64,000 nucleotides of DNA from Cenococcum geophilum 1.58 (lineage: Eukaryota > Ascomycota > Dothideomycetes > Gloniales > Gloniaceae), in NCBI GenBank assembly GCA_001692895.1, contig KV748179.1, positions 3,795,222-3,859,221 of the forward strand. Direction: 5' to 3'. The notes under the pieces were generated by a model. That model did not search any database, was not told where the DNA came from, and was given only the letters and a program-made list of their open reading frames with translations. The first letter of the stretch is position 1. Each line of letters starts with the position of its first letter. Of the stretch, positions 1 through 64,000 are shown piece after piece. The translations under genes were made by a program, and so were the position numbers.

Positions 1-1158
1 GGTGGTCCAAGGTTGAGTTCTTTCACTAGAACGAGAGAAATCTGGCCATGCACGGTGTATTCTGGCTCATTTGCGTCCAAATCCAAAAAGAAAACAGGGG
101 TATTATGTCTTTCAGTCAGAAATCGGTTGACGAGAAACTTGGCGAACGTTGACTTGCCCGAGTAGTTTGGGCCACAGGCCATAACAGCTGGAAGGGTTTC
201 GGATGAGCAGATTGTGTTCATCAAAGCCTGCCAGGATGGTAAGATGAGAACAGGAGCAAGCGGTCTCTTCAGGGGATCCTCCTCTGTTCGCGTCATCTGA
301 AGTGACAAGATTAGCCATTATGAAGAGGGTCTGAAGGGTTCCCGAATAGCTTACTAGGCTGAACGATCGGACTTCTCTGCTTAGCTGTCCGTTTTCATAC
401 TTTTTCCGAACATTCCAAATTCTAGAGTATAATGGAGACAGTTTCTCCATTGAGCGCATCGTGTAGTCACAGCTGAAGAATTGAACTTCAGATCGAGAAC
501 TTGAAATGCACTGCACAACTGGGACCGCGTGTGTAGAAGGTGCGAAAACTCGGTATCTGATAGGAAATGTTGGATGGCTTCGAAGGATCGCCCCGTTGAT
601 GGTTACTACACCTTGCAGGACTGCAATCTCGTACGTTCCAACAAACGTGACTGTTTCGACTTGTCTTAGGAAAATAGTAATATGCTCAGTGGATTCTGAT
701 TTTATGTTAGTAGTCGTAGGCGTCCATGTACAAAGAGTCCAAGACCGATTGGCAGGGCGTTCATCGGGAGGGAGTCCATTGCCTCCCGACGGGGCCCCAT
801 CAACATCAGTGTCATATTCAATGTCTGATTCAGCGTTGGGGGCTAACGGTGCTGATCTAGACTCTGATGCTACGTTTGGCGGATCAACAGCAAAAGGAAC
901 AGTGCCTGAATTGCTGAAAACACGTGCTGATCTGGAGTTATATTCTAGAGCATCTTGATAGCCAGGATCATTTTGTGATGCCTGTGGCTGGTGTAGACGA
1001 GCTTTGGCAGCCGCAAAGGCACTCAACGGCGTTTGATTTTTCGAGGAATCGACTGCTGTGACACAGTCAGGTGACTTCATCAATGAACATAGGATGAAAT
1101 AGCAAAACTCACAGTCAGCTAGAGCATGAAGCTCACCAGCCTTGCGCTTCTCAGCCAT
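1..1158 (-). CDS. GRC3: Polynucleotide 5'-hydroxyl-kinase Grc3 (3' end outside window)
   Basis: Grc3 is the nucleolar RNA 5'-kinase that works with the Las1 nuclease in ITS2 removal from pre-rRNA. Exon 1 is 1158-355 (268 codons, Ser/Asp-rich N-terminus and the N-terminal beta domain). A 58-nt intron 354-297 (GTAAGC donor, CTAAT branch, TCAG acceptor) joins in phase 0 to exon 2, 296 to the window edge. Exon 2 reads LILPSWQALMNTIC, then the Walker A loop GPNYSGKST (near 147-172), then FFLDLDANEPEYTVHGQISL, the family's Clp1/Grc3 nucleotide-kinase core. Without the intron the frame runs past the P-loop into nonsense, which supports the splice. The C-terminal half lies beyond base 1. It shares a short divergent promoter with RPA34. 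The identification is firm; the exact start is likely, being the first Met after the intergenic gap. Confidence 0.9.
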
Positions 1159-1471
1159 TGCACTTTGAGGCCAAGAAAGTCTCAGGGTTTTGTTGCGAAC
1201 TAGTTCGATCTGATGAGGATTATCCCTTAACCCGTCCTAGGGGAACTAGCCAATTAGAAGGCTAGATTTGTTTGTGTTCCTAAGGCTTGCGCACGGGCCA
1301 TATCCTCGTACCGGGTAGGGATAGTGCGCAAGTGATTTTGATATTCCGAGCGAAAATTAGTGGCTTGGTAACCCGGGCGGTCAGGAAAGCTTGCACATTT
1401 CTGCCGTTCGTAAACTTTTTTCAAGAATTGCTGAAGGCCATTGAAGGCCACGAGATGGTAACGGAGCCGCG
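1159..1471. promoter_or_regulatory. Divergent promoter between GRC3 and RPA34
   Basis: This 313-bp gap separates two head-to-head ribosome-biogenesis genes. A GATGAG core at 1212-1217 resembles the PAC element and GCGAAAATT near 1350 loosely resembles RRPE, both known from yeast ribosome-biogenesis promoters. The two elements are seen by eye only; the regulatory role is inference. Open frames of about 60 codons inside it look like chance. Confidence 0.35.
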
Positions 1472-2878
1472 ATGAAGAAGGTCAGGGTCACCGACGTACC
1501 CTTACCGGGCTCAGTACCCAAAAGCCCTCATAAAGCGACTCAAAAGACTGCCAAATCTCAACTGAGCGAAGAGTTTGTCGGTGTTAGCAGTGAGGAAGAG
1601 TCCGGGAATAAATCGCAGGGAAAGAAGAGCAATATCAAAAAGAGCGCAAATGTAAAAACCCTAAAGGCTGTGGCAGCCCCACCAACGAAACCAAACGGAA
1701 CGTCTAGCGCAAAGCGAACTTACAGCGAGTCGGGAAGCAAGAGTGAGGACAATAGCGGCAGCGAGAGCGAGGAACTTGAGGACCGCGACACGACAGATGT
1801 GCCTATGAAGGGCTCTAATAGCAATGCTAGGGACACAGAGGCTGAGAGTGAAGAGAGCGCGAGTGGAAGCAGCAGCGAAGAAGATGGAAGCGGAAGTGGA
1901 AGCTCAAGCGAAGATAGCGGAAGTGAGGAAAGCGAGAGTGAGGAGCTGAACACAAATATCCGAGAAAATGCTAGAGCGAGGTATGCAGAAATTGACCTTT
2001 CAATATTAGCCTGTGGCAGAACTGACAGTTGTCTAGTCAATCAGCATCCTCTCAATTACAAACAGTCCCATTCCATCCTCCACCACCATTCGAACCTCCC
2101 AGCGACTTTAAAGCTATCCTAGGGCATCCCGCCTCATCGTCAAATATACTTAAATTGTTCGATAAGTCTAGCCTCTCGGGAAAACAGATATGGCATATAA
2201 CGGCTCCAGCCGGCATTCCAATCACATCAATTAAAGAAGTAACGCTAGAGAAGATTACTCGCCGTGAAGTAATTCTTAATCACAAGGGGCTTGACTACAG
2301 ACTCTTTCCCGGTGAGAATGAAGAGCAGGGTACAACGAAGCTGCTAGTTCCTGGCGCTGGCGGCTATACTACTAGTTCGTATGAAATTCTTGGTTAAACT
2401 TAATTACAAGACTAAATACTATTTCACAGCTCCAAGCCCCATATCTCAGACCCTTAATTTGCAGCAAGTTGTACACTTGCCCAACCTTACCAAAGCGCAA
2501 GCAGATCCGGCATCAGGTTCAGCCGCTGCTGCGTCGTCCAACATAAATTCCACAAAGCCGGTTCGGCAACAACCAAAGGGCCTTCGAATGCGCTTTCTAC
2601 CATCCGGATTCGGCGATGAGGATCCAGGAATTCTAGGATCATCAGACAGCGAGACTCCTACACCTGCAAGGCCAGAATTCAGGATGCCGGATGGCTCACG
2701 GCCTACCCACCGAACTAAGAAACGAAATCATGAGGAAGTGAATGGAACAAATCAAGTGAGCTCTAGTCCGGTTAAGAAACCCAAGAAGACAAAGGACCAA
2801 GATGATTCGAAGAAGAAAATGGAGAAAAGGGCACGGAAGAGGGAAAAGGAAATGCCAAAGACTAAGATGATGCCCTGA
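1472..2878 (+). CDS. RPA34: RNA polymerase I subunit Rpa34 (A34.5)
   Basis: Rpa34 pairs with Rpa49 as the TFIIF-like module of RNA polymerase I in the nucleolus. Exon 1 is 1472-1980: a Lys/Ser/Glu-rich acidic N-terminus with long SGSES tracts. Intron 1 is 1981-2036 (56 nt, GTATGC, CTGAC branch, TAG), which splits an AGT codon. Exon 2 starts 2037 with the family core (PPPPFEPPSDFKAI, then KQIWHITAPAGIPI). Intron 2 is ambiguous: GTATGA at 2379 to AAG at 2436, or GTTCGT at 2375 to CAG at 2429; both restore frame. Exon 3 continues ISQTLNLQQVVHLPNL and PKGLRMRFLPSGFG, hallmarks of fungal A34, and ends in a Lys-rich tail at 2878. Either splice gives about 430 residues. The family is divergent, so the call rests on domain order and the MRF-PSGFG block. 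Confidence 0.85.
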
Positions 2879-4354
2879 TTGTCTGAATGTCTGTACCAAG
2901 AAAATCTCAGAGCTCGCCCATACTTTGGGGTTGAGCTGAGTAACGCGGTAGTGGGGATCCGCGGACTTCCTTTTTTGTGGAGGTCTCACATGAGACTGCT
3001 TTGCTGATAAGGCAGTATCTTTCGCATATTTGCGGAGAGTTTCTAGGGATTGGAGAAACATCGGAAGCGATAGAGCGTGATGTTATGGATACCAAACGAG
3101 CGTTAAAACGCTCTTTCATTCCGCAAAAGGCGTTTGGTGCAATAACTGGTCGGCTGTGGCTGTGGACTTGCTTTTGAATATAGTCGAAGATCTTGCCTCT
3201 GTATGGCAGAAGCTTGTGGACCGAGCTTATTCCCCTTTTCCTTTGAGGCTGGCGTTTCCGATTGTTTATCATCTGGGTTGGCTTGTGAAGTTTTTGCGAA
3301 GCGAATCTGTATAAATGGATGAATCTTGGCATTCTTGTGCAGCCTGTAACTACGAGCCCCCCAGTGTGCTCGCAACACCACACCTAATTTCGCTTTCTTG
3401 CACACTAGAGAACTTCAAGTTTAGCTCTTACAATTAAGCTTAAAAATCAGAGACTTTACCTTTCTTGAAAGTGCACACACCTTGCTTGCAAGTGCACAGC
3501 CCTTTTGTAATTGCATAGTGTTTACGCTGGATGGTGCACATTTGACTAGTTTCTAGCGAAATTGGATGTGGTGTGTCGCGCGCACACTGGGGACACCGGA
3601 ACCTGTACAGGCTGTATGGGGTTTGGAGGGTTTTTCTGTACATGTTCTGAAGCTGACCAAAGCCAATGAAACATGGAGGCTCGTGAGTTTCAGCAATGCA
3701 TGTTCTAAATATACCTAAGGAATTAGAGAGTGTCATACGCCTTTCGTCCTAAATGCAATCTTTTCAAATGCTCGAAAATTAGAGCTTGCCACCCCTTCAA
3801 AAGGCGTGTGTCATTTCAATAAGGTTTGGATAGACGTTTGGTGTTGACTTTTGAAGTGGTCTTGGCGCGCGTAGATCACTTTCTCCTGGAAACCGCATAA
3901 CCGTGTTTTGGCAGTCGATGATGAAGCACAAAACTCTAGGACCCAAAATGCGCCACCCTCACTCCGCAATCCACCATAGAGGCCTGATAGAATCCGCGCT
4001 CCTCTCGTAATTACCGCTGCATCTCATCGTGTGCCCAGCCGGTCAGATCGCAACTTTCACAGACAGGTAAACAACACAACATTTCGTCCACTCTTACCTT
4101 CCATAATGTGACGCGACTAGTTTTCCACGCAACAACATCTTTCACATACCCTCACAAAGTGACCGTCTCTAACGAGTCAGAGGCTAGGCTTTTGCCGATC
4201 AAAAGCGACGCGTCCCTCTTCCGAACAGCGCACAACGTCAAGTCCATACAAAATTGAACCGCTCACGTCCTACAACTCCCACGAAGCTCTCAACCCCCAA
4301 GGCTGCGAGCCTACCGCTATACCTGCATTTTATCCATCTGCCAATGGACTCAAA
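2879..4354. other. Intergenic region, no supported gene
   Basis: This holds the RPA34 3' region and the apsB 5' region. The longest frames (3103-3405, 2907-3383 and 3440-3736, all minus) lack recognisable domains and splice context. The one at 3440-3736 has paired cysteines (CPQC, CTCKQGVC) but nothing else to support it. From 3,900 on, CT-rich runs are consistent with the apsB promoter and 5' UTR. Confidence 0.5.
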
Positions 4355-7300
4355 ATGTCTCACGACTTATATGAGGCTGAAGATGTCCGGTCGTTCGAAC
4401 AACAAGACTCAGAACTCCCTCCGTTGCCCATCGATGATGACGACAGTTTCCTTCAGGCCCCTAGCGAATCCGCTGATAGCCATATAATTAATGAGGAGAG
4501 TGCGTTAATGGACCGAGAGATGAAGCGCAAATTGATGGACATAGAATCCAGTTTCATACCAGAGCCCTCGATCAATGCAGAAGCGCTGCCAACTGCTGGC
4601 GTGGATGATACATACTTGTTTGGAGGTTCGCCTGGAAACACGAGACCGCATTCTCAGAATTCGTCACACGAGAAAGGCCCAGGACACCCCCTTGATGATG
4701 AACCTATCCACGATCCCGCGGCGGAGAATTCTTCGCTTTTATCGAGCTCCCCTCCTACACCCTCTGATGCATATAAAACCCCGGGTCCTCAAAGACTCGA
4801 CACTGACACCCAGGCCGGACATGATATAAATGGAGAGTCACTTGATGAGGGAACATCCACATCGGATCCCCTACCATCGTCTCCGGCAGCTGCAGCAGCA
4901 GAGCGAACTTTATCCCGGGCAACATCGAATCCTCGTTTCGCGGAGAATACCGAAGCGGAGAACACCGAAGGGGAGGAGAGAGAAGGTGGCACAGCTCGGA
5001 TTGAGCAAGAATCCAAAGACAATGACGAAGCACGATCAGAACATTCGCAAAGGCCACATTCAAGCGCATCTACTGTAAAGGCTCCGGAATTCTCACCCTA
5101 CGAAGAAGGCTCATCAGCCTCTGCCGAACATCAAGATATGAGCATTGAAAACCTATCTGTACCACTATCATCCGCACCCTCAAACACAACCAGCCTTAAC
5201 AAGCGACCCGGGTTTCTTCAAAATCGGCAAGCAAGCCAACGGTCGTCACTTTCGTCTTTCACGAATCGATCCGACATGTCTGGAGATGGCGGAAGTGATG
5301 CAACACTTGGGGCAGATTATGCATTGCAGAGCGGAGGTGCTGCGCCAAGTTCAAGTAATCAGGGGCGTCTTAGCTTCGGGTTATCAAGGCTCCCCAGCCT
5401 TGGGAGCATAGCATCATCCGTCTCGGGATACAGTGACTCGAACCCGTCATGGGATCGTACAAGAAGTATCAGCGGCACATCCGTAGTAGCAGGTATGCAA
5501 TCTGAGAAGAATCTCGAACGGCTTGATGAGGAAAGGCCAAGCTCTGCAACCCCCCCTGCAACACCTTGTGCGTCCAGTGTGAAGCCAATAGTTCCTACCG
5601 ATACCGTTATCGCCAGGCACATCCAGGACATTCAGGTACCCGATACTGTGGCAAGAGAATATCGGGAAAAACACCTACGGTCACCAGATAAAAGACCATC
5701 AATGGCAATGCCATTTCACAGTCGAAACAAACATAACCTGACACTCAAAGAGCAGAACAGTAAGATCGACAAACTAAGCAAAGAGAATTTCGACCTCAAA
5801 CTGAAAATTCATTTCCTTGACCAAGCACTACAGAATCGTTCAGATGAAGGCGTCAAAGAGATGATCTCAAAAAACGTGCAGTTGCAGACTGACCTTGCGA
5901 ATGAGAAGAAAGAGAACCAGTCTTTAAGGCGGAAGGTGCGGGATCTAGAGCGTAAGATAAAAGCGCAAGAGGACGGCCTAGCTGCTGCACGAGAGACGAC
6001 CAGCGGGTCTGAAGAAGATAAGAGTGACCAATCTTCAAGGCAGGCTGATATGGAAGAGGAGATTACTTGGCTGAGAGAACGACTCGAGTCCACAGAAACC
6101 TTGATTGAGAAGCTCAGAGAGGAGAACCTTGCAAAAGAAGTCGAAAAGAGACGTATGGCGGAGTATATCAAATCCATGGGTGAGAGGAATACTTCCGAAC
6201 CTTCTGCTGGGGTGAACGAGGCTATGGGGATGTGGAAGGAGGACCTAGATGATGAACGAGCTAGAAGGGAACAAGCTGAGGCCGAGGCCGAGAAGCTCCG
6301 CGAAGAAGTGAGACGACTCAAGGACCAATATCAACCCCCACCTACGACGAATCATAATATCAGAAATGTCTACAACATCAGCAAGCGCAATCTCACGTCT
6401 TACACTACACGCTCTCACTCCGGATCCGACGTCACCAACGAGCAAGCTCCGGCGGCTAGTGGAACTAGTAGTACGCTTGTTGAACAGCTTCGGACTGAAA
6501 ATTCAGAGCTAAGACGAGATCTTGGCGCTCAAACATCCATGCTTACCTCCCGTAACCGCGAACGAGAGCGATTACAACAAGAAATTGAGGACTTAAAGCT
6601 CACCGCACGGAGGGGCGATGGTGTTAGATCAGTTGCCGGAGATAGCATATTCGAACGGTCAATATCTCGTGCCCACCAGCGATCGGCCTCCAGAGCCAGC
6701 GGTGCAACCCGTGTTACTCAAATGAGCGATCCCGAGCGTGATGAGTGGGAGAGTAAATGTGCAGCACTCCGAGATGAAATATCCCAGACGAAACTAATCA
6801 ACCAGGACCTTGAGAGGGAGCTAAACCAGCACCTTAATATTCTTGAGGATACCGAGAAAGAGTTGGAAGAGCTTAAGAAGGACTTGGATCTTCAGACCGA
6901 AGACCTTCAAGCGTTACAAGCCGAACGCGATGAAGCTCTCGAAGCTCTACAAGACAAAGAACAAGAATGCGAGAAACTACGGGAGGAAGCAATCAGCACC
7001 ATTGAGAGACTGGAAGACGAGATCGAACAAAAAGAACAGGAGCGTAATCGACTTCTCACCGATATTGACAACCAAAATGAGGATTTCGCCGCCTTGCAAC
7101 AGGAGATGAAAAACGTCAGCGAGAGCTTAGTTCAGCTAGAGGATGATCGTGAAGGCAACCTCAGAAAGATTCAATCATTAGAGCAAGAGCTTGATGATGC
7201 TAACAGGGAACTTGAGAGCCTCGATAAACGTCTGCGCGATGCTCTCTCAAAGAATGAGAGACTTGAAATCCAGCTTGAATCAAGCCAAGGCGAAATCTCT

Positions 7301-8883
7301 TTCCTTCGGGAGGAACAGGAAGGCGATAAGATCAAGATCGGTGAACTTGAATCTGCACTCAATTCAGCACGAACAACGATACAGGACGAAAAAGAGAGAT
7401 TTCGTGATCTGGAAGAGCGCTTGGCAGAGGAGAGACGGCAGCGCGAAATCCTAGACAGTCAAGAAAAAGAGGAATTGCAGAAAATGCTCACAGACCTCAA
7501 CCTACAAGCATCTAAGGCGAAGGAAGAGGTCAGAAGGCTCAGGAAGAATCTCTCTTCGAAAGAGGTTGAAGCAACCACCTGGAAGCAAAGGCTTGATGAG
7601 TTGGAAAGCAATCTTCGCGAAGCTCTCGGCGACCTCAACGGCACCAGGTCCAGCTTGCTAAAGGTACCTCACGCAATTGCATTATCCCCAGATATATATT
7701 AATTACTATCATTCAGGACATTACTAAACTGCAACGGGACTTGGACTCTACCATCCTAGAGCTTGACAGCACGAAGAACGATCTCGCAGAGAAAGACAGA
7801 CTTCTGCGGAATCGGGATGCGTTGTTGGAGAGCACTGCGCTGGAGAGCCGAAGGCTCTCAGACCTGCTCGAGCGTGAACGCCAAGCACGACGACAAGACC
7901 AAGCGAACTTCGAGAACGCCAAACGCGGCCATCAAACCGTCACACGCACAGTTCAACAACATGAAACTCGCGTCCTTGAGCTCGAAACCGCTCGGAATCA
8001 AGATCGCCATAAGCTTATGAACCTTGAGCGCCAGTTCAAAGACCAGCTCCTTGAGCGCAACAATCTTCTACTCGCTCTCTGGAATCGTCTTTCAACTCTT
8101 TGTGGCGCTGAATGGGCTCGCACCAACAGCCTCGTCAATGGCGAACTACCCTCTCTCGAAGTCATCTCGCGCAACCTGCCTGGCTTCAATAAGAATATAA
8201 TTCTCGCCGTCAAAACCGTCGAAAACATTGTCGGCAATTTCCGCCAGCGTATTCGTATGATCGAGAAGGATCTATGGAAAGACTACCAAACCCTAGAGCA
8301 CACGCTTGACGTCCGTGTGAAACGTCTTGATCAACTTGAGAAGACGGTGCTAGCGCAGCGGCAGAGTATTGGGCGACCGTCGACTATTAGAGGTGGTGTG
8401 GTGGAGACTGGCAGTGTACACACAGAAGTCTCAAAGCTTAAAAATGAGAACAAGATGCTAAAAGCTGAGTTACAGTTCCATCGCCAGACGCAAACTCAAT
8501 CCAGCGAGTCGCAGGCTCAGCGCTCGCCGTCGAGTAGCCGGAGTGCGAACCGAGCGAGTGTTGCGGCCACGCTGCTAAGACACCATTCCACCAGCGCGGT
8601 GGAGGCACTGGAGAAGCAGGATGGGCAACAGTATTCACCAGCCCTCCAATCCACTTCATTGCAGCCTAGCGAACAACGATGGATCCATCGACTCAAGGAA
8701 CTAGAGAAGAGGTTGAAGGCAGAGCGCGAGGCAAGGCTTTTAGATCGGAGTGGAGCGAGGAAGAGATTGGAGGAAAGCAGTGCAGAGAAAGAAGAGCTAA
8801 GGATGTTACTCGAGAGGGAGAAAGAGCGGCGAGGGAGCGTGGATGATTTAATAGACCTGAATATGGACAAAGTGATTGAGTAG
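4355..8883 (+). CDS. apsB: ApsB/Mto1-type spindle-pole-body and gamma-tubulin anchoring protein
   Basis: ApsB (Aspergillus) or Mto1 (fission yeast) recruits the gamma-tubulin complex to spindle pole bodies and septal or cytoplasmic MTOCs and affects nuclear positioning. Exon 1 is 4355-7663. A 53-nt intron 7664-7716 (AAG|GTACCT ... TTCAG) is followed by exon 2, 7717-8883, giving 1,491 residues. Residues 1-420 are low-complexity Ser/Glu-rich. A centrosomin motif 1 (Cnn_1N) sits near residues 458-530, seen as LKEQNSKIDKLSKENFDLKL. Long coiled coils fill most of 480-1200. The C-terminal block NLLLALWNRLSTLCG (near 1211) and the basic end WIHRLKELEKRLKAEREARL are typical of fungal ApsB. The start ATG has a good AAAATGTC context. 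The protein looks complete, with no broken frame. Confidence 0.92.
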
Positions 8884-9784
8884 GTTACTCAACTGTACTA
8901 CTATCATTGGAGCGGCGTTTCTTAGTCTCTATGAGTTTCATAACATCACTCTCAGCCGACGTTTTCTTGGGATGAGAACTTTTGGCGCCTGAGGATTTTT
9001 TTTCTTTTACTTTACTAAGAAGAGGACTCATCAACCTTACTAAACAGCATTAGACCAGGCCCGAGATCAGGCGTCGTTGCGTGGGAAAGATTGGGAGATC
9101 TGCATGAGCTTGAGTTTTGGCGAATTCATGTATTCAATGTGCTGCGTCGATGACATTTGTCTATCTAGGTGCCACTTGCGTCTAGATTTGTATATTTATT
9201 TATCCTAGCAGGTTAAACAATTCATGAGCATACGAGCATATCATCCGTCTGATATAAACCGAATTTAAAGATATCGCAGCGCCGTTAATGATTGAGACCC
9301 ATTAGCGAAGGCGAGTTTTACTTCTAACACTCATCTACTGCTAGAACTTCCCTATGAGTTGCGTACATTTCAGCATCTCATAACAAGCACACTACCATCA
9401 GATTACTCTTGAGGTCTCCCCACATCTCAACTCTCACTTCGACAACCGCCCTGCAATAAACGCAGCATTAGAAGGTTATTTCTCCTTCTACCCACCCGCC
9501 TTCCTGACACAAAGCCTTCCTCGCCTAATATCTACACTTTACTTTACTTCTCTTGACCAAGAAGAACCTACTGCTCCATTTTACCTTCTTCCCTCTTAGA
9601 ACTTATTGCCAAACGCCATCCATCCATCCATCCACCCATCCATCTGCTACCTACTCTCTGCATCAGAATCAATTTCCCCTCGCCTCAACCACATACCAGC
9701 CCTCAACCTATTTTCAAGGTGAACGTCGCAATAGTACGTATGCTAGTGAGGAGTCATAGATATCTCACGCTAATCAGTTATCAG
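8884..9784. other. Intergenic region and 5' UTR of the next gene, with a 5'-UTR intron
   Basis: No coding sequence seen. A CCATCCATC microsatellite lies at about 9617-9642. At 9734-9784 a 51-nt intron (GTACGTATG ... GCTAATCAGTTATCAG) ends directly in front of the downstream ATG at 9785. This suggests a 5'-UTR intron and argues against the in-frame upstream ATG at 9719 as the start. Confidence 0.5.
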
Positions 9785-10996
9785 ATGAATGAAGCGCCTG
9801 GGCATGCAGCCACCCCAGCCAAGCGCACCAAGCGTCCCTACGTCAAAAAGGCGTCACTGAAGAACGGAGATGGGACCACGAAGCCAGCTCCAAAGCCGCA
9901 AAAGAAGAAGGCGGCAGATAGTTGCCAGAAGGAGATTGGAGGGTTTCCGATTGAGCAGGAGGAGAATGGTAAGGTAGCTGAAGCCACGAAGACAGCTCAG
10001 CTACCTGTTGAGAAGCCTCCGCCAACCCATTCTGTCCTGCCCGCCGCTGGAAATGCCGCCACACATGGTCCAGAGAGAACTGAGTTGAATAAAAACAGCG
10101 CCACGGAGATGGCTGCTATGGAAACTGGAAAACCACAAAAGGGGGGCCTCTTTGATGTTGCAAGTCAGACAATCAGTCGCATAAAGGAGGAGTGGGACGC
10201 TTTGCAGACTGCGTCAGCTGCTGATCGCCAGAATATTGAGAGTTTGAAGACTGAAATTGAGGAACTTCAAAAAGCCAAGAAGGCTCGAAATACATCCATC
10301 GTCAACCTGATCCGGGACGCCCAAGTGACAAAGCAGGACCATAACTCCAAGGTTACAAAACTATATTCGCAACTGACCGAAGCGCATGATGATGTGAATC
10401 AGAGAAAGGCAATGTTTCAAGAGCTTTCAGCGAAATATAAGGCACTAGATGTGACAGTCTCATCTCACTTGAGATCAGTCGATCATTGGCGTGATGAGTC
10501 CACTGCAACGTCTAAAAAGTTAGTCGAATCCGTGCAAGAATTGGAGGCCATGAAGGGCACACAAAGGTCAATGGTGGATTCTTGGACGCTTGAGCGCGAC
10601 CAGTTGAAGACGGAGCTAGATCGTACAAAGACAGCCCAATCAGCCCTGGAAATCCGTCTTAGAAAGGAGCGCGACAAGTTGAAGGCAGAAATCAAACGGA
10701 TCGGGAAAGCGCCGCCAGAACTAGTTACGCTGAAGCGCAAGTATGACCAGCTTAACACCGAGTTCAAGGACTTAAAAGAGTCCAGGGCAGCCGAACTGGA
10801 CGCTGTGAACCAAAGACTCGATGGTACCCAGAAAGCCTTTATCTGTCTAAACAACAAATATGGACAGCTCTTCGAAGTTGCAAGCGACGTCGGTAACTAT
10901 GCCGGTTCGATGGCCAACGATTGTTATGGAGAGGTTGGTCGAGCGATCAAGAAGCTGAAGAGCGAGCTGCAGGACGGCGGTCCGACGAAAATTTGA
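9785..10996 (+). CDS. Hypothetical coiled-coil protein
   Basis: I do not recognise this gene. It encodes 403 residues from the ATG at 9785, chosen because a strong 3' splice signal (TTATCAG) ends immediately before it; a 22-residue in-frame extension to 9719 would lie in the predicted intron. The first 120 residues are Lys/Pro/Ala-rich and basic (AKRTKRPYVKKASLK), which could be nuclear targeting or disordered. From about residue 130 to 390 it is heptad-rich coiled coil without cysteines or catalytic motifs. It has one uninterrupted coding exon, lies in the same direction as apsB and the coiled-coil gene at 14,859, and has no detectable membrane segment. It is probably a lineage-restricted structural protein; that is inference. 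Confidence 0.7.
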   Translation: MNEAPGHAATPAKRTKRPYVKKASLKNGDGTTKPAPKPQKKKAADSCQKEIGGFPIEQEENGKVAEATKTAQLPVEKPPPTHSVLPAAGNAATHGPERTELNKNSATEMAAMETGKPQKGGLFDVASQTISRIKEEWDALQTASAADRQNIESLKTEIEELQKAKKARNTSIVNLIRDAQVTKQDHNSKVTKLYSQLTEAHDDVNQRKAMFQELSAKYKALDVTVSSHLRSVDHWRDESTATSKKLVESVQELEAMKGTQRSMVDSWTLERDQLKTELDRTKTAQSALEIRLRKERDKLKAEIKRIGKAPPELVTLKRKYDQLNTEFKDLKESRAAELDAVNQRLDGTQKAFICLNNKYGQLFEVASDVGNYAGSMANDCYGEVGRAIKKLKSELQDGGPTKI

Positions 10997-13960
10997 TGGG
11001 GGGTCAATGAGGAGCTTTGAAGGCGATTACGACGGCAAATTCCTAAAATTGAGATGAGATGAGGCTTTTGCCCCATGCGCTTGCTATCTTGGTTATTTAG
11101 AGGATCTTAGGTAGGCAGCGCATGACGCAGGAATTCGGTCGAAGTCGCGCAAGTGGTGCGATGAGCTATTGAAAATGAAATGAACTCAATAAAAACGATT
11201 GAGATAGCATGCGTGCAGTGTCCGCTTTCGATATATCATAAGGTTCGGGGGTGAGCATTAGAATGGCAGCCTGGTGATAGATTGCAAGAAGTTATTGAAT
11301 AGGAGCGGATGCGGTAAAGCGGTGGCGGATTCTTGTCACTCGATTTGGATTTCCGGGCCACCTGGCTTAGATAATTAAAATGGATGCTCGTAGGAGCTTC
11401 GCGAAGCACCGTTGCAGGTGATGGCAGGAAACGGGCTGGCCATCTGTGGGACATGTTGCATAGGTTGAAAGCATACATAACAAAAAGAATATACGTCCCG
11501 AAAAAGACTATATCACGGAATTGGTTCAGCGAAATGCAGAGGGAGCCAAAAAAAAGTGCACTACTGGTGGTTTCGCGCGGGCCCCCGGGGGTACGGGTGG
11601 GAGGGCTCGCAGATTCCCGGGGGTTGCTAGGGGGCCCGGGGGTTTTTACTTCGTGAATAATCTGCAAGTCATTGTTAGCGCTTCTGACCATCTGAGGGCC
11701 CCACCTTGCCCAAAGGCGAAAGAACCATGTTTCCTAGAAACAATTCCCAGCCCTCGAATTAAGCGAAGATCTTCCAAGTACCTTCTTGTGTATTCCAAAA
11801 ATCTTATTTGAAATCAAGAGGGGTTGTTTTACACAGCTGTAGGAATGGCATGTTAAAAATATTATGGTCGGTTTGAAGGAAGGTCAGGGCATACTTTGAG
11901 AGATAACCTATAGCAGTTCTCGAAACTCACATGATAGTCAAAGTATGAAAAACACGTTAGGGTGCAGACCACGAAGACCTCCAGATACCCTCAAAGATAT
12001 ATATGACTCAGGCTTAATAGTATTCAGACGCTCCGTCCCAGTACTTTCTTTCAATATCTCTCAGAAAAGTTTGCTCAGGCCGGCAACCGAAACTGTGAGG
12101 TAATGGGAGGGGATATGGTATCAGCAAATTACTCCTAAGGAAAGCGGCAACTTCAGAAACCTCAGAAGTAGAGATGGGTGATATTTGGAACGAAACTTAT
12201 TAAGAAGCCCATGCAAAAGCATCAGAAGTGAGCACAATGAGGTTGACTTGGGGGATGAGCTTAGCGATCTGTCTTTCCTCAACGGGGATAGTTCGAACTG
12301 GCGAGTCTCCGCCCAAAACTCGCAATATTTTTCTTCTCTGCTCTATATAAAATATCTGAAGAATAGGCGAGGGATGGCCTCGTGGAGGCTGGCCTGTAGG
12401 ATTGGATTTGTAGTGGCTTAGATGATCATAATCTGCTAGAGTTAAGAAAAATGTATTCCACTCTTGATTATTACGGCCCTGTTCCCTGGAACACTTATGG
12501 ATATCTACGCCCCCGCAGTAGATCACAAGACCTAAAAAGATATTCCGGCTGCTTCAAGAGGCGTGCATAAGTGTCGACACGTTTGTCGGCTCGTGGCATT
12601 CACATGCACACGATCGTGATGTAAGATTAGAGTTTTGGCCCACAAATTATCGTCAAAAATATCGTTAAGACTGCTAAGGAGTACGAGGGGCAAGAACGAC
12701 TTGGCTATGGCTATGGGCAGATCTATATACGATATCTATACTGCTAACAGCTCAAGAGCCCTGGGTGGCCTATGCTAATACCTATGCCAAGCTGTTACTA
12801 TTTTAGGCTAGATATGGGGTCCCCCCGAGCCCCCACGTAGATCCAGGTGCACGTTACAGTTACACCAAGGTAATACGAACGGTTCTACCAAAATAAATGA
12901 ATATATGACGAATATGGGCGTCTGTGTAAGCCTATGAGGCCTATACGGCTACGTACAGGCTTCAGGGAACAGGATCTACAGCAGCAAGAGCGCCATCGGT
13001 ATCATCAAACCCTTTATCAACTGACCACCCTCCGAGATGGCAATAGACATACCAGGCTACACATGATGGTTCCCATCAAGTGTTTGCTCCTCTCGCAACA
13101 CCATCCCCCACTTGTGCTGTCGCCACTACTGGAACCTCCACCCAACACTCTCTAACCTAAGTACTTGACCCTTTTAACCCCTTCTACTTCCTTTGGTTCC
13201 TCTGTAGAGTGTTATCTCTTCTCGCTAGACGTCAGGGTTGATATATCAGGCGCCTTCCCTATTACAGCATCCGACGGATGGGGATTTATTTAAGTCCTCT
13301 CAGTAAAGCCCATCAAACCACACTAATACAAATGCAGTAAAGCGGACAGAGCAATAAATATAAAAAAATTTATTCTTCACATGCTTCTCTTCAATGCCAG
13401 ATTGCTGAAATAGTTCTCAACTGCTGAGAGGCAGCCACTAAACACATCACTGTACGCATCGTTTGCAAAAATCGTGTTGAAAAATCCCCCGCATTGTTGC
13501 TGGAATTCCGCCGGGGTCACGAATCCATTGCTTTCAAGGCCCTGGGTGATATCATGTCCCTCTACTTTTGGCCGCTACCAGGGAGATTGGGTTTTAGCGT
13601 CCTTTGCTTCAGGGAGGGCAGACTGCATTTAAGGTTTGACGGTTCTGCTCGCTTGCGAATGGACGCGCGTGCGGCGCGGTCGCGAGCTTGTCATTACCAA
13701 CCGGAGGTCTCCGAACTCTGTGATTGAACGGCGGAGTAAACGCCAAAGTTTCATAATGGATCAGCCTCTCGATAGCGATCGTTCCAATTGGTTTAGCTTG
13801 TGTTTCTTTAACGCCGCTTAATATTTCACGGACGTGCGATTTTCTTTTTTTGAGGCCCAGTACTATTCAAAGATTTATAGCCGATTTTGTTGCCTTATCT
13901 ACCTTCTCCGTCGTTCGTTGTTGAGCTGGTCAAAAACTGTCCCCAATAATTAGTTGAAAA
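10997..13960. other. Gene-poor stretch, nothing firmly coding
   Basis: Frames here (for example 11236-11691 minus, 11384-11656 plus, 12200-12526 minus, 13494-13727 plus) overlap each other and carry no known domain. There is a GC-rich patch with a G-quadruplex motif at 11,560-11,645, a C/G-homopolymer patch near 12,815-12,835, and a locally GC-rich patch at 13,490-13,740. I see no splice-supported gene, tRNA or terminal-repeat element. Confidence 0.5.
11587..11605 (+). other. Canonical G-quadruplex motif
   Basis: GGGGGTACGGGTGGGAGGG has four G-runs of at least three with loops of 3, 1 and 1 bases, the pattern of a stable parallel quadruplex. It lies within a 75-bp patch of CCCGGG-type sequence in otherwise AT-leaning intergenic DNA. 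Folding is predicted from pattern only. Confidence 0.65.
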
Positions 13961-14212
13961 ATGGCGGCGACATTGATTGACGTACGTATTGCTAGTCCGC
14001 TGAAATCATAGCATCCTATAAACACCATGTCTTAGACGACTGATTGCACCGATCAGGGAATTGACAACTTTGTGATAGATCACATTTCCTGGAGGTCTCA
14101 AAGGAAAGTCCGATCTGTGTTTCGTCTACAAGGTCCGGTGGACCAACCCTTCGCTCCAGTTCTCTCATCCACTCACAGCGAACCTCGTCTGAGTGTTTCG
14201 ACGAAGATATGA
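13961..14212 (+). CDS. Possible small two-exon gene, unknown
   Basis: A candidate 65-residue product: ATG at 13961 in an AAAATGGCG context, exon 1 of seven codons ending at 13981, a 54-nt intron 13982-14035 with a strong GTACGT donor and TTAG acceptor, then 58 codons and TGA at 14210-14212. No family is recognised and composition is unremarkable. Support is only the start context and splice signals, so it may be chance or the first part of a larger undetected gene. Confidence 0.22.
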
Positions 14213-14858
14213 CTGAAGCCCTTTTCTCTCCACCAATTGGTTTGCATGCAGGCCGCCGGGACTTGTGTGACTACTGATTGGCGTGACCCCGCATAACACC
14301 CCTTTCAGCTCAATCGTATGTCGCCTTGCGTCTCCCGCCGTCGTACAAATACGAGAATTCAGTTCTATATTGTCTCTCGATCGTACGAATTTGTCATCAC
14401 CTCTATCACAGGCAGGCATTACCTTCATTTCGATCCAAACATTATTACTTTAATCTACTCAAAGGCAGCTTCATTGGTCACAGACCTTTTAGGTAACCAG
14501 TTCCAAGCTACTTGATTAAAAGGGTTCAATCTGGCCGCCGTGGCTTATGAGAAAATTAGACTTCCGAGTAACTGTTGCTGGCTATCCTTTTACGGTTTTG
14601 CTTTTGGAATACCAACTTTACACGTCACTCCTCACTCCGACCCTCTCTTTACCAACAATTGAAAAAAGTGACAGGGCAGGTTAGTGTTCATTCTATTGTA
14701 TATACACCCAATTAGTACCAACAGTTAAGATCATGCTATCCGCTGGGGGAAAGGCCCATCATAATTTGACCGCTCAGCTTCTACCCACTTTCGTTTCACT
14801 GTTGTACTTCGTCAGATTTCATAGATCGCTGTAGTTGATGGTCCTCAATCAATTATAG
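14213..14858. other. Intergenic or 5' UTR of the gene at 14859
   Basis: No coding region supported. The sequence just before the ATG at 14859 ends in TTATAG, so a 5'-UTR intron acceptor is possible, as in front of the gene at 9785. Confidence 0.4.
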
Positions 14859-16034
14859 ATGACGATTGGTGATAACGAATACCGTCCATCCCAAAATCTC
14901 CTCCAGAGCGGGAATGACATTGGTTTCGCTACACCTTCAGCGATAAACAGATGCTTTCGTCCGCGCCGATCTGGGCTAGTTTATGATATCTCTTTAAGGG
15001 ATCAATCGCCATTACCCAATTGTCTGCCTTCAGATAAGGGCGAGTCGGACACTGAGCAGGTGATACAGAGGAAGCGGAGGAAACTAGCCGGTGATGGAGG
15101 ACGCTCTTCGCACAATGAAAGTAGTAGTGTAAAAGTCAACTACAGGCTTTTCGTTTGCATCAAACTCTCACCAGATAAACTGGCTAAGCTTCCAGGCTTC
15201 CAGAGTGGGGAAGGCTCAAGTTGTACAGAGCAAAATCGTACTAATGTGTCGAGCCAATTGAGTTCTGCGACCGTTAAAACAATCGCAGTGGGCTGCCAGA
15301 GGTGCCGGGAAAAATACACCCAATCTCATGAGGGCCTCACGAAGCGGTATTCCGAGCTCAAAAAACAGCACGATTCCGAACTCACAAAACGAGATGACGA
15401 GATTCGTCACCTCAAAGACAGTCTTCAGGAGCATACGGTGCTTCTCATCGAAGCCAAACGAAAACGCCAGAACGCACAACGACGGAATGAGCGCTACGAG
15501 GCCGTTCGACTAGAGAATGCAAACCTATGGAAGATGAAAGCAGACTGCGATAACGCACGGATATCTCAGGATCGACAACATAAAGAGCAGCTCGATAGCC
15601 TCTACGAAAGGGAGAGGCAGCTGGGTGAATCGTTGGCAAAAGCATCCGACGAATTGCGCCTTTTGCGGCAGCGAGACGAATTGCAGGTTAAAGAAATTGA
15701 GAAACTCGTTCATGCTGATGCTCACTGCTCTAACTGCGAATGTCCTGCCCTAAAAGAATCACAAGAATGTATTGCAGAGTTAAAGAGAGAGCGGATGAGC
15801 TTGATGAAGGCCCGCGACGTGACGTATCTGGAGAAGATGGATGCCATCGAAAAAGCAGAACTTGTCGAAGTCAAATTCAGGAATTTGGCAAAGGAAAGAA
15901 GTTGGTGGGAACAAAAGTACAGGAGTTTGCTTGTTCAGCCACCCACGCCCTTTCTATCTCACTTGGAGTTAACCAAGAAACGTTCTGAGGTGGACTCCAC
16001 GAAGAGCCCTCTGCTCTCACCACCTAGGACTTGA
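14859..16034 (+). CDS. Hypothetical coiled-coil protein with two CxxC clusters
   Basis: I do not recognise this gene. The frame gives 391 residues with no internal introns. Residues 70-76 are a basic cluster (QRKRRK) that could be a nuclear localisation signal. A CQRC pair lies at 146-149 and a CSNCEC cluster at 290-295, bracketing a charged coiled coil (about 155-285) that contains an RKRQNAQRRN stretch. The two cysteine clusters could bind zinc or form disulphides; only the spacing supports that. A second short coil follows to about 350, then a Pro/Ser tail. The start is uncertain because a TTATAG acceptor abuts the ATG, so an upstream exon is possible. Confidence 0.6.
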   Translation: MTIGDNEYRPSQNLLQSGNDIGFATPSAINRCFRPRRSGLVYDISLRDQSPLPNCLPSDKGESDTEQVIQRKRRKLAGDGGRSSHNESSSVKVNYRLFVCIKLSPDKLAKLPGFQSGEGSSCTEQNRTNVSSQLSSATVKTIAVGCQRCREKYTQSHEGLTKRYSELKKQHDSELTKRDDEIRHLKDSLQEHTVLLIEAKRKRQNAQRRNERYEAVRLENANLWKMKADCDNARISQDRQHKEQLDSLYERERQLGESLAKASDELRLLRQRDELQVKEIEKLVHADAHCSNCECPALKESQECIAELKRERMSLMKARDVTYLEKMDAIEKAELVEVKFRNLAKERSWWEQKYRSLLVQPPTPFLSHLELTKKRSEVDSTKSPLLSPPRT

Positions 16035-16668
16035 GAAAAATTTTTATACGAATCTAATTCTAGAATTTTTCGAATGGATTTCTGTTGTATAAATTGACTA
16101 GTTGGCGACAGTGATTTGCTCTCCTACATGTGTGTTACCAACGGATGTCTGTATACAGGCATGAACCACTAACGACGGCGAATGGTGTCGACCTGAATCG
16201 GCTATACTTATCCTGTCTCAGTTACCTACCCCTTGACTCGGTCACCGACTCGGTCACCGACTTAGTCTACTGCACCTTCATCATGTATATATAGTCTCTT
16301 TTCTTTCATAGATCAATCAACACACGAGTCCGTTCAGCAAATGGCCTTCCTATGCTCGACACGAATGTTCTGGAGAATATGCCGGAAAAACAACGCTACG
16401 AGAGAGATTAGCTACGCTGCCAACCTCTGTAAGCTAGTTGCTGCAGCCACGGCGTAATTAGCGTTGTTGCAGGGTCGGCGTATACGGTATTCTTTGCTAC
16501 GCGCAAGGATAGCAGGGTCTGTGCTTGAAATCCTATTCTTCAGCCAGACTTGCGTGAGTTAAGCCTCATTCCCGTTTCATAGCGCTCTTCAGATTGACCA
16601 ATCTGCACTTTGGTTTTGGACATGTCAGCCTTTTATGATGTGCAGAACTCATTTGCGACAAGAGTCTT
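16035..16668. other. Intergenic, short tandem repeat only
   Basis: I see no gene. A 14-bp unit (GACTCGGTCACC-like) is repeated about 2.5 times near 16,234-16,270, followed by a TATA-like ATGTATATATAG near 16,282. The rest has no recognisable structure. Confidence 0.4.
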
Positions 16669-17302
16669 CGGTCAACAATAATCATACACCCCCTAAATGA
16701 TACGCGTACACCCCCCAATTGATATGCATACACCCCCTACCCAAACAGCTTAGATCCTTCCACTTCAAGTTAGAATATCACGTGTGTTTGACTTGTTTAC
16801 ACCCAAATCACAAAAATTAAAGTGTTAAATACAACACCTGTAATACATTTAAGATCTAAGTTGACTGGTGGGGGTAGACTACGGAGTACTTTGCGAGGCG
16901 CTATAAGAACCAGATGGGTGCTGCTGCTTCTACTTGACGTCTGTAGATTGCCCCTACGGCACGCCCGCGACTGCGTCCGGCCCGCGCCCGGGTAGTGCAG
17001 CCAGTGTTTCGCCCGAATGCCGAGAGCTCCCGCTGAGTAGGGTTATTAATGCGATTTGTAGAGCCGCTTGGGCGACCGCGACGACGCTTTACAATTGCAG
17101 GCTCTTGTCGGGCAAATGCGAAGTATTGATTTAAGTATGGGCGCGTGGTGTTGTTTTCGCGATTTGAGTGTAAACAAGTCAAACACACGTGATATTCTAA
17201 CTTGAAGTGGAAGGATTTAAATTTGTTTGGATAGGGGGTGTATGCATATCAATTGGGGGGTGTACGCGTATCATTTAGGGGGTGTATGATTATTGTTGAC
17301 CG
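16669..17302. mobile_element. 634-bp element with about 140-bp terminal inverted repeats
   Basis: The left end (CGGTCAACAATAATCATACA at 16669) is matched in inverted form by the right end (to GTTGACCG at 17302). The repeats stay near-identical for about 140 bp, sharing CACCCCCTAAATGATACGCG and TTGAAG/CTTCAA-flanked blocks. They differ by only a few bases, plus a small length change near 16,748. The unique middle (about 16,815-17,155) includes a minus-strand frame (17188-16901) with an AT-hook-like KRRRGRPSGSTNR motif, as in some fungal transposases. No clear target-site duplication was found: CG flanks both ends but is part of the palindrome. Long TIRs suggest a Mutator-like or other cut-and-paste DNA transposon that has lost its transposase; superfamily unassigned. 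It ends 187 bp upstream of thymidylate synthase. Confidence 0.8.
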
Positions 17303-17489
17303 CGATTATTAATTCCTGGGTCACAAGCGGACTAAAATAGCGCCCGAAGTTTATCCATCTTCAGAAGGTCTTAGAACGCGTTACATCTCGCACGTCGACG
17401 CGCCTCCACGGAACAATCAAATCAATCAAGCGCGTCACCATTATTTGACTATTCGCGTTTCTACCAAGTGGAGAGTCCAGTTGAGAATA

Positions 17490-18500
17490 ATGACGCCTGC
17501 TGCGTCGCATGAGGAATTCCAGTACCTCGAGCTCGTGCGCGACATTTTGGACAATGGCGAGCGTCGACCCGACCGGTTAGCTGTTGTCAACATCCAATGG
17601 CAAAGTTTGGACTTCAATTTCTGACATTTTTGACATTCCAGAACCGGCACCGGGACACTGTCTATCTTTGCACCCAGGCCCTTGAAGTTCCAGCTTCGAG
17701 AAAATGGGCGTCTAGTCCTACCTCTACTTACGACAAAGCGTGTTTTCCACCGTGCCGTCATCGCCGAGCTGCTCTGGTTTATTCAAGGCAGTACATCATC
17801 TCTGTCGCTTAGTGAGGCTGGCGTGAAGATCTGGGATGGCAACGGTTCCCGCGAGTTCCTCGATAGCGTGGGATTATCGCACCGTGATGTGGGGGACCTT
17901 GGACCAGTCTACGGCTTTCAATGGCGACACTTTGGGGCCAGCTACGTGGACGCATCGGCCGACTACACTGGCAAAGGCGTTGATCAACTAGCCAACATCA
18001 TACATACACTTCGTACGAATCCATACGACCGCCGGGTGATTTTGACTGCTTGGAACCCGCGAGATTTGCATAGCATGTCTTTGCCACCTTGCCACATGTT
18101 TGCTCAGTTCTACGTGTCGTTTCCAATGCAGGGACAGGCGTCGGAGGGGAGCATCGAAAACAAAGCGAAAGGTAACCTCCACTGTCAAATGTATCAACGG
18201 TCCTGCGATATGGGTCTCGGCGTACCATTTAACATTGCAAGCTATGCACTTCTGACGCACATGATCGCCCACGTTTGCGATCTGGCCCCTGGAAGCCTCA
18301 CACTTGTCATGGGGGATGCGCATGTCTATATCGACCATATTGATGCTCTTCATACACAGCTTGAGCGTGAGCCACGGACATTTCCGGAATTGGAGATCAC
18401 ATGCGACAAAGGTGGAAGTATTGACGGTTGGAAGGCAGAGGATTTTGTCATTAAAGGATACGATCCTCATAAGGCAATTGCAATGAAGATGGCTGTCTAG
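17490..18500 (+). CDS. CDC21: Thymidylate synthase
   Basis: This enzyme makes dTMP from dUMP with methylene-tetrahydrofolate. Exon 1 is 17490-17575 ([20 protein letters not shown]). A 66-nt intron 17576-17641 (GTTAGC donor, CTGAC branch, CCAG acceptor) splits an Arg codon. Exon 2, 17642-18500, continues [20 protein letters not shown]. The product is 314 residues, close to the roughly 300 expected. Visible landmarks are the catalytic Cys in [13 protein letters not shown], the nucleotide-binding [34 protein letters not shown] and the C-terminal KMAV. It looks complete and monofunctional, with no DHFR fused. The promoter region carries the inverted-repeat element ending at 17302. Confidence 0.96.
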
Positions 18501-18891
18501 TGAAGTAGTGTAAGATATCAAGGATCTGGCATGCCTTAAAGCACGCGGCGGAGCCTAGAAAGCTTAGCTTGGCCAAACATAAATCAACTCTTCGGAATCA
18601 GGTATTTGTCCAGTGTTTGTTGCGAATGAAGTTCACGTTGAAGTGCCTTTCGAATATGTGGTCTGAGCTTGCTAAGGTAAATACCAGACCTTCTTACGAA
18701 GGGTTCGCCGAAAACGGCTTAGCGCCGGGCAAAACCTCGGAAGAAGGTCTGGCCCCGAGGCAAGCGAGGTGAAGTAAGGCCTCTGCTGAGGTAATGCGCC
18801 GCCCCTCCTTACTTGCGTTAGCTCCCTCGCAGAGGCACCCTCGACCTAACAAGTACATGTTTAATAGAGCAAGAGGATAAAAATAATAGCT
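18501..18891. repeat. Intergenic region with two nested hairpins
   Basis: A perfect 12-bp inverted repeat CCAGACCTTCTT (18684-18695) / AAGAAGGTCTGG (18741-18752) is followed by GCCTCTGC (18779-18786) / GCAGAGGC (18829-18836). The GC-rich segment 18,680-18,850 stands out from its AT-leaning flanks and could be a small MITE remnant. No target duplication was seen and no gene is supported here. Confidence 0.45.
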
Positions 18892-21800
18892 ATGGCATTA
18901 GACCCCGCAGCTAGTAGACAAGAGACACAGACGACGACGACAACGGCAACGACGGCCCCGCCGCCGCCGGGCAAGGAGCTCTACCTGCTCGCCCTGGACG
19001 GCGGCGGCGTGCGCGGCCTGTCGGCGCTGCACATCCTCAAGCAGCTCATGGAGCTGGTAGACCCGGAGACCCCGCCGAAGCCGTGCGACTACTTTGACCT
19101 GATCGGGGGCACGTCGACCGGGGGCCTTATCGCCATCATGCTGGGCCGGTTGCGGATGAGCGTGGACGAGTGCGTAGCCGAGTACAAGCGGCTGTCAGCG
19201 AGGGTATTCACCAAAGTGCACCATCGCATGAACTGGAAGGGAAATGTGCAGGGACGGTTCGATGATGAGGCTCTCGTGCGGGGCGTGCAGGAGCTACTGG
19301 TGTCGAGGGGATTGGATAAGGATGCGTTACTGAAGGAACCGGCGGTCGGGTCAGCCTGTAAGACGTGAGTTTTTGTCTCGATCTGCTGTAGTAGTTCGAT
19401 TTTAATTTGGCGTTCGCATGGCGCTGAGTAGTCTGAATACAGTTTCGTCTGCGCTACAAGTAAAGATACAGGTGACACCGTCGTCCTGTCGAGCTATTTT
19501 TCGCGAAGGAGAGGCACGTCACTGTTGAATATCGCTAAGGTATGGGAGGCGGCGAGGGCCACTTCGGCAGCCAGCTCCTTCTTCGATTCGATTTACATTG
19601 GGGATGAGGGCTTCGTGGACGGTGCCAGCGGTGCCAACAACCCCATCGACGAGGTATGGTCGGAAGCCCGAGATATTTGGCGTGAGAGCGCCGGGTGGAG
19701 GTTGGAAGACAACCTTCGCTGCCTCGTGTCCATTGGGACTGGAGTGCCGACGCTGAAGCCCTTCGGGGACGACCCGATCAAGATCGGCAAGTCGTTGGTC
19801 GCCCTCGCCCTGGATACGGAGCGGAAGCACGACACTTTCCAGAAGCATCATTCGGGCCTGTTTCGAGAGCACCGTGCATTCCGTTTCAATGTCATGCGCG
19901 GCCTGGAGGATATCGGCTTGGAGGAAGCGGATAAGCAGGGNGCTATCGTCGCGGCGACGAGGAGGTACACGCAGGCTGAGGATGTCTACGACCGGATGGA
20001 GATGTGTGCGTGGGCTCTGCGCGACCGCGAATGTGCGTCTGTTTCCCGTTGATTCTGAGGAGGAAGCTTCTTGCCTTTGCGAGGAAAAAATGAATAAGGT
20101 CTTCCGTGTATGAGAGCTAATAATCCATTTCTGTCTTTTAGGGCTTTGGCAGATTGTGCAGCAAGTCTACTTGAATGTAAACCAACCCGATTTGTGTTGC
20201 CCACTTTCGGATCACACGCCTCACTCTGATGAGCACTTCATGCCCTACGCCAATACCTCTGTCTTTCGAGCGTGGTGTGAAAATAAAATATCCGGAATAC
20301 TATGTCGGCCGCCCTCGAATGCGCCATGGACCAACAGCTCTCTTGCCGCTTATATTCTTAACCAACTGTGCACCATAAAGCCGCGGCACTTGCTTAATGA
20401 CTTTGAAGAAATAGATTTCCTGATTGCCCATGTGCATTCTCCAGGAGACACTACCACAGAGCACCACCTATGGCTTTCGTTGCTTGGCCAATTCATTAAA
20501 AAGCTCATTGAGCGTATACTGAAAGACCGTGGAATTAGCCATCCGGATATAGCCTCGCTCCGCAGTTTAGACTATATATCGACCACACAACTTCCCATTG
20601 CCGCCTGTCAGCAGTTTTACGCAGTTAAGATATGGCGTTGGGAATATGCAAGCCAGCCAACTCTTCAAGATGTTCGAAGGGTTTTTGCTGGCTCGTCGAG
20701 AACCAGTCGTCGTTGTGCTATTAGGAACTATGGAGACAACACAATTCATGAAAATGCTAGGGGCACTCGCTGGAGAGTCCGCAACAAGACATATCAAGGT
20801 GCTGCTCTGTGGTGACGTGTATCCTTCGATTGCACCAGATTTCCGAGAGTTTCAGCTGATCGAAGCGGACACAGAGTACAAAGGTATAACAATGAATTAA
20901 CATGTCCCAGCCAAAATTGACTAGTTTGTAGAATGCTTACGGTCGCTCTACCTGGAAGGATATCGCGCCCGTCGGGACGAGGTGGCAGTACGTGAACCGG
21001 GAACGAACCAGTGGATCTGGAATCATCCTTCATACAAGGCCTGGGAAGACCTACAAGCTGGGGCGTTGTGTATCATAGGAAAGCCGGGCAGCGGCAAGTC
21101 AGTCCTAGCCAAAACCATCCAGGAGAGCCAATTTGCGAAGACGGAGGTCACGAGCTATTGGTTCTATAGTAAACGAAAAGGCGACCGGTTTACTAGCCAT
21201 GCCTCGCTCGTTCAAGCGGTACTTTACCAAATTCTGAAGGCAAATCGGAATTTTCTTCCATGCTACTATCAAGCATATCGAAAGAGCTACCCTGGGGTGA
21301 GCACCTGGACGATTGAGGACATGCGGCGCGTCCTCAAATGTCTCGTTGAACTCGGCAAAAGCCTCTTCTGTCTAATTGACGCCCTCGACGAAGCGGAAAA
21401 TGACACGATTATGGATATGGTTGGAGACCTCGTTTTCAACACTCCAAATTCTCGAATGAAACTCGTCATCCTGAGCCGTCCCTTAAAATGCTTCGAAAGA
21501 AAACCTTGGTTGGACTACAGCATCATTCTCCAACGAGAAAACCAGGCAGATGTCCAGAAGATTGTTGACACTGGGATGGGCCGTCTGCGGGCCGCTATAC
21601 ATTCCCCCGATAGCGAGGGTGAGGATGATGACGGTCCACCGCTTGTCCGCCGCGGAGTTTCCAAGACCTCTCCGGTGCATAGCAGACAACGAAAGACCTA
21701 CTACTGGAGCATTAAGACAGAACACCAGGAGCAGGCTGATATGAAGATGATTCGAGAAACCCTATTGTTCCGCTCGGATGGAGTGATTTTGTGGGTCGCC

Positions 21801-23771
21801 TTGTGTATTGAAGAACTTCTAAAGCTGGTCAGACGTCCTGTATTCAGGTTCAGCGAACTGAGAGACAGGATCAACAGCTTGCCGGGCGATATGACGGAGT
21901 TTTATGGGCAAATCGTCCGGGACTTGCAGTCTACTCTCAGTGAAGAAGATCTGATCATAACTCGAGAAACGCTAATGTGGGTATCCGGAGCAAGTGAGCT
22001 AAGAACATTTCATCTACAGGAGCTCTGGGACGCTCTCGCAGCTTCCTTGCCACACTCTGAACCCATACCAGAGGACGAAGATCCGATAGTCTTCAACAGG
22101 ATACCGATTAGCACATGGAATCGCTTTCGCCGTGCGCTCCAGAAACTCTGCGGCCCATTCATTGAGTTTAGACCAAACGAATTGGACGAGGATACTGAAA
22201 CAGCCTCGAAAAAGGAAGAAGCCCGTCCAGACTCCATTGTTCAACTGATGCACCAGTCGAGTAAGGATTTCCTAGGAGATCGTAAGGCGGCAGGGCCGCT
22301 TCATTTTACTCGGGAGGAAGCAAAAAGGCTGGTCACTGATGGTGTAATCCACTATTTAACAACATCGTTCCCTGATGCGACCGCTACCTACGTCCCTAAA
22401 CGCCTTTCTACGCCTGGCTCGATTAAATTCTGGAAATCGTCTATCGGTCACCTTGTTGCATACTTGGAGGATAAAAAACTGCTCCATTTTGCTCTACAAA
22501 TCTCTATAAGAGAGCGGCTAGGAGCGGAAGCGAATATAGCCAATGCTTCCGAGGCATACCTCTTACCAAAGTTGGAAAACTGCGACGACATGGAACTCCT
22601 GTCTACTTTCCGCGGATATGCTTTCGAAGAGCACTTTTCGGCGGTCGATGTTGCAGAATCCGCGATTGTCGGTAGACTTTTCTACCTAGCAACAACACAT
22701 GGCCTCCCAACTGCCGTCACCAACTTACTGGACATGTCCACGCTCATTGTCGACTGGTGGCTGCAGTACAGGAACAGCGTTCTCAACGCTGCGCTTTTCG
22801 CCGCGTTAGACAATGATATGAAGGACTTCGAGAAGGTATTATCATTCGGTGAGAGCAACGCCCAGCAGCGTGTTCGGCGGTTGGAATTGGATGGAGAGCG
22901 GGAGAAGTCCTCAGTCTATGCCAGAGACGGACTCTATCACAAATTGCGCAATCCACCAGTCCCTTCCTTTCCGGGCTTTCTCGAAGTTCTTCCCGGAGAT
23001 CTAGAGGACGTGAAGGTAGCCGTATCGCGGATAGTCGATCATTGGCGAGCGTTGGATCGCCCCGGTGTGATAGGCAGCATTGGTGTTTGTGCTCTTGATA
23101 GCAAAGTTCGGAGCAAAACAAGTATGAACATCTTGAGGCTCATGTCTAGGAGTGAATTTGGTATCATAATATTTGGAGATAAGGTTATATTAGATGAGCC
23201 TGTGGAAAACTGGCCTGTCTGTGACTTCCTTATTTCGTGGTTCTCAGAAGGGTTTCCCCTTGAAAAAGCGATCGCTTATGCAAAATTGCGAAACCCCTTT
23301 TGCGTAAACAATGTGCAGATGCAGATGGTATTCTGGGATCGGCGTTTAACTCTTAAACTCCTCGATCAGTTAAATGTGCCTACTCCAGAACGACTTGAAG
23401 TGAGTCGAGACGGAGGTCCTATGGTCCCTTCTGCGGAGCTGGCTCAGCACCTCTACTTGAAGACAGGATTACGTGTTGGGGGTCCTGGAAATGGCAACTT
23501 AAGCTCGCCGACCAGAAATGTCAGCTTGGAAGACGACGGCGACACCCTTGTCGTTGATGGGAAAAGACTAAGGAAGCCATTCGTGGAAAAGCCAGTGAAC
23601 TCCCTGGACCACCAGATCAATATATACTTCCCAAAGAGCCACGGCGGCGGAGGAAGACGACTGTTTGGAAAGATTAACAACAAGAACTCAGAGAAGGACA
23701 GCTCTCTTCACACGCCTAGAGCTGCAGGCTTGTTATTCAATCACCCAAGTTTCAATATTGAATTGAATTGA
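18892..23771 (+). CDS. Patatin-NACHT-VIP1 fusion, 5' part as now readable
   Basis: A chimeric STAND/NLR-type gene. Exons: 18892-19364, 19443-20032, 20142 to about 20623, about 20670-20883, 20932-23771 (the third intron could instead be 20607-20652); about 1,532 codons. Residues 30-230 are a patatin phospholipase: oxyanion DGGGVRG (36-42), nucleophile in GTSTGG (Ser 75), dyad Asp in FVDGASGANNP (near 217). After an unassigned linker comes NACHT: P-loop GKPGSGKS (about 636-643) and Walker B FCLIDALDE (about 734). A region resembling NLR winged-helix and early ankyrin sequence runs to about 1235. From about residue 1300 the same frame is VIP1/PPIP5K kinase: IGVCALDSKVRSK, FGDKVILDEPVENWPVCDFL, VPTPERLEVSRDGGP, KPFVEKPV, GGGGRRLF. 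The last 15 residues and stop come from the inserted transposon at 23725. An N lies at 19941. It may be expressed as a truncated protein or not at all. Confidence 0.8.
23717..23724 (+). repeat. Left 8-bp target-site duplication of the hAT element
   Basis: TAGAGCTG, identical to the copy at 24381-24388. Taking out the element and one copy leaves the flanking VIP1 codons in frame (Pro-Arg-Ala, then Val-Thr-Glu-Pro-Gly-Ser-Ser). Confidence 0.9.
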
Positions 23772-24380
23772 ATGCCAAGACTCAATCAATTCAATCAACT
23801 GAGAGCTCGCTGGCTTGGCAACTCAATCAATATAGAGGTTCTAGTTGAATTGAATTGATTGATAAATATTGAATCTTTTAATATTATATAGAAATATGCT
23901 GAACATAACATAATAATGCTTTAAACCTTATTGTTCTTAGACCCCCTTACCAAAAAAGGGTTACCCGAGCATTACTCGTTGTTTACACTATCACATTATC
24001 GCCGGGATCTTGGCAGGTAAGAAAAGTTTTATAACTAGATTTGCCCACCAACAATATCAATTCTATTACCACTATGAACAGGGGGTACACAACAGGATAG
24101 TAACTCAACACTATGCCAAGACTCGCGATAGACCTATATTAACGGCAGGAGCGACGGAAACGACGGTAGAAAGCGATTCGGGCGCCGCCAGGTAGGCCCC
24201 CCTGCATCAACACTATGCCGAGACTCGTGATAATTACTAACTACTACGTAGTTGCAATTAATTGCAATCGTTTCAATATTGAATCAATCAATTCAATCAA
24301 CCGAACCTTCTGCTTACAAAGCTTTCAATTCAATCAATTCAAGGCCTCAATTGAATTGAATTGATTGAGTAACAAGCCTG
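23725..24380. mobile_element. hAT-like non-autonomous transposon (MITE), 656 bp
   Basis: The ends are inverted repeats CAGGCTTGTTAYTCAATCA (18 of 19 identical) and the flanks are a perfect 8-bp duplication TAGAGCTG at 23717-23724 and 24381-24388; both are diagnostic of hAT elements. Subterminal TTGAATTGAATTGATTGA motifs occur in both orientations, as in many hAT MITEs. Two internal copies of ACTATGCCRAGACTCGYGATA lie near 24,112 and 24,211. No transposase frame is present. It inserted inside the VIP1 kinase domain of the fusion gene. Confidence 0.92.
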
Positions 24381-24388
24381 TAGAGCTG
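24381..24388 (+). repeat. Right 8-bp target-site duplication of the hAT element
   Basis: TAGAGCTG, the second copy; see the element at 23725-24380. Confidence 0.9.
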
Positions 24389-27011
24389 TTACAGAGCCTG
24401 GTAGCAGTTACATATACGAGAAATTCTTGCATGTCGAGAATGCGGAGGACGTTAAAGCGTACGCTGTTGGCCCATCCTTCTGTCATGCGGAAACAAGGAA
24501 GTCCCCAGTAGTCGATGGGATTGTCAGGCGTAACCTCCATGGCAAAGAAACTCGATATGTCACTATTCTCTCGCCCGAGGAAGCCGCGATGGCCTCCAAA
24601 ATCGTCGAAGCATTCGGCTAGACGGTTTGTGGATTCGACATTCTTCGGTCCAATGGGAGGAGCTTCATTAACGACATCAACGGATGGAGTTTGGCAAAAG
24701 ATAATAATGAATATTATGACAGATGCGCAGCCATATTGCAGCAGCTGTGTATTAGAGAAGGTCGCAGAGGCAAACTGCTTAGGCCCAGTGAGGAGATTCC
24801 AAGTTCCGGCAAAGACAAGTTGAACACCACTGGTGCTTCAGATCCTAGAGCTCCCTTGAATCCTTCACTCCGCCAAACAGAAAGCCCGGCAAGAGCCGAC
24901 CTTCCTCTACAACGTCAGAAATATGATGAGCCATATCTTACCATATTCAAACGCGATACTCTAGCCACGCAACTAGTCGATCTGGAAAGGCACTATACCG
25001 GGCCTCCATCAAAGAAATTGGCGCCCGAGTCAACCTTATCACCCTCCAGAGCATTTTCCGGTCAAAACCGGAAACGAAGCGAGAGCCCTCGAGTCTCATC
25101 CAATCATAATGCTGTTGATCCCCTTCTTCCGGTATCTACCGCTCAATGGAAGTTAAAGGGTATAGTTGCAATTCACAGCCATGGGGATAGCACTCCCGAA
25201 CAGAAGCTACAATTCATGTTCCACACGAAGCCGTTTGTTGACCTACTCGAAGGACATGGTAGCGAAGTTGTACTAACAGGGCAATCCGCCATTGGGCGCG
25301 TCCAGTCTGCACTTAATTCAGCTCTTGATGACGGCGCTGAGAATCTCAGAGACCTGGCACGACTGAAGGACGTGCTACGGAAGAGGGGCGACTTCACAGG
25401 CACTAAAGTGTTCATTAAGCCAGTGTTCCTTCATGGGGAAATGCAACCTAATACAGCAAGAGAATACTCCGAAACACATGAGATCAGGCAGGTTGGGCCT
25501 GAAAGGCTGCCACAGCTGTCTGGATCTTCGCATGACGCCGGATCACATCTAATCACATCGGACTTCGCGCAGAATAACCTCATTCCCCGGAAAGTTCAAC
25601 TAGTTATACAGTTGGGTAACGAACCCACCCACGCACTCCGTTATCAAGTACAAGAGTTGGGCGACAGCTTCCGCAATGAATTTATCCTAATGAATGCTGA
25701 ACTCCTGGATAATGTCTCTATATTTTGCAGTTCAGAACGAGCAGTGACATCTACTGCTCACATTTTCTCTGCTGCGTTCTTGAACGATAATGATTTCCCA
25801 GCAGACACTATCTCAGTGCGGAACGATATCCTCGGCGATTCAATAGCGGCCGATCGTCAACTGAATCAGGTCAACGGGAGGCTTAAGGTCCTCATTAGAG
25901 AGGGAACAGAAGCACCTCCTAATTTCGTTTGGCCGGCCAACACACCAGAACCATTCATTGTTTGGGGTAACCTGGTTGAGTTAATGAAACTACACAGGAA
26001 GGCAATGCTTAGCAATTTTTTCAAGTTGCTATCATATGCTAATGCAGCAATATCGAGCACAACTACCACACCCTCTCTCAATTCAGCATCATCCATCCAG
26101 CACAGGTGGTGTTCTGGAGAAGACGCGGACATGTTTAGGGATCGTTGGGAGCATATTTTCACCACGTTTTGCGACTCCGCGGAGATTCACCCATCAAAAA
26201 TCATCGAGCTCTACGACAATCTAAAGTTTGATGCGATACACAACCGACGATTCCTCGAGTGGTGCTTCACAGTGCACCCTAGTTTGCTTGAAGGTGGTGA
26301 TGGGAACATGGCCCACGCCAGGCGCCCCTTTCGGCTAGACAATCTCAACAAGCTGTACCATCTATGTAAAGTTCTATTTGACTACATATGCCCTCAACAG
26401 TATGGCATCACCAACGAAGAGAAACTTGAGATTGGCCTTCTTTCTTCGCTACCTCTGCTTCAGGAAATTGTCCGGGATATAGAGGAAATGCAAGCATCAG
26501 ACAGTGCGAAGTCGTTCTTCTATTTCACGAAAAGGTCGCATATATACACCCTTCTCAATTGTCTCGTCGAAGGAGCTCTTCAACCGAAGATCCCTCAACA
26601 TGAAATGGCCGAACTGGACAGCCTCTCTAGCATATGCTTTGAACTTTATGAGAACGAAAGTATGGCGCAGCAGAACGAAATGGGCAGCTTCAATTACAGC
26701 ATCAAGATCACGATGGGTCGAGGCTGCTACACATATGGCCCGCTGAATATGTAAGGCAGCAACCTCAACAACTATTTCCTTGCTTGTTACTAATGCTGTA
26801 ATAGAGTACTCGACTCAAGACACAGCGTTGGAAGTGCACAACGAAGGGATTTAACCGGGCACAACGACTGGAGAGAAGTAATCGAAGGGCTTCGCGCAAA
26901 ATTCCATACGTAAGCAATACCAACATCCGCTTAGCTAAATGCTTATGCCTTGCCAGCGTTAGGATACCTAAATCGTCCCTCTCTATTAACTTGTCTAAAG
27001 TTGACCGTTGA
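24389..27011 (+). pseudogene. VIP1: VIP1/PPIP5K 3' part: rest of kinase domain and phosphatase-like domain
   Basis: This continues the VIP1 frame past the transposon: [61 protein letters not shown] (24619-24621) then stands where the family has Gln, followed by TVCGFDILRSNGRSFINDIN. The kinase Asp and Asn of the D-x-N pair are kept. The histidine-phosphatase-like domain begins near 25,150, but the family's RHADRTP signature reads SHGDSTP, so both catalytic Arg are gone while His stays. After 26750 two introns (26751-26804, 26910-26956) lead to VLDSRHSVG, WREVIEGLRAKFHT and the stop at 27009-27011. Kept introns argue for a DNA-level copy, not a retrocopy. An internal ATG at 24691 could still give a 739-residue phosphatase-only protein. 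Confidence 0.85.
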
Positions 27012-27514
27012 TGGAATGTAAGTACGTCTCCTCCTCGTCATCCCATACGTCCGCTCCCCTTCGTCCAGTACGTTCCCCTGGCAGCTGCTGACCTCCTTAG
27101 GCATGACGGAAGCGTCGCCGGCCTTTGAAAGAGCTTGACCCTAACGTCTAACCCGCTAGACGTTGAAGCAGGGTGGAAAGTCAACCAACTCAACTCAACT
27201 GGAGCCTCAGTTGAGTTGAGTTGACGATTATATAATCGTGGGCCCGATTGAGTTGGTGTATACTAAGCATCAATTAGTTAATATTTTGAGTCTTGGCATG
27301 GTGTTTTAATTAGGGAAACTTACTGCTGCTCTATACACGCCCTTCCTGCCCTGATATCGCCGGGTCAGCTGTACGAACTTCTTGTCGAGGAGTTGAGGTT
27401 CCCATTCAATCCTCCCGCTCCTCCTGCTGCTCCTGCTGCTCCTGCTGTTCCTGCTGCTTCTGCTGCTCCTGCTGTTCCTGGTAGCGTGCACAAGCTGTCC
27501 GGAACTCGTACATA
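27012..27514. repeat. Transition zone with hairpin and triplet-rich repeat
   Basis: A hairpin at 27180-27225 has arms CAACTCAACTCAACTG / CAGTTGAGTTGAGTTG around a short GAGCCT loop. It has the same architecture as the TCAATTCAA-GGCCTC-TTGAATTGA palindrome inside the hAT element, with C in place of T at several positions. GAGTCTTGGCATGGTG near 27,290 also echoes that element's internal repeat. At 27,413-27,483 a CTG/CTC triplet-rich tract (CTGCTCCTGCTG-like) is present. I see no supported gene; the 71-codon minus-strand frame across the tract is low complexity. Confidence 0.55.
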
Positions 27515-27568
27515 GCGCCAAGGCTCCAACCGAGCCCCTAACTAGGGTCTGTAACAGTGCCGCAACAA
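27515..27568 (+). repeat. 54-bp direct repeat, left copy
   Basis: The segment beginning GCGCCAAGGCTCC and containing GAGCCCCTAACTAGGGTCTG matches 48235-48288 with about six mismatches, in the same orientation, 20.7 kb apart. It lies at the left edge of the AT-rich block and may be an element end or a shared repeat-family fragment. Confidence 0.7.
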
Positions 27569-27834
27569 TAAGGATATTATAAATGCTATCTATAAAGAAG
27601 GGAAAGAGCTACCTAAAAAGTAAGCTCGCCTATACCATAAATATATCTTAGAATAGCTTAATATTAGACCTTATTTAGAGAAGTAGAAAGATATTACTTT
27701 CTATAATAAGTTCTATTTAAGGATTAGTCTATAAGTTATAAGGCACATTAAGCGTTAATAAGGAAAGAAGGTGTAAGAGAAGAAGTATAATATTTATATA
27801 AAAAAGATTATAATAAAGGATATAAAAACTAACA

Positions 27835-28045
27835 TCGGCAAAATATGGTACCCTACCAATGGCCTCAATGGTTGGTGGTTGACGCAATTGGCGCGCAGTT
27901 GAGGGCATTTGGCAACTCGACCGACTAGCCTATGTCGTGTTTTTTTGACACGCAGCCTGCGCGCAGCCTGCGCGCAACCTGCGCGCAACCTGCACGCAAC
28001 CTGCAACCACAATTGTATTTAGAGCCATCCACCTCTTTTGTACCA
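27835..28045. repeat. Unmutated GC-richer island with 11-bp tandem repeat
   Basis: Within the AT-rich block this stretch keeps normal CpA/TpG content. From 27951 to about 28005 an 11-bp unit (CGCRRCCTGCG) is repeated five times. An ACCAATGGCC...GGTTGGT palindrome at about 27,855-27,880 recalls the hAT-element palindromes. It looks like a later insertion that escaped mutation. Confidence 0.55.
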
Positions 28046-28730
28046 ACAGTATATTTTAGATAATAAATAAAGGCTACTTTAAAGCTATTTATAAGGCTAG
28101 TAAGGCAAATTATATACACTTCTTTATATAATCTATTATATTATTTTAGATAATTTAATATAATATCCTAACTGTTTTATAATATATTCTAAAAGTATAA
28201 GACCTTTCCTGCTCTCCCTGCGACAATAATATACTATAAGTATTTAGCTTTATTAGCATAGCATATATATATAGCTAAAAAGTAGCTACTAAGAGTAGTA
28301 GATATAGGCCAAAAGAAAGGTAGATTAAGAGCTAGTATATATAATAAAGAAGCCGCAGTTATCCTATAGAAGAGTATAGAAAGTCTTATACCTAATCTTC
28401 TATTAAAAACTCTACCGGCTCCTCTATATTAGAGTCTAAAGTATATATTATAAACTTTATATACTGCTCCTTATTCTTAATTAAATTTAATATTACTTTT
28501 CTATTACTATACTAGCCATAGTTATCCTCTGCAAGGCTATAGTACTACTTAAATTGTGTAAATAACTTATTAGATTTAAACCTTTCCGGCCTAAGCTTAC
28601 TGGTTCCTATATTTAGGATAAAGTGGTATACTAGGGCAGAGGATATATATTCTGCTAAATCTAACAAACTTAGCTAGTTCTAAAAGTTAAATTAGTAAAT
28701 ATTGTAGTAGTAGTAAGGCCCTAGATTTTC

Positions 28731-28874
28731 TAGCTTACTCTAGGGCTCTTCCTTTAAGATAGACTTAGCGGACTAGTCTAGCCTACTCTAGAGCTCTTTA
28801 TTTGGGATAGACTTAGTAAACTAGTCTAGCCTACTCTAGAGCTCTCCCTTTAAGATAAACTTGGTAGATTAAAT
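28731..28874. repeat. 48-bp tandem repeat, three copies
   Basis: Copies at 28731-28778, 28779-28826 and 28827-28874, each starting TAGCYTACTCTAGRGCTC. Part of the minus-strand relic gene. Confidence 0.85.
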
Positions 28875-30176
28875 GGTATAGCCCGGCTTACTAATAAATA
28901 GCCTAAGTTAATAATCGCGTTAGTTTTATTGTCGCTAAGGCTTATAAGAAACCTCTCTCTTATATTATCACTTAGATCCGCTATAAGGTTATTAAGGTTA
29001 TCTTTATATAGGTCCTTAATAATTTCTATAGTTAATTAATCTAGCATTAGGCCTATAGTATATTTAATAACTACGGGCTAAAGCCGTAGCCAGATTCTAG
29101 ATTGCTGTTTTTTAGATATCTAGTTCTAGCTACCTAAGAGGTTAGCGTAGGCTTCTATAACGGGTTAGAGAATAATAATAGGTAATAAAACGCTGGATAT
29201 ATACTAACCGCTAATAACAGTGCTATAAAAGTTATCTATTCCCTTAAACCTAGTTCTATACTCCCTAATTACATAATATATTACTATTAAAATAAAAGTA
29301 ATAGTGTTACTAGTAAGCTTTTTAAACATATTATAAGAGTAGGGTAATTAGGTAAGGCCGTTTCTTCCTCTACTATAAAATATACTAGCTATACTAGCAA
29401 CTATTACGTCGGAACGGAAGCGGTTATTACTTAGCTATTAACTCTTATTAGTATTTTACTAAATAGCACGGGTAAAATACCTTTATATAATCTAGCGTAA
29501 TAAAATTATAATTAGTTAGTAGTTCTATAATTAGTTTAGGCGCGTTGTTAAACCCTAGCCTATATACCTCCCTTATAACTATATAAGCCTTTATAATCGC
29601 GTAGTTCCTAAAGTTCCCTATTGCGTTAAATAGCTATATATAATATTAAGATTATTAGTAAACAATTTAATATAATATTTCCAGTATATAAATACCTTAT
29701 AAGCGGACACCGGGTTAGGAATATAATTAGCTTTTTTTTACACTACTTTTAACTACTTTAAAATAGCTTCTAACTATACCTTTTTTATTATATCCTTAAT
29801 AAGGCCTAGAAAGCGGTTAAACTATAGGTTAATAAGATACCCGTTATAAGTCCCAGAGTTAGTTACTAGCCTTGCTAGTAAAATAGACCTATAAAGCGCA
29901 AATATAGGCTTATATCTCTTAGGTAGGTTTTCTTTTATACGTCGCCATTATAATATTTAAAGGTACTCTTCTCTTACCTATATTGCGGCAGTTAGGTCAA
30001 AATTGTTATAGTCTAACTTATCCTTACTTTCCCTAGTGCTATCTAGGTCCCCTTTAGATTAAACACTAAATTAGTATACTCTATATTAAAGGAAGGTTAC
30101 TTATTTCATAGACAAAGCTATATTAGGGTTTAGGCGAATACGGCTTACTAGGGAGAATATAAAGCTAAATATTGGT

Positions 30177-30296
30177 TATTTACGCGATAAGGTTTAGATT
30201 AGGCGCGCGGGAGAGTATTTTAAACTAGCACGCAATTATTTATATGGTAAGGTACGGATTAGGCATATAGGAGAGTATTTTAAACTAATACGCAAT
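30177..30296. repeat. 60-bp tandem repeat, two copies
   Basis: Units begin TATTTACGCGATAAGG (30177) and TATTTATATGGTAAGG (30237) and share GGAGAGTATTTTAAACTA. The period is 20 codons. Confidence 0.75.
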
Positions 30297-30600
30297 CGTT
30301 AAGAGCTGGAGGTATATTATAAAGATGCTGCTTTTTATAGTAGTAGGTGGTTAGATAGTAAAGAGAGTGTTTTATTTACTAGGGCTCGCCAAGTGCTAAA
30401 TAGTAGAGGAGACTATTAAGTATTATAGTTAGACTCCGGTTATATATAAAGGTATAACCTACCTTAACTAAAAGATTAGGACTTTATATTTTTAACTAAG
30501 CTAGTTCTACTGCCAGATTATTAATAGATTTAGTAAATTTATTAATATTTAGTTACTATCATTTCATAAAAGAAGCAGGTATAGACTTATAGTCACTATC

Positions 30601-30906
30601 CTTATTATTAGAGATTACCCTTTTTAGCTGGAGGCGGCTATATATATTCTATATATTATTAGCTAGCTTAATATATTATATACGACGTTAATAAGGTCTA
30701 TTATATGCCTACTCCTTTCTATGCCTAGATATAACTAGACCAGAGTTGCTATTCTTATTATTAGATATTACCCTTTTAAGCCAGAGGCGGCTATGTATAT
30801 TCTATATATTATTAGCTAGCTTAATATATTATATTTAACGTTAATAGGGTCTATTATATACCTGCTCTTTTCCACACCTAGATATAACTAGACTAAAGTT
30901 ATAATA
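30601..30906. repeat. 153-bp tandem duplication
   Basis: Units begin CTTATTATTAGAGATTACCC (30601) and CTTATTATTAGATATTACCC (30754). The period is 51 codons; on the minus strand both copies read an IQYIKLANNIQNI-like segment once TAG is read as Gln. Confidence 0.8.
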
Positions 30907-30913
30907 TTACTTA

Positions 30914-30985
30914 TTTTAGCTAGGTTCTATATACTCGTTCTAGCTAGGTTTTATATACTTATCCTAGCTAGGTTCCATATACTTA
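30914..30985. repeat. 24-bp tandem repeat, three copies
   Basis: Units at 30914, 30938 and 30962, core TAGCTAGGTT. On the minus strand they encode an eight-residue K-Y-x-x-P-S-Q-x repeat in which Gln is now TAG. Confidence 0.75.
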
Positions 30986-31100
30986 TTCTCCATTAGCGCG
31001 TTCTTCCTTCCGTTAGCTAGGACATAGGCAACTCCTAGCAGTAGGCTAGGTAGAGATATAAGGTTAATTATACTAGTTATCCTTATTTCCTTATTTTACG

Positions 31101-34100
31101 TTAACTTAAAGTAGGGTTCTTACTACTAGTTTAAGTATTTAATAACGCGTTTTTACGTTTACCTACTATAGTAACACTCCTATATTTACCTAGTTAGTAA
31201 AAGGTATAGCTTATAGCTAGAATAGGTTACCTTATAGCTATTTCTATAATATCTAGGGCGTATATAAATTAATAACTTAAAAGAATATATACTGGTATAG
31301 TATATATTAGACTAATAGCAGTATTAGTAGGAGTATTATTGCTATAGTGCTTATAAATAACTTAAATAGGGGTGTATTTATTATAATTAGCTGCTAGTTC
31401 TAACCGGTTACGGTTAAGCCACAACTATAACCTATTAACTCGCGTTAAGTTAGTAGTTAAAAAAACATTATTATATAGTTAAAGATTATTTAATACTATT
31501 TGCTATTATACGCGAAACTGTTTTATTCTATTAGTATATCCTTTAGTAGATACGGTATATGTATACAAAAGGTTAAACGTTAATCCCGGTAACAAAAGTA
31601 GTAGGCTAATAAGGCTCGTGTTTAAATTTAATAGGGAGGTACCTTATTAAACCACTTTACCTACCTAGGGCGCTAGCTTTTAGATCCTATACCTTATTCC
31701 GGTCTACCTACACCAGGTTTAACACCCGTCTTACGCTTAAAGCGAAGCTTATCCACCTTATCCATATAGCTCGCTAATATAGATAATGCTAGGGTAGGTA
31801 TAGGCGGTATATAGGACAGCAATTACACTTCTATATAGTTATATCGCTATATTCCACACCCTTATACAATACCTAGTATTTCTACCGCAAATATCCAACG
31901 TTATTCTTCTATATTATTAACCCCGCCAGCCTATAATAAGCCTAACCTATCCCCTATATATATATCGCAACAGCAATTAAATTTAGTAGAATAGTAAGGA
32001 AAGCGTAAGTATAGATATAAGGATTAGGTATTAGATACTAAAAGCGAGCCAAAGACGGTGTTAATATATATTACCCCAATAAGTTCACTAAAAAGAACAG
32101 GTATAAACCTTAGGCTTTATCGTCTAATCCCCTTAGGCGTTTTAAGAATACCAGATAAGTTATAAGAATATCTTAGGTTATATTATTTTAAGACTCCCTC
32201 GCCTAATAGTATACTAAGGGGCTCTATTAAGCCGTCTACCTTTATATATAGTAATCTATTAAACTAGTAAGCATTCTAGATAAAGCAGTAGCTTTAAGGC
32301 GCATAATCTATACTACGGTTATAGTTGCCTTCGCCTTTTCTATTACGGGTTAAGGCGTAGAGTAAGGGCTCTTTTTTAACTAGGAGAGGTTTTTTGGGAC
32401 AGCTATAGGTCAAGTATCGCCTTAGTATTAACCCGTTTACTAGTTCTACCTATTCTTATATATATAAAGTGCGAGTTATCTAGTAAAGGCAAGAGTGCGG
32501 AAATAGAGGGTAAGTGATTGTATTATTCTTAGCTAGTAACGTAGACTATAAATATAAGTTAGTGACGCTGGCTTAACTTTAAGCAGTAACCTACTTATTT
32601 TTCTTTGTTCTATTATAAATAAAAACCTATCTATTTTTTTTATAGAAATATATCCTTAACCATACTGCGCCATTTCTCTTTATTTATAAGCTAAATTCGT
32701 CCTCTAGCTATTTTATTACTAACGTAGTAGCAAAGCGTTTCGCTTTTAGGGTTAAAGTTAATATCCTAGCCTAGTATATTTATAAATATATTAAAGCTTA
32801 GATTATCAACGTGTATATCTAGAGTATTATTCTTACCAGTCGCTAGCTTTCGGGTTAGGATAATTATTAGCTCTTTATTAGCTGCCCGCCGGATTAGTAT
32901 TATTATTGTTCTATATAACCTTAGTATTCCCTCCTACCTTATTACCTTTAGTATACCGGCCGGTAGATAATACGTAATAGCGGAGTGTGGGAGTACTAGG
33001 TTGCCTATTATAATTTACCTAATAAGAGCTGTTTTATTTATTTAACGCGTTGCGTTATAGCTGCAGCGCTAGGTAAGCTATTTAATATATTTAGTATATA
33101 GGTTTTTAGGTAAACCTAAAAACATAAATAGGAATTCGTTGGAGATTTTATTTAATATTTGCTATATTTATACCTTACTTATAAGGGAGTATAGTGGCTA
33201 TTTAAGGAGCCCGCGCGTTAATATTTTAATTTTAACATTATAGTAGATTATATTATATTATTCGTTCATAAGCCCTAGATCTTACTTAAGAGTGTCTTTA
33301 GTATTATAGCTTAGGTCTATTATTAGTGCCATAATTCTAAAAGCGTTAGGGGAGGTACAGTAGGAAAGACGTCTTAATTACGCGCTAAGACCGATGTATA
33401 GAATTATATAGATAGGTATATTGTTTAGTTATTATATAAAATAATTAGTTAAATGTCTTATAAGAAATAAATAAGCGTATTAGTAAACGCTTTTTTACCC
33501 GCTATACTACCTAGACTTACAACCTCCTATCCTTTTTACGTCTCCGTTTATAAGCTTAATTTAGCACCTAAATTTGTTAATACTTTTTTTATATATATTT
33601 TTTATATATTTATTATATTATACTATATATAATAATGCGTATACAGCCTTTAGGCTATAGTGCTATAGTTCTATATATATAAATCCTTTCTAGGCAGCTT
33701 AATATATACTAGTAACTATATTTACTAATACTTTAAGACGCCTAGTTAGCCTATAACTGGTGGAGCCTAGTTAGCATAATTAGAGGTCCTAACCTCTACT
33801 AAAATACTTAATATCCCTAATAAGGGCTAGAATATTATTAGCGAAAACGGAGATATTCCACTATAAGTTAATAAGATCTTAGGTCTATATAGCTTAATAA
33901 AGGAGTATCTAAGCTCTTAATATAATCTTTTAAGAGAAGATACGATTAAACCGTTAAAAGAAGTAGTAGGTTAAATTAAAGTAGACCCTTTTTAGTTTAC
34001 TAAAATCTAGATATAGTAATGGAGTCGGTATATATAAATAGGTAAGCATGCTATAATTCTAAAGCAGTTATCCCCTGACATCTGCAAGGTCTATATTAGC

Positions 34101-34989
34101 TTAGTAATATTTTCACCTTAAGGGCTAGTAATCTACGTGGCGTTCTTACTTAGGAGAGTAGGGAAGATAATCCATTAGGATTAGTTAAAAAGACTAGTCA
34201 CTAGGTCTCTAGTTGCTTTAACTCCTAAGACTAATAATTTTTGAATAAAATATATACTTATAATAGTGGTAGTAAGACTATTGGCCGTATTAGAATAGAA
34301 TCCCCTAGAGATTAACTTATTCTTTAAGACCTAAAGATATTAAGATTAACTTATCTATATTATAAACAATAGTTAAGGAATGAACTAGATTTTATAAAGT
34401 TAGTTACTATACTATATTAGCATTATAAAAGCTAATAAGAGAGCCGTAAGTATATAATGTTTTCTAAATAAAAAGATATCTAACCACTAATAGATTCCCG
34501 TTATTAGAATACCTTATTTAAGTTTAATAAAATATTAAAGTACTATAATACGTTATAAATAAGCCTTATATAGATCTTAGTTTAATTATAGCTATTAAGA
34601 ATGCTTCCTTATTTAAGAATGTTTATATTCTTAAAGACTGGTTAGATATAACTACTATAAGGCTTAATAAATCTTAAGCTACTATATTAAAACGAGTTCT
34701 TATAAAGCGTCTTATAATAATCTAAAGACCTCTAGATACTAGAAAAACGTGGCTTTAAAGGCATTACTTAGCAATATAATAATGGGAGATCCCCCTATTA
34801 TTATCATATATTATACAAACTATGCGCTAGACTAGTTATTTGGGTATATTACTTAAAGTAATATATACTTTATAAAATTTCCTAGTACTTCTAACCGTCT
34901 TAATACTATTGCTTATACGGATAGACGATATTACACTATATTAGGCGCCAGGGCCATAGAAGTAGAAAAAAGAGGAAGTGTTAGGGCTC
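31101..34989. other. AT-rich stretch without recognisable gene
   Basis: Both strands are broken every few dozen codons. Translations with TAG/TAA read through give protein-like pieces on both strands, but none I can assign. I saw no terminal repeats or tandem arrays of note. Confidence 0.4.
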
Positions 34990-35412
34990 CCTCTTTTTAT
35001 ATCTTATATTTTATTTTTTTATATTATCTTATATTATCCTACCATTGTCCTACCATTGTGTTATATTGTCCTATATTGTTCTATATTATCCTACCATTAT
35101 ATTATATTATCCTGCTATTATATTATATTGTCCTGTTATTATGTCACATTGTCCTGCCATTGTGTTATATTATCCTGCCATTATATTACATTATCCTGCC
35201 ATTATATCACATTATCCTGCTATTATGTTATATTATCCTATTATTACCCTACTATTATATTATATTATCCTAACATTATCCTACTATTGTCCTGCCATTA
35301 TATTATATTATCCTATTATTATCCTACTATTGTGTTATATTGTCCTGTTATTGTCCTGCTATTATATTATATTATCCTATTATTGTCTTATATTGTCCTA
35401 CTATTGTCTCGG
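34990..35412. repeat. Minisatellite of a 16-26-bp TATCCTGCCATTATATTA-type unit
   Basis: About 420 bp of irregular repeats of TATTATCCTRCCATT with variable TATAT spacers. Because the array has few stops, three overlapping plus-strand frames stay open through it (up to 154 codons); these are low-complexity artefacts rich in Ile, Leu, Tyr and Cys. Confidence 0.85.
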
Positions 35413-35627
35413 TACTGCTATATACTTTTTACCATTTACTAAGATTATAATTATAGGTATTTATCAGCCAGGATCCGGGTAATAACTCTTAGCAGTAATT
35501 TTACTGCTCAAATCTCTTGTAGATTAATTAATTGGCGTAGAGCCATTATATTATAGTAAAGCTATATCTAAGCAATCTATATTATAATCCTTGGCATAGT
35601 GTTATACATAGAAATATTTAATTGTTA

Positions 35628-35740
35628 GATTTAGGAAGGTATTTATATTTTAATTAAATTTATAAGACTATAACTAAGGGCCTTTATAGCGTAGTGGTAT
35701 AGTAAGTTCTATAATCGCTTTAGTTTAGGGTTACTTAGTC
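35628..35740 (+). repeat. Dispersed repeat with tRNA-like A box, copy 1
   Basis: Shares TTTAGGAAGG, AAATTTATAAGA and CCTTTATAGCGTAGTGGTATA with the copy at 36120-36240. TAGCGTAGTGG fits a pol III A box (TRGCNNAGTGG). It could be a mutated tRNA-derived SINE head; no convincing B box follows at the right distance. Confidence 0.4.
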
Positions 35741-36119
35741 ACTGCAGGAAAGTCGTAATACTTAACGTAGTGTTAAACTTAAGGTGCCTTGCCACTATAG
35801 TGGCAGAGATATAGCAGATTAACTACTTACTAAAATATGGCGCCCCCGTTACTATAGTAGCTACTATAGTAATAAAGATACCCTATATTTATAAATTTAG
35901 ATTCTATATACAGTATAGCTTGCGAATTTAACGCGCTTACTAATTTGGAGGAGCTTTTAGATTAGAAAGTCGCTAAATTAACCAAACGATCGCGTTAAAA
36001 TTAGATTTAAGCTTTAGCTTAGATATATTCTGCGGCCTTTAGATTTAATCTAAAGTTGTAACCAAACGTTCCCTAAGATTTAATGTAGGGATCTCTCCCT
36101 GAGGATCTAGTTTAATTAT

Positions 36120-36240
36120 AAGGTTTAGGAAGGGGTTATGATTTAGTTAAATTTATAAGATTACATTCTAAAGTCCTTATAGTGTAGTAGTATAGTATAT
36201 TCTACCTTTTGCTATAATTTAGAGCTAGCCTAACGTAATT
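36120..36240 (+). repeat. Dispersed repeat with tRNA-like A box, copy 2
   Basis: Second copy, with CCTTATAGTGTAGTAGTATA at the A-box position. Similarity to copy 1 runs for about 100 bp. Confidence 0.4.
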
Positions 36241-36409
36241 AAAACTTAATGTAGAAGAGCTAATATGCTTAGTATATAGTGCTAAGATTTCGTTAAATGT
36301 ATAACTTTAGGCGTTGTGGGATACGTATAAAAATATAAGCTTAATTTAGAGCCTTACTAACGCCTAATTTAATAGGAAACGACCTTCTTTTTTAATATTT
36401 TTGATATTT

Positions 36410-36490
36410 TTAATACGCGATAAGTAGGAATTGAACCCGCCACGCCTAGGAGTTAAATACGCGACGTCTAATTGCTTAATTTGGCTAGGA
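36410..36490 (-). other. tRNA-like remnant with B-box match
   Basis: On the minus strand, GCGGGTTCAATTCCTAC fits the pol III B box / T-arm (GGTTCRANYCC) and is followed by TTATCGCG, like an acceptor 3' strand. Upstream TAGCCAAATTAAGCAATTAG is A-box-like. A matching 5' acceptor strand is missing, so it is not a functional tRNA gene; a SINE or tRNA relic is possible. Confidence 0.3.
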
Positions 36491-36726
36491 GGCTCGGCGG
36501 CAATGCAATAGGGCTCGATGATGTAATAAGGCTTAACGGCGATATAATAAGACTTAGTAATATAATAAGACTTAACGATATAATAAGGCTTAGCGATATA
36601 ATAAGGCTCGGTAATATAATAAGACTTAATAATATAATAAGGCTTAGTAATATAATAAGGCTCGGCGGTAATATAATAAAACTTAATAATGCAATAAGTC
36701 TTAGCAATATAATAAGGCTTAGGGCT
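36490..36726. repeat. 18-bp minisatellite
   Basis: About 13 copies of an AATATAATAAGGCTTAGT-type unit with some 21-bp variants. It keeps frames open on both strands (79-86 codons), which are low-complexity and not taken as genes. Confidence 0.85.
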
Positions 36727-36739
36727 AGGTAATGAGGGA

Positions 36740-37989
36740 AAGATTTAAGGTTGCTTAATTACTAATACCTAATAGCAAAATCCAACGGTATAGTACTGCT
36801 ATTAAGGTGTTCTAATACGGGTAGGTTATATAAAGGTTTTATCCATAATATATCTAATATATCCCAAAAGTCTACCTTTTACTTATCTTTAAGGTTAAAT
36901 TTCTGGCCTATAATAAATTAAATATTATAGTTGGTAAGAGCACGATAAATAATAGCATATTTTGCCCTGTCGTTCTTAAAACCGTTAAACACGAAGTAGT
37001 AGGTAGTCTATTAACTTATATCTATTAGTGCCAGCTAATAAAGTGCCTTTAAAACGTACCAATATCGATAATAGCCCTTTTATTTTGCAGCATGATAAGC
37101 TTAATAGCAATGGGGTTTCGGTCCTTATAATTAAGTACATTTATCTAGCAGAGCCAGGTTTGCCAATTATTCCAGTTAGTATTGTGTTATAGGTTAATTT
37201 AATATCTTACACTAATAGAAAAAGGCAGGAGGTAGATTAAATAGAATAATTAGGGTACGCTTTTCTTCGCCGTTAGGGATTTTATATAGACGTCGCACAG
37301 TATACGGGTAGGAGCTAGTAGTCGTTAAGACGTTATAGGCAGTAGTGAAAGTTTTATACGGGATAGTGAGATCTTGAAAACCACTACTAACGGTTCCCCC
37401 TTATAGCAGATAACTACGTATATACGCTATAACTATGTAATTAGTAGACGAAAGCGGTAGTTATAAATATTAGTTTGTCTATTTTAATGCTGTCTTGCTT
37501 TTTATAATAATTTAAAATATAGAGGGAGCTTTAGTTACGGGATGATCCTCTTATATACTAATTAGGCTTTTAGAATAATAAAGATGGCATATATATATAG
37601 TCTATTAGTAAAAAGGATATACCTTAATAGGAATTGTTAATGTATATTAGGAACGAGAGTTAGTAAGGTTATAGGCTAGATTACTTAATAGGTGTTAAGG
37701 TAGTTAGTAGCCGGAGTAATATTAATCTAGACAAAATTTAAACTTTTTAAGGTTTAGTTAGTTATAAGGTGGTTAATACTAAGATAATATATTATAAAAT
37801 ATTAAATAGTTACATATTGTCTATATATGTGTATATTATACTAAGACATACTCTTATTATAGGGGGTTACTGCTCTAACTGCACCAGCTACGCTATTTCC
37901 ATTATATTATCATTAGCCTACTAAGTAGGTTGGGCTTTAAACACTTCGTAGAACTTATTAATCGTTATCCTTTTAGTTATTATATGCCT
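36740..37989. other. AT-rich stretch without recognisable gene
   Basis: The minus strand gives some protein-like pieces (for example LINVLNYKDRNPIAIKLIML-like around 37,110-37,150) that could belong to a further relic, but no family is recognised and no repeats are seen. Confidence 0.35.
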
Positions 37990-40900
37990 CGCTAATATAA
38001 CCATATTAATTGGGTTCTACTTATCCGTACTATATATTGTTGACGTAGTAACTACTAGCGCTAGCTGTCTAGATCTAGCAGCTTAGCCAAATACTTATAC
38101 CTCTATATCTACTATTATTGCCGGTTTAAGTAGATGGACTCTGTATATAAAGACTAAATTTAGACCCTCTTCTCTAACTTTTTGGTTAATAATGAGAAAC
38201 TAGACTATGTTATTCTAGTAAGGACCGCCTATTAGAATATAAAACGCTTCGCAGATATCCTCCTAGTCTTTTAGGGATATCTTAGACTCTATTTAGCAAA
38301 CAGTTAAATATTTAGACTGGCTGAGCCTTTTATAGAAATACTATATTATATTATTAGTAACAGTTTACTACTAGTCTAATAGCTAACTTACGAGGCGTAA
38401 TAGTGTATATGCCGCTAGTTCGTAACTGCTAAACAGTAGTCTTTTATTAGGATTCCTTTTAAGTACTTTATTAACGTATTTTATAATTCTATTTAGTTTT
38501 CTAAAGTTAGCAATTATACTCTAATTCTTCTAAAGTAGATTCTTGTCTAAAGGTTTATCCCATTTTTTGCTATAGAACTTATTAACTATCCACCTCGGCT
38601 TTATTCCAACTTTTATCTTATCCTTCTACTATATATCCTGCCACTTATCTCCTACCTTAGCTAGGCCTAGAAAGATAGCAAAAANTTTTAATAAGCNANC
38701 GGCTCCCTCTAGAAATTNATCTATATTAAANANGGGTTNTTNTNCTTTTCTTCCTTTAGCTTTCTAGTGTCTAAAAGCTTTATTTAGCTGTTTAAAAGCT
38801 TCTAGGGATACTTTATACTAGAGCTTCTTAATATACAGTTTAAATATTAAATCGTTTATTATATAGCAGTCTTAATAGATGACTAGTAGTAGCTTATTAA
38901 TCACCCTCCCATTAAACCATTAGTCTTCCCCTATCCTACGCATAATTAAGACCTTTGTAATTAAAGAGGAGTATTCTTTAAAGCCCGTAATAACCTTGTT
39001 TAGAAAAGAAGAGTAATTAGCTGCTCTTAGCTTTTTATATTTAATTAACACTTTAACATTACAATTATTAATTAATTTTACATTTAGGGAATCCGTCTAA
39101 TTAGGGGCCCTAAAAATTTCTAAGGCGGGAATTAGACTTATAAAACCTTTGCTGGTTAGCGTACCGGAAGTAAACACTATTAAAGGTCGAGAGGTATAGT
39201 AGGTTATTTTACTATTGCCGTCCTTATAAGACCGGCCCGGGTATTAGAAGCGAGGAAATACTGCTTAATTATTATATACTTATTTGGCGATTTTTATCAG
39301 ATAACCTGTTTCTAACCTATTTATATAGAACTTATTAGTAAAAATCCCACTAATAATATAATGAGGACCACCGTCTCTATGGAGATTGAAAATGGTTTTA
39401 TGCTGTTTCTGAGCGGTCTAGGTTGTTACCTAAGTTTGTAAGGTCGTAATTATAAGATATAAAGCCGATCTTAAGTCCATTTTCCACTAGACCACTTCGC
39501 CTTCTCCTTTATATTTTATAGGTTTAAGAATGTCCCTATCTTTATCTATAAAATCGTATTTCTTTATACTAGACCTAATAAAAGCCGTATGGCGCACGCG
39601 GACTTATAGTTTACCTCTAGGAATAAAATTATTTAGTTCTAAGGTCTTAAACTATAATTTAATGTCTTTAACCACTTAGGGTAGTAGATTCTATCTAGTA
39701 ATATATATAGTTGATCCTACTAGCCGGTTAAGAAATTTTCTGGCGATACTTCCCTTAACATAACAGCACTGTAGTATACTATCCATTTAACTCGGGTATC
39801 GGGCGTTAGGTAGCTGCGGGTGTTTATCTATACTAGGGGCAAGGTGGAGACTTTTATCTCTACCTTTTTGATTTTTTTAATTAAGCTAGTTAAGGTTAAT
39901 CTTGGTTATTAACACGCTGGTATACTAGATTAAAAGCATTTAAAGTATTTTACCTAAACCCATTGTATCCGCAAAAAAGGTCCCACCTAGGGTTATATAA
40001 TTAAGAAGAGTATAGGTAACACTAAGCAGCTAATATATCCATATAGCTTTACCCTTTTTCATACCATATAAGTGGAAGGTTGCGTCTTAAAGAGTGTTGC
40101 GAATAGTTAACGGAAATAAGAGGAACTATAGCGCCTTTACCTATAATATTGGGTTAATATATACTTCTCGCACGTCCTTTAGGTAATTAACTTCCTGATT
40201 AACCTCCTTAATTTTATCCTTATGCTTATCTTTTAGTTCCTTATCAGTTGAAATAGGGTTAATTAAGGCGTTAAAGTGGCGGCGCTTCTATATACGGTTA
40301 AGATTAATTTCCCTAATACAAATTAGGTTAGGGTTATTATTTATATCCTTAAATAATGTATTAATAAACATTTCGCGATTAGACTTTAGCCATTTATTAT
40401 ACTATCCTTTTATTTTATCCCATAGCATTGTCTTAAATATTTATACTTTATCTAGATCTACGCCTTTTAAGAGCTCTAATTTATCTAGTAGGGGCTAGTC
40501 TTTACTACTACGGGTCTAGCTATAAGCAGTTTTAATTATAGCCGGCCGTACGGCTAATGATGTATTAGTAGGTATAGGTGGCGTGGACTTTAGGGTTAAT
40601 ATAGGCTTTAGATTTAACTGCTTAGGTATAAGTGGCGTAGACTCTAGGGTTAACTGCTTATAACTACTTTAACCTAAGGTAGGTATATCTGTTCTTCTCC
40701 TAGTTAGCACTAGTTATATAATATTAGGGTCAGAGTTAGACTCGGAATTACCCTTATTAAATCTTATACCTATAAACGTATATTAGACAACTCTATATAA
40801 TATTATATAATCTTATAAATTATAAAGTCTCTTACGCTTTATAATCTGATTGGGATCTTTAACTCCAATTATAATTATATTAAGTCCGGCCTTCTTTGCA

Positions 40901-41570
40901 AAAAGCACTGTAAATGCTAGGTTTATATGGTTAAGAATTAGTGTACCAGTAGTTAGATCTACTATAGTCCAGCTATCCCTATATTTATCCGCTAAGAAGT
41001 TTTCACTTATTACGGCCTGCAGCTTGTTATATCCATAGTAATATATATTAATTTTCTCTAGAGAATCAAACAATAGATACTTATACTTAGTTTTTAATAT
41101 AAATCCGTATAGAATAGGGGCCCTAGTGAATAGCGTTTTGTCTAGGTAACTATATATAGCAAAGCTTATTTTATAGAATGGTATAGGTATAGTATTTAGC
41201 TATTATAGGGCTTTAATAGACAAATTATTAAGTACCTAGGTAGCCTCAGAGGTTACCCTTAATCTAGATAAGTCGATAGACTGCTCTCTGAAAGACAAGG
41301 CGCCACGCTTTTAAATAGTATTAGTTATTATAACCTCCACGCCTTTATATCTGTTGGTCGTTACATATCGCTATATAGATTTTTTAGCGGCGATAGCGAA
41401 AGCTTTAAACTTTGATGGTAGATTAAATCTCTTAAACACGTGCCTATACTTAGTGTTAAGAAGGTTAAAGACTATACGCTTAACTCCATTTTGTATAGGT
41501 CCGGACGTTAGCAACCTACTACTAGACGCTTTATTAATTTCGCTAGTACAGTATTAGAGGATTTCACTGT
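37990..41570 (-). pseudogene. SNF2-type helicase relic
   Basis: On the minus strand, near 39,946-39,990, GGTFFADTMGLGKIL is the SNF2 motif I/Ia (family GGIFADEMGLGKTLQML), with TAA where Gln is expected. Near 38,150-38,200, REEGLNLVFIYRVHLLKP followed by EV-stop-VFG-stop-AARSRQ matches the C-terminal helicase lobe (EGLNL, then Q-x-x-GRAxR). Both lobes are in order over about 2 kb. Upstream, the stretch 41073-40813 is still an open 86-codon frame. Many TAG/TAA stops at Gln positions and Ns at 38,686-38,742 make it non-functional as read. SNF2-like genes do occur inside fungal repeats; whether this was host or element-borne is not visible. Ends are approximate. Confidence 0.65.
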
Positions 41571-42115
41571 ATGTTTTTTTGTTAATTATAAGTCCTTACT
41601 ATAGCTTTAGACTACTTATTTACGATAAGTTCTTATTAGTCGCAGTAGTTAAGTACTAACTAGATTCTAAATATAGCGCCGCTATTATAGTTAGGGACCC
41701 TATATATTTATAAGCGGGTAAAAGCTTAATATAGAATAGTATAGAGTAACTTATAAAGATAGTAAAGCGGATAATATATTAGATAATTAGCAATAATACA
41801 ATAAGATAATCCTAACAGTTATAATAAGAAGGTGTGCTAATGGTGTTAACTTAAGATAATAGCGGATGCTAACAAGAGTAATCTAAGAGTAATATAAGAA
41901 ATAGAACGGAATATAAGTCTTAACGTAAGAAGTAGGATGAGATATAAGCTTTAATATGGGCAGTAGAATAAAATATAAGACTTAAAGTAAGAAATGGAAC
42001 AAAAGGTGCGTGGTAAGATAAGATATAAGATTTATACTACTAACTAAGTGAATAATAATAAGAGAGCTAATAATTCTATTCTTTGTATTATAACTAGTTA
42101 GTAAAGCAGCTTTAG
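41571..42115. other. AT-rich spacer with imperfect repeats
   Basis: From about 41,870 to 42,050 imperfect units of roughly 50 bp share AATATAAGTCTTAA-like cores. No coding signal seen. Confidence 0.4.
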
Positions 42116-42458
42116 AGAGATAGGGAAATAAGTTTAGGACAATCTAAGACATTAAAAAATATCTAAGATTATACAAAAAAGTGAAATATAATATGGCATT
42201 TTATTCCATAAGTGTAAGGTAAGGTAAAATACATAGTAGAGAGAGGTAGGGGGATAATCTAAGACATTATGAAAGGTCTAAGATTGTATAAAAAAAAGTG
42301 AAATATAATATAGTATTTTATCCTATAAGCGTAAGATAAGGTAAAGTGTATAGTAGAGAGAGGTAGGGGGATAATCTAAGATATTATAAAAAGTCTAAGA
42401 TTGTACGAAATAAAGTGAAATATAATATAGTATTTTATTCTATAAGCGTAAGATAAGG
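42116..42458. repeat. 116-bp tandem repeat, about 2.8 copies
   Basis: Landmark AATCTAAGAYATT at 42141, 42256 and 42373 (periods 115 and 117) with the shared GTGAAATATAATATRG block. Confidence 0.88.
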
Positions 42459-43015
42459 CTTTAGGATACCCTTTTACCTAAAATATAACCTATTTTTAAG
42501 CTATATTACTGATAAAGCAACTTTTTTTTAGGTAAGCTATTACGTCTACTATATAGGTAACCCAAAACTAGTATCCTAGATCCTACTTATAGCTACTACG
42601 CCTTATATTAAAGATATTCGCTAGACTTATTTATATATAGGTCCCGTAGTCCGAATTATATATTAAGCTATCCACAACACAGCTATTGTTACTCTAGCCC
42701 TATAACACCGTACTCTTATTTATACGCCTTTTTCTTCTATTTTCTGCTATTGTCCGCTTGATCTTTTAAACTTCTATAGCCGCCTAAACCGATACCGCAG
42801 CCTCTTTATCTTCAAAAACACAACTATATTAAGCTTGGCTTAGCCTCAATTTCTCTTTAAAAACATGGCTACGTTAAGCTTACCTTAGCCTCAATTTCTT
42901 TAAACGCATACTGCCTAGAAATATATCCCGCCTTGCACGACTACTATAAGCTCTACCTATAATATGGCGTCTAGTGCCCTAGCGCAAAGCAGGCTCTCTT
43001 AAAAGCCGTATTATA

Positions 43016-46000
43016 ATGCCTTCTAGAGACCAAACACCTAAAGCTTCTTTAGCCGCTATAAATGAGGGAGATGCTAATATGCAAATCGACGGTGGTATAC
43101 CGGGTAGAGATGGCCCTAATCTTCGCGAGCTGGGGTGGGATGTTAAGGTTAAGCTAGCCGATCTACAGACTAACCTAAATAACCCGTTCTTTTCTGCTAA
43201 ATCATTTAAAGAGCTCTAACTATATTTTAGCTCTCCGCACCCTAGTAGTATATAGGCTTGTGCTAATATGTCTATTTAATAGGAAACCAGAGGTATTAAA
43301 AGGAATTCTAGAAATAAACTTTCGAAAGCCGTTAAAGATAAGTAGTTAGCCTATGAGATACAGGCTTTCTATTTAGTTACTTCGCGGGCTTTAAATCATC
43401 TATATTATTGCCAATACCTATTATCTAGCCTAACCCTCTAGCGTTACCCTAATAATAAATATAAGACTTCCGGGCGGTAGCTTAAGTTAGATATTAGTTA
43501 GAACTCTATATACCTAAGACCAGATATTATAGTTCTAAGTACTAACTTATTTAGTTATCTTAACTTAACTAGTACTACCCTTAATCCTCCCTTTTTTCTT
43601 ACTATAGCTTATATAGAAATAATAGAATTACAGGTCCGGATAGCTAACATCGTCGGGCTCTATAATATTAGTGGTAAATAATATCTTTGCCGTAGCTGTG
43701 GTCCTATAGCTATTGCCTAAAAATACTATATATTGTTATTTAGACGGATAAAGGTTTTTTAGGTACTATTAAGTCTTTAGTTTACAGTTTAGTTACTTTA
43801 AACTCTTTTAAGTCCTTAAACTTGGTGTTAAGCTTAGTGTTAAGCTAGTTATACTTGCGCTTTAGTGTCTAGTTTGGTTGCCTTAGACTCTTAAGTCCTT
43901 AAACTTAGTGTTAAGCTAGTTATACTTACGCTTTAGTATAACTAGTTCTAGCAAGAAAATAAAAGGTATACTCTTAGCAGCCATAAAGCTAAGCCACTTA
44001 GATTAAATACCGGTAATTAACCGTTAGTATTATAATACGCACTCTTTACGCCTAGAAATAATACTATATTATTTAATATATAATTAGCGATAATGCAGCG
44101 GAGCTGTTTATAGTATTCTTATACCCCTAAGAGTTACGGCGGCCTTTACTAACACCTATAGTGCTATAAAAGGCGGCTACCTAGCCACTAATATGTTTAT
44201 AAAAAAACACGCAAAGAGAGATATAACACTCGCATGTTTATTACAGCCCGACTACTTATAATTCGCAATTAATTCCACTACTCTAACTGGTTAGATAACG
44301 TGTAATCGCAACTAGACGGTATAAACACGGATACTAATAAGTACGCTCTAGTGGCGGTAAAATATAAGCAGAATACCTACCTAGTACCTCTATGCGGTAT
44401 ACCACATTAGAAAAGCGTCCTATTATTATTATTATTACTTAAAGTAGAGATATTTAAAGTAACTAAGAATATAAAGGCAGGTAAACCAATTTTATACGAG
44501 ATTGATAATAATATATAATAAGTTAACTAGACAATTTTAGATATTACTATATAATAATATAACAATAGCCAAAGTATACCATATAATCCTTTTCATTTAG
44601 AGTTTAATTACGCCTTTTTAATATAGCTGCACCACATTCGCTGTATAAAGGGAGACGTCAATATACTGCTTAAAGACACCCGCCTTAGCCTACTTTATAG
44701 CCTACTTAGCTTCTAATCTATAAATTAATAGGAGGAACTAATTACCGCTATTCTATTTAGTATATAAGACAAACAATAGCTCTAATTAGAGTGTAAGGTG
44801 GAATTAAATATTAAAGGCTCTAAGTAAAGGAAATACTATATTCTTTACTAGGATATTATAAATATAATTGCCTTTCTAATTGGCTATTAACCCTTTAAAG
44901 ATGCACTAGTATATATACTAAAGAGACTCTATAATGCTAATAACTACTAAGTCTATAATAAGCTATACAGCGGTGACTAATAGTGGGAGATATAAGGCAA
45001 GGTTTCTAGCAGTGCTATAGTAGTTCCTATACTTATAGCAGTTAATAAAACCTAGCTAATAATGCACTATAGCAACAAATCGGCCTAGCCGGTATATCTT
45101 ACTATTAGTAATCTTAACCAATAAGTTTAACACCAATAGACATCCCCCGCAAATATTCTTATCGGTTTTATACTAGTTATTAAAGAAAAGGATAATAATA
45201 TAAAAAGTAAAGCATATTATAAGGCGATAAGAACTATACTTAAATATAAGTCCTACTTTAGTATTCTAACGCTATATTCCATAAACTAAAATATAATAGT
45301 AATTAAGTATCTTATAGAAAGCGGCATAGACCTTTAATATGCGGATAATTTTATACGACGATGTTATCCAATCATATATAGAATAATAGCAGACTATAAA
45401 GAATAAGTGCTGCTTATAGGTGTTAAAAGCTAATAGTACTACACTATATACTAGGTCCCCCCTTTAAAGCGTAAAAACTTAACCGAGAAATAATACCCGC
45501 TATGCACCCATAAGGAGACGAGAAGATAGATTAAACGCCAGTAACTAGAGAACATTCTTTTATCCTTAAATAACTAGGTATACCTAGTAGAATATTTTAT
45601 ATGGTACTATTGCCTATTTAATATCTATAAGGGCATAATAGTAGATATTCTATATTAGCTTCTAAAGGGTATTATCATATAACTTATTAAATGGGTATAG
45701 AAACTAGTAGGCGATATTATCCAGCTAAAAAGAAAAAGAAGAGGGATGAAGATAACTATAATAAATATATTTACAGAGGCTTAGTTTAATTAGTGTTTTA
45801 GATAAGTCCTAGCTTTTACAGGACTAAAACGGTTTAATAATCTGTTATTTAGTAAAGTTACTTAATGGATAGGTAATGAATAAAAAGCCATGGTTCGTTA
45901 ACTTGTTGCTATACTAGCCCCATTACTGTCGTCTAGGGAACTATATACTATACATTTTATAAGAGCCGTATATAACTTCGTTATTATAGCTTAGTATTAC

Positions 46001-47210
46001 ACCTATAATGAGGAGATACTATAATATATACACCACGCCCTATATTAAATTAATATACTTAAAGGCGTGTTTTAAAGTTTCCGTCTAAAGGCAAAGGATT
46101 CTAATATGGGCTATTTTAATATACTAAAATTCCATGCCCTTATATATTTTAAGGAAAATATCCGCCTATACGGATGCGCAGATGGGTACTATATTAGCGT
46201 AAATAGCGAAGCTAGACACCGTTACATTATTAAGGCGTTTTATAACTTAATAAATAAACGGGATTCGCTATCTTAAATCTGCTCTTATAATTTAAAATAG
46301 GTAGCAGTACTAGCAATAGAAGACGAAATAGCTTTTATAAATAGTGATTCTGTACTATAGTCTTCCCAGCGTCTAAAGGTATAGGTTACTTAACTAACAT
46401 AGCATTTAGCAGTTGTAAAGCTTTAGTGGCCTTTAGAAGATATAGATAGGGTAACAGATCTTATCTAAAGGCGTTTTAGGTTAAAGACGTGGCTTTATAT
46501 ATCTTATATAGCAAACTACTATAAAATCCTAGGGTTTCTAGATAGTATTATGGTATTTATTTAAAAGTATAGGCGAAAACTATAAGGCGAACGTGCCCAG
46601 AACTCCAATATAGACCAGAAAGAGAAGGATTCTTTATAGGTTAAGCGCCTGCTTATTAAAATATATTTATCTATCCGCTATTAAAAACGAGACAGAAAAA
46701 ATACAACCGATCTTAAGGCCTAAATTAGTGAGGTAGTATATTACGTATTAGATTGGTAATGTTCTAACTAGTGGAGGTATAATTACATATAGGTTTAAGA
46801 GTATATAGATAACGACGACCGTATTAGAAAGGGCCGCACACCATTAAGTAGAAGACTTATGGGCTAGTTTTAGCTAATTGTTACTATTCTAGATATTAAA
46901 AGGTTAGATAAGTACGGTGTATATATATAATATACTAGAGCTATAGTAGAGCTGCTTTAACTATTGAATTATAGATTGCCGCATCTAATACACGGCATAG
47001 TTAAGGTAAAAAGGTGGCCGCGCTCAAGCGTAAATACTAGGCAAGTACTTAAAGGTGGTCGCTTTTATTTAATGCTATCTATTCTACAAAGCGCGCATAT
47101 TATTCCAACCGCTACTTCTTGTCTAGATTTATACTATATTAATAATTATATTAATTAGGACTAATATAATACTCTATACTCAGACAACTTTCTTAAAGAA
47201 GGAACCCGCA
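43016..47210 (+). mobile_element. Plavaka (CMC superfamily) DNA transposon transposase relic
   Basis: On the plus strand a transposase is readable in pieces with TAG/TAA at Gln positions. Matches to the Plavaka family in order: SNKSA-stop-PVYLTISNL (about 45,070-45,115), RRCYPIIYRIIADYKE (about 45,360-45,405), NIYKGIIVDILY (about 45,620), and FNILKFHALIYFKENIRLYG (about 46,112-46,175, family FNIPKFHSLxHYVxxIRLFG). The block ends near 47,200. An intact 67-codon frame at 43016-43219 (MPSRDQTPKASLAAINEGD) may be its original N-terminus. Repeats of 10 to 90 bp lie just beyond it. Terminal inverted repeats starting CACT were not found, so the element's ends are unknown. Confidence 0.75.
43813..43942. 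repeat. 84-bp tandem duplication inside the transposase relic
   Basis: CTTAAACTTGGTGTTAAGC... at 43813 recurs as CTTAAACTTAGTGTTAAGC at about 43897, both running into TAGTTATACTTRCGCTTTAG. Confidence 0.7.
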
Positions 47211-47270
47211 TTACGTTATTATATAGAAGCTAGGACAAATAGTAAAAGCAGCTAAGCTAGTATAGAACCT

Positions 47271-47350
47271 ATATAAGACTATATAGGACTATATAAGATT
47301 ATATAAGATTATATAAGATTGTATAAGATTATATAAAATTATATAAAATT
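47271..47350. repeat. 10-bp tandem repeat ATATAAGATT
   Basis: About eight units of ATATAAGATT with single-base variants (ATATAGGACT, GTATAAGATT, ATATAAAATT). Confidence 0.9.
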
Positions 47351-47460
47351 ATTTTAATCCTAATATATATTATAAGCTAGCATACTACAGGCTAAGAAAA
47401 TAGTAAAAATTTATTTACGCAATTGGTATACAACTTTAAAATAATATATTATATTACCTT

Positions 47461-47765
47461 AATTACATATTAAGGAATGTGTAGTTAGCTTTTAAAGTTA
47501 TTAAGTTAGTTAACTATATATTATTTAAATTTTAAGTTAGTTAATTGCATATTAAGGAATATACAGTTAGCTTTTAAAGTTATTAAGTAGGTTAACTACG
47601 TGTTATTTAACTTTTAAATATATTAAGTTAGTTAATTGCGTATTAAGTTAGTTAAGTTATATATTAAGTTAGTTAATTACATATTAAGTTAGTTAAGTTA
47701 TATATCAAGTTAGTCAATTACGTGTTAAGTTAGTTAATTGCGTGTCAAGTTGGTTAAATTGCATA
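47461..47765. repeat. Nested tandem repeat of TTAAGTTAGTTAATT units
   Basis: Two longer units of about 82-90 bp (each with TATTAAGGAAT and TTAGCTTTTAAAGTTATTAAG) are followed by at least six 20-21-bp units built on TTAAGTTAGTTAATTRCRTA. It seems the short unit expanded out of the end of the long one. Confidence 0.85.
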
Positions 47766-48756
47766 TTAATTACGCGAAACGCGAAAAACAAAGTCTACTT
47801 GAATCTCATCCTACGAATATTTTCCCAATGAAGGCACAAGAGGAGGAGTATTTACTACTTATTAATATCTTTGTTATAGCTTAAATAAATGCCTTTAAGG
47901 TAAAGCTTAAACGAATGCTGTATTATAAAGATACTAAGCTAAGTGTTAGCGACTCAGTCAATCGAGATATAAGCACGGTAAAAGGGTCGCGCAAGCCTAT
48001 ATAATTGGATTGTCTATAAACGAGAATCTAAAGCTAGGGAAAGGAAAGGAGAAGAAGAGTAGCGCTGTTCGGTGTTTTATAAGATCTTCGCGTCACGTGA
48101 TTGCAATATACGGCAATCTGTGGCAATCTGTGGCAACTTGCCGGTGCGAGGTTCTGCCAAGTTCTGCCAGTTCTGCCAGTGCCGTAACACTAAGGAGCAG
48201 AAGAAGGTAAAGGAAAGGACACGTCTATTTATAGGCGCCAAGTCTCCAAGCGAGCCCCTAACTAGGGTCTGTAACGGTGCCGTGACAATCTTCGTCGTTA
48301 TTAGGTATAATTATAAAAGGATAATACTGTACAAAGTATTAGGAAATTTAGTAGAAAGGATAACTATATAGGTTATTTAAAGGGCATAAAGACTTAGTTT
48401 AAGAAGAATAAAGTCCCGTTTATTGCTTCTCCTAGAAGCTCTCCTAATCTATTAATCTTTAAGTCTTACGCGCACCCTTTAAAAAAGATGTTTTACGCAA
48501 GGAGTAAGACAAAAGAGGAGGCTTTAGCGCGGTTTATAGATTTATTTAAGGAGATAGACTAGAAGATAATTTAGAATATATACAAGTACTATATAAAGCG
48601 TCTACACAACTATAAGAGACGTAATGGGCAAATAACAAAGTATTAGAGTAGTAATATATCTTCAAAAATGGTCGATTTTTAGTAGTTGCGCACGTGCCAA
48701 TATCGGCCGCTTATTTCTGCGCTGTACAGAGCGTTCCCACCCGCTAAGTCGGCCAA
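47766..48756. other. Right edge of the AT-rich island
   Basis: Composition returns to normal at about 47,770-47,860 and 48,060-48,300, is AT-rich again at 48,300-48,660, then normal. Short direct repeats occur at 48,113-48,140 (GGCAATCTGTGGCAATCTGT) and 48,150-48,180 (TTCTGCCAG three times). Frames of 66 and 99 codons here overlap and have no recognisable domain. Confidence 0.5.
48235..48288 (+). repeat. 54-bp direct repeat, right copy
   Basis: GCGCCAAGTCTCC ... GAGCCCCTAACTAGGGTCTG matches the copy at 27515-27568; see that entry. Confidence 0.7.
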
Positions 48757-50855
48757 TCAACATTTCATCCGAATCCCCTCCCTCAACTCTTGTTCCCTAA
48801 CCTCGAACATGACCTGCACACCAACGAAAAGCGCTCCACAAGCCGACGCCAAAAAGGCGAGCCCGGAGTAACTGCGCACAATGCCTTTAGCTAAACCTTC
48901 TAAGCCATCCAGTCCCAGCGCGAACCCAACTAAGTTTGCAACCATCATCATGAGGATGTTTCCAACAGCGCCAATACCGCATATTATCCGATAGGCATTT
49001 GGTTGGTCTCGCCATTTTCGGCGTGGAAGTAGAAGTGAGGCGATTATTTCTGGCAAAACAAAAAGTGTAACTAGCCAACCCCACATAAGTAAGCGAAGCT
49101 GGATATCATGCCAAAGAGCAACGAATGTAAAGACGGCCAGGTAGTTTAAGATAGACCTGAACCGCCCCCAGAAACCAGCAGCACCACTGCCGCCAATTGG
49201 AATATAAATATATCTGACAATCCAGCGATTGAAGCTCCGGTGCCAGCCCCGCCAAAACGCCATAGCAGAGTAATTATCGCTCATACAGCGGACCATGTTT
49301 TCAGGGGGATCGATACCGTCCAGAAGGGCCCAAAGACGGAAGAATCGCCACGGTAGAAGGAGTTTTAGCCAAATATGATTTAGGTTGAAGAAACCCAGCA
49401 TGCTGAGTTGAAATGGTGTGTAGACTTCCCACGACGGCTGGGCTTTGAATATGGCGACCATGTACATGTAATGAATCATGACTTCCATTGTGAGCAAAGC
49501 GATAGCGAATCGGATAGCATACAGAGTAGTGCGCGTCTGATTTATGCTGTAAGGACGATATCTTAGCTGGGAGATGTAGTCGTTGAACGTTATTATGGGT
49601 CCAGTAAGATAGAGTGGAGAATACAAGACGTAGGCAAAATAATTGCGGAATGAGTAGTCTCCGTTTTTGGCTGGAGCTGAAACACGATCACGCTCAGAGA
49701 GGTTGGAAAGATCAAGTTGCTTCTTCTTGTGGGCGTTAGTATATGAGAAGAGGAATGGAAAAGAACGCACCTCGACCGGACTACCGTTACGAAGTTGCAG
49801 ACTCCAGTAGTAATCCATATTGAAACTTATGAGGCGAAGCACAGTGATGTTGAAAAGAACCTCCCACCTGGGGATAAGGCCTCCATAGCCATCAAGCCAC
49901 GTCCCCCAATTTACTGCGGTAAGACCATCCTCCGAAAGCGGTTGAAGGAAGACAAAAGAATATATTCTACCAAATGAATATCCCCGGCAGAGCTCATTCG
50001 CGAAGAGGACTCCAATATTGAAGACCCAGGTTGCCGTAGGGATATATTCTTTTGGTAACTTTTTGCTTAGGCTGTAGTTCAGGTATAATATCAAGAGCAC
50101 TTTCAATGTTGAGAATCCGTGTAAAGCAATAAGAAACAGAGTAGTAAATAGTACATTGAAAGAGATGCGTTGCTCAAGTCGAGCATCTGCAGCAGCGGAT
50201 GTAGGTAAGCCTTGAGTTAATCTTCCATTTGGCCCAGCAGATGGCTGGACTTGGGTATACGTGTCCGCACGCCAAAATGTGTCATACAGCTTCCGAAGAA
50301 TCGGATGAAGAATGACAATCAGAAATAGATACGGAATATTTTTTCGAAATCCAGAATACTGGGCATCGGAGTCATCCTAGATCTGGGTTTAGCATATGGC
50401 GAAATGTGTGAGAAGAAAATCAGGGAACATACAATCTTGCGGCCAGGAATCCAGCCCTCGGAAAGTAAAGGGGCGAATTTAGCATAGTTGGGATGTGATT
50501 CTGCATGTAGCAATAAGAAATAGAGTTGAGAAATATTTTTTTCTGATTAGATCCCACCTTTCGAGACATCATACACCACCTTGAACATGAAGGGTACGGC
50601 CGTTATGAAAACAAAATAGTAGATATAGAACTCTGGAGTCCTCCATCTTGAGGCTTGAGCCCCTTCAACGCTTTTTGTAGGCTTGCCATTAATTAGCCTA
50701 ACTTGGGCTTGGCCATCTTGCTGCGGAGAAGGCCTTGTAGGATCAAGACGTAGCTCATTTAGAGCTTGCTTTGGGGGTGTAGTAGAAGAAATTATAAACC
50801 GAGTGTCTAGAGTATCCAGAGAGTAGAGTTGGCGCAAGTATTGAAGCCACATCAT
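48757..50855 (-). CDS. GUP1: Gup1, MBOAT-family O-acyltransferase
   Basis: Gup1 is a multi-pass ER membrane acyltransferase that remodels GPI-anchor lipids and affects glycerol uptake and membrane/wall integrity in yeast. Exons: 50855-50558, 50500-50433, 50376-48757; introns of 57 nt (GTGGGA ... GCAG) and 56 nt (GTATGT, CTAAAC branch, TAG). All phases close, giving 661 residues. Family landmarks: LYSLDTLDTRF at the N-terminus, WRTPEFYIYYFVF as the first membrane segment, SHPNYAKFAPLLSEGWIPGR, DDSDAQYSGFRKNIPYLF, and the MBOAT core FWRGWHRSFNRWIVRYIYIP with the conserved His in FVALWHDIQLRLL. It looks complete. Its stop codon lies only about 97 bp from the edge of the RIP-mutated island, and the coding sequence shows no sign of mutation leaking in. 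Confidence 0.95.
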
Positions 50856-51148
50856 GTCATTTGGTTCTACCTGAACATTTCAGAGATCTACGAAGGAGTG
50901 TAAAGGAGTGTCGTGGACCGCCGGAGGCTGGGTGATGTTAGCGGAAAGGAGAGAGGTCGGTTGGACGTTTTCCAGAAACGAATGTCAACGCCAACCTCGC
51001 GATGCGACAGGCCTTCACCCAAACCAATCGCGACCACAACTACTAGATACTCTAGATTCGGCTGTCGAAGGAGATTCGCGCGTCAATGAACCACTCTCAG
51101 TAAACCATCTATCAACAAAGGCCGCCTAATCTCTCCCTCTATTGCGCG
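50856..51148. promoter_or_regulatory. Divergent promoter between GUP1 and ARP4
   Basis: This 293-bp gap separates two head-to-head genes, so it must hold both promoters. No specific motif is claimed. A plus-strand 73-codon frame across it is taken as chance. Confidence 0.5.
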
Positions 51149-52763
51149 ATGAATATCCCAAACTCATCCACAGCTCCAAATGCTTCGGAGTACGCTGGAG
51201 GTATCTTTCTTCAAGCTTTCTCATACTTGATGCCAGGCGCACTAACAGTTCCTATCTAGACGAGGTTTCAGCGATCGTTCTCGACCCCGCTTTCTCCACC
51301 ACACGTGCGGGCTTCGCGGGTGAAGATGGACCAAAATCTGTCGTCCCAACCTACTACGGCGTGATAGAGTCTGACTCAGGACCCCAATACCTCTTCGGCG
51401 AGAATGCGATCCACAATCCTCTTCCAAATCTCGAGATCAAGAACCCGTGGTCATCAGACGGTATAGTTGAGGATTGGGAGACAGCAACGAGGGTATGGGA
51501 ATACGCCATCACATCGCGTTTAACAGGCGCAAAGCCCACCGATCCCGCTAAAAACGGCCTTAACGAGCCTTCGAACGGGGATATGGATGTAGAGATGGAG
51601 GCATTGGATGATGCAGAGAAGCCGCTGGCGGATAGTCCATTACTGATGACGGAACCAGGCTGGAGTTCGTCTAAGGCGCGGGAAAAGTACATAGAAATTG
51701 CAATGGAGGACTGGGGCACACCGGCGTTCTACCTTGGAAAGACTGGAGTTCTGGCGGCGTAGGTGCGAACCACCAAGAACAACTAATGGCGGGTCTCTAA
51801 CAATATGGGTACAGGTTTGCTTCGGGCAAAGCTTCAGCTATTGTCATTGATATTGGAGCGTCTATGACTTCAGTTACCCCTGTAGTTGATGGGATGGTTT
51901 TGAAGAAAGGTAAACCAACTACTTTGTATGTGAATAATTGATACTAAATGTTCTGTTAGGTGTCCAGAAATCACCACTTGCTGGAAACTTTGTCTCGAAT
52001 CAGATTCGCCTTATATTTGGGCAAAGCCAGCCTCAAATTCCTCTAACGCCACACTATACGGTCTCCTCAAAAGTCCAAGTGGACGCAGGAGCACCGGCCC
52101 AAGCCACATATAAGAAGCTCGAGAATCCGCCAACAGCATCGTTCCGCCGATATGAAGAAGAGCGTGTCTTGACCGAGTTCAAGGAATCAGTCGTAGAAGT
52201 ATGGCCGGGTCCAGGAAGGTTTAGTAACGGCACAAACGAGGAGATTGCCAAATCAAGCCCCGGCAGACCTTTTGAGATGCCCGATGGCTGGAACCAGGTT
52301 TTTGGCGTGGAACGATTCAAAGCTGCGGAAGGATTGTTTGAAGCAAAAGCTGCTTTATTCGTGCGTACATTAACTAGGTTTTGCTTTGCTCGTATTTTAA
52401 CATCACATATAGGATGCAGATAATCCCCGCCCGCAGGATAGCCAGACCATTCCTGAACTCGTTCGTGCTGCCATGAACCATGTAGATGTCGACCAGCGAC
52501 ATGTACTCCTCGCCAACGTTGTCGTCACCGGTGGCTCTTCTCTGCTTTATCACTTTACCGACCGCATCAACTACGAGCTACAGAACCTCTACCCTGCGCC
52601 TCGCATTAGGTTAATAGCACCGGGAAATATTGTTGAGCGCAAATATGCAGCATGGATTGGAGGTAGTATCCTGGCGAGTCTAGGTAGCTTCCATCAACTG
52701 TGGATCTCAAAGAAAGAGTATGAGGAACATGGGACGGGGATTGTGGAGAAGAGATGCAAGTAG
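51149..52763 (+). CDS. ARP4: Actin-related protein Arp4
   Basis: Arp4 is the nuclear actin-related subunit shared by NuA4, SWR1 and INO80 chromatin complexes. Five exons: 51149-51200, 51260-51758, 51815-51909, 51960-52360, 52413-52763; introns of 59, 56, 50 and 52 nt, three with good branch sites (CACTAACAG, CTCTAACAA, ATACTAAAT). Phases close to 465 residues, the normal size. Landmarks: [26 protein letters not shown]-type [46 protein letters not shown], the acidic Arp4 insert [30 protein letters not shown] and C-terminal [19 protein letters not shown]. The tiny first exon was chosen because it restores the family N-terminus exactly. No anomalies. Confidence 0.95.
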
Positions 52764-53114
52764 GCTGGTTTTCTAGAGAAGTCTGATCTCCATCGGTCTA
52801 GAATGGGTCTGTATCTGGATGTCTGTACTGCCTACTTTGCGTTTCGGATGGGCGTAGCTCGGAAAAGAATGGGAAATTAATGATATCAGCTGGGCTCGCC
52901 TAGCGATGCTCTTTGAGAGCGCCTTCGCAAGGCAAGCTGAAGGTGGCTAGGTATTTGTTTATTGAGAGCGTCAAGTACCCGCAATATCTATAACCTGACT
53001 GAAGCTTCTTTTTCAGGCCTGCATAGAATTACATGGTCTCCATGCTCAAAACGCTATAGTATACACTGTTCACCTCGTTCTCCTTTGGTCCCCGACCCTT
53101 TCATTACGAAATCC
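52764..53114. other. Convergent 3' region of ARP4 and PUP1
   Basis: No gene seen in 351 bp. It must hold both 3' UTRs. Confidence 0.5.
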
Positions 53115-54032
53115 TTAAGAATCCACCTCCATCTTCTCCGCCGCACCTGCAACACTTTGGTCATCCAGCTCGTGCACTGTAACGTACTTGCTAATCTCCT
53201 CTCGAGTAATAACCTTCTCATTCAGCACAGCAGTCGTGCCCCTCTTAAACCTATAGTTGCGCTGCTTCTGCTCTCGCACGTTGGGAGTGATATAGTTTCG
53301 CATCAGGGTCGTTTTTTCCTCTGTGATTACACATACATCCACATTACTTCCCGACCCCAAGTCGTTAAAGATACCGGCCTGAATTGCGTCTGCGGCTAGC
53401 TTGATGGCCTCTTCCCGCGTCAGTTTTGATTTCCACTGTGTCTCGAAAACGGACATAGCAGCAAGCGACCCAGATCCCATGGTAACATAAGGGAGCTTGT
53501 CAGTCGAGCCATGTGCGTGCACAGTGAAAAGATGTGCTCCAGTAGGGTCAACGCCAGCCACAACAAGGTAGGCGCCAATGTGACCTTGGTAGCGGAAAAG
53601 GTGTTGTTTAAGCATCGTCATACATGTTACGACACGCGGCTTGCGGCCTGTGGACAGGGCGTGGAGCTCGAGGTTGGAGGAGATGATGGCAGTGGTGAAT
53701 TCGGTGTCAGCGGCAGTACCGGCGCCTGCGCACCAGATCTGCGGAGCGATATAGTGGAGTTTTTCACAGTTCTAAGGTATACAGTTAAAACAAATAGAGA
53801 ATGGGATTCAAGCATAGATATGATGTTTCTTAGTAGACTGCGAGATGAGTTGGCATACCTTGTCTGCCACGATAGGTCCGCTGGTGGCTCTTGTGTCGGC
53901 CGCAATCACCACTCCTCCCTCATATATACATCCTACAATGGTCGTACCGGTACTGGTGGCCTTTGGTAAGGGTACGCCCTGTGCATGTAGGGCAGCATTG
54001 CGGTTGTGGTTGGAAAAGTCGAAACCGGGCAT
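53115..54032 (-). CDS. PUP1: 20S proteasome subunit beta-2 (trypsin-like)
   Basis: This is the catalytic beta-2 subunit of the 20S core. Exon 1 is 54032-53859 (58 codons), intron 53858-53772 (87 nt, GTATGC donor, TTAACT branch, TTAG acceptor), exon 2 53771-53115; 276 residues. The propeptide ends at STG and the mature N-terminal nucleophile Thr opens [19 protein letters not shown]. Further landmarks: [26 protein letters not shown]-like [52 protein letters not shown] and the long beta-2-type C-terminal arm. It appears intact. It is divergent with NUP159. Confidence 0.97.
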
Positions 54033-54528
54033 GGTTGTGGTGTGGGCCGGGCCTGATGAGGTCGACGGTATTGATGAGGTATCGTTTAGACTATCTGATG
54101 AAATGAAAGTCTTTGGTAGAGCACTAGAGGTAGTGAGGAGTTCAGGAGATGTGATAGCTGATGTCAGGATGTTGCTGTTCGTGGTGTACGCAGCTGTCCG
54201 TGCCTAACTGAAGCTCTCCAAACGCGAAGCTCACCGCGTGCGGAGCTCTCCGTCCAAGCTGCAGGCTTCCAATCAATCAAACAGTCAACAACGAAAGTGA
54301 ATTGCTTAAGGCATACGGCTTGCCGCTCTCATTCATAGGAGCGCAGGCCACATCGCCGCAACCACTATTTTCAATAAAAGCGTCGAACTCTTCCGCCTGA
54401 GCCCTCCCCGGCTCCATTCACGCTCCTTTTCCTCGCCATCTTTTCCCATTCCTCATGTTGAGGACAGACTCCCGCTAACTCGAAGGACTCCATCGCGCGA
54501 GGTTCGCCCTGAATACATCTTAGCCAGT
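54033..54528. promoter_or_regulatory. Divergent promoter between PUP1 and NUP159
   Basis: This 496-bp gap separates two head-to-head genes. I looked for a proteasome-type PACE element (GGTGGCAAA) and did not find a clear one. No gene is supported inside, although a plus-strand frame antisense to PUP1 exon 1 runs into it to 54207. Confidence 0.45.
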
Positions 54529-57500
54529 ATGGCTTTTTCTTTTACAAATGCTACACAAGCTGGAGGTCCAAACACGAGCGCTCAAATCCAAGAAGCACTT
54601 CCACTCCAAGTAGTTTTCACGGAGGTATATACTCCTTTTTGGACCTCTGTCGCAAACATTTTGCTAACAACATTACCCAGGCCCTTGGATTTTCTAGTTT
54701 AAGCGGCGACAAAAAACTGAGATTGCTTCCTTCCCCATGGCCAAACAATTCCCTACCTCCCTCTACATCCTCTCTTTTGAGTGTCGCCCCAAAGAAAGGA
54801 CTGGTAGCTGCGGCGTCGCCGGACATGCTCGTCATAGCAACTATGGAATCCGTGCGGCAAACTCTCACTGGTTCTGGCGCAGAACATGATGGAATAAAAG
54901 AATTTACGCCGCAACTTAAAATACGAGTACCGAGACTCTCACATGTTGCTTTTTCAAGCAACGAAAACTTCCTGGTTATCATTGCTGAGATCGGTGGCGG
55001 GCTAGCTGTTTACAATGTCCAGTCTCTTTTACAAAACAAAACTGACCGACCGTTTGAGATTGGGACCAATGGGGTTTCTGTGCGTGGTCTCATTCCAAAT
55101 CCAAACCCGGAATACGAGGAGTTGTTTTCAATAATTCTTGCCGGAGGGAAATTACTGCTGGCGGAGCTGAAAGAGCAGAAGCTTATAAATGGGCCGAACG
55201 GGCAACCGGTGCTTAAAGAAGGTGTGAGTTGCGTGTCTTGGAGCCTCAGAGGAAAACAGCTTGTGGCAGGGTTGGCCGATGGAACAGCTTTCCAGATCAA
55301 ACCAACTGGAGAAGGTGTTGCTGCTATACCTCGGCCTCCTAGGGTTGGGACTGATACGCATGGTATGCATTTATAAATATATTCCTAGGGGTTAATACTA
55401 ACTCTGATTAGTATCTTCCATATACTGGCTTGCTAACGATGAATTTCTGGTTGTACATTGCCCAAACAATCCTCCTACTCCTCCGCCAGGAGACGAGCGG
55501 CCGGATTTTCCAGAGTTGGCATATCATCTTATTCAGGCTAACAAAGAGCGGACGGGCTTCACGTTCTCTAAATTTGAAGATCCTTGTCCTCTAATGGATA
55601 GTGTTCGCGCGTTTCCTCCTCAGAATTTTATCTTACGTCTTAGGAAATGGGCACCTGCTTTGGAGGATATGCTTATTATTGCATCCACAGGTAGTTCCGA
55701 GATTGGTTTGGTTACAAATTCGGACGTCCCTCTTGCTCAGGACGCGCCGGTTAAGACTTACACAAATACAAACCTGGCTATTGACTCCCGGCGGGCACAG
55801 TTGCCCACAAGTAGTTCCACTGGAGACGAGATGAATGACATCATAGCCGATCCATCAGCTATCGGCTTAGCACTCGACTTGTCTAGCAAGGAGAAAGTGC
55901 TCCGTCCTGTTCCTATGGAAGAGGAAATCACTGAATCACCTACCCCTCTTCCAGCATTGTACGTTCTAAATAATGAAGGTCTTCTTTGCGCATGGTGGAT
56001 TGTCTATAACGAGTCGGTAAAACAGGGGACTGGATATCCTGGTCTTATTGCACTTGATGAAGCACAATCAGTGCCGCCTGCGCCTGCTCCATCGCAACCG
56101 ATGTCGATGAATGCAGGTGCAGCTTTTGGTTCTTCGGGGTTCCCTACCGGGGGAGCTATGTTCGGCAAGTCGACATTTGGAGCTTCAACACCCCTTGGTG
56201 GTTCAACGGGTCCCCCTGCTTTCGGCAAATCGACATTTGGAGCTTCTACCCCACTCAGCGGTTCACCAGCGGCGCCTGCTTTTGGCTCGACAGGAGGTAT
56301 CGGAAATCGTGCCTCACCATGGGCAACAGCAGGATCAACTCCGCTGAAATCCTCCTCGCAACCTCAGCAAAGCCCCTTTTCTAACCTTGGTGGAGCCTCA
56401 GGATTTTCAAAGTTTGCCGCCGGCAACAACGCGGCTGCATCGCCTCTATCAAGCTTTGGGGGTGGCGGTAGTGCCTTAGGAGGTTCTGGATTCGCTGCAC
56501 TTGGACAACAAAAACCTGCTCAGCCTGCATTCGCCAGCAGTTCCACCCCAAGCTTTGGTGGCATGAGCACCGAGCCAAGTTTTGGGTCTACGGTCACTGT
56601 TGAATCTAGCTTAGGAGGAGGATCAACACTCCCTTCTTGGGCTAATACTCCGGCACAGCCTGCGGGATCGTTGTTCGGGCAGCAGTCCTCTTTTGCATCA
56701 ACTAAGGAGTCCGATATGGGAGATGCAGACGACGATGCTCAGGATAGGGAACGATCTGAAGTTACACCTACCCCGCAGGTGCCACAGAACCAGCCAAAGG
56801 GCCTTTTTGGCATAAGCTCTAGCGGCTTTAAAATTGAATCTACATTTAGAGGTGATGGGACGGCCAAGGATGACTTACCAAAACCCACAGCCCCGTCCAG
56901 CCTTTCTCTTTTCGGTGAAGGGTTTGGCAAAGCCCTTGGAGAAGCGAAGCTAGCAGAACCTATCACTCCAATCAAGAAAGAACCGGGAACTGAAAATCAA
57001 CCCAGTTTGGGGGACATATCGACTACGCCTGCTGCTCCACTAGAATCAAATGGGCCTAAAGAGCCTGCTACTTGGAAATCCCCAGGCATTGCGAATACCA
57101 CTACAGCTACTAAACCTCCTGCAAGTGGGCTAGAGAAAGAGCCACCAAAGCCAGCGTCTCCACCACCTGCAGAATTCCCTGTTATTGAGGAACCACCTGC
57201 GCCTCTTCCTCCAGATCCGATGATATTCAAGCCTACTAAGAACACAGAGGATGAGTTGCCACCACTCGCTGGAAGTCCCGCTATTCAAGTTGAGGCACCG
57301 TCTTCGATACCATCGTCACCAGCCCCTTCAAGTGACCATGATGCGGGAGAAATATCGGTTGAGGAGCAAGAAGATGACGAAGAAGAGCTATCTCCATCGG
57401 ACGCAGTCCGTAGGCCTACGGCTCAACCAACGTGGTCATTTTCGAATAGTTTGGCCGCCGATCAGATATCTCATCGAGTTCCGCCTCAAGCTCCTACCCC

Positions 57501-58929
57501 TCCTACGAAGTCTGCCAGTTCCTCTCGATCCCGGAATCAATCTAGGAGCCCCTCGCGGTCGCCTGTTCGGCCATCCTTGTTCCAGCAATCTTCCACCCCA
57601 GCAGGCTTCCCCAAGGCAGTACCTATTTTCCCACCTCCATCACGAATTCAAGATTCCCTTCGTTCTCCAAGCCCTGTCCGCTCGGCTTCCAAATCTACTC
57701 TTACTCCTCAACGACCACACATCGTACCGGCTTCTACGAAACCTACCGTACCACCATCTCTGCCTAAAGCTCCTACACCCCCTGCAGAGGTCTCTGATCT
57801 TTCAGATGATGAGGATGAGAAGATTCGCCAAGAGCTCCAGAGCAAGGTTGTCCCGAGTCGACACCTCGACCCTTTCCTCGCACACCAAGACTACACTGGA
57901 ACCGTTACTAAACCTGGAATCCCTGGTCAAATCGAGCGTGTATACCGTGACATAAACAGTATGGTAGACACGCTAGGCATTAACGCACGCTCGCTTGCAG
58001 CATTTATAAAGTTCCACACTGAGCCCCAGCATGCGTCTGAGCGCACTCGTGAAGACCTAGAAGAAGTATTAGATAAGGGCGAGGATGGCGACTGGGATGA
58101 GGACTGGTGTCTGGTCGAGCTCGAAGATCTCATGGTGTTGGAACACGAACTCGAGCAGTCGTTGGATACTGGGAGGGTATCTGCTGTACATGATAAGCTC
58201 CTTCAGCTTTCAGCACTCCAGCGCGATGTTGCGAAATTGAGAGTTAGGACCGTGGACATAAGGCAACAGATTCAGGCGCGCTCGGATCCGGAGAAACTGG
58301 AGATGTTACGGATGCAGCCGTTACCCCCGGAGCAAGCGGAGCAGCAGCGCGCTCTTCGGGCGTCTTTCGCAGCCCTGATGAAGAATCTGAGTGATACGGA
58401 GGAAGCTGTAGTATTGCTAAAGACTCGTCTCGCGAGTACGGGAGACAAAACGAAGGGGAAGCAGGTTCCTACCGTTGAAGCTGTCGCGAACACAATTTTG
58501 AAAATGACGAGCATGATTGAGAAGAAGAGTGGTGACATTGATGTTCTGGAAACGCAGATGCGAAAATTGAGAATGGGTTCGGAGGCTTCAATGCTACGAA
58601 GTTCCAGGGCCGGCACGCCAGCTAGAGATAATGGCGCATTCACTACACCGCCGACGTCGCGAGGCAGGATGACTGCATCAATGAGGTCGGATACGGAGGA
58701 TAGTAGCCCTGGAAAGACATTTGGACTTTTCTACACCCCTGATGGCACGCCGACTCGTGGTCCGAACGTGTGGTCTGGTTCGGTTGTGAAGGCTGCGGGC
58801 GTCGGTGAGCTGGACGAGGAGGAACTCGAGATATATAAGGAAAAAGCGGCCAAGAGGAAGGTCCTCACGGATCGCTTGGCTGCGGCGCTATTAGCTCGTG
58901 GTACGAGGGTCACGACGGTTAGTAATTAG
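54529..58929 (+). CDS. NUP159: Nucleoporin Nup159 (Nup214-like)
   Basis: Nup159 sits on the cytoplasmic face of the nuclear pore and docks the DEAD-box helicase Dbp5 for mRNA export. Exons: 54529-54624, 54681-55362, 55412-58929; introns of 56 nt (GCTAACAAC branch) and 49 nt (ATACTAACTC branch). The product is 1,431 residues. Residues 1 to about 450 form the beta-propeller (LKIRVPRLSHVAFSSNENFL, SSIYWLANDEFLVVHC). About 490-700 is an FG-repeat region with repeated FGKSTFGASTPL and SSFG motifs. A Pro/Ser-rich acidic segment follows. About 1080-1400 is the coiled-coil tail expected to join the Nup82 complex (FIKFHTEPQHASERTREDLE and onwards). No breaks seen. Confidence 0.92.
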
Positions 58930-60829
58930 CAGGGGATCAAAATGTATGATAAGCGATGGGCGTTGAATACTAATGCTGGTCGGGTGAAGTATTATTAGCG
59001 CGAATGCATCGTTGGCTGTTGGCTAGGTAGAAATATGTAGATGCTCAGGAAATTGGCTACAATAAAATGCCGGAGACGGGATCAAGTAGTGTTCCTTTCA
59101 TTTAATATCATACAGTGAAACCCCAAGAACTTAACCCATTCTACAATCCCTAAAGGTGCTCTGTCCTGGTTCTATGACTGGTCAGGATTCGTCCTGCTTC
59201 AACTATGGGAAATTACCTCACTCTCGTGTATTTTAAACCAGTTCTACTACTTCGTCAGAGCAGTCCCTGCCGAGTCTCCTTTTCATACTTAGCTCTAGCA
59301 TATTTCATTCTGTCTCACCGCTTCCCTAGTAACCCACCGGGGTATTTTTAATCACTTTTCCCCTATCTTCTCCTTATGCATTTCCTTGCATAATTTGCGA
59401 TGATCGGTGGTTCTTTAGCTTCTCTCCTAATCATATAAGAGAAGACTTGCGCTCTCGCGGCTTAACCAAAATACCCTGGCAATGTGCAACACACAAGCCG
59501 AAGCCACCCGAAAAGAGTAGTCTTATAGCAGCCTCAATATAAAAGCCCGCTCTGGCCCGCTCTTATAGGGTTATTATTATCCCATCCTCTTCTAGCCGAT
59601 GACACTCATTCCGACGCTTTTCATACACCCATAGGTCGACCGTGGTTCATTGCTTGCCGCGAAAATGATATGTTTCAAGAGTACTCTGCCTTCTAAGACT
59701 AGGTCTACTCAGATACTCTTCACAGCAAAAGACGAACTTCCCAAAACGTTCGCGTTTCAAAAGCAAGCATCACAGATTTCCTTGATAAAACAAGAAATTC
59801 TCCGATGTGTATGACTTACTTGCCCCGTTATCAGAAGGCCGTGCGAGTACTTGCGTTAGTTTTGCGACAAGATTGAATCTGGAATAAGTCAACCCATCGG
59901 CGTGCATATTGGCTATACTCTAAACAATATAGGCATATAAATTGCATATCAAGCTCGCCATCTCGCTTTATTGATGCATAATATCGTGCTGGGAAAACAG
60001 AGACGACGGGTGTTGTTTCGTAATGATAATCATCAGCTCATCACTTGACCGAAAAGATTCATGTAGACCACCACCATATGCCGGAAATTCAGATCGACCG
60101 GTGTTTTACTTGTCCCGCCAACATTAATACATCCTGCTTGCTAAAGCCTCTTAAACTGTCTAGAGACTTGGGTCTAGGTTAGATGAATAATGTAACCGTA
60201 ACTGTGGAACGATGGAAAAGAAAAAGAAAATAGAGAATTTTCTTGGGCTCCTAAGAATATGTGGCGTTTCTAAATCGTGTTTTGCTATTCAGCGCTTGAT
60301 ACTCTCATGCAATGACACACAACAGAATCCAAAGCCAGTGGAGGAACGTAACGCGGAAGGTTTACTTTATATAACTTCGTCAATATAGAGATAATACCGA
60401 ATAAGTGTGTGATATAGATTATGAAATGATGCACTCCTGCTTCAGCAGCGAAACTGACAGATAAGCCCAAGAATAGATAGCAGAAACTAAAATAGAAGGT
60501 TATTCTATTCTACAGGACGGGAGAAGCCCGGCAGGAAGGGAAGTGGACGGGAGAGAGCAAGACTCCATTTATTTAGCGTGTCAGCCACGCGGAAATCCTT
60601 GACCGTCTGGGCGGGAGATCGGCGTCGCGGTTGGGCTGGCCAATTACGGCACAACACCGGAATCTGATTCTATAGTTGGTGTATGCAGGTCCGCCTTATT
60701 CTCGAGCGCTCGAGGGCTAGTCAAGACGTGACAAGACAAGATTCCCACTTCGTTCAAACTTCCAAACTACTATCATCTTTTTTTTTACCGAGCCATGTAG
60801 TCTGCTTCCTCCTTCACCCGTCAGCCATC
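58930..60829. other. 1.9-kb intergenic region, no gene recognised
   Basis: This lies between the 3' end of NUP159 and the start of UBP8. All frames are short and without domains; I saw no tRNA or snRNA signature and no terminal-repeat element. The last 150 bp has the T-rich tract (CATCTTTTTTTTTACCGAG) and CT-rich sequence typical of fungal promoters in front of UBP8. An unannotated ncRNA cannot be excluded. Confidence 0.4.
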
Positions 60830-62684
60830 ATGGACACCATTACCGTCACGCCGAAGACAGCGCCAACGCTGGCCTCGCCCAAGGTGACCAAGAACACCAA
60901 GCCTTCTGTGGGAATATCTAGCGCTGTTTCGGTGGTTGAGTTCGGCTGCGGTAATTTCCCCAGAGCATGAGCGTGTATCCCAATACTGATAGGCACATGT
61001 AGAGCACATCCGGCAGCTCTTCGAGAATGCCAGCAAGAAAAACGCAACCACAAACTATACTCAACTCCTACAAACTATACACGAGAAACCCAGCATAATA
61101 GCTCAGACCCATAGATCCACCCCTAACGGCGACGGCCGGTCCATCGTTTCACTACGACCACTATACTTGTGCTTACAATGTCCAAATGTTATGACTGAGG
61201 AGGTTCGAGATCGGCATTTTGATGCAAAAGGGCACGCGTTCTGTACGTACATAGGAACACCGTGCGATTATGAACTGACATTGGAATCAGCCGTGGAGTC
61301 ACGAGAGGGCTACCTATACTGCCAGGGCTGCAACGACTATGTATATGACCCTATATTAGAGAACATCCGGCTTCAGAAAGGTCAGTATCATCTTTTGCCC
61401 TGAATTACATGGCTGAGCTAATTTGATTTGAATTACAGGTAAGAAGCGGAAACACGACGAGATCAATAATCCTGAAGACCAAAAACTCATTTGGACAAAC
61501 GCCTCTTTCGTCCCCTGTCGAGCAATTGGCCTACGAGGCCTTTACAATATGGGTCAGACTTGTTTCATGAGTGTCATCCTGCAAACACTAATTCACAACC
61601 CATTCATACGGAATTTCTACCTGGCGGAGGGACATAGGCCGGCAGACTGCGAAAAGGAGGCTTGTGTGAGTTGTGCTATGGATGAGATATTTATCGAGTT
61701 CCACTCGGTAGAAAAGACGGAAGGCTTTGGCGCAGTGAGTATGCTGCTCGGGAGTTGGATGGCCGCACAGGTATAGTCCCCGAATACTCATCCGCGGAGC
61801 GTCCTATATTTACTGAACCACCTCCCAGGCCCTTGCAGGCTACCAGCAACAAGATGCTCATGAATACATGCAATTTGTCCTAAATACCCTCCACCTTGAA
61901 AACGGCGGCTCCTCTTCCGACTCAAATTCGTCCGACTGCAATTGCATAATTCACCAAACCTTCTACGGAAAGCTTCAGAGCACCGTTACATGCGATAAGT
62001 GCCGCAATGTCACAACAGCACTTGACCCTGTTATGGACCTCAGCCTCGACTTGCGAAGTCAAGCAAAGAAACGGAAACTGGACGGGGAAGCTGCGAAGGA
62101 TGCAGTGATTGATCTACGAGACTGCTTAGAGCGGTTCACGGCTCGCGAGAAGCTGGCAGCAGCAGAGTATACTTGTCAGAATTGCGATAGCACGCAGCAG
62201 AATGCGACAAAGCAACTAAGCATTAAGAGGCTACCGCCCGTGCTGCCCATTCATCTAAAGGTAAAATCTTTGGCTCTATATCCTCTCCTCCAAACCGTTC
62301 GACAGCACTAACGCTTCCCAGCGCTTTGAGCACTCTAAATCCTCCTCCTCCAAACTTGAAACTAAAATCAAGTTCTCAATCCGACTAGACCTATACCCAT
62401 ACACCACCCAATACAAAACCTCAAATTCGCAAAGCTCTAAATCCTCGGCCGCCATAAAGTCGAACTATAACATCAACTCCCCCGCCAACTCCCTCACCTA
62501 CGAACTCTCTTCGGTCATCGTACACAAAGGCAAAATCGACTCAGGCCACTACGTCTCATACTCGCGCGAAGGCAACGACTGGTTCCTGTTCGACGACAGC
62601 AAAGTCGTGCTAGTCAGTGAGGCCGAGGTGCTAGACGCGAATGCCTACTTGCTATTTTACACGGTTGGGAGTTTGGAAGTGTGA
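60830..62684 (+). CDS. UBP8: SAGA deubiquitinase Ubp8
   Basis: Ubp8 removes ubiquitin from histone H2B as catalytic subunit of the SAGA DUB module. Five exons: 60830-60950, 61003-61380, 61439-61770, 61829-62260, 62322-62684; introns of 52, 58, 58, 58 and 61 nt cannot all be listed as five, there being four: 52, 58, 58 and 61 nt. Phases close to 541 residues. The N-terminal ZnF-UBP is seen as YLCLQCPNVMTEEVRDRHF, GHAFCTYIG and LYCQGCNDYVYD. The USP catalytic core has the Cys box GLRGLYNMGQTCFMSVILQT, GYQQQDAHEYMQFVLNTLHL, a zinc site (CDKC and CQNC pairs) and the His box GKIDSGHYVSYSREG with YLLFYT near the end. Length and order match the family; it is probably complete. Confidence 0.95.
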
Positions 62685-63316
62685 TAACCAACACCAGAGG
62701 GCCGGAATCTAGAGTTCCTTGTATAATCTGCTGTTATGAGCGTGTATCGCGAGCAGGTGGCATAGCGGGGAATGTTGCGGGCGAAGTGGCATTTCCGGGT
62801 CGGCGTTTGTTTTTGCGTGCATCTGAGGGGGTAACCCTCATAATCTGAGTTCCTAGCATGGCGTAAGCGGATTTAGGTGGGCGGACTTTTGTCTAATTGG
62901 ATTTGGCGTGTTATGGCATGTGGTTTTCTTTTGCGTGCGCCTGATCTTTTGATGTGTTTTCTCTCCACTGTATTTGCGTGTGTTCGTATACATAAACAAC
63001 CGTGGGAGCGGGAGGACGGTTGACCCCTTTTAGGGATTTTTGTTTGGTTTATCAACAGGTTATTAATACACGGCTGAGATGATCTAGCCACCTCTACTAA
63101 TGACTCCGTTCGGCTGTTGGTTCGCGCGCTGATGAAACTTTAATGACTGAACTGCTCTTGGCAAACCTTATATCAAGCGCGGGTATTCTACAAATATGCA
63201 TGTCTTTTGCATTTGTATGTACAAGACGAGAGGTACAATATGAGACTTCCAGAATTTCTCGCAGCTGAGTTTTACACAGGGAATATAGTTGGTAACAAGG
63301 CAACAGCGCAAAAAAA
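62685..63316. other. Convergent 3' region of UBP8 and NDUFA9
   Basis: No gene recognised in 632 bp. Minus-strand frames at 62873-63091 and 63097-63390 lack domains, and the second overlaps the NDUFA9 last exon in another frame. Confidence 0.45.
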
Positions 63317-64000
63317 TCATTGGTCGTCGATGACGTGGAGGTACTTCTTCTCTTCCCGTCTCTCGCGCTTAGTCTGTGGAGGAAGGTCATAGAAGGCCGA
63401 GCTACGGTAGCCTTTCTACAAAAGAATTAACGTTGGCGAAGGGATAGTGAGACTCAACGGAAAGGAGAGACGCATACCAGGTATTCGTACGTTAGATTCT
63501 TCAACTCTGCAGGCTCGATATCAAGATCCTTGAACGTCTTCGCAGTTGGGTCAATTGTCTGGTCAATGAATTCACGTTCCACTTGGTCGGCCGACGTTAT
63601 TGGCCACCACAGAGCACGGTTGATGATCTTGGCTGTGGGTTTCCATATGCGTTTCGGGATGTTGATATGCCGCCTGTGCTTGATAATTTCACGGTCTACC
63701 AGCTCAGCAATCTCGGCCATAGAGTAGTTAGTTGGGCCATACAGCTCAAAGGTTTCTGAGGCTGTGTTGTCATCGTGGAGCATCTGTTCGAGGGCCATCC
63801 CGACATCGATTGCGTGAACTGGCCAGAATCGCTCTTGCATCCAGTTTGACGTAATGAAGTTCCCCCGGCCTGCTAGCACATTGAGAAGGCGATCTTCGAA
63901 GCCAAACATTGGTGCTGGTCGAACGATTGTAGTTTCGGGGTAGATGGTTCGCACAACATCCTCGCCATACGCCTGTTGAAGATTGGTTAAGCGAAGTCGC
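63317..64000 (-). CDS. NDUFA9: Complex I NDUFA9-type (40-kDa) subunit, 5' part outside window
   Basis: This is a mitochondrial NADH:ubiquinone oxidoreductase accessory subunit with an atypical SDR fold. The last exon is 63415-63317 (KGYRSSAFYDLPPQTKRERR ... VIDDQ and stop), preceded by a 62-nt intron 63477-63416 (GTATGC ... TGTAG) in phase 0. The exon before it runs from 63478 up to about 63972, where a TTAAC branch and CAACAG look like an acceptor; or the exon continues past the window end. Landmarks: FPETTIVRPAP-type YPETTIVRPAPMFGFEDRLL, QERFWPVHAIDVGMALEQML, TFELYGPTNYSMAEIAELV. The N-terminal Rossmann half and the targeting peptide are not in the window. Confidence 0.92.

What the first reader, a model, noticed from the sequence alone, without database searches (positions are those of the whole stretch)
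18892..27011. Patatin-NACHT-VIP1: an NLR-like gene fused to an inositol-pyrophosphate kinase
Seen: one frame runs from patatin and NACHT motifs straight into VIP1/PPIP5K kinase sequence (junction between about 22,860 and 23,070), and after the transposon and one stop continues through the whole VIP1 phosphatase-like domain with matching introns. Known: fungal NLRs usually end in ankyrin, WD40 or TPR repeats. I know of no description of a VIP1 sensor or effector on an NLR. Inference: the ankyrin array was replaced by a DNA-level copy of VIP1. If once functional, the kinase could have acted as an integrated decoy or as a second-messenger output in heterokaryon incompatibility or immunity.
Basis: partly seen in the sequence, partly recalled or inferred. 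Interest (0 to 1): 0.88.

Follow-up and report, generated by a model that had tools for sequence, protein, structure and literature searches.

The report
Fungal immune-type receptor fused to VIP1
A fungal immune-type receptor gene carries, at its tail, a copy of an inositol-pyrophosphate enzyme whose phosphatase half lost its active site long ago; the join is seen in other fungal sequences, but the copy in this genome was recently broken by a transposon.

Summary
The fusion is real and old. One ORF (20,982-23,771) encodes NACHT, a helical tail and the start of a VIP1/PPIP5K kinase; the rest of VIP1 follows after a 656-bp transposon and one stop. A protein from an independent assembly, with the 48-nt intron removed, crosses the join at 100% identity; a metagenome protein, 62% identical, crosses it too. 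A VIP1-like protein of Lophium mytilinum keeps the NLR-tail/VIP1 join and the same dead-phosphatase motif. Close NLR relatives share the tail but lack VIP1, so VIP1 was appended and replaced no ankyrin array. One normal VIP1 locus was found elsewhere in the genome.

The phosphatase was lost ancestrally (15 identical changes shared with Lophium at otherwise invariant sites) while kinase sites were mostly kept. Later the window copy lost a substrate-binding arginine and Lophium its metal ligands. Best mechanism: an integrated sensor or decoy on a patatin-NACHT receptor. Rivals: an IP8-making output, or a decaying accident; no copy intact from NACHT through VIP1 was seen. CHK2-like kinases on Sordariales NLRs are the precedent, so this is a new variant of a known kind. 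The organism is probably Cenococcum geophilum (inferred).

The parts
18892..20032 (+). Patatin exons 1 and 2 (18,892-19,364 and 19,443-20,032; intron 19,365-19,442)
   Evidence: PF01734 in both pieces; tblastn of patatin-NLR proteins at 48-53% identity; splice sites read from sequence
20142..20669 (+). Linker exon between patatin and NACHT, after intron 20,033-20,141; the frame changes at about 20,600-20,670 by a 46-nt intron or a 1-nt shift
   Evidence: three-frame translation and candidate introns; unresolved
20670..20883 (+). Exon that leads into NACHT; P0001 starts at 20,670
   Evidence: tblastn of P0001
20884..20931 (+). 48-nt GT-AG intron, absent from P0001
21000..21479 (+). NPHP3_N/NACHT NTPase domain with P-loop GKPGSGKS
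   Evidence: PF24883, 2.8e-25; AlphaFold2 model confident there
21480..23057 (+). Helical NLR tail, ending with helix DLEDVKVAVSRIVDHWRA (about 23,001-23,057)
   Evidence: alignment with NLRs lacking VIP1; model
23058..23070 (+). Join of NLR tail and VIP1
23064..23724 (+). VIP1 kinase, first part (PPIP5K2_N 23,079-23,339)
   Evidence: PF18086, 2e-33
23725..24380 (+). 656-bp transposon (non-autonomous, hAT-like) with 11-bp perfect inverted ends; target duplication TAGAGCTG at 23,717-23,724 and 24,381-24,388
24388..24705 (+). VIP1 kinase, second part, with in-frame TAG at 24,619-24,621
25150..26670 (+). VIP1 histidine-phosphatase domain; catalytic motif reads SHGDS at 25,177-25,191 where canonical copies have RHADR
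   Evidence: PF00328, 2.3e-37
26751..27011 (+). C-terminal introns 26,751-26,804 and 26,910-26,956 and the last two exons, same places as in canonical VIP1

Best explanation
A patatin-NACHT NLR to whose natural C-terminal tail a whole VIP1 kinase-phosphatase was appended, before the lineages of this fungus and Lophium parted. SHOWN by sequence: the join, its recurrence, the ancestral loss of the phosphatase catalytic arginines, and upkeep of the reading frame over long divergence. INFERRED: the VIP1 part served the receptor as an integrated sensor or decoy. It kept the VIP1 shape (perhaps nucleotide or inositol-pyrophosphate binding), so that something that attacks or binds the cell's real VIP1, or a change in IP7/IP8, switches the NACHT domain; oligomerisation then frees the N-terminal patatin lipase to damage membranes in incompatibility or defence. 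In this genome the gene was recently disabled by a transposon and a stop.
For: Join crossed by P0001 and P0002 and kept in Lophium P0256 (E 3e-6 for its first 61 residues; 54% identity through the join). RHADR is SHGDS in both window and Lophium; 176 of 177 proteins matched by the motif search have RHADR; alanine at these positions of yeast Vip1 greatly reduces hydrolysis (PMC11836120). 15 identical changes shared at phosphatase-invariant columns. Lophium lacks the equivalents of Asp1 Asp321 and Asp333, both essential for the kinase (PMC9765450). Kinase-invariant columns kept: 112 of 126 and 111 of 127. One stop in 1,012 codons against about 13 expected neutrally at 75% identity. Precedent: C-terminal CHK2-like kinases on NLRs (PMC12258605). 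The dead phosphatase of Lophium still models as the yeast Vip1 phosphatase fold (TM to target 0.88).
Against: No copy intact from NACHT to the VIP1 end was seen: the window is broken, P0002 leaves the VIP1 frame, and the Lophium model has no NACHT. No attacker of VIP1 and no ligand is known. The window kinase keeps its metal ligands, as an output enzyme would. Fused branches are very long, which also fits relaxed constraint, and warns that the joining of the window and Lophium branches could be false.
Confidence: 0.45

Rival explanations
1. Second-messenger output: the fused VIP1 is a kinase freed from its phosphatase. On receptor activation it makes 1,5-IP8 as a toxic or alarm signal; the kinase was lost later in single lineages.
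For: The phosphatase was lost first and in common, the kinase was kept longer: 15 against 2 identical shared changes at invariant columns, and more kinase than phosphatase invariants kept (112 of 126 against 85 of 120 in the window). Overexpressed yeast Vip1 kinase domain alone is lethal on low phosphate (PMC11836120 section 13); fission yeast asp1 mutants without phosphatase range from sick to dead (PMC10865970 passages).
Against: An N-terminal effector (patatin) is already present; Lophium has lost both metal ligands; the window has Gly at a 5-IP7-contacting arginine. The fission yeast phosphatase active-site mutant H397A is benign, and full-length Vip1 was not lethal when overexpressed.
Confidence: 0.2
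2. Accidental fusion, decaying: readthrough joined an NLR and a VIP1 paralogue, and the VIP1 part is tolerated ballast, lost piecemeal.
For: All three fused-type sequences show damage or lack a part (insert and stop in the window; frame break in P0002; no NACHT in the Lophium model). The phosphatase part has lost 35 of 120 invariant columns in the window. One stop does occur among the simulated neutral runs at 90% identity.
Against: Join kept at 62% protein divergence and in Lophium; kinase-invariant columns kept far above the less conserved columns (112 of 126 against 45 of 70); about 13 stops expected at 75% identity, one seen; the insert is young (nearest copy 99.7%).
Confidence: 0.3
3. Assembly artefact or chance neighbours.
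For: One ambiguous base lies in the gene (19,941).
Against: Independent protein P0001 and the divergent P0002 cross the join; Lophium keeps it.
Confidence: 0.02

Closest known systems
Sordariales NACHT NLRs with a C-terminal CHK-2/PRD-4-like protein kinase (putative integrated decoys; PMC12258605, passages)
   Same: C-terminal copy of a conserved signalling enzyme on a fungal NACHT NLR, kept in a clade
   Different: There the kinase follows a complete tripartite NLR (canonical C-terminal domain present) and is a protein kinase; here an inositol-pyrophosphate kinase-phosphatase follows a non-repeat tail, with the phosphatase site dead
VIP1/Asp1/PPIP5K bifunctional kinase-phosphatase
   Same: Whole domain order, most kinase-invariant residues, C-terminal intron positions
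   Different: RHADR is SHGDS; fused behind an NLR; lacks the canonical N-terminal extension; kinase site damaged in the window and dead in Lophium
Lophium mytilinum BU16DRAFT_454830 (P0256)
   Same: NLR-tail/VIP1 join and dead-phosphatase motif
   Different: Gene model has no NACHT; kinase metal ligands lost; phosphatase and kinase frame open over 1,025 residues
Patatin-NACHT fungal NLRs such as P0021, P0022, P0028
   Same: Patatin and NPHP3_N domains in one protein; 48-53% identity in patatin, 26-32% from NACHT on
   Different: No VIP1 domain in their tables. PMC4986451 (passage) reports patatin almost invariably with NB-ARC, so patatin with NACHT is itself the rarer pairing there

Membership tests
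Fungal NLR (patatin-NACHT) | N-terminal effector domain (patatin) | tested here: met
   PF01734 on two exons; but continuity of the frame into NACHT is unresolved at 20,600-20,670
Fungal NLR (patatin-NACHT) | Central NACHT-type NTPase with P-loop | tested here: met
   PF24883 2.8e-25; the PF05729 NACHT model itself matches only below its cut-off (18.3 against 26.7 bits); GKPGSGKS in the translation
Fungal NLR (patatin-NACHT) | C-terminal repeat domain (ANK, WD40, TPR) | tested here: not met
   No repeat domain found by Pfam; helical tail instead, as in the 16 relatives aligned
Working PPIP5K/VIP1 enzyme | Kinase metal ligands and substrate cage | tested here: inconclusive
   Window keeps Asp321, Asp333 and Asn335 equivalents but has Gly for Arg223; Lophium has lost the former three
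Working PPIP5K/VIP1 enzyme | Phosphatase RHxxR motif | tested here: not met
   SHGDS in window and Lophium
NLR with integrated decoy | Copy of a conserved cellular protein fused to an NLR, the original kept elsewhere | tested here: met
NLR with integrated decoy | Fusion retained across species | tested here: inconclusive
   P0002 has NACHT and VIP1 N-part; Lophium has tail and VIP1 only; neither is shown intact from end to end
NLR with integrated decoy | The original protein is targeted by a parasite or incompatibility factor that the fused copy senses | not testable with these tools
   Needs interaction and cell-death assays
hAT-like non-autonomous transposon (the insert) | Inverted ends and 8-bp target duplication | tested here: met
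   11-bp perfect ends; 8-bp duplication here and, clean, in 10 of 12 further near-full-length copies; the rule 8 bp = hAT is recalled, and no transposase was sought

The most novel reading that the evidence does not exclude
NLRs of this fungal group coupled self/non-self surveillance to inositol-pyrophosphate signalling: a phosphatase-dead VIP1 was wired to a patatin-NACHT receptor, first perhaps as an IP8-producing output and later as a pure sensor or decoy, making the phosphate-signalling hub VIP1 a guarded target in fungi.
Probability: 0.3. Interest if true: 0.9.

Novelty: new variant of a known kind. Interest (0 to 1): 0.72.

Why it matters
Integrated decoys are well known in plant NLRs and were only recently proposed for fungi. 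A whole inositol-pyrophosphate kinase-phosphatase with an ancestrally dead phosphatase would be a new sort of integrated domain. It would point to VIP1/IP8 signalling as something that fungal parasites or rivals attack, probably in a lineage with the ectomycorrhizal Cenococcum, where phosphate signalling should matter. It can be tested in laboratory yeasts.

Tried and rejected
Rejected: misassembly. Rejected: replacement of an ankyrin array. Rejected under the models used: a recent copy of this genome's VIP1, with a long-branch warning. Rejected: a retrocopy (shared introns).

Little use: the AlphaFold2 model of Lophium (mean pLDDT 59.5; kinase part poor, phosphatase part like yeast Vip1, TM to target 0.88 for 9grh) and that of P0001 (poor over the truncated kinase; its PDB matches are mainly ORC/Cdc6-type ATPases and plant NLRs). 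The patatin-NACHT frame question stayed open. DNA of P0002 and the Lophium locus could not be fetched (metagenome scans capped at 0; no fungal genome collection held), so dN/dS between fusions was not computed. In one search only 120 of 1,471 hits were listed and Lophium was not among them, so further distant fused-type copies may be hidden. Viral and bacterial contig collections were not searched.

In print, as far as searched: the listings (20 of 235 papers; 17 of 17; 20 of 42; 8 of 9; 4 of 4) show no title on an NLR-VIP1 fusion. Passages of PMC12258605, PMC4986451 and PMC9815663, searched for inositol, kinase and phosphatase (Vip1 in the first only), show no such fusion. Supplements, with the list of 185 non-canonical domains, were not readable.
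Full report
What is there. Pfam assigns patatin to 18,892-19,368 and 19,525-20,049, NPHP3_N, the NACHT-type NTPase family (2.8e-25), and PPIP5K2_N (2e-33) to one uninterrupted ORF, 20,982-23,771, and His_Phos_2 (2.3e-37) to 24,625-26,751. The ORF ends inside an insert. Behind it VIP1 resumes at 24,388 and runs, with one TAG at 24,619-24,621, to 26,751. Two short exons follow to a stop at 27,011; their introns lie where those of the genome's canonical VIP1 lie. The fused VIP1 is therefore a DNA-level copy of the whole kinase-phosphatase, without the canonical N-terminal extension.

The genome. The window lies in an assembly of 177,193,698 bases in 162 contigs. One other VIP1 locus was found there, on contig C2, with an intact 1,267-residue frame. 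It is 79.6% identical to that of Lepidopterella palustris, its best match among the 206 proteins then held. That paper places Cenococcum in Mytilinidiales; NCBI puts it in Gloniales, and Lophium and Lepidopterella in Mytilinidiales, all in Pleosporomycetidae. The NLR has no close paralogue: of 57 places listed, the best other one is 38% identical.

The join is real. Protein P0001 (source lgn, 20 member sequences, 8 contigs) is 100% identical to the ORF over its full length. Against the genome it lacks exactly the 48-nt GT-AG intron 20,884-20,931, and it ends at the stop inside the insert. Of 24 lgn VIP1 proteins whose ends I read by eye, 13 end at or run into an intron, so the collection holds plain ORF calls; a protein without the intron then most likely comes from a transcript. 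Of the other 11, most contain the C-terminal exons, one of them (P0091) from a 39,890-bp contig; these may be genes without those introns, but a splice-aware call is not excluded. P0002 (jgi metagenome, unnamed organism) is 62% identical over 754 aligned positions from NACHT into VIP1: NACHT core 262 of 367, tail 82 of 154, join 24 of 57, VIP1 103 of 168 identical. P0002 leaves the VIP1 frame after RLRK; whether this is an error or a true break cannot be told.

Where VIP1 was added. Aligned with 16 NLR proteins without VIP1 (a selection from P0003-P0020), the window's tail is homologous up to the last helix, most clearly with P0003-P0008. Those six run on for between about a dozen and some 90 residues of their own; in the window VIP1 begins there, at about 23,058-23,070. 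The AlphaFold2 model gives that last helix good confidence (block means 89 and 81). The tail was extended; nothing recognisable was replaced.

Lophium. Among the 102 hits of the phosphatase part, P0256, a Lophium mytilinum protein of 1,025 residues, is of the fused type. Its first 61 residues match the window's NLR tail (E 3e-6 against 86 proteins), and the alignment runs through the join at 54% identity (147 of 270). Its gene model holds PPIP5K2_N and His_Phos_2 but no NACHT. Whether a NACHT lies upstream in that genome could not be checked.

Trees. Window, P0002 and Lophium form one group on the N-terminal part (100/99, 36 rows), window and Lophium on the full length (100/100, 34 rows). Forcing them together with the canonical copies of this genome and Lepidopterella is rejected (p 0.0002; without Lophium p 3.8e-7). 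The fused branches are very long, and the program warns that the meeting of the window and Lophium branches, and their placement, may be false. The shared join and shared residues below support the grouping independently. The age of the VIP1 duplication stays open.

Catalytic sites. Of 177 proteins matched by the phosphatase-motif search (294 held), 176 read RHADR; the exception, Lophium, reads SHGDS, as does the window. In yeast Vip1, alanine at Arg547, His548 or Arg551 greatly reduces hydrolysis (PMC11836120, passages). Among 120 phosphatase columns at least 99% conserved in 145 canonical rows, the window differs at 35 and Lophium at 46; 26 are common (13.4 expected if independent) and 15 hold the same new residue. 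Loss of the phosphatase site is thus most simply ancestral. Of 126 such kinase columns, 14 and 16 are lost, 3 in both (1.8 expected), 2 with the same residue. The window keeps the equivalents of Asp1 Asp321, Asp333 and Asn335 but has Gly at Arg223, a 5-IP7 contact; Lophium lacks the first three. Kinase-invariant columns kept: 112 of 126 in the window, 111 of 127 in Lophium, 46 of 52 in the short stretch of P0002; less conserved columns (60-90%): 45 of 70, 31 of 64, 20 of 38.

Selection and recent loss. The two VIP1 pieces together hold one stop in 1,012 codons. Neutral simulation of a canonical copy gives on average about 6 stops at 90% identity to the ancestor (fewest 1), 13 at 75% (fewest 5) and 23 at 50% (fewest 15), 60 runs each. 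Identity to the canonical copy is 54% over both parts, with 27% of second and 62% of third positions changed. The insert is a 656-bp element with 11-bp perfect inverted ends and an 8-bp duplication. Twelve further near-full-length copies at 96% or more were seen, the nearest 99.7% identical; 10 of the 12 have a clean 8-bp duplication (counts of repeats are lower bounds). This fits a young, hAT-like non-autonomous element. The frame was kept open for long and broken lately.

How it most likely works. Fungal NLRs carry effectors N-terminally and the regulatory, recognising part C-terminally, and patatin is a cell-death-linked effector (PMC4986451, passages). With patatin in place, a C-terminal VIP1 whose phosphatase is dead, and whose kinase is dead in one lineage and damaged in the other, is best read as a sensor or decoy. 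The precedent is the CHK2-like kinase on Sordariales NLRs (PMC12258605, passages). The rival, IP8 output, gains from the order of events (phosphatase lost first, kinase kept) and from the toxicity of unchecked VIP1 kinase in yeasts, though the fission yeast phosphatase active-site mutant H397A is benign. A decaying accident is the third option, because no copy intact from NACHT to the VIP1 end was seen.

Limits. The patatin-NACHT frame is unresolved. No experiment, read data or population data were available.

Noticed in passing
window 28,000-48,000: A block of about 20 kb with G+C near 0.27-0.35 directly beside the gene, against about 0.45-0.53 elsewhere; N bases at 38,685-38,744. Looks like an AT-rich, repeat-mutated isochore.
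   Followed up: no
window 23,725-24,380; L027-L046: A family of about 656-bp elements, 13 near-full-length copies at 96% or more including this one, and many half-length relatives, active lately in this genome.
   Followed up: partly
P0144 and P0170 (Talaromyces): VIP1 gene models of 2,384 and 2,692 residues that also carry PF05057; perhaps merged neighbouring genes, perhaps further VIP1 fusions.
   Followed up: no
window 17,682-18,500 +: Thymidylate-synthase-like ORF (name by eye) directly upstream of the receptor gene.
   Followed up: no
P0272: A VIP1 protein filed under 'Candidatus Bathyarchaeota archaeon', probably fungal contamination of a metagenome bin.
   Followed up: no
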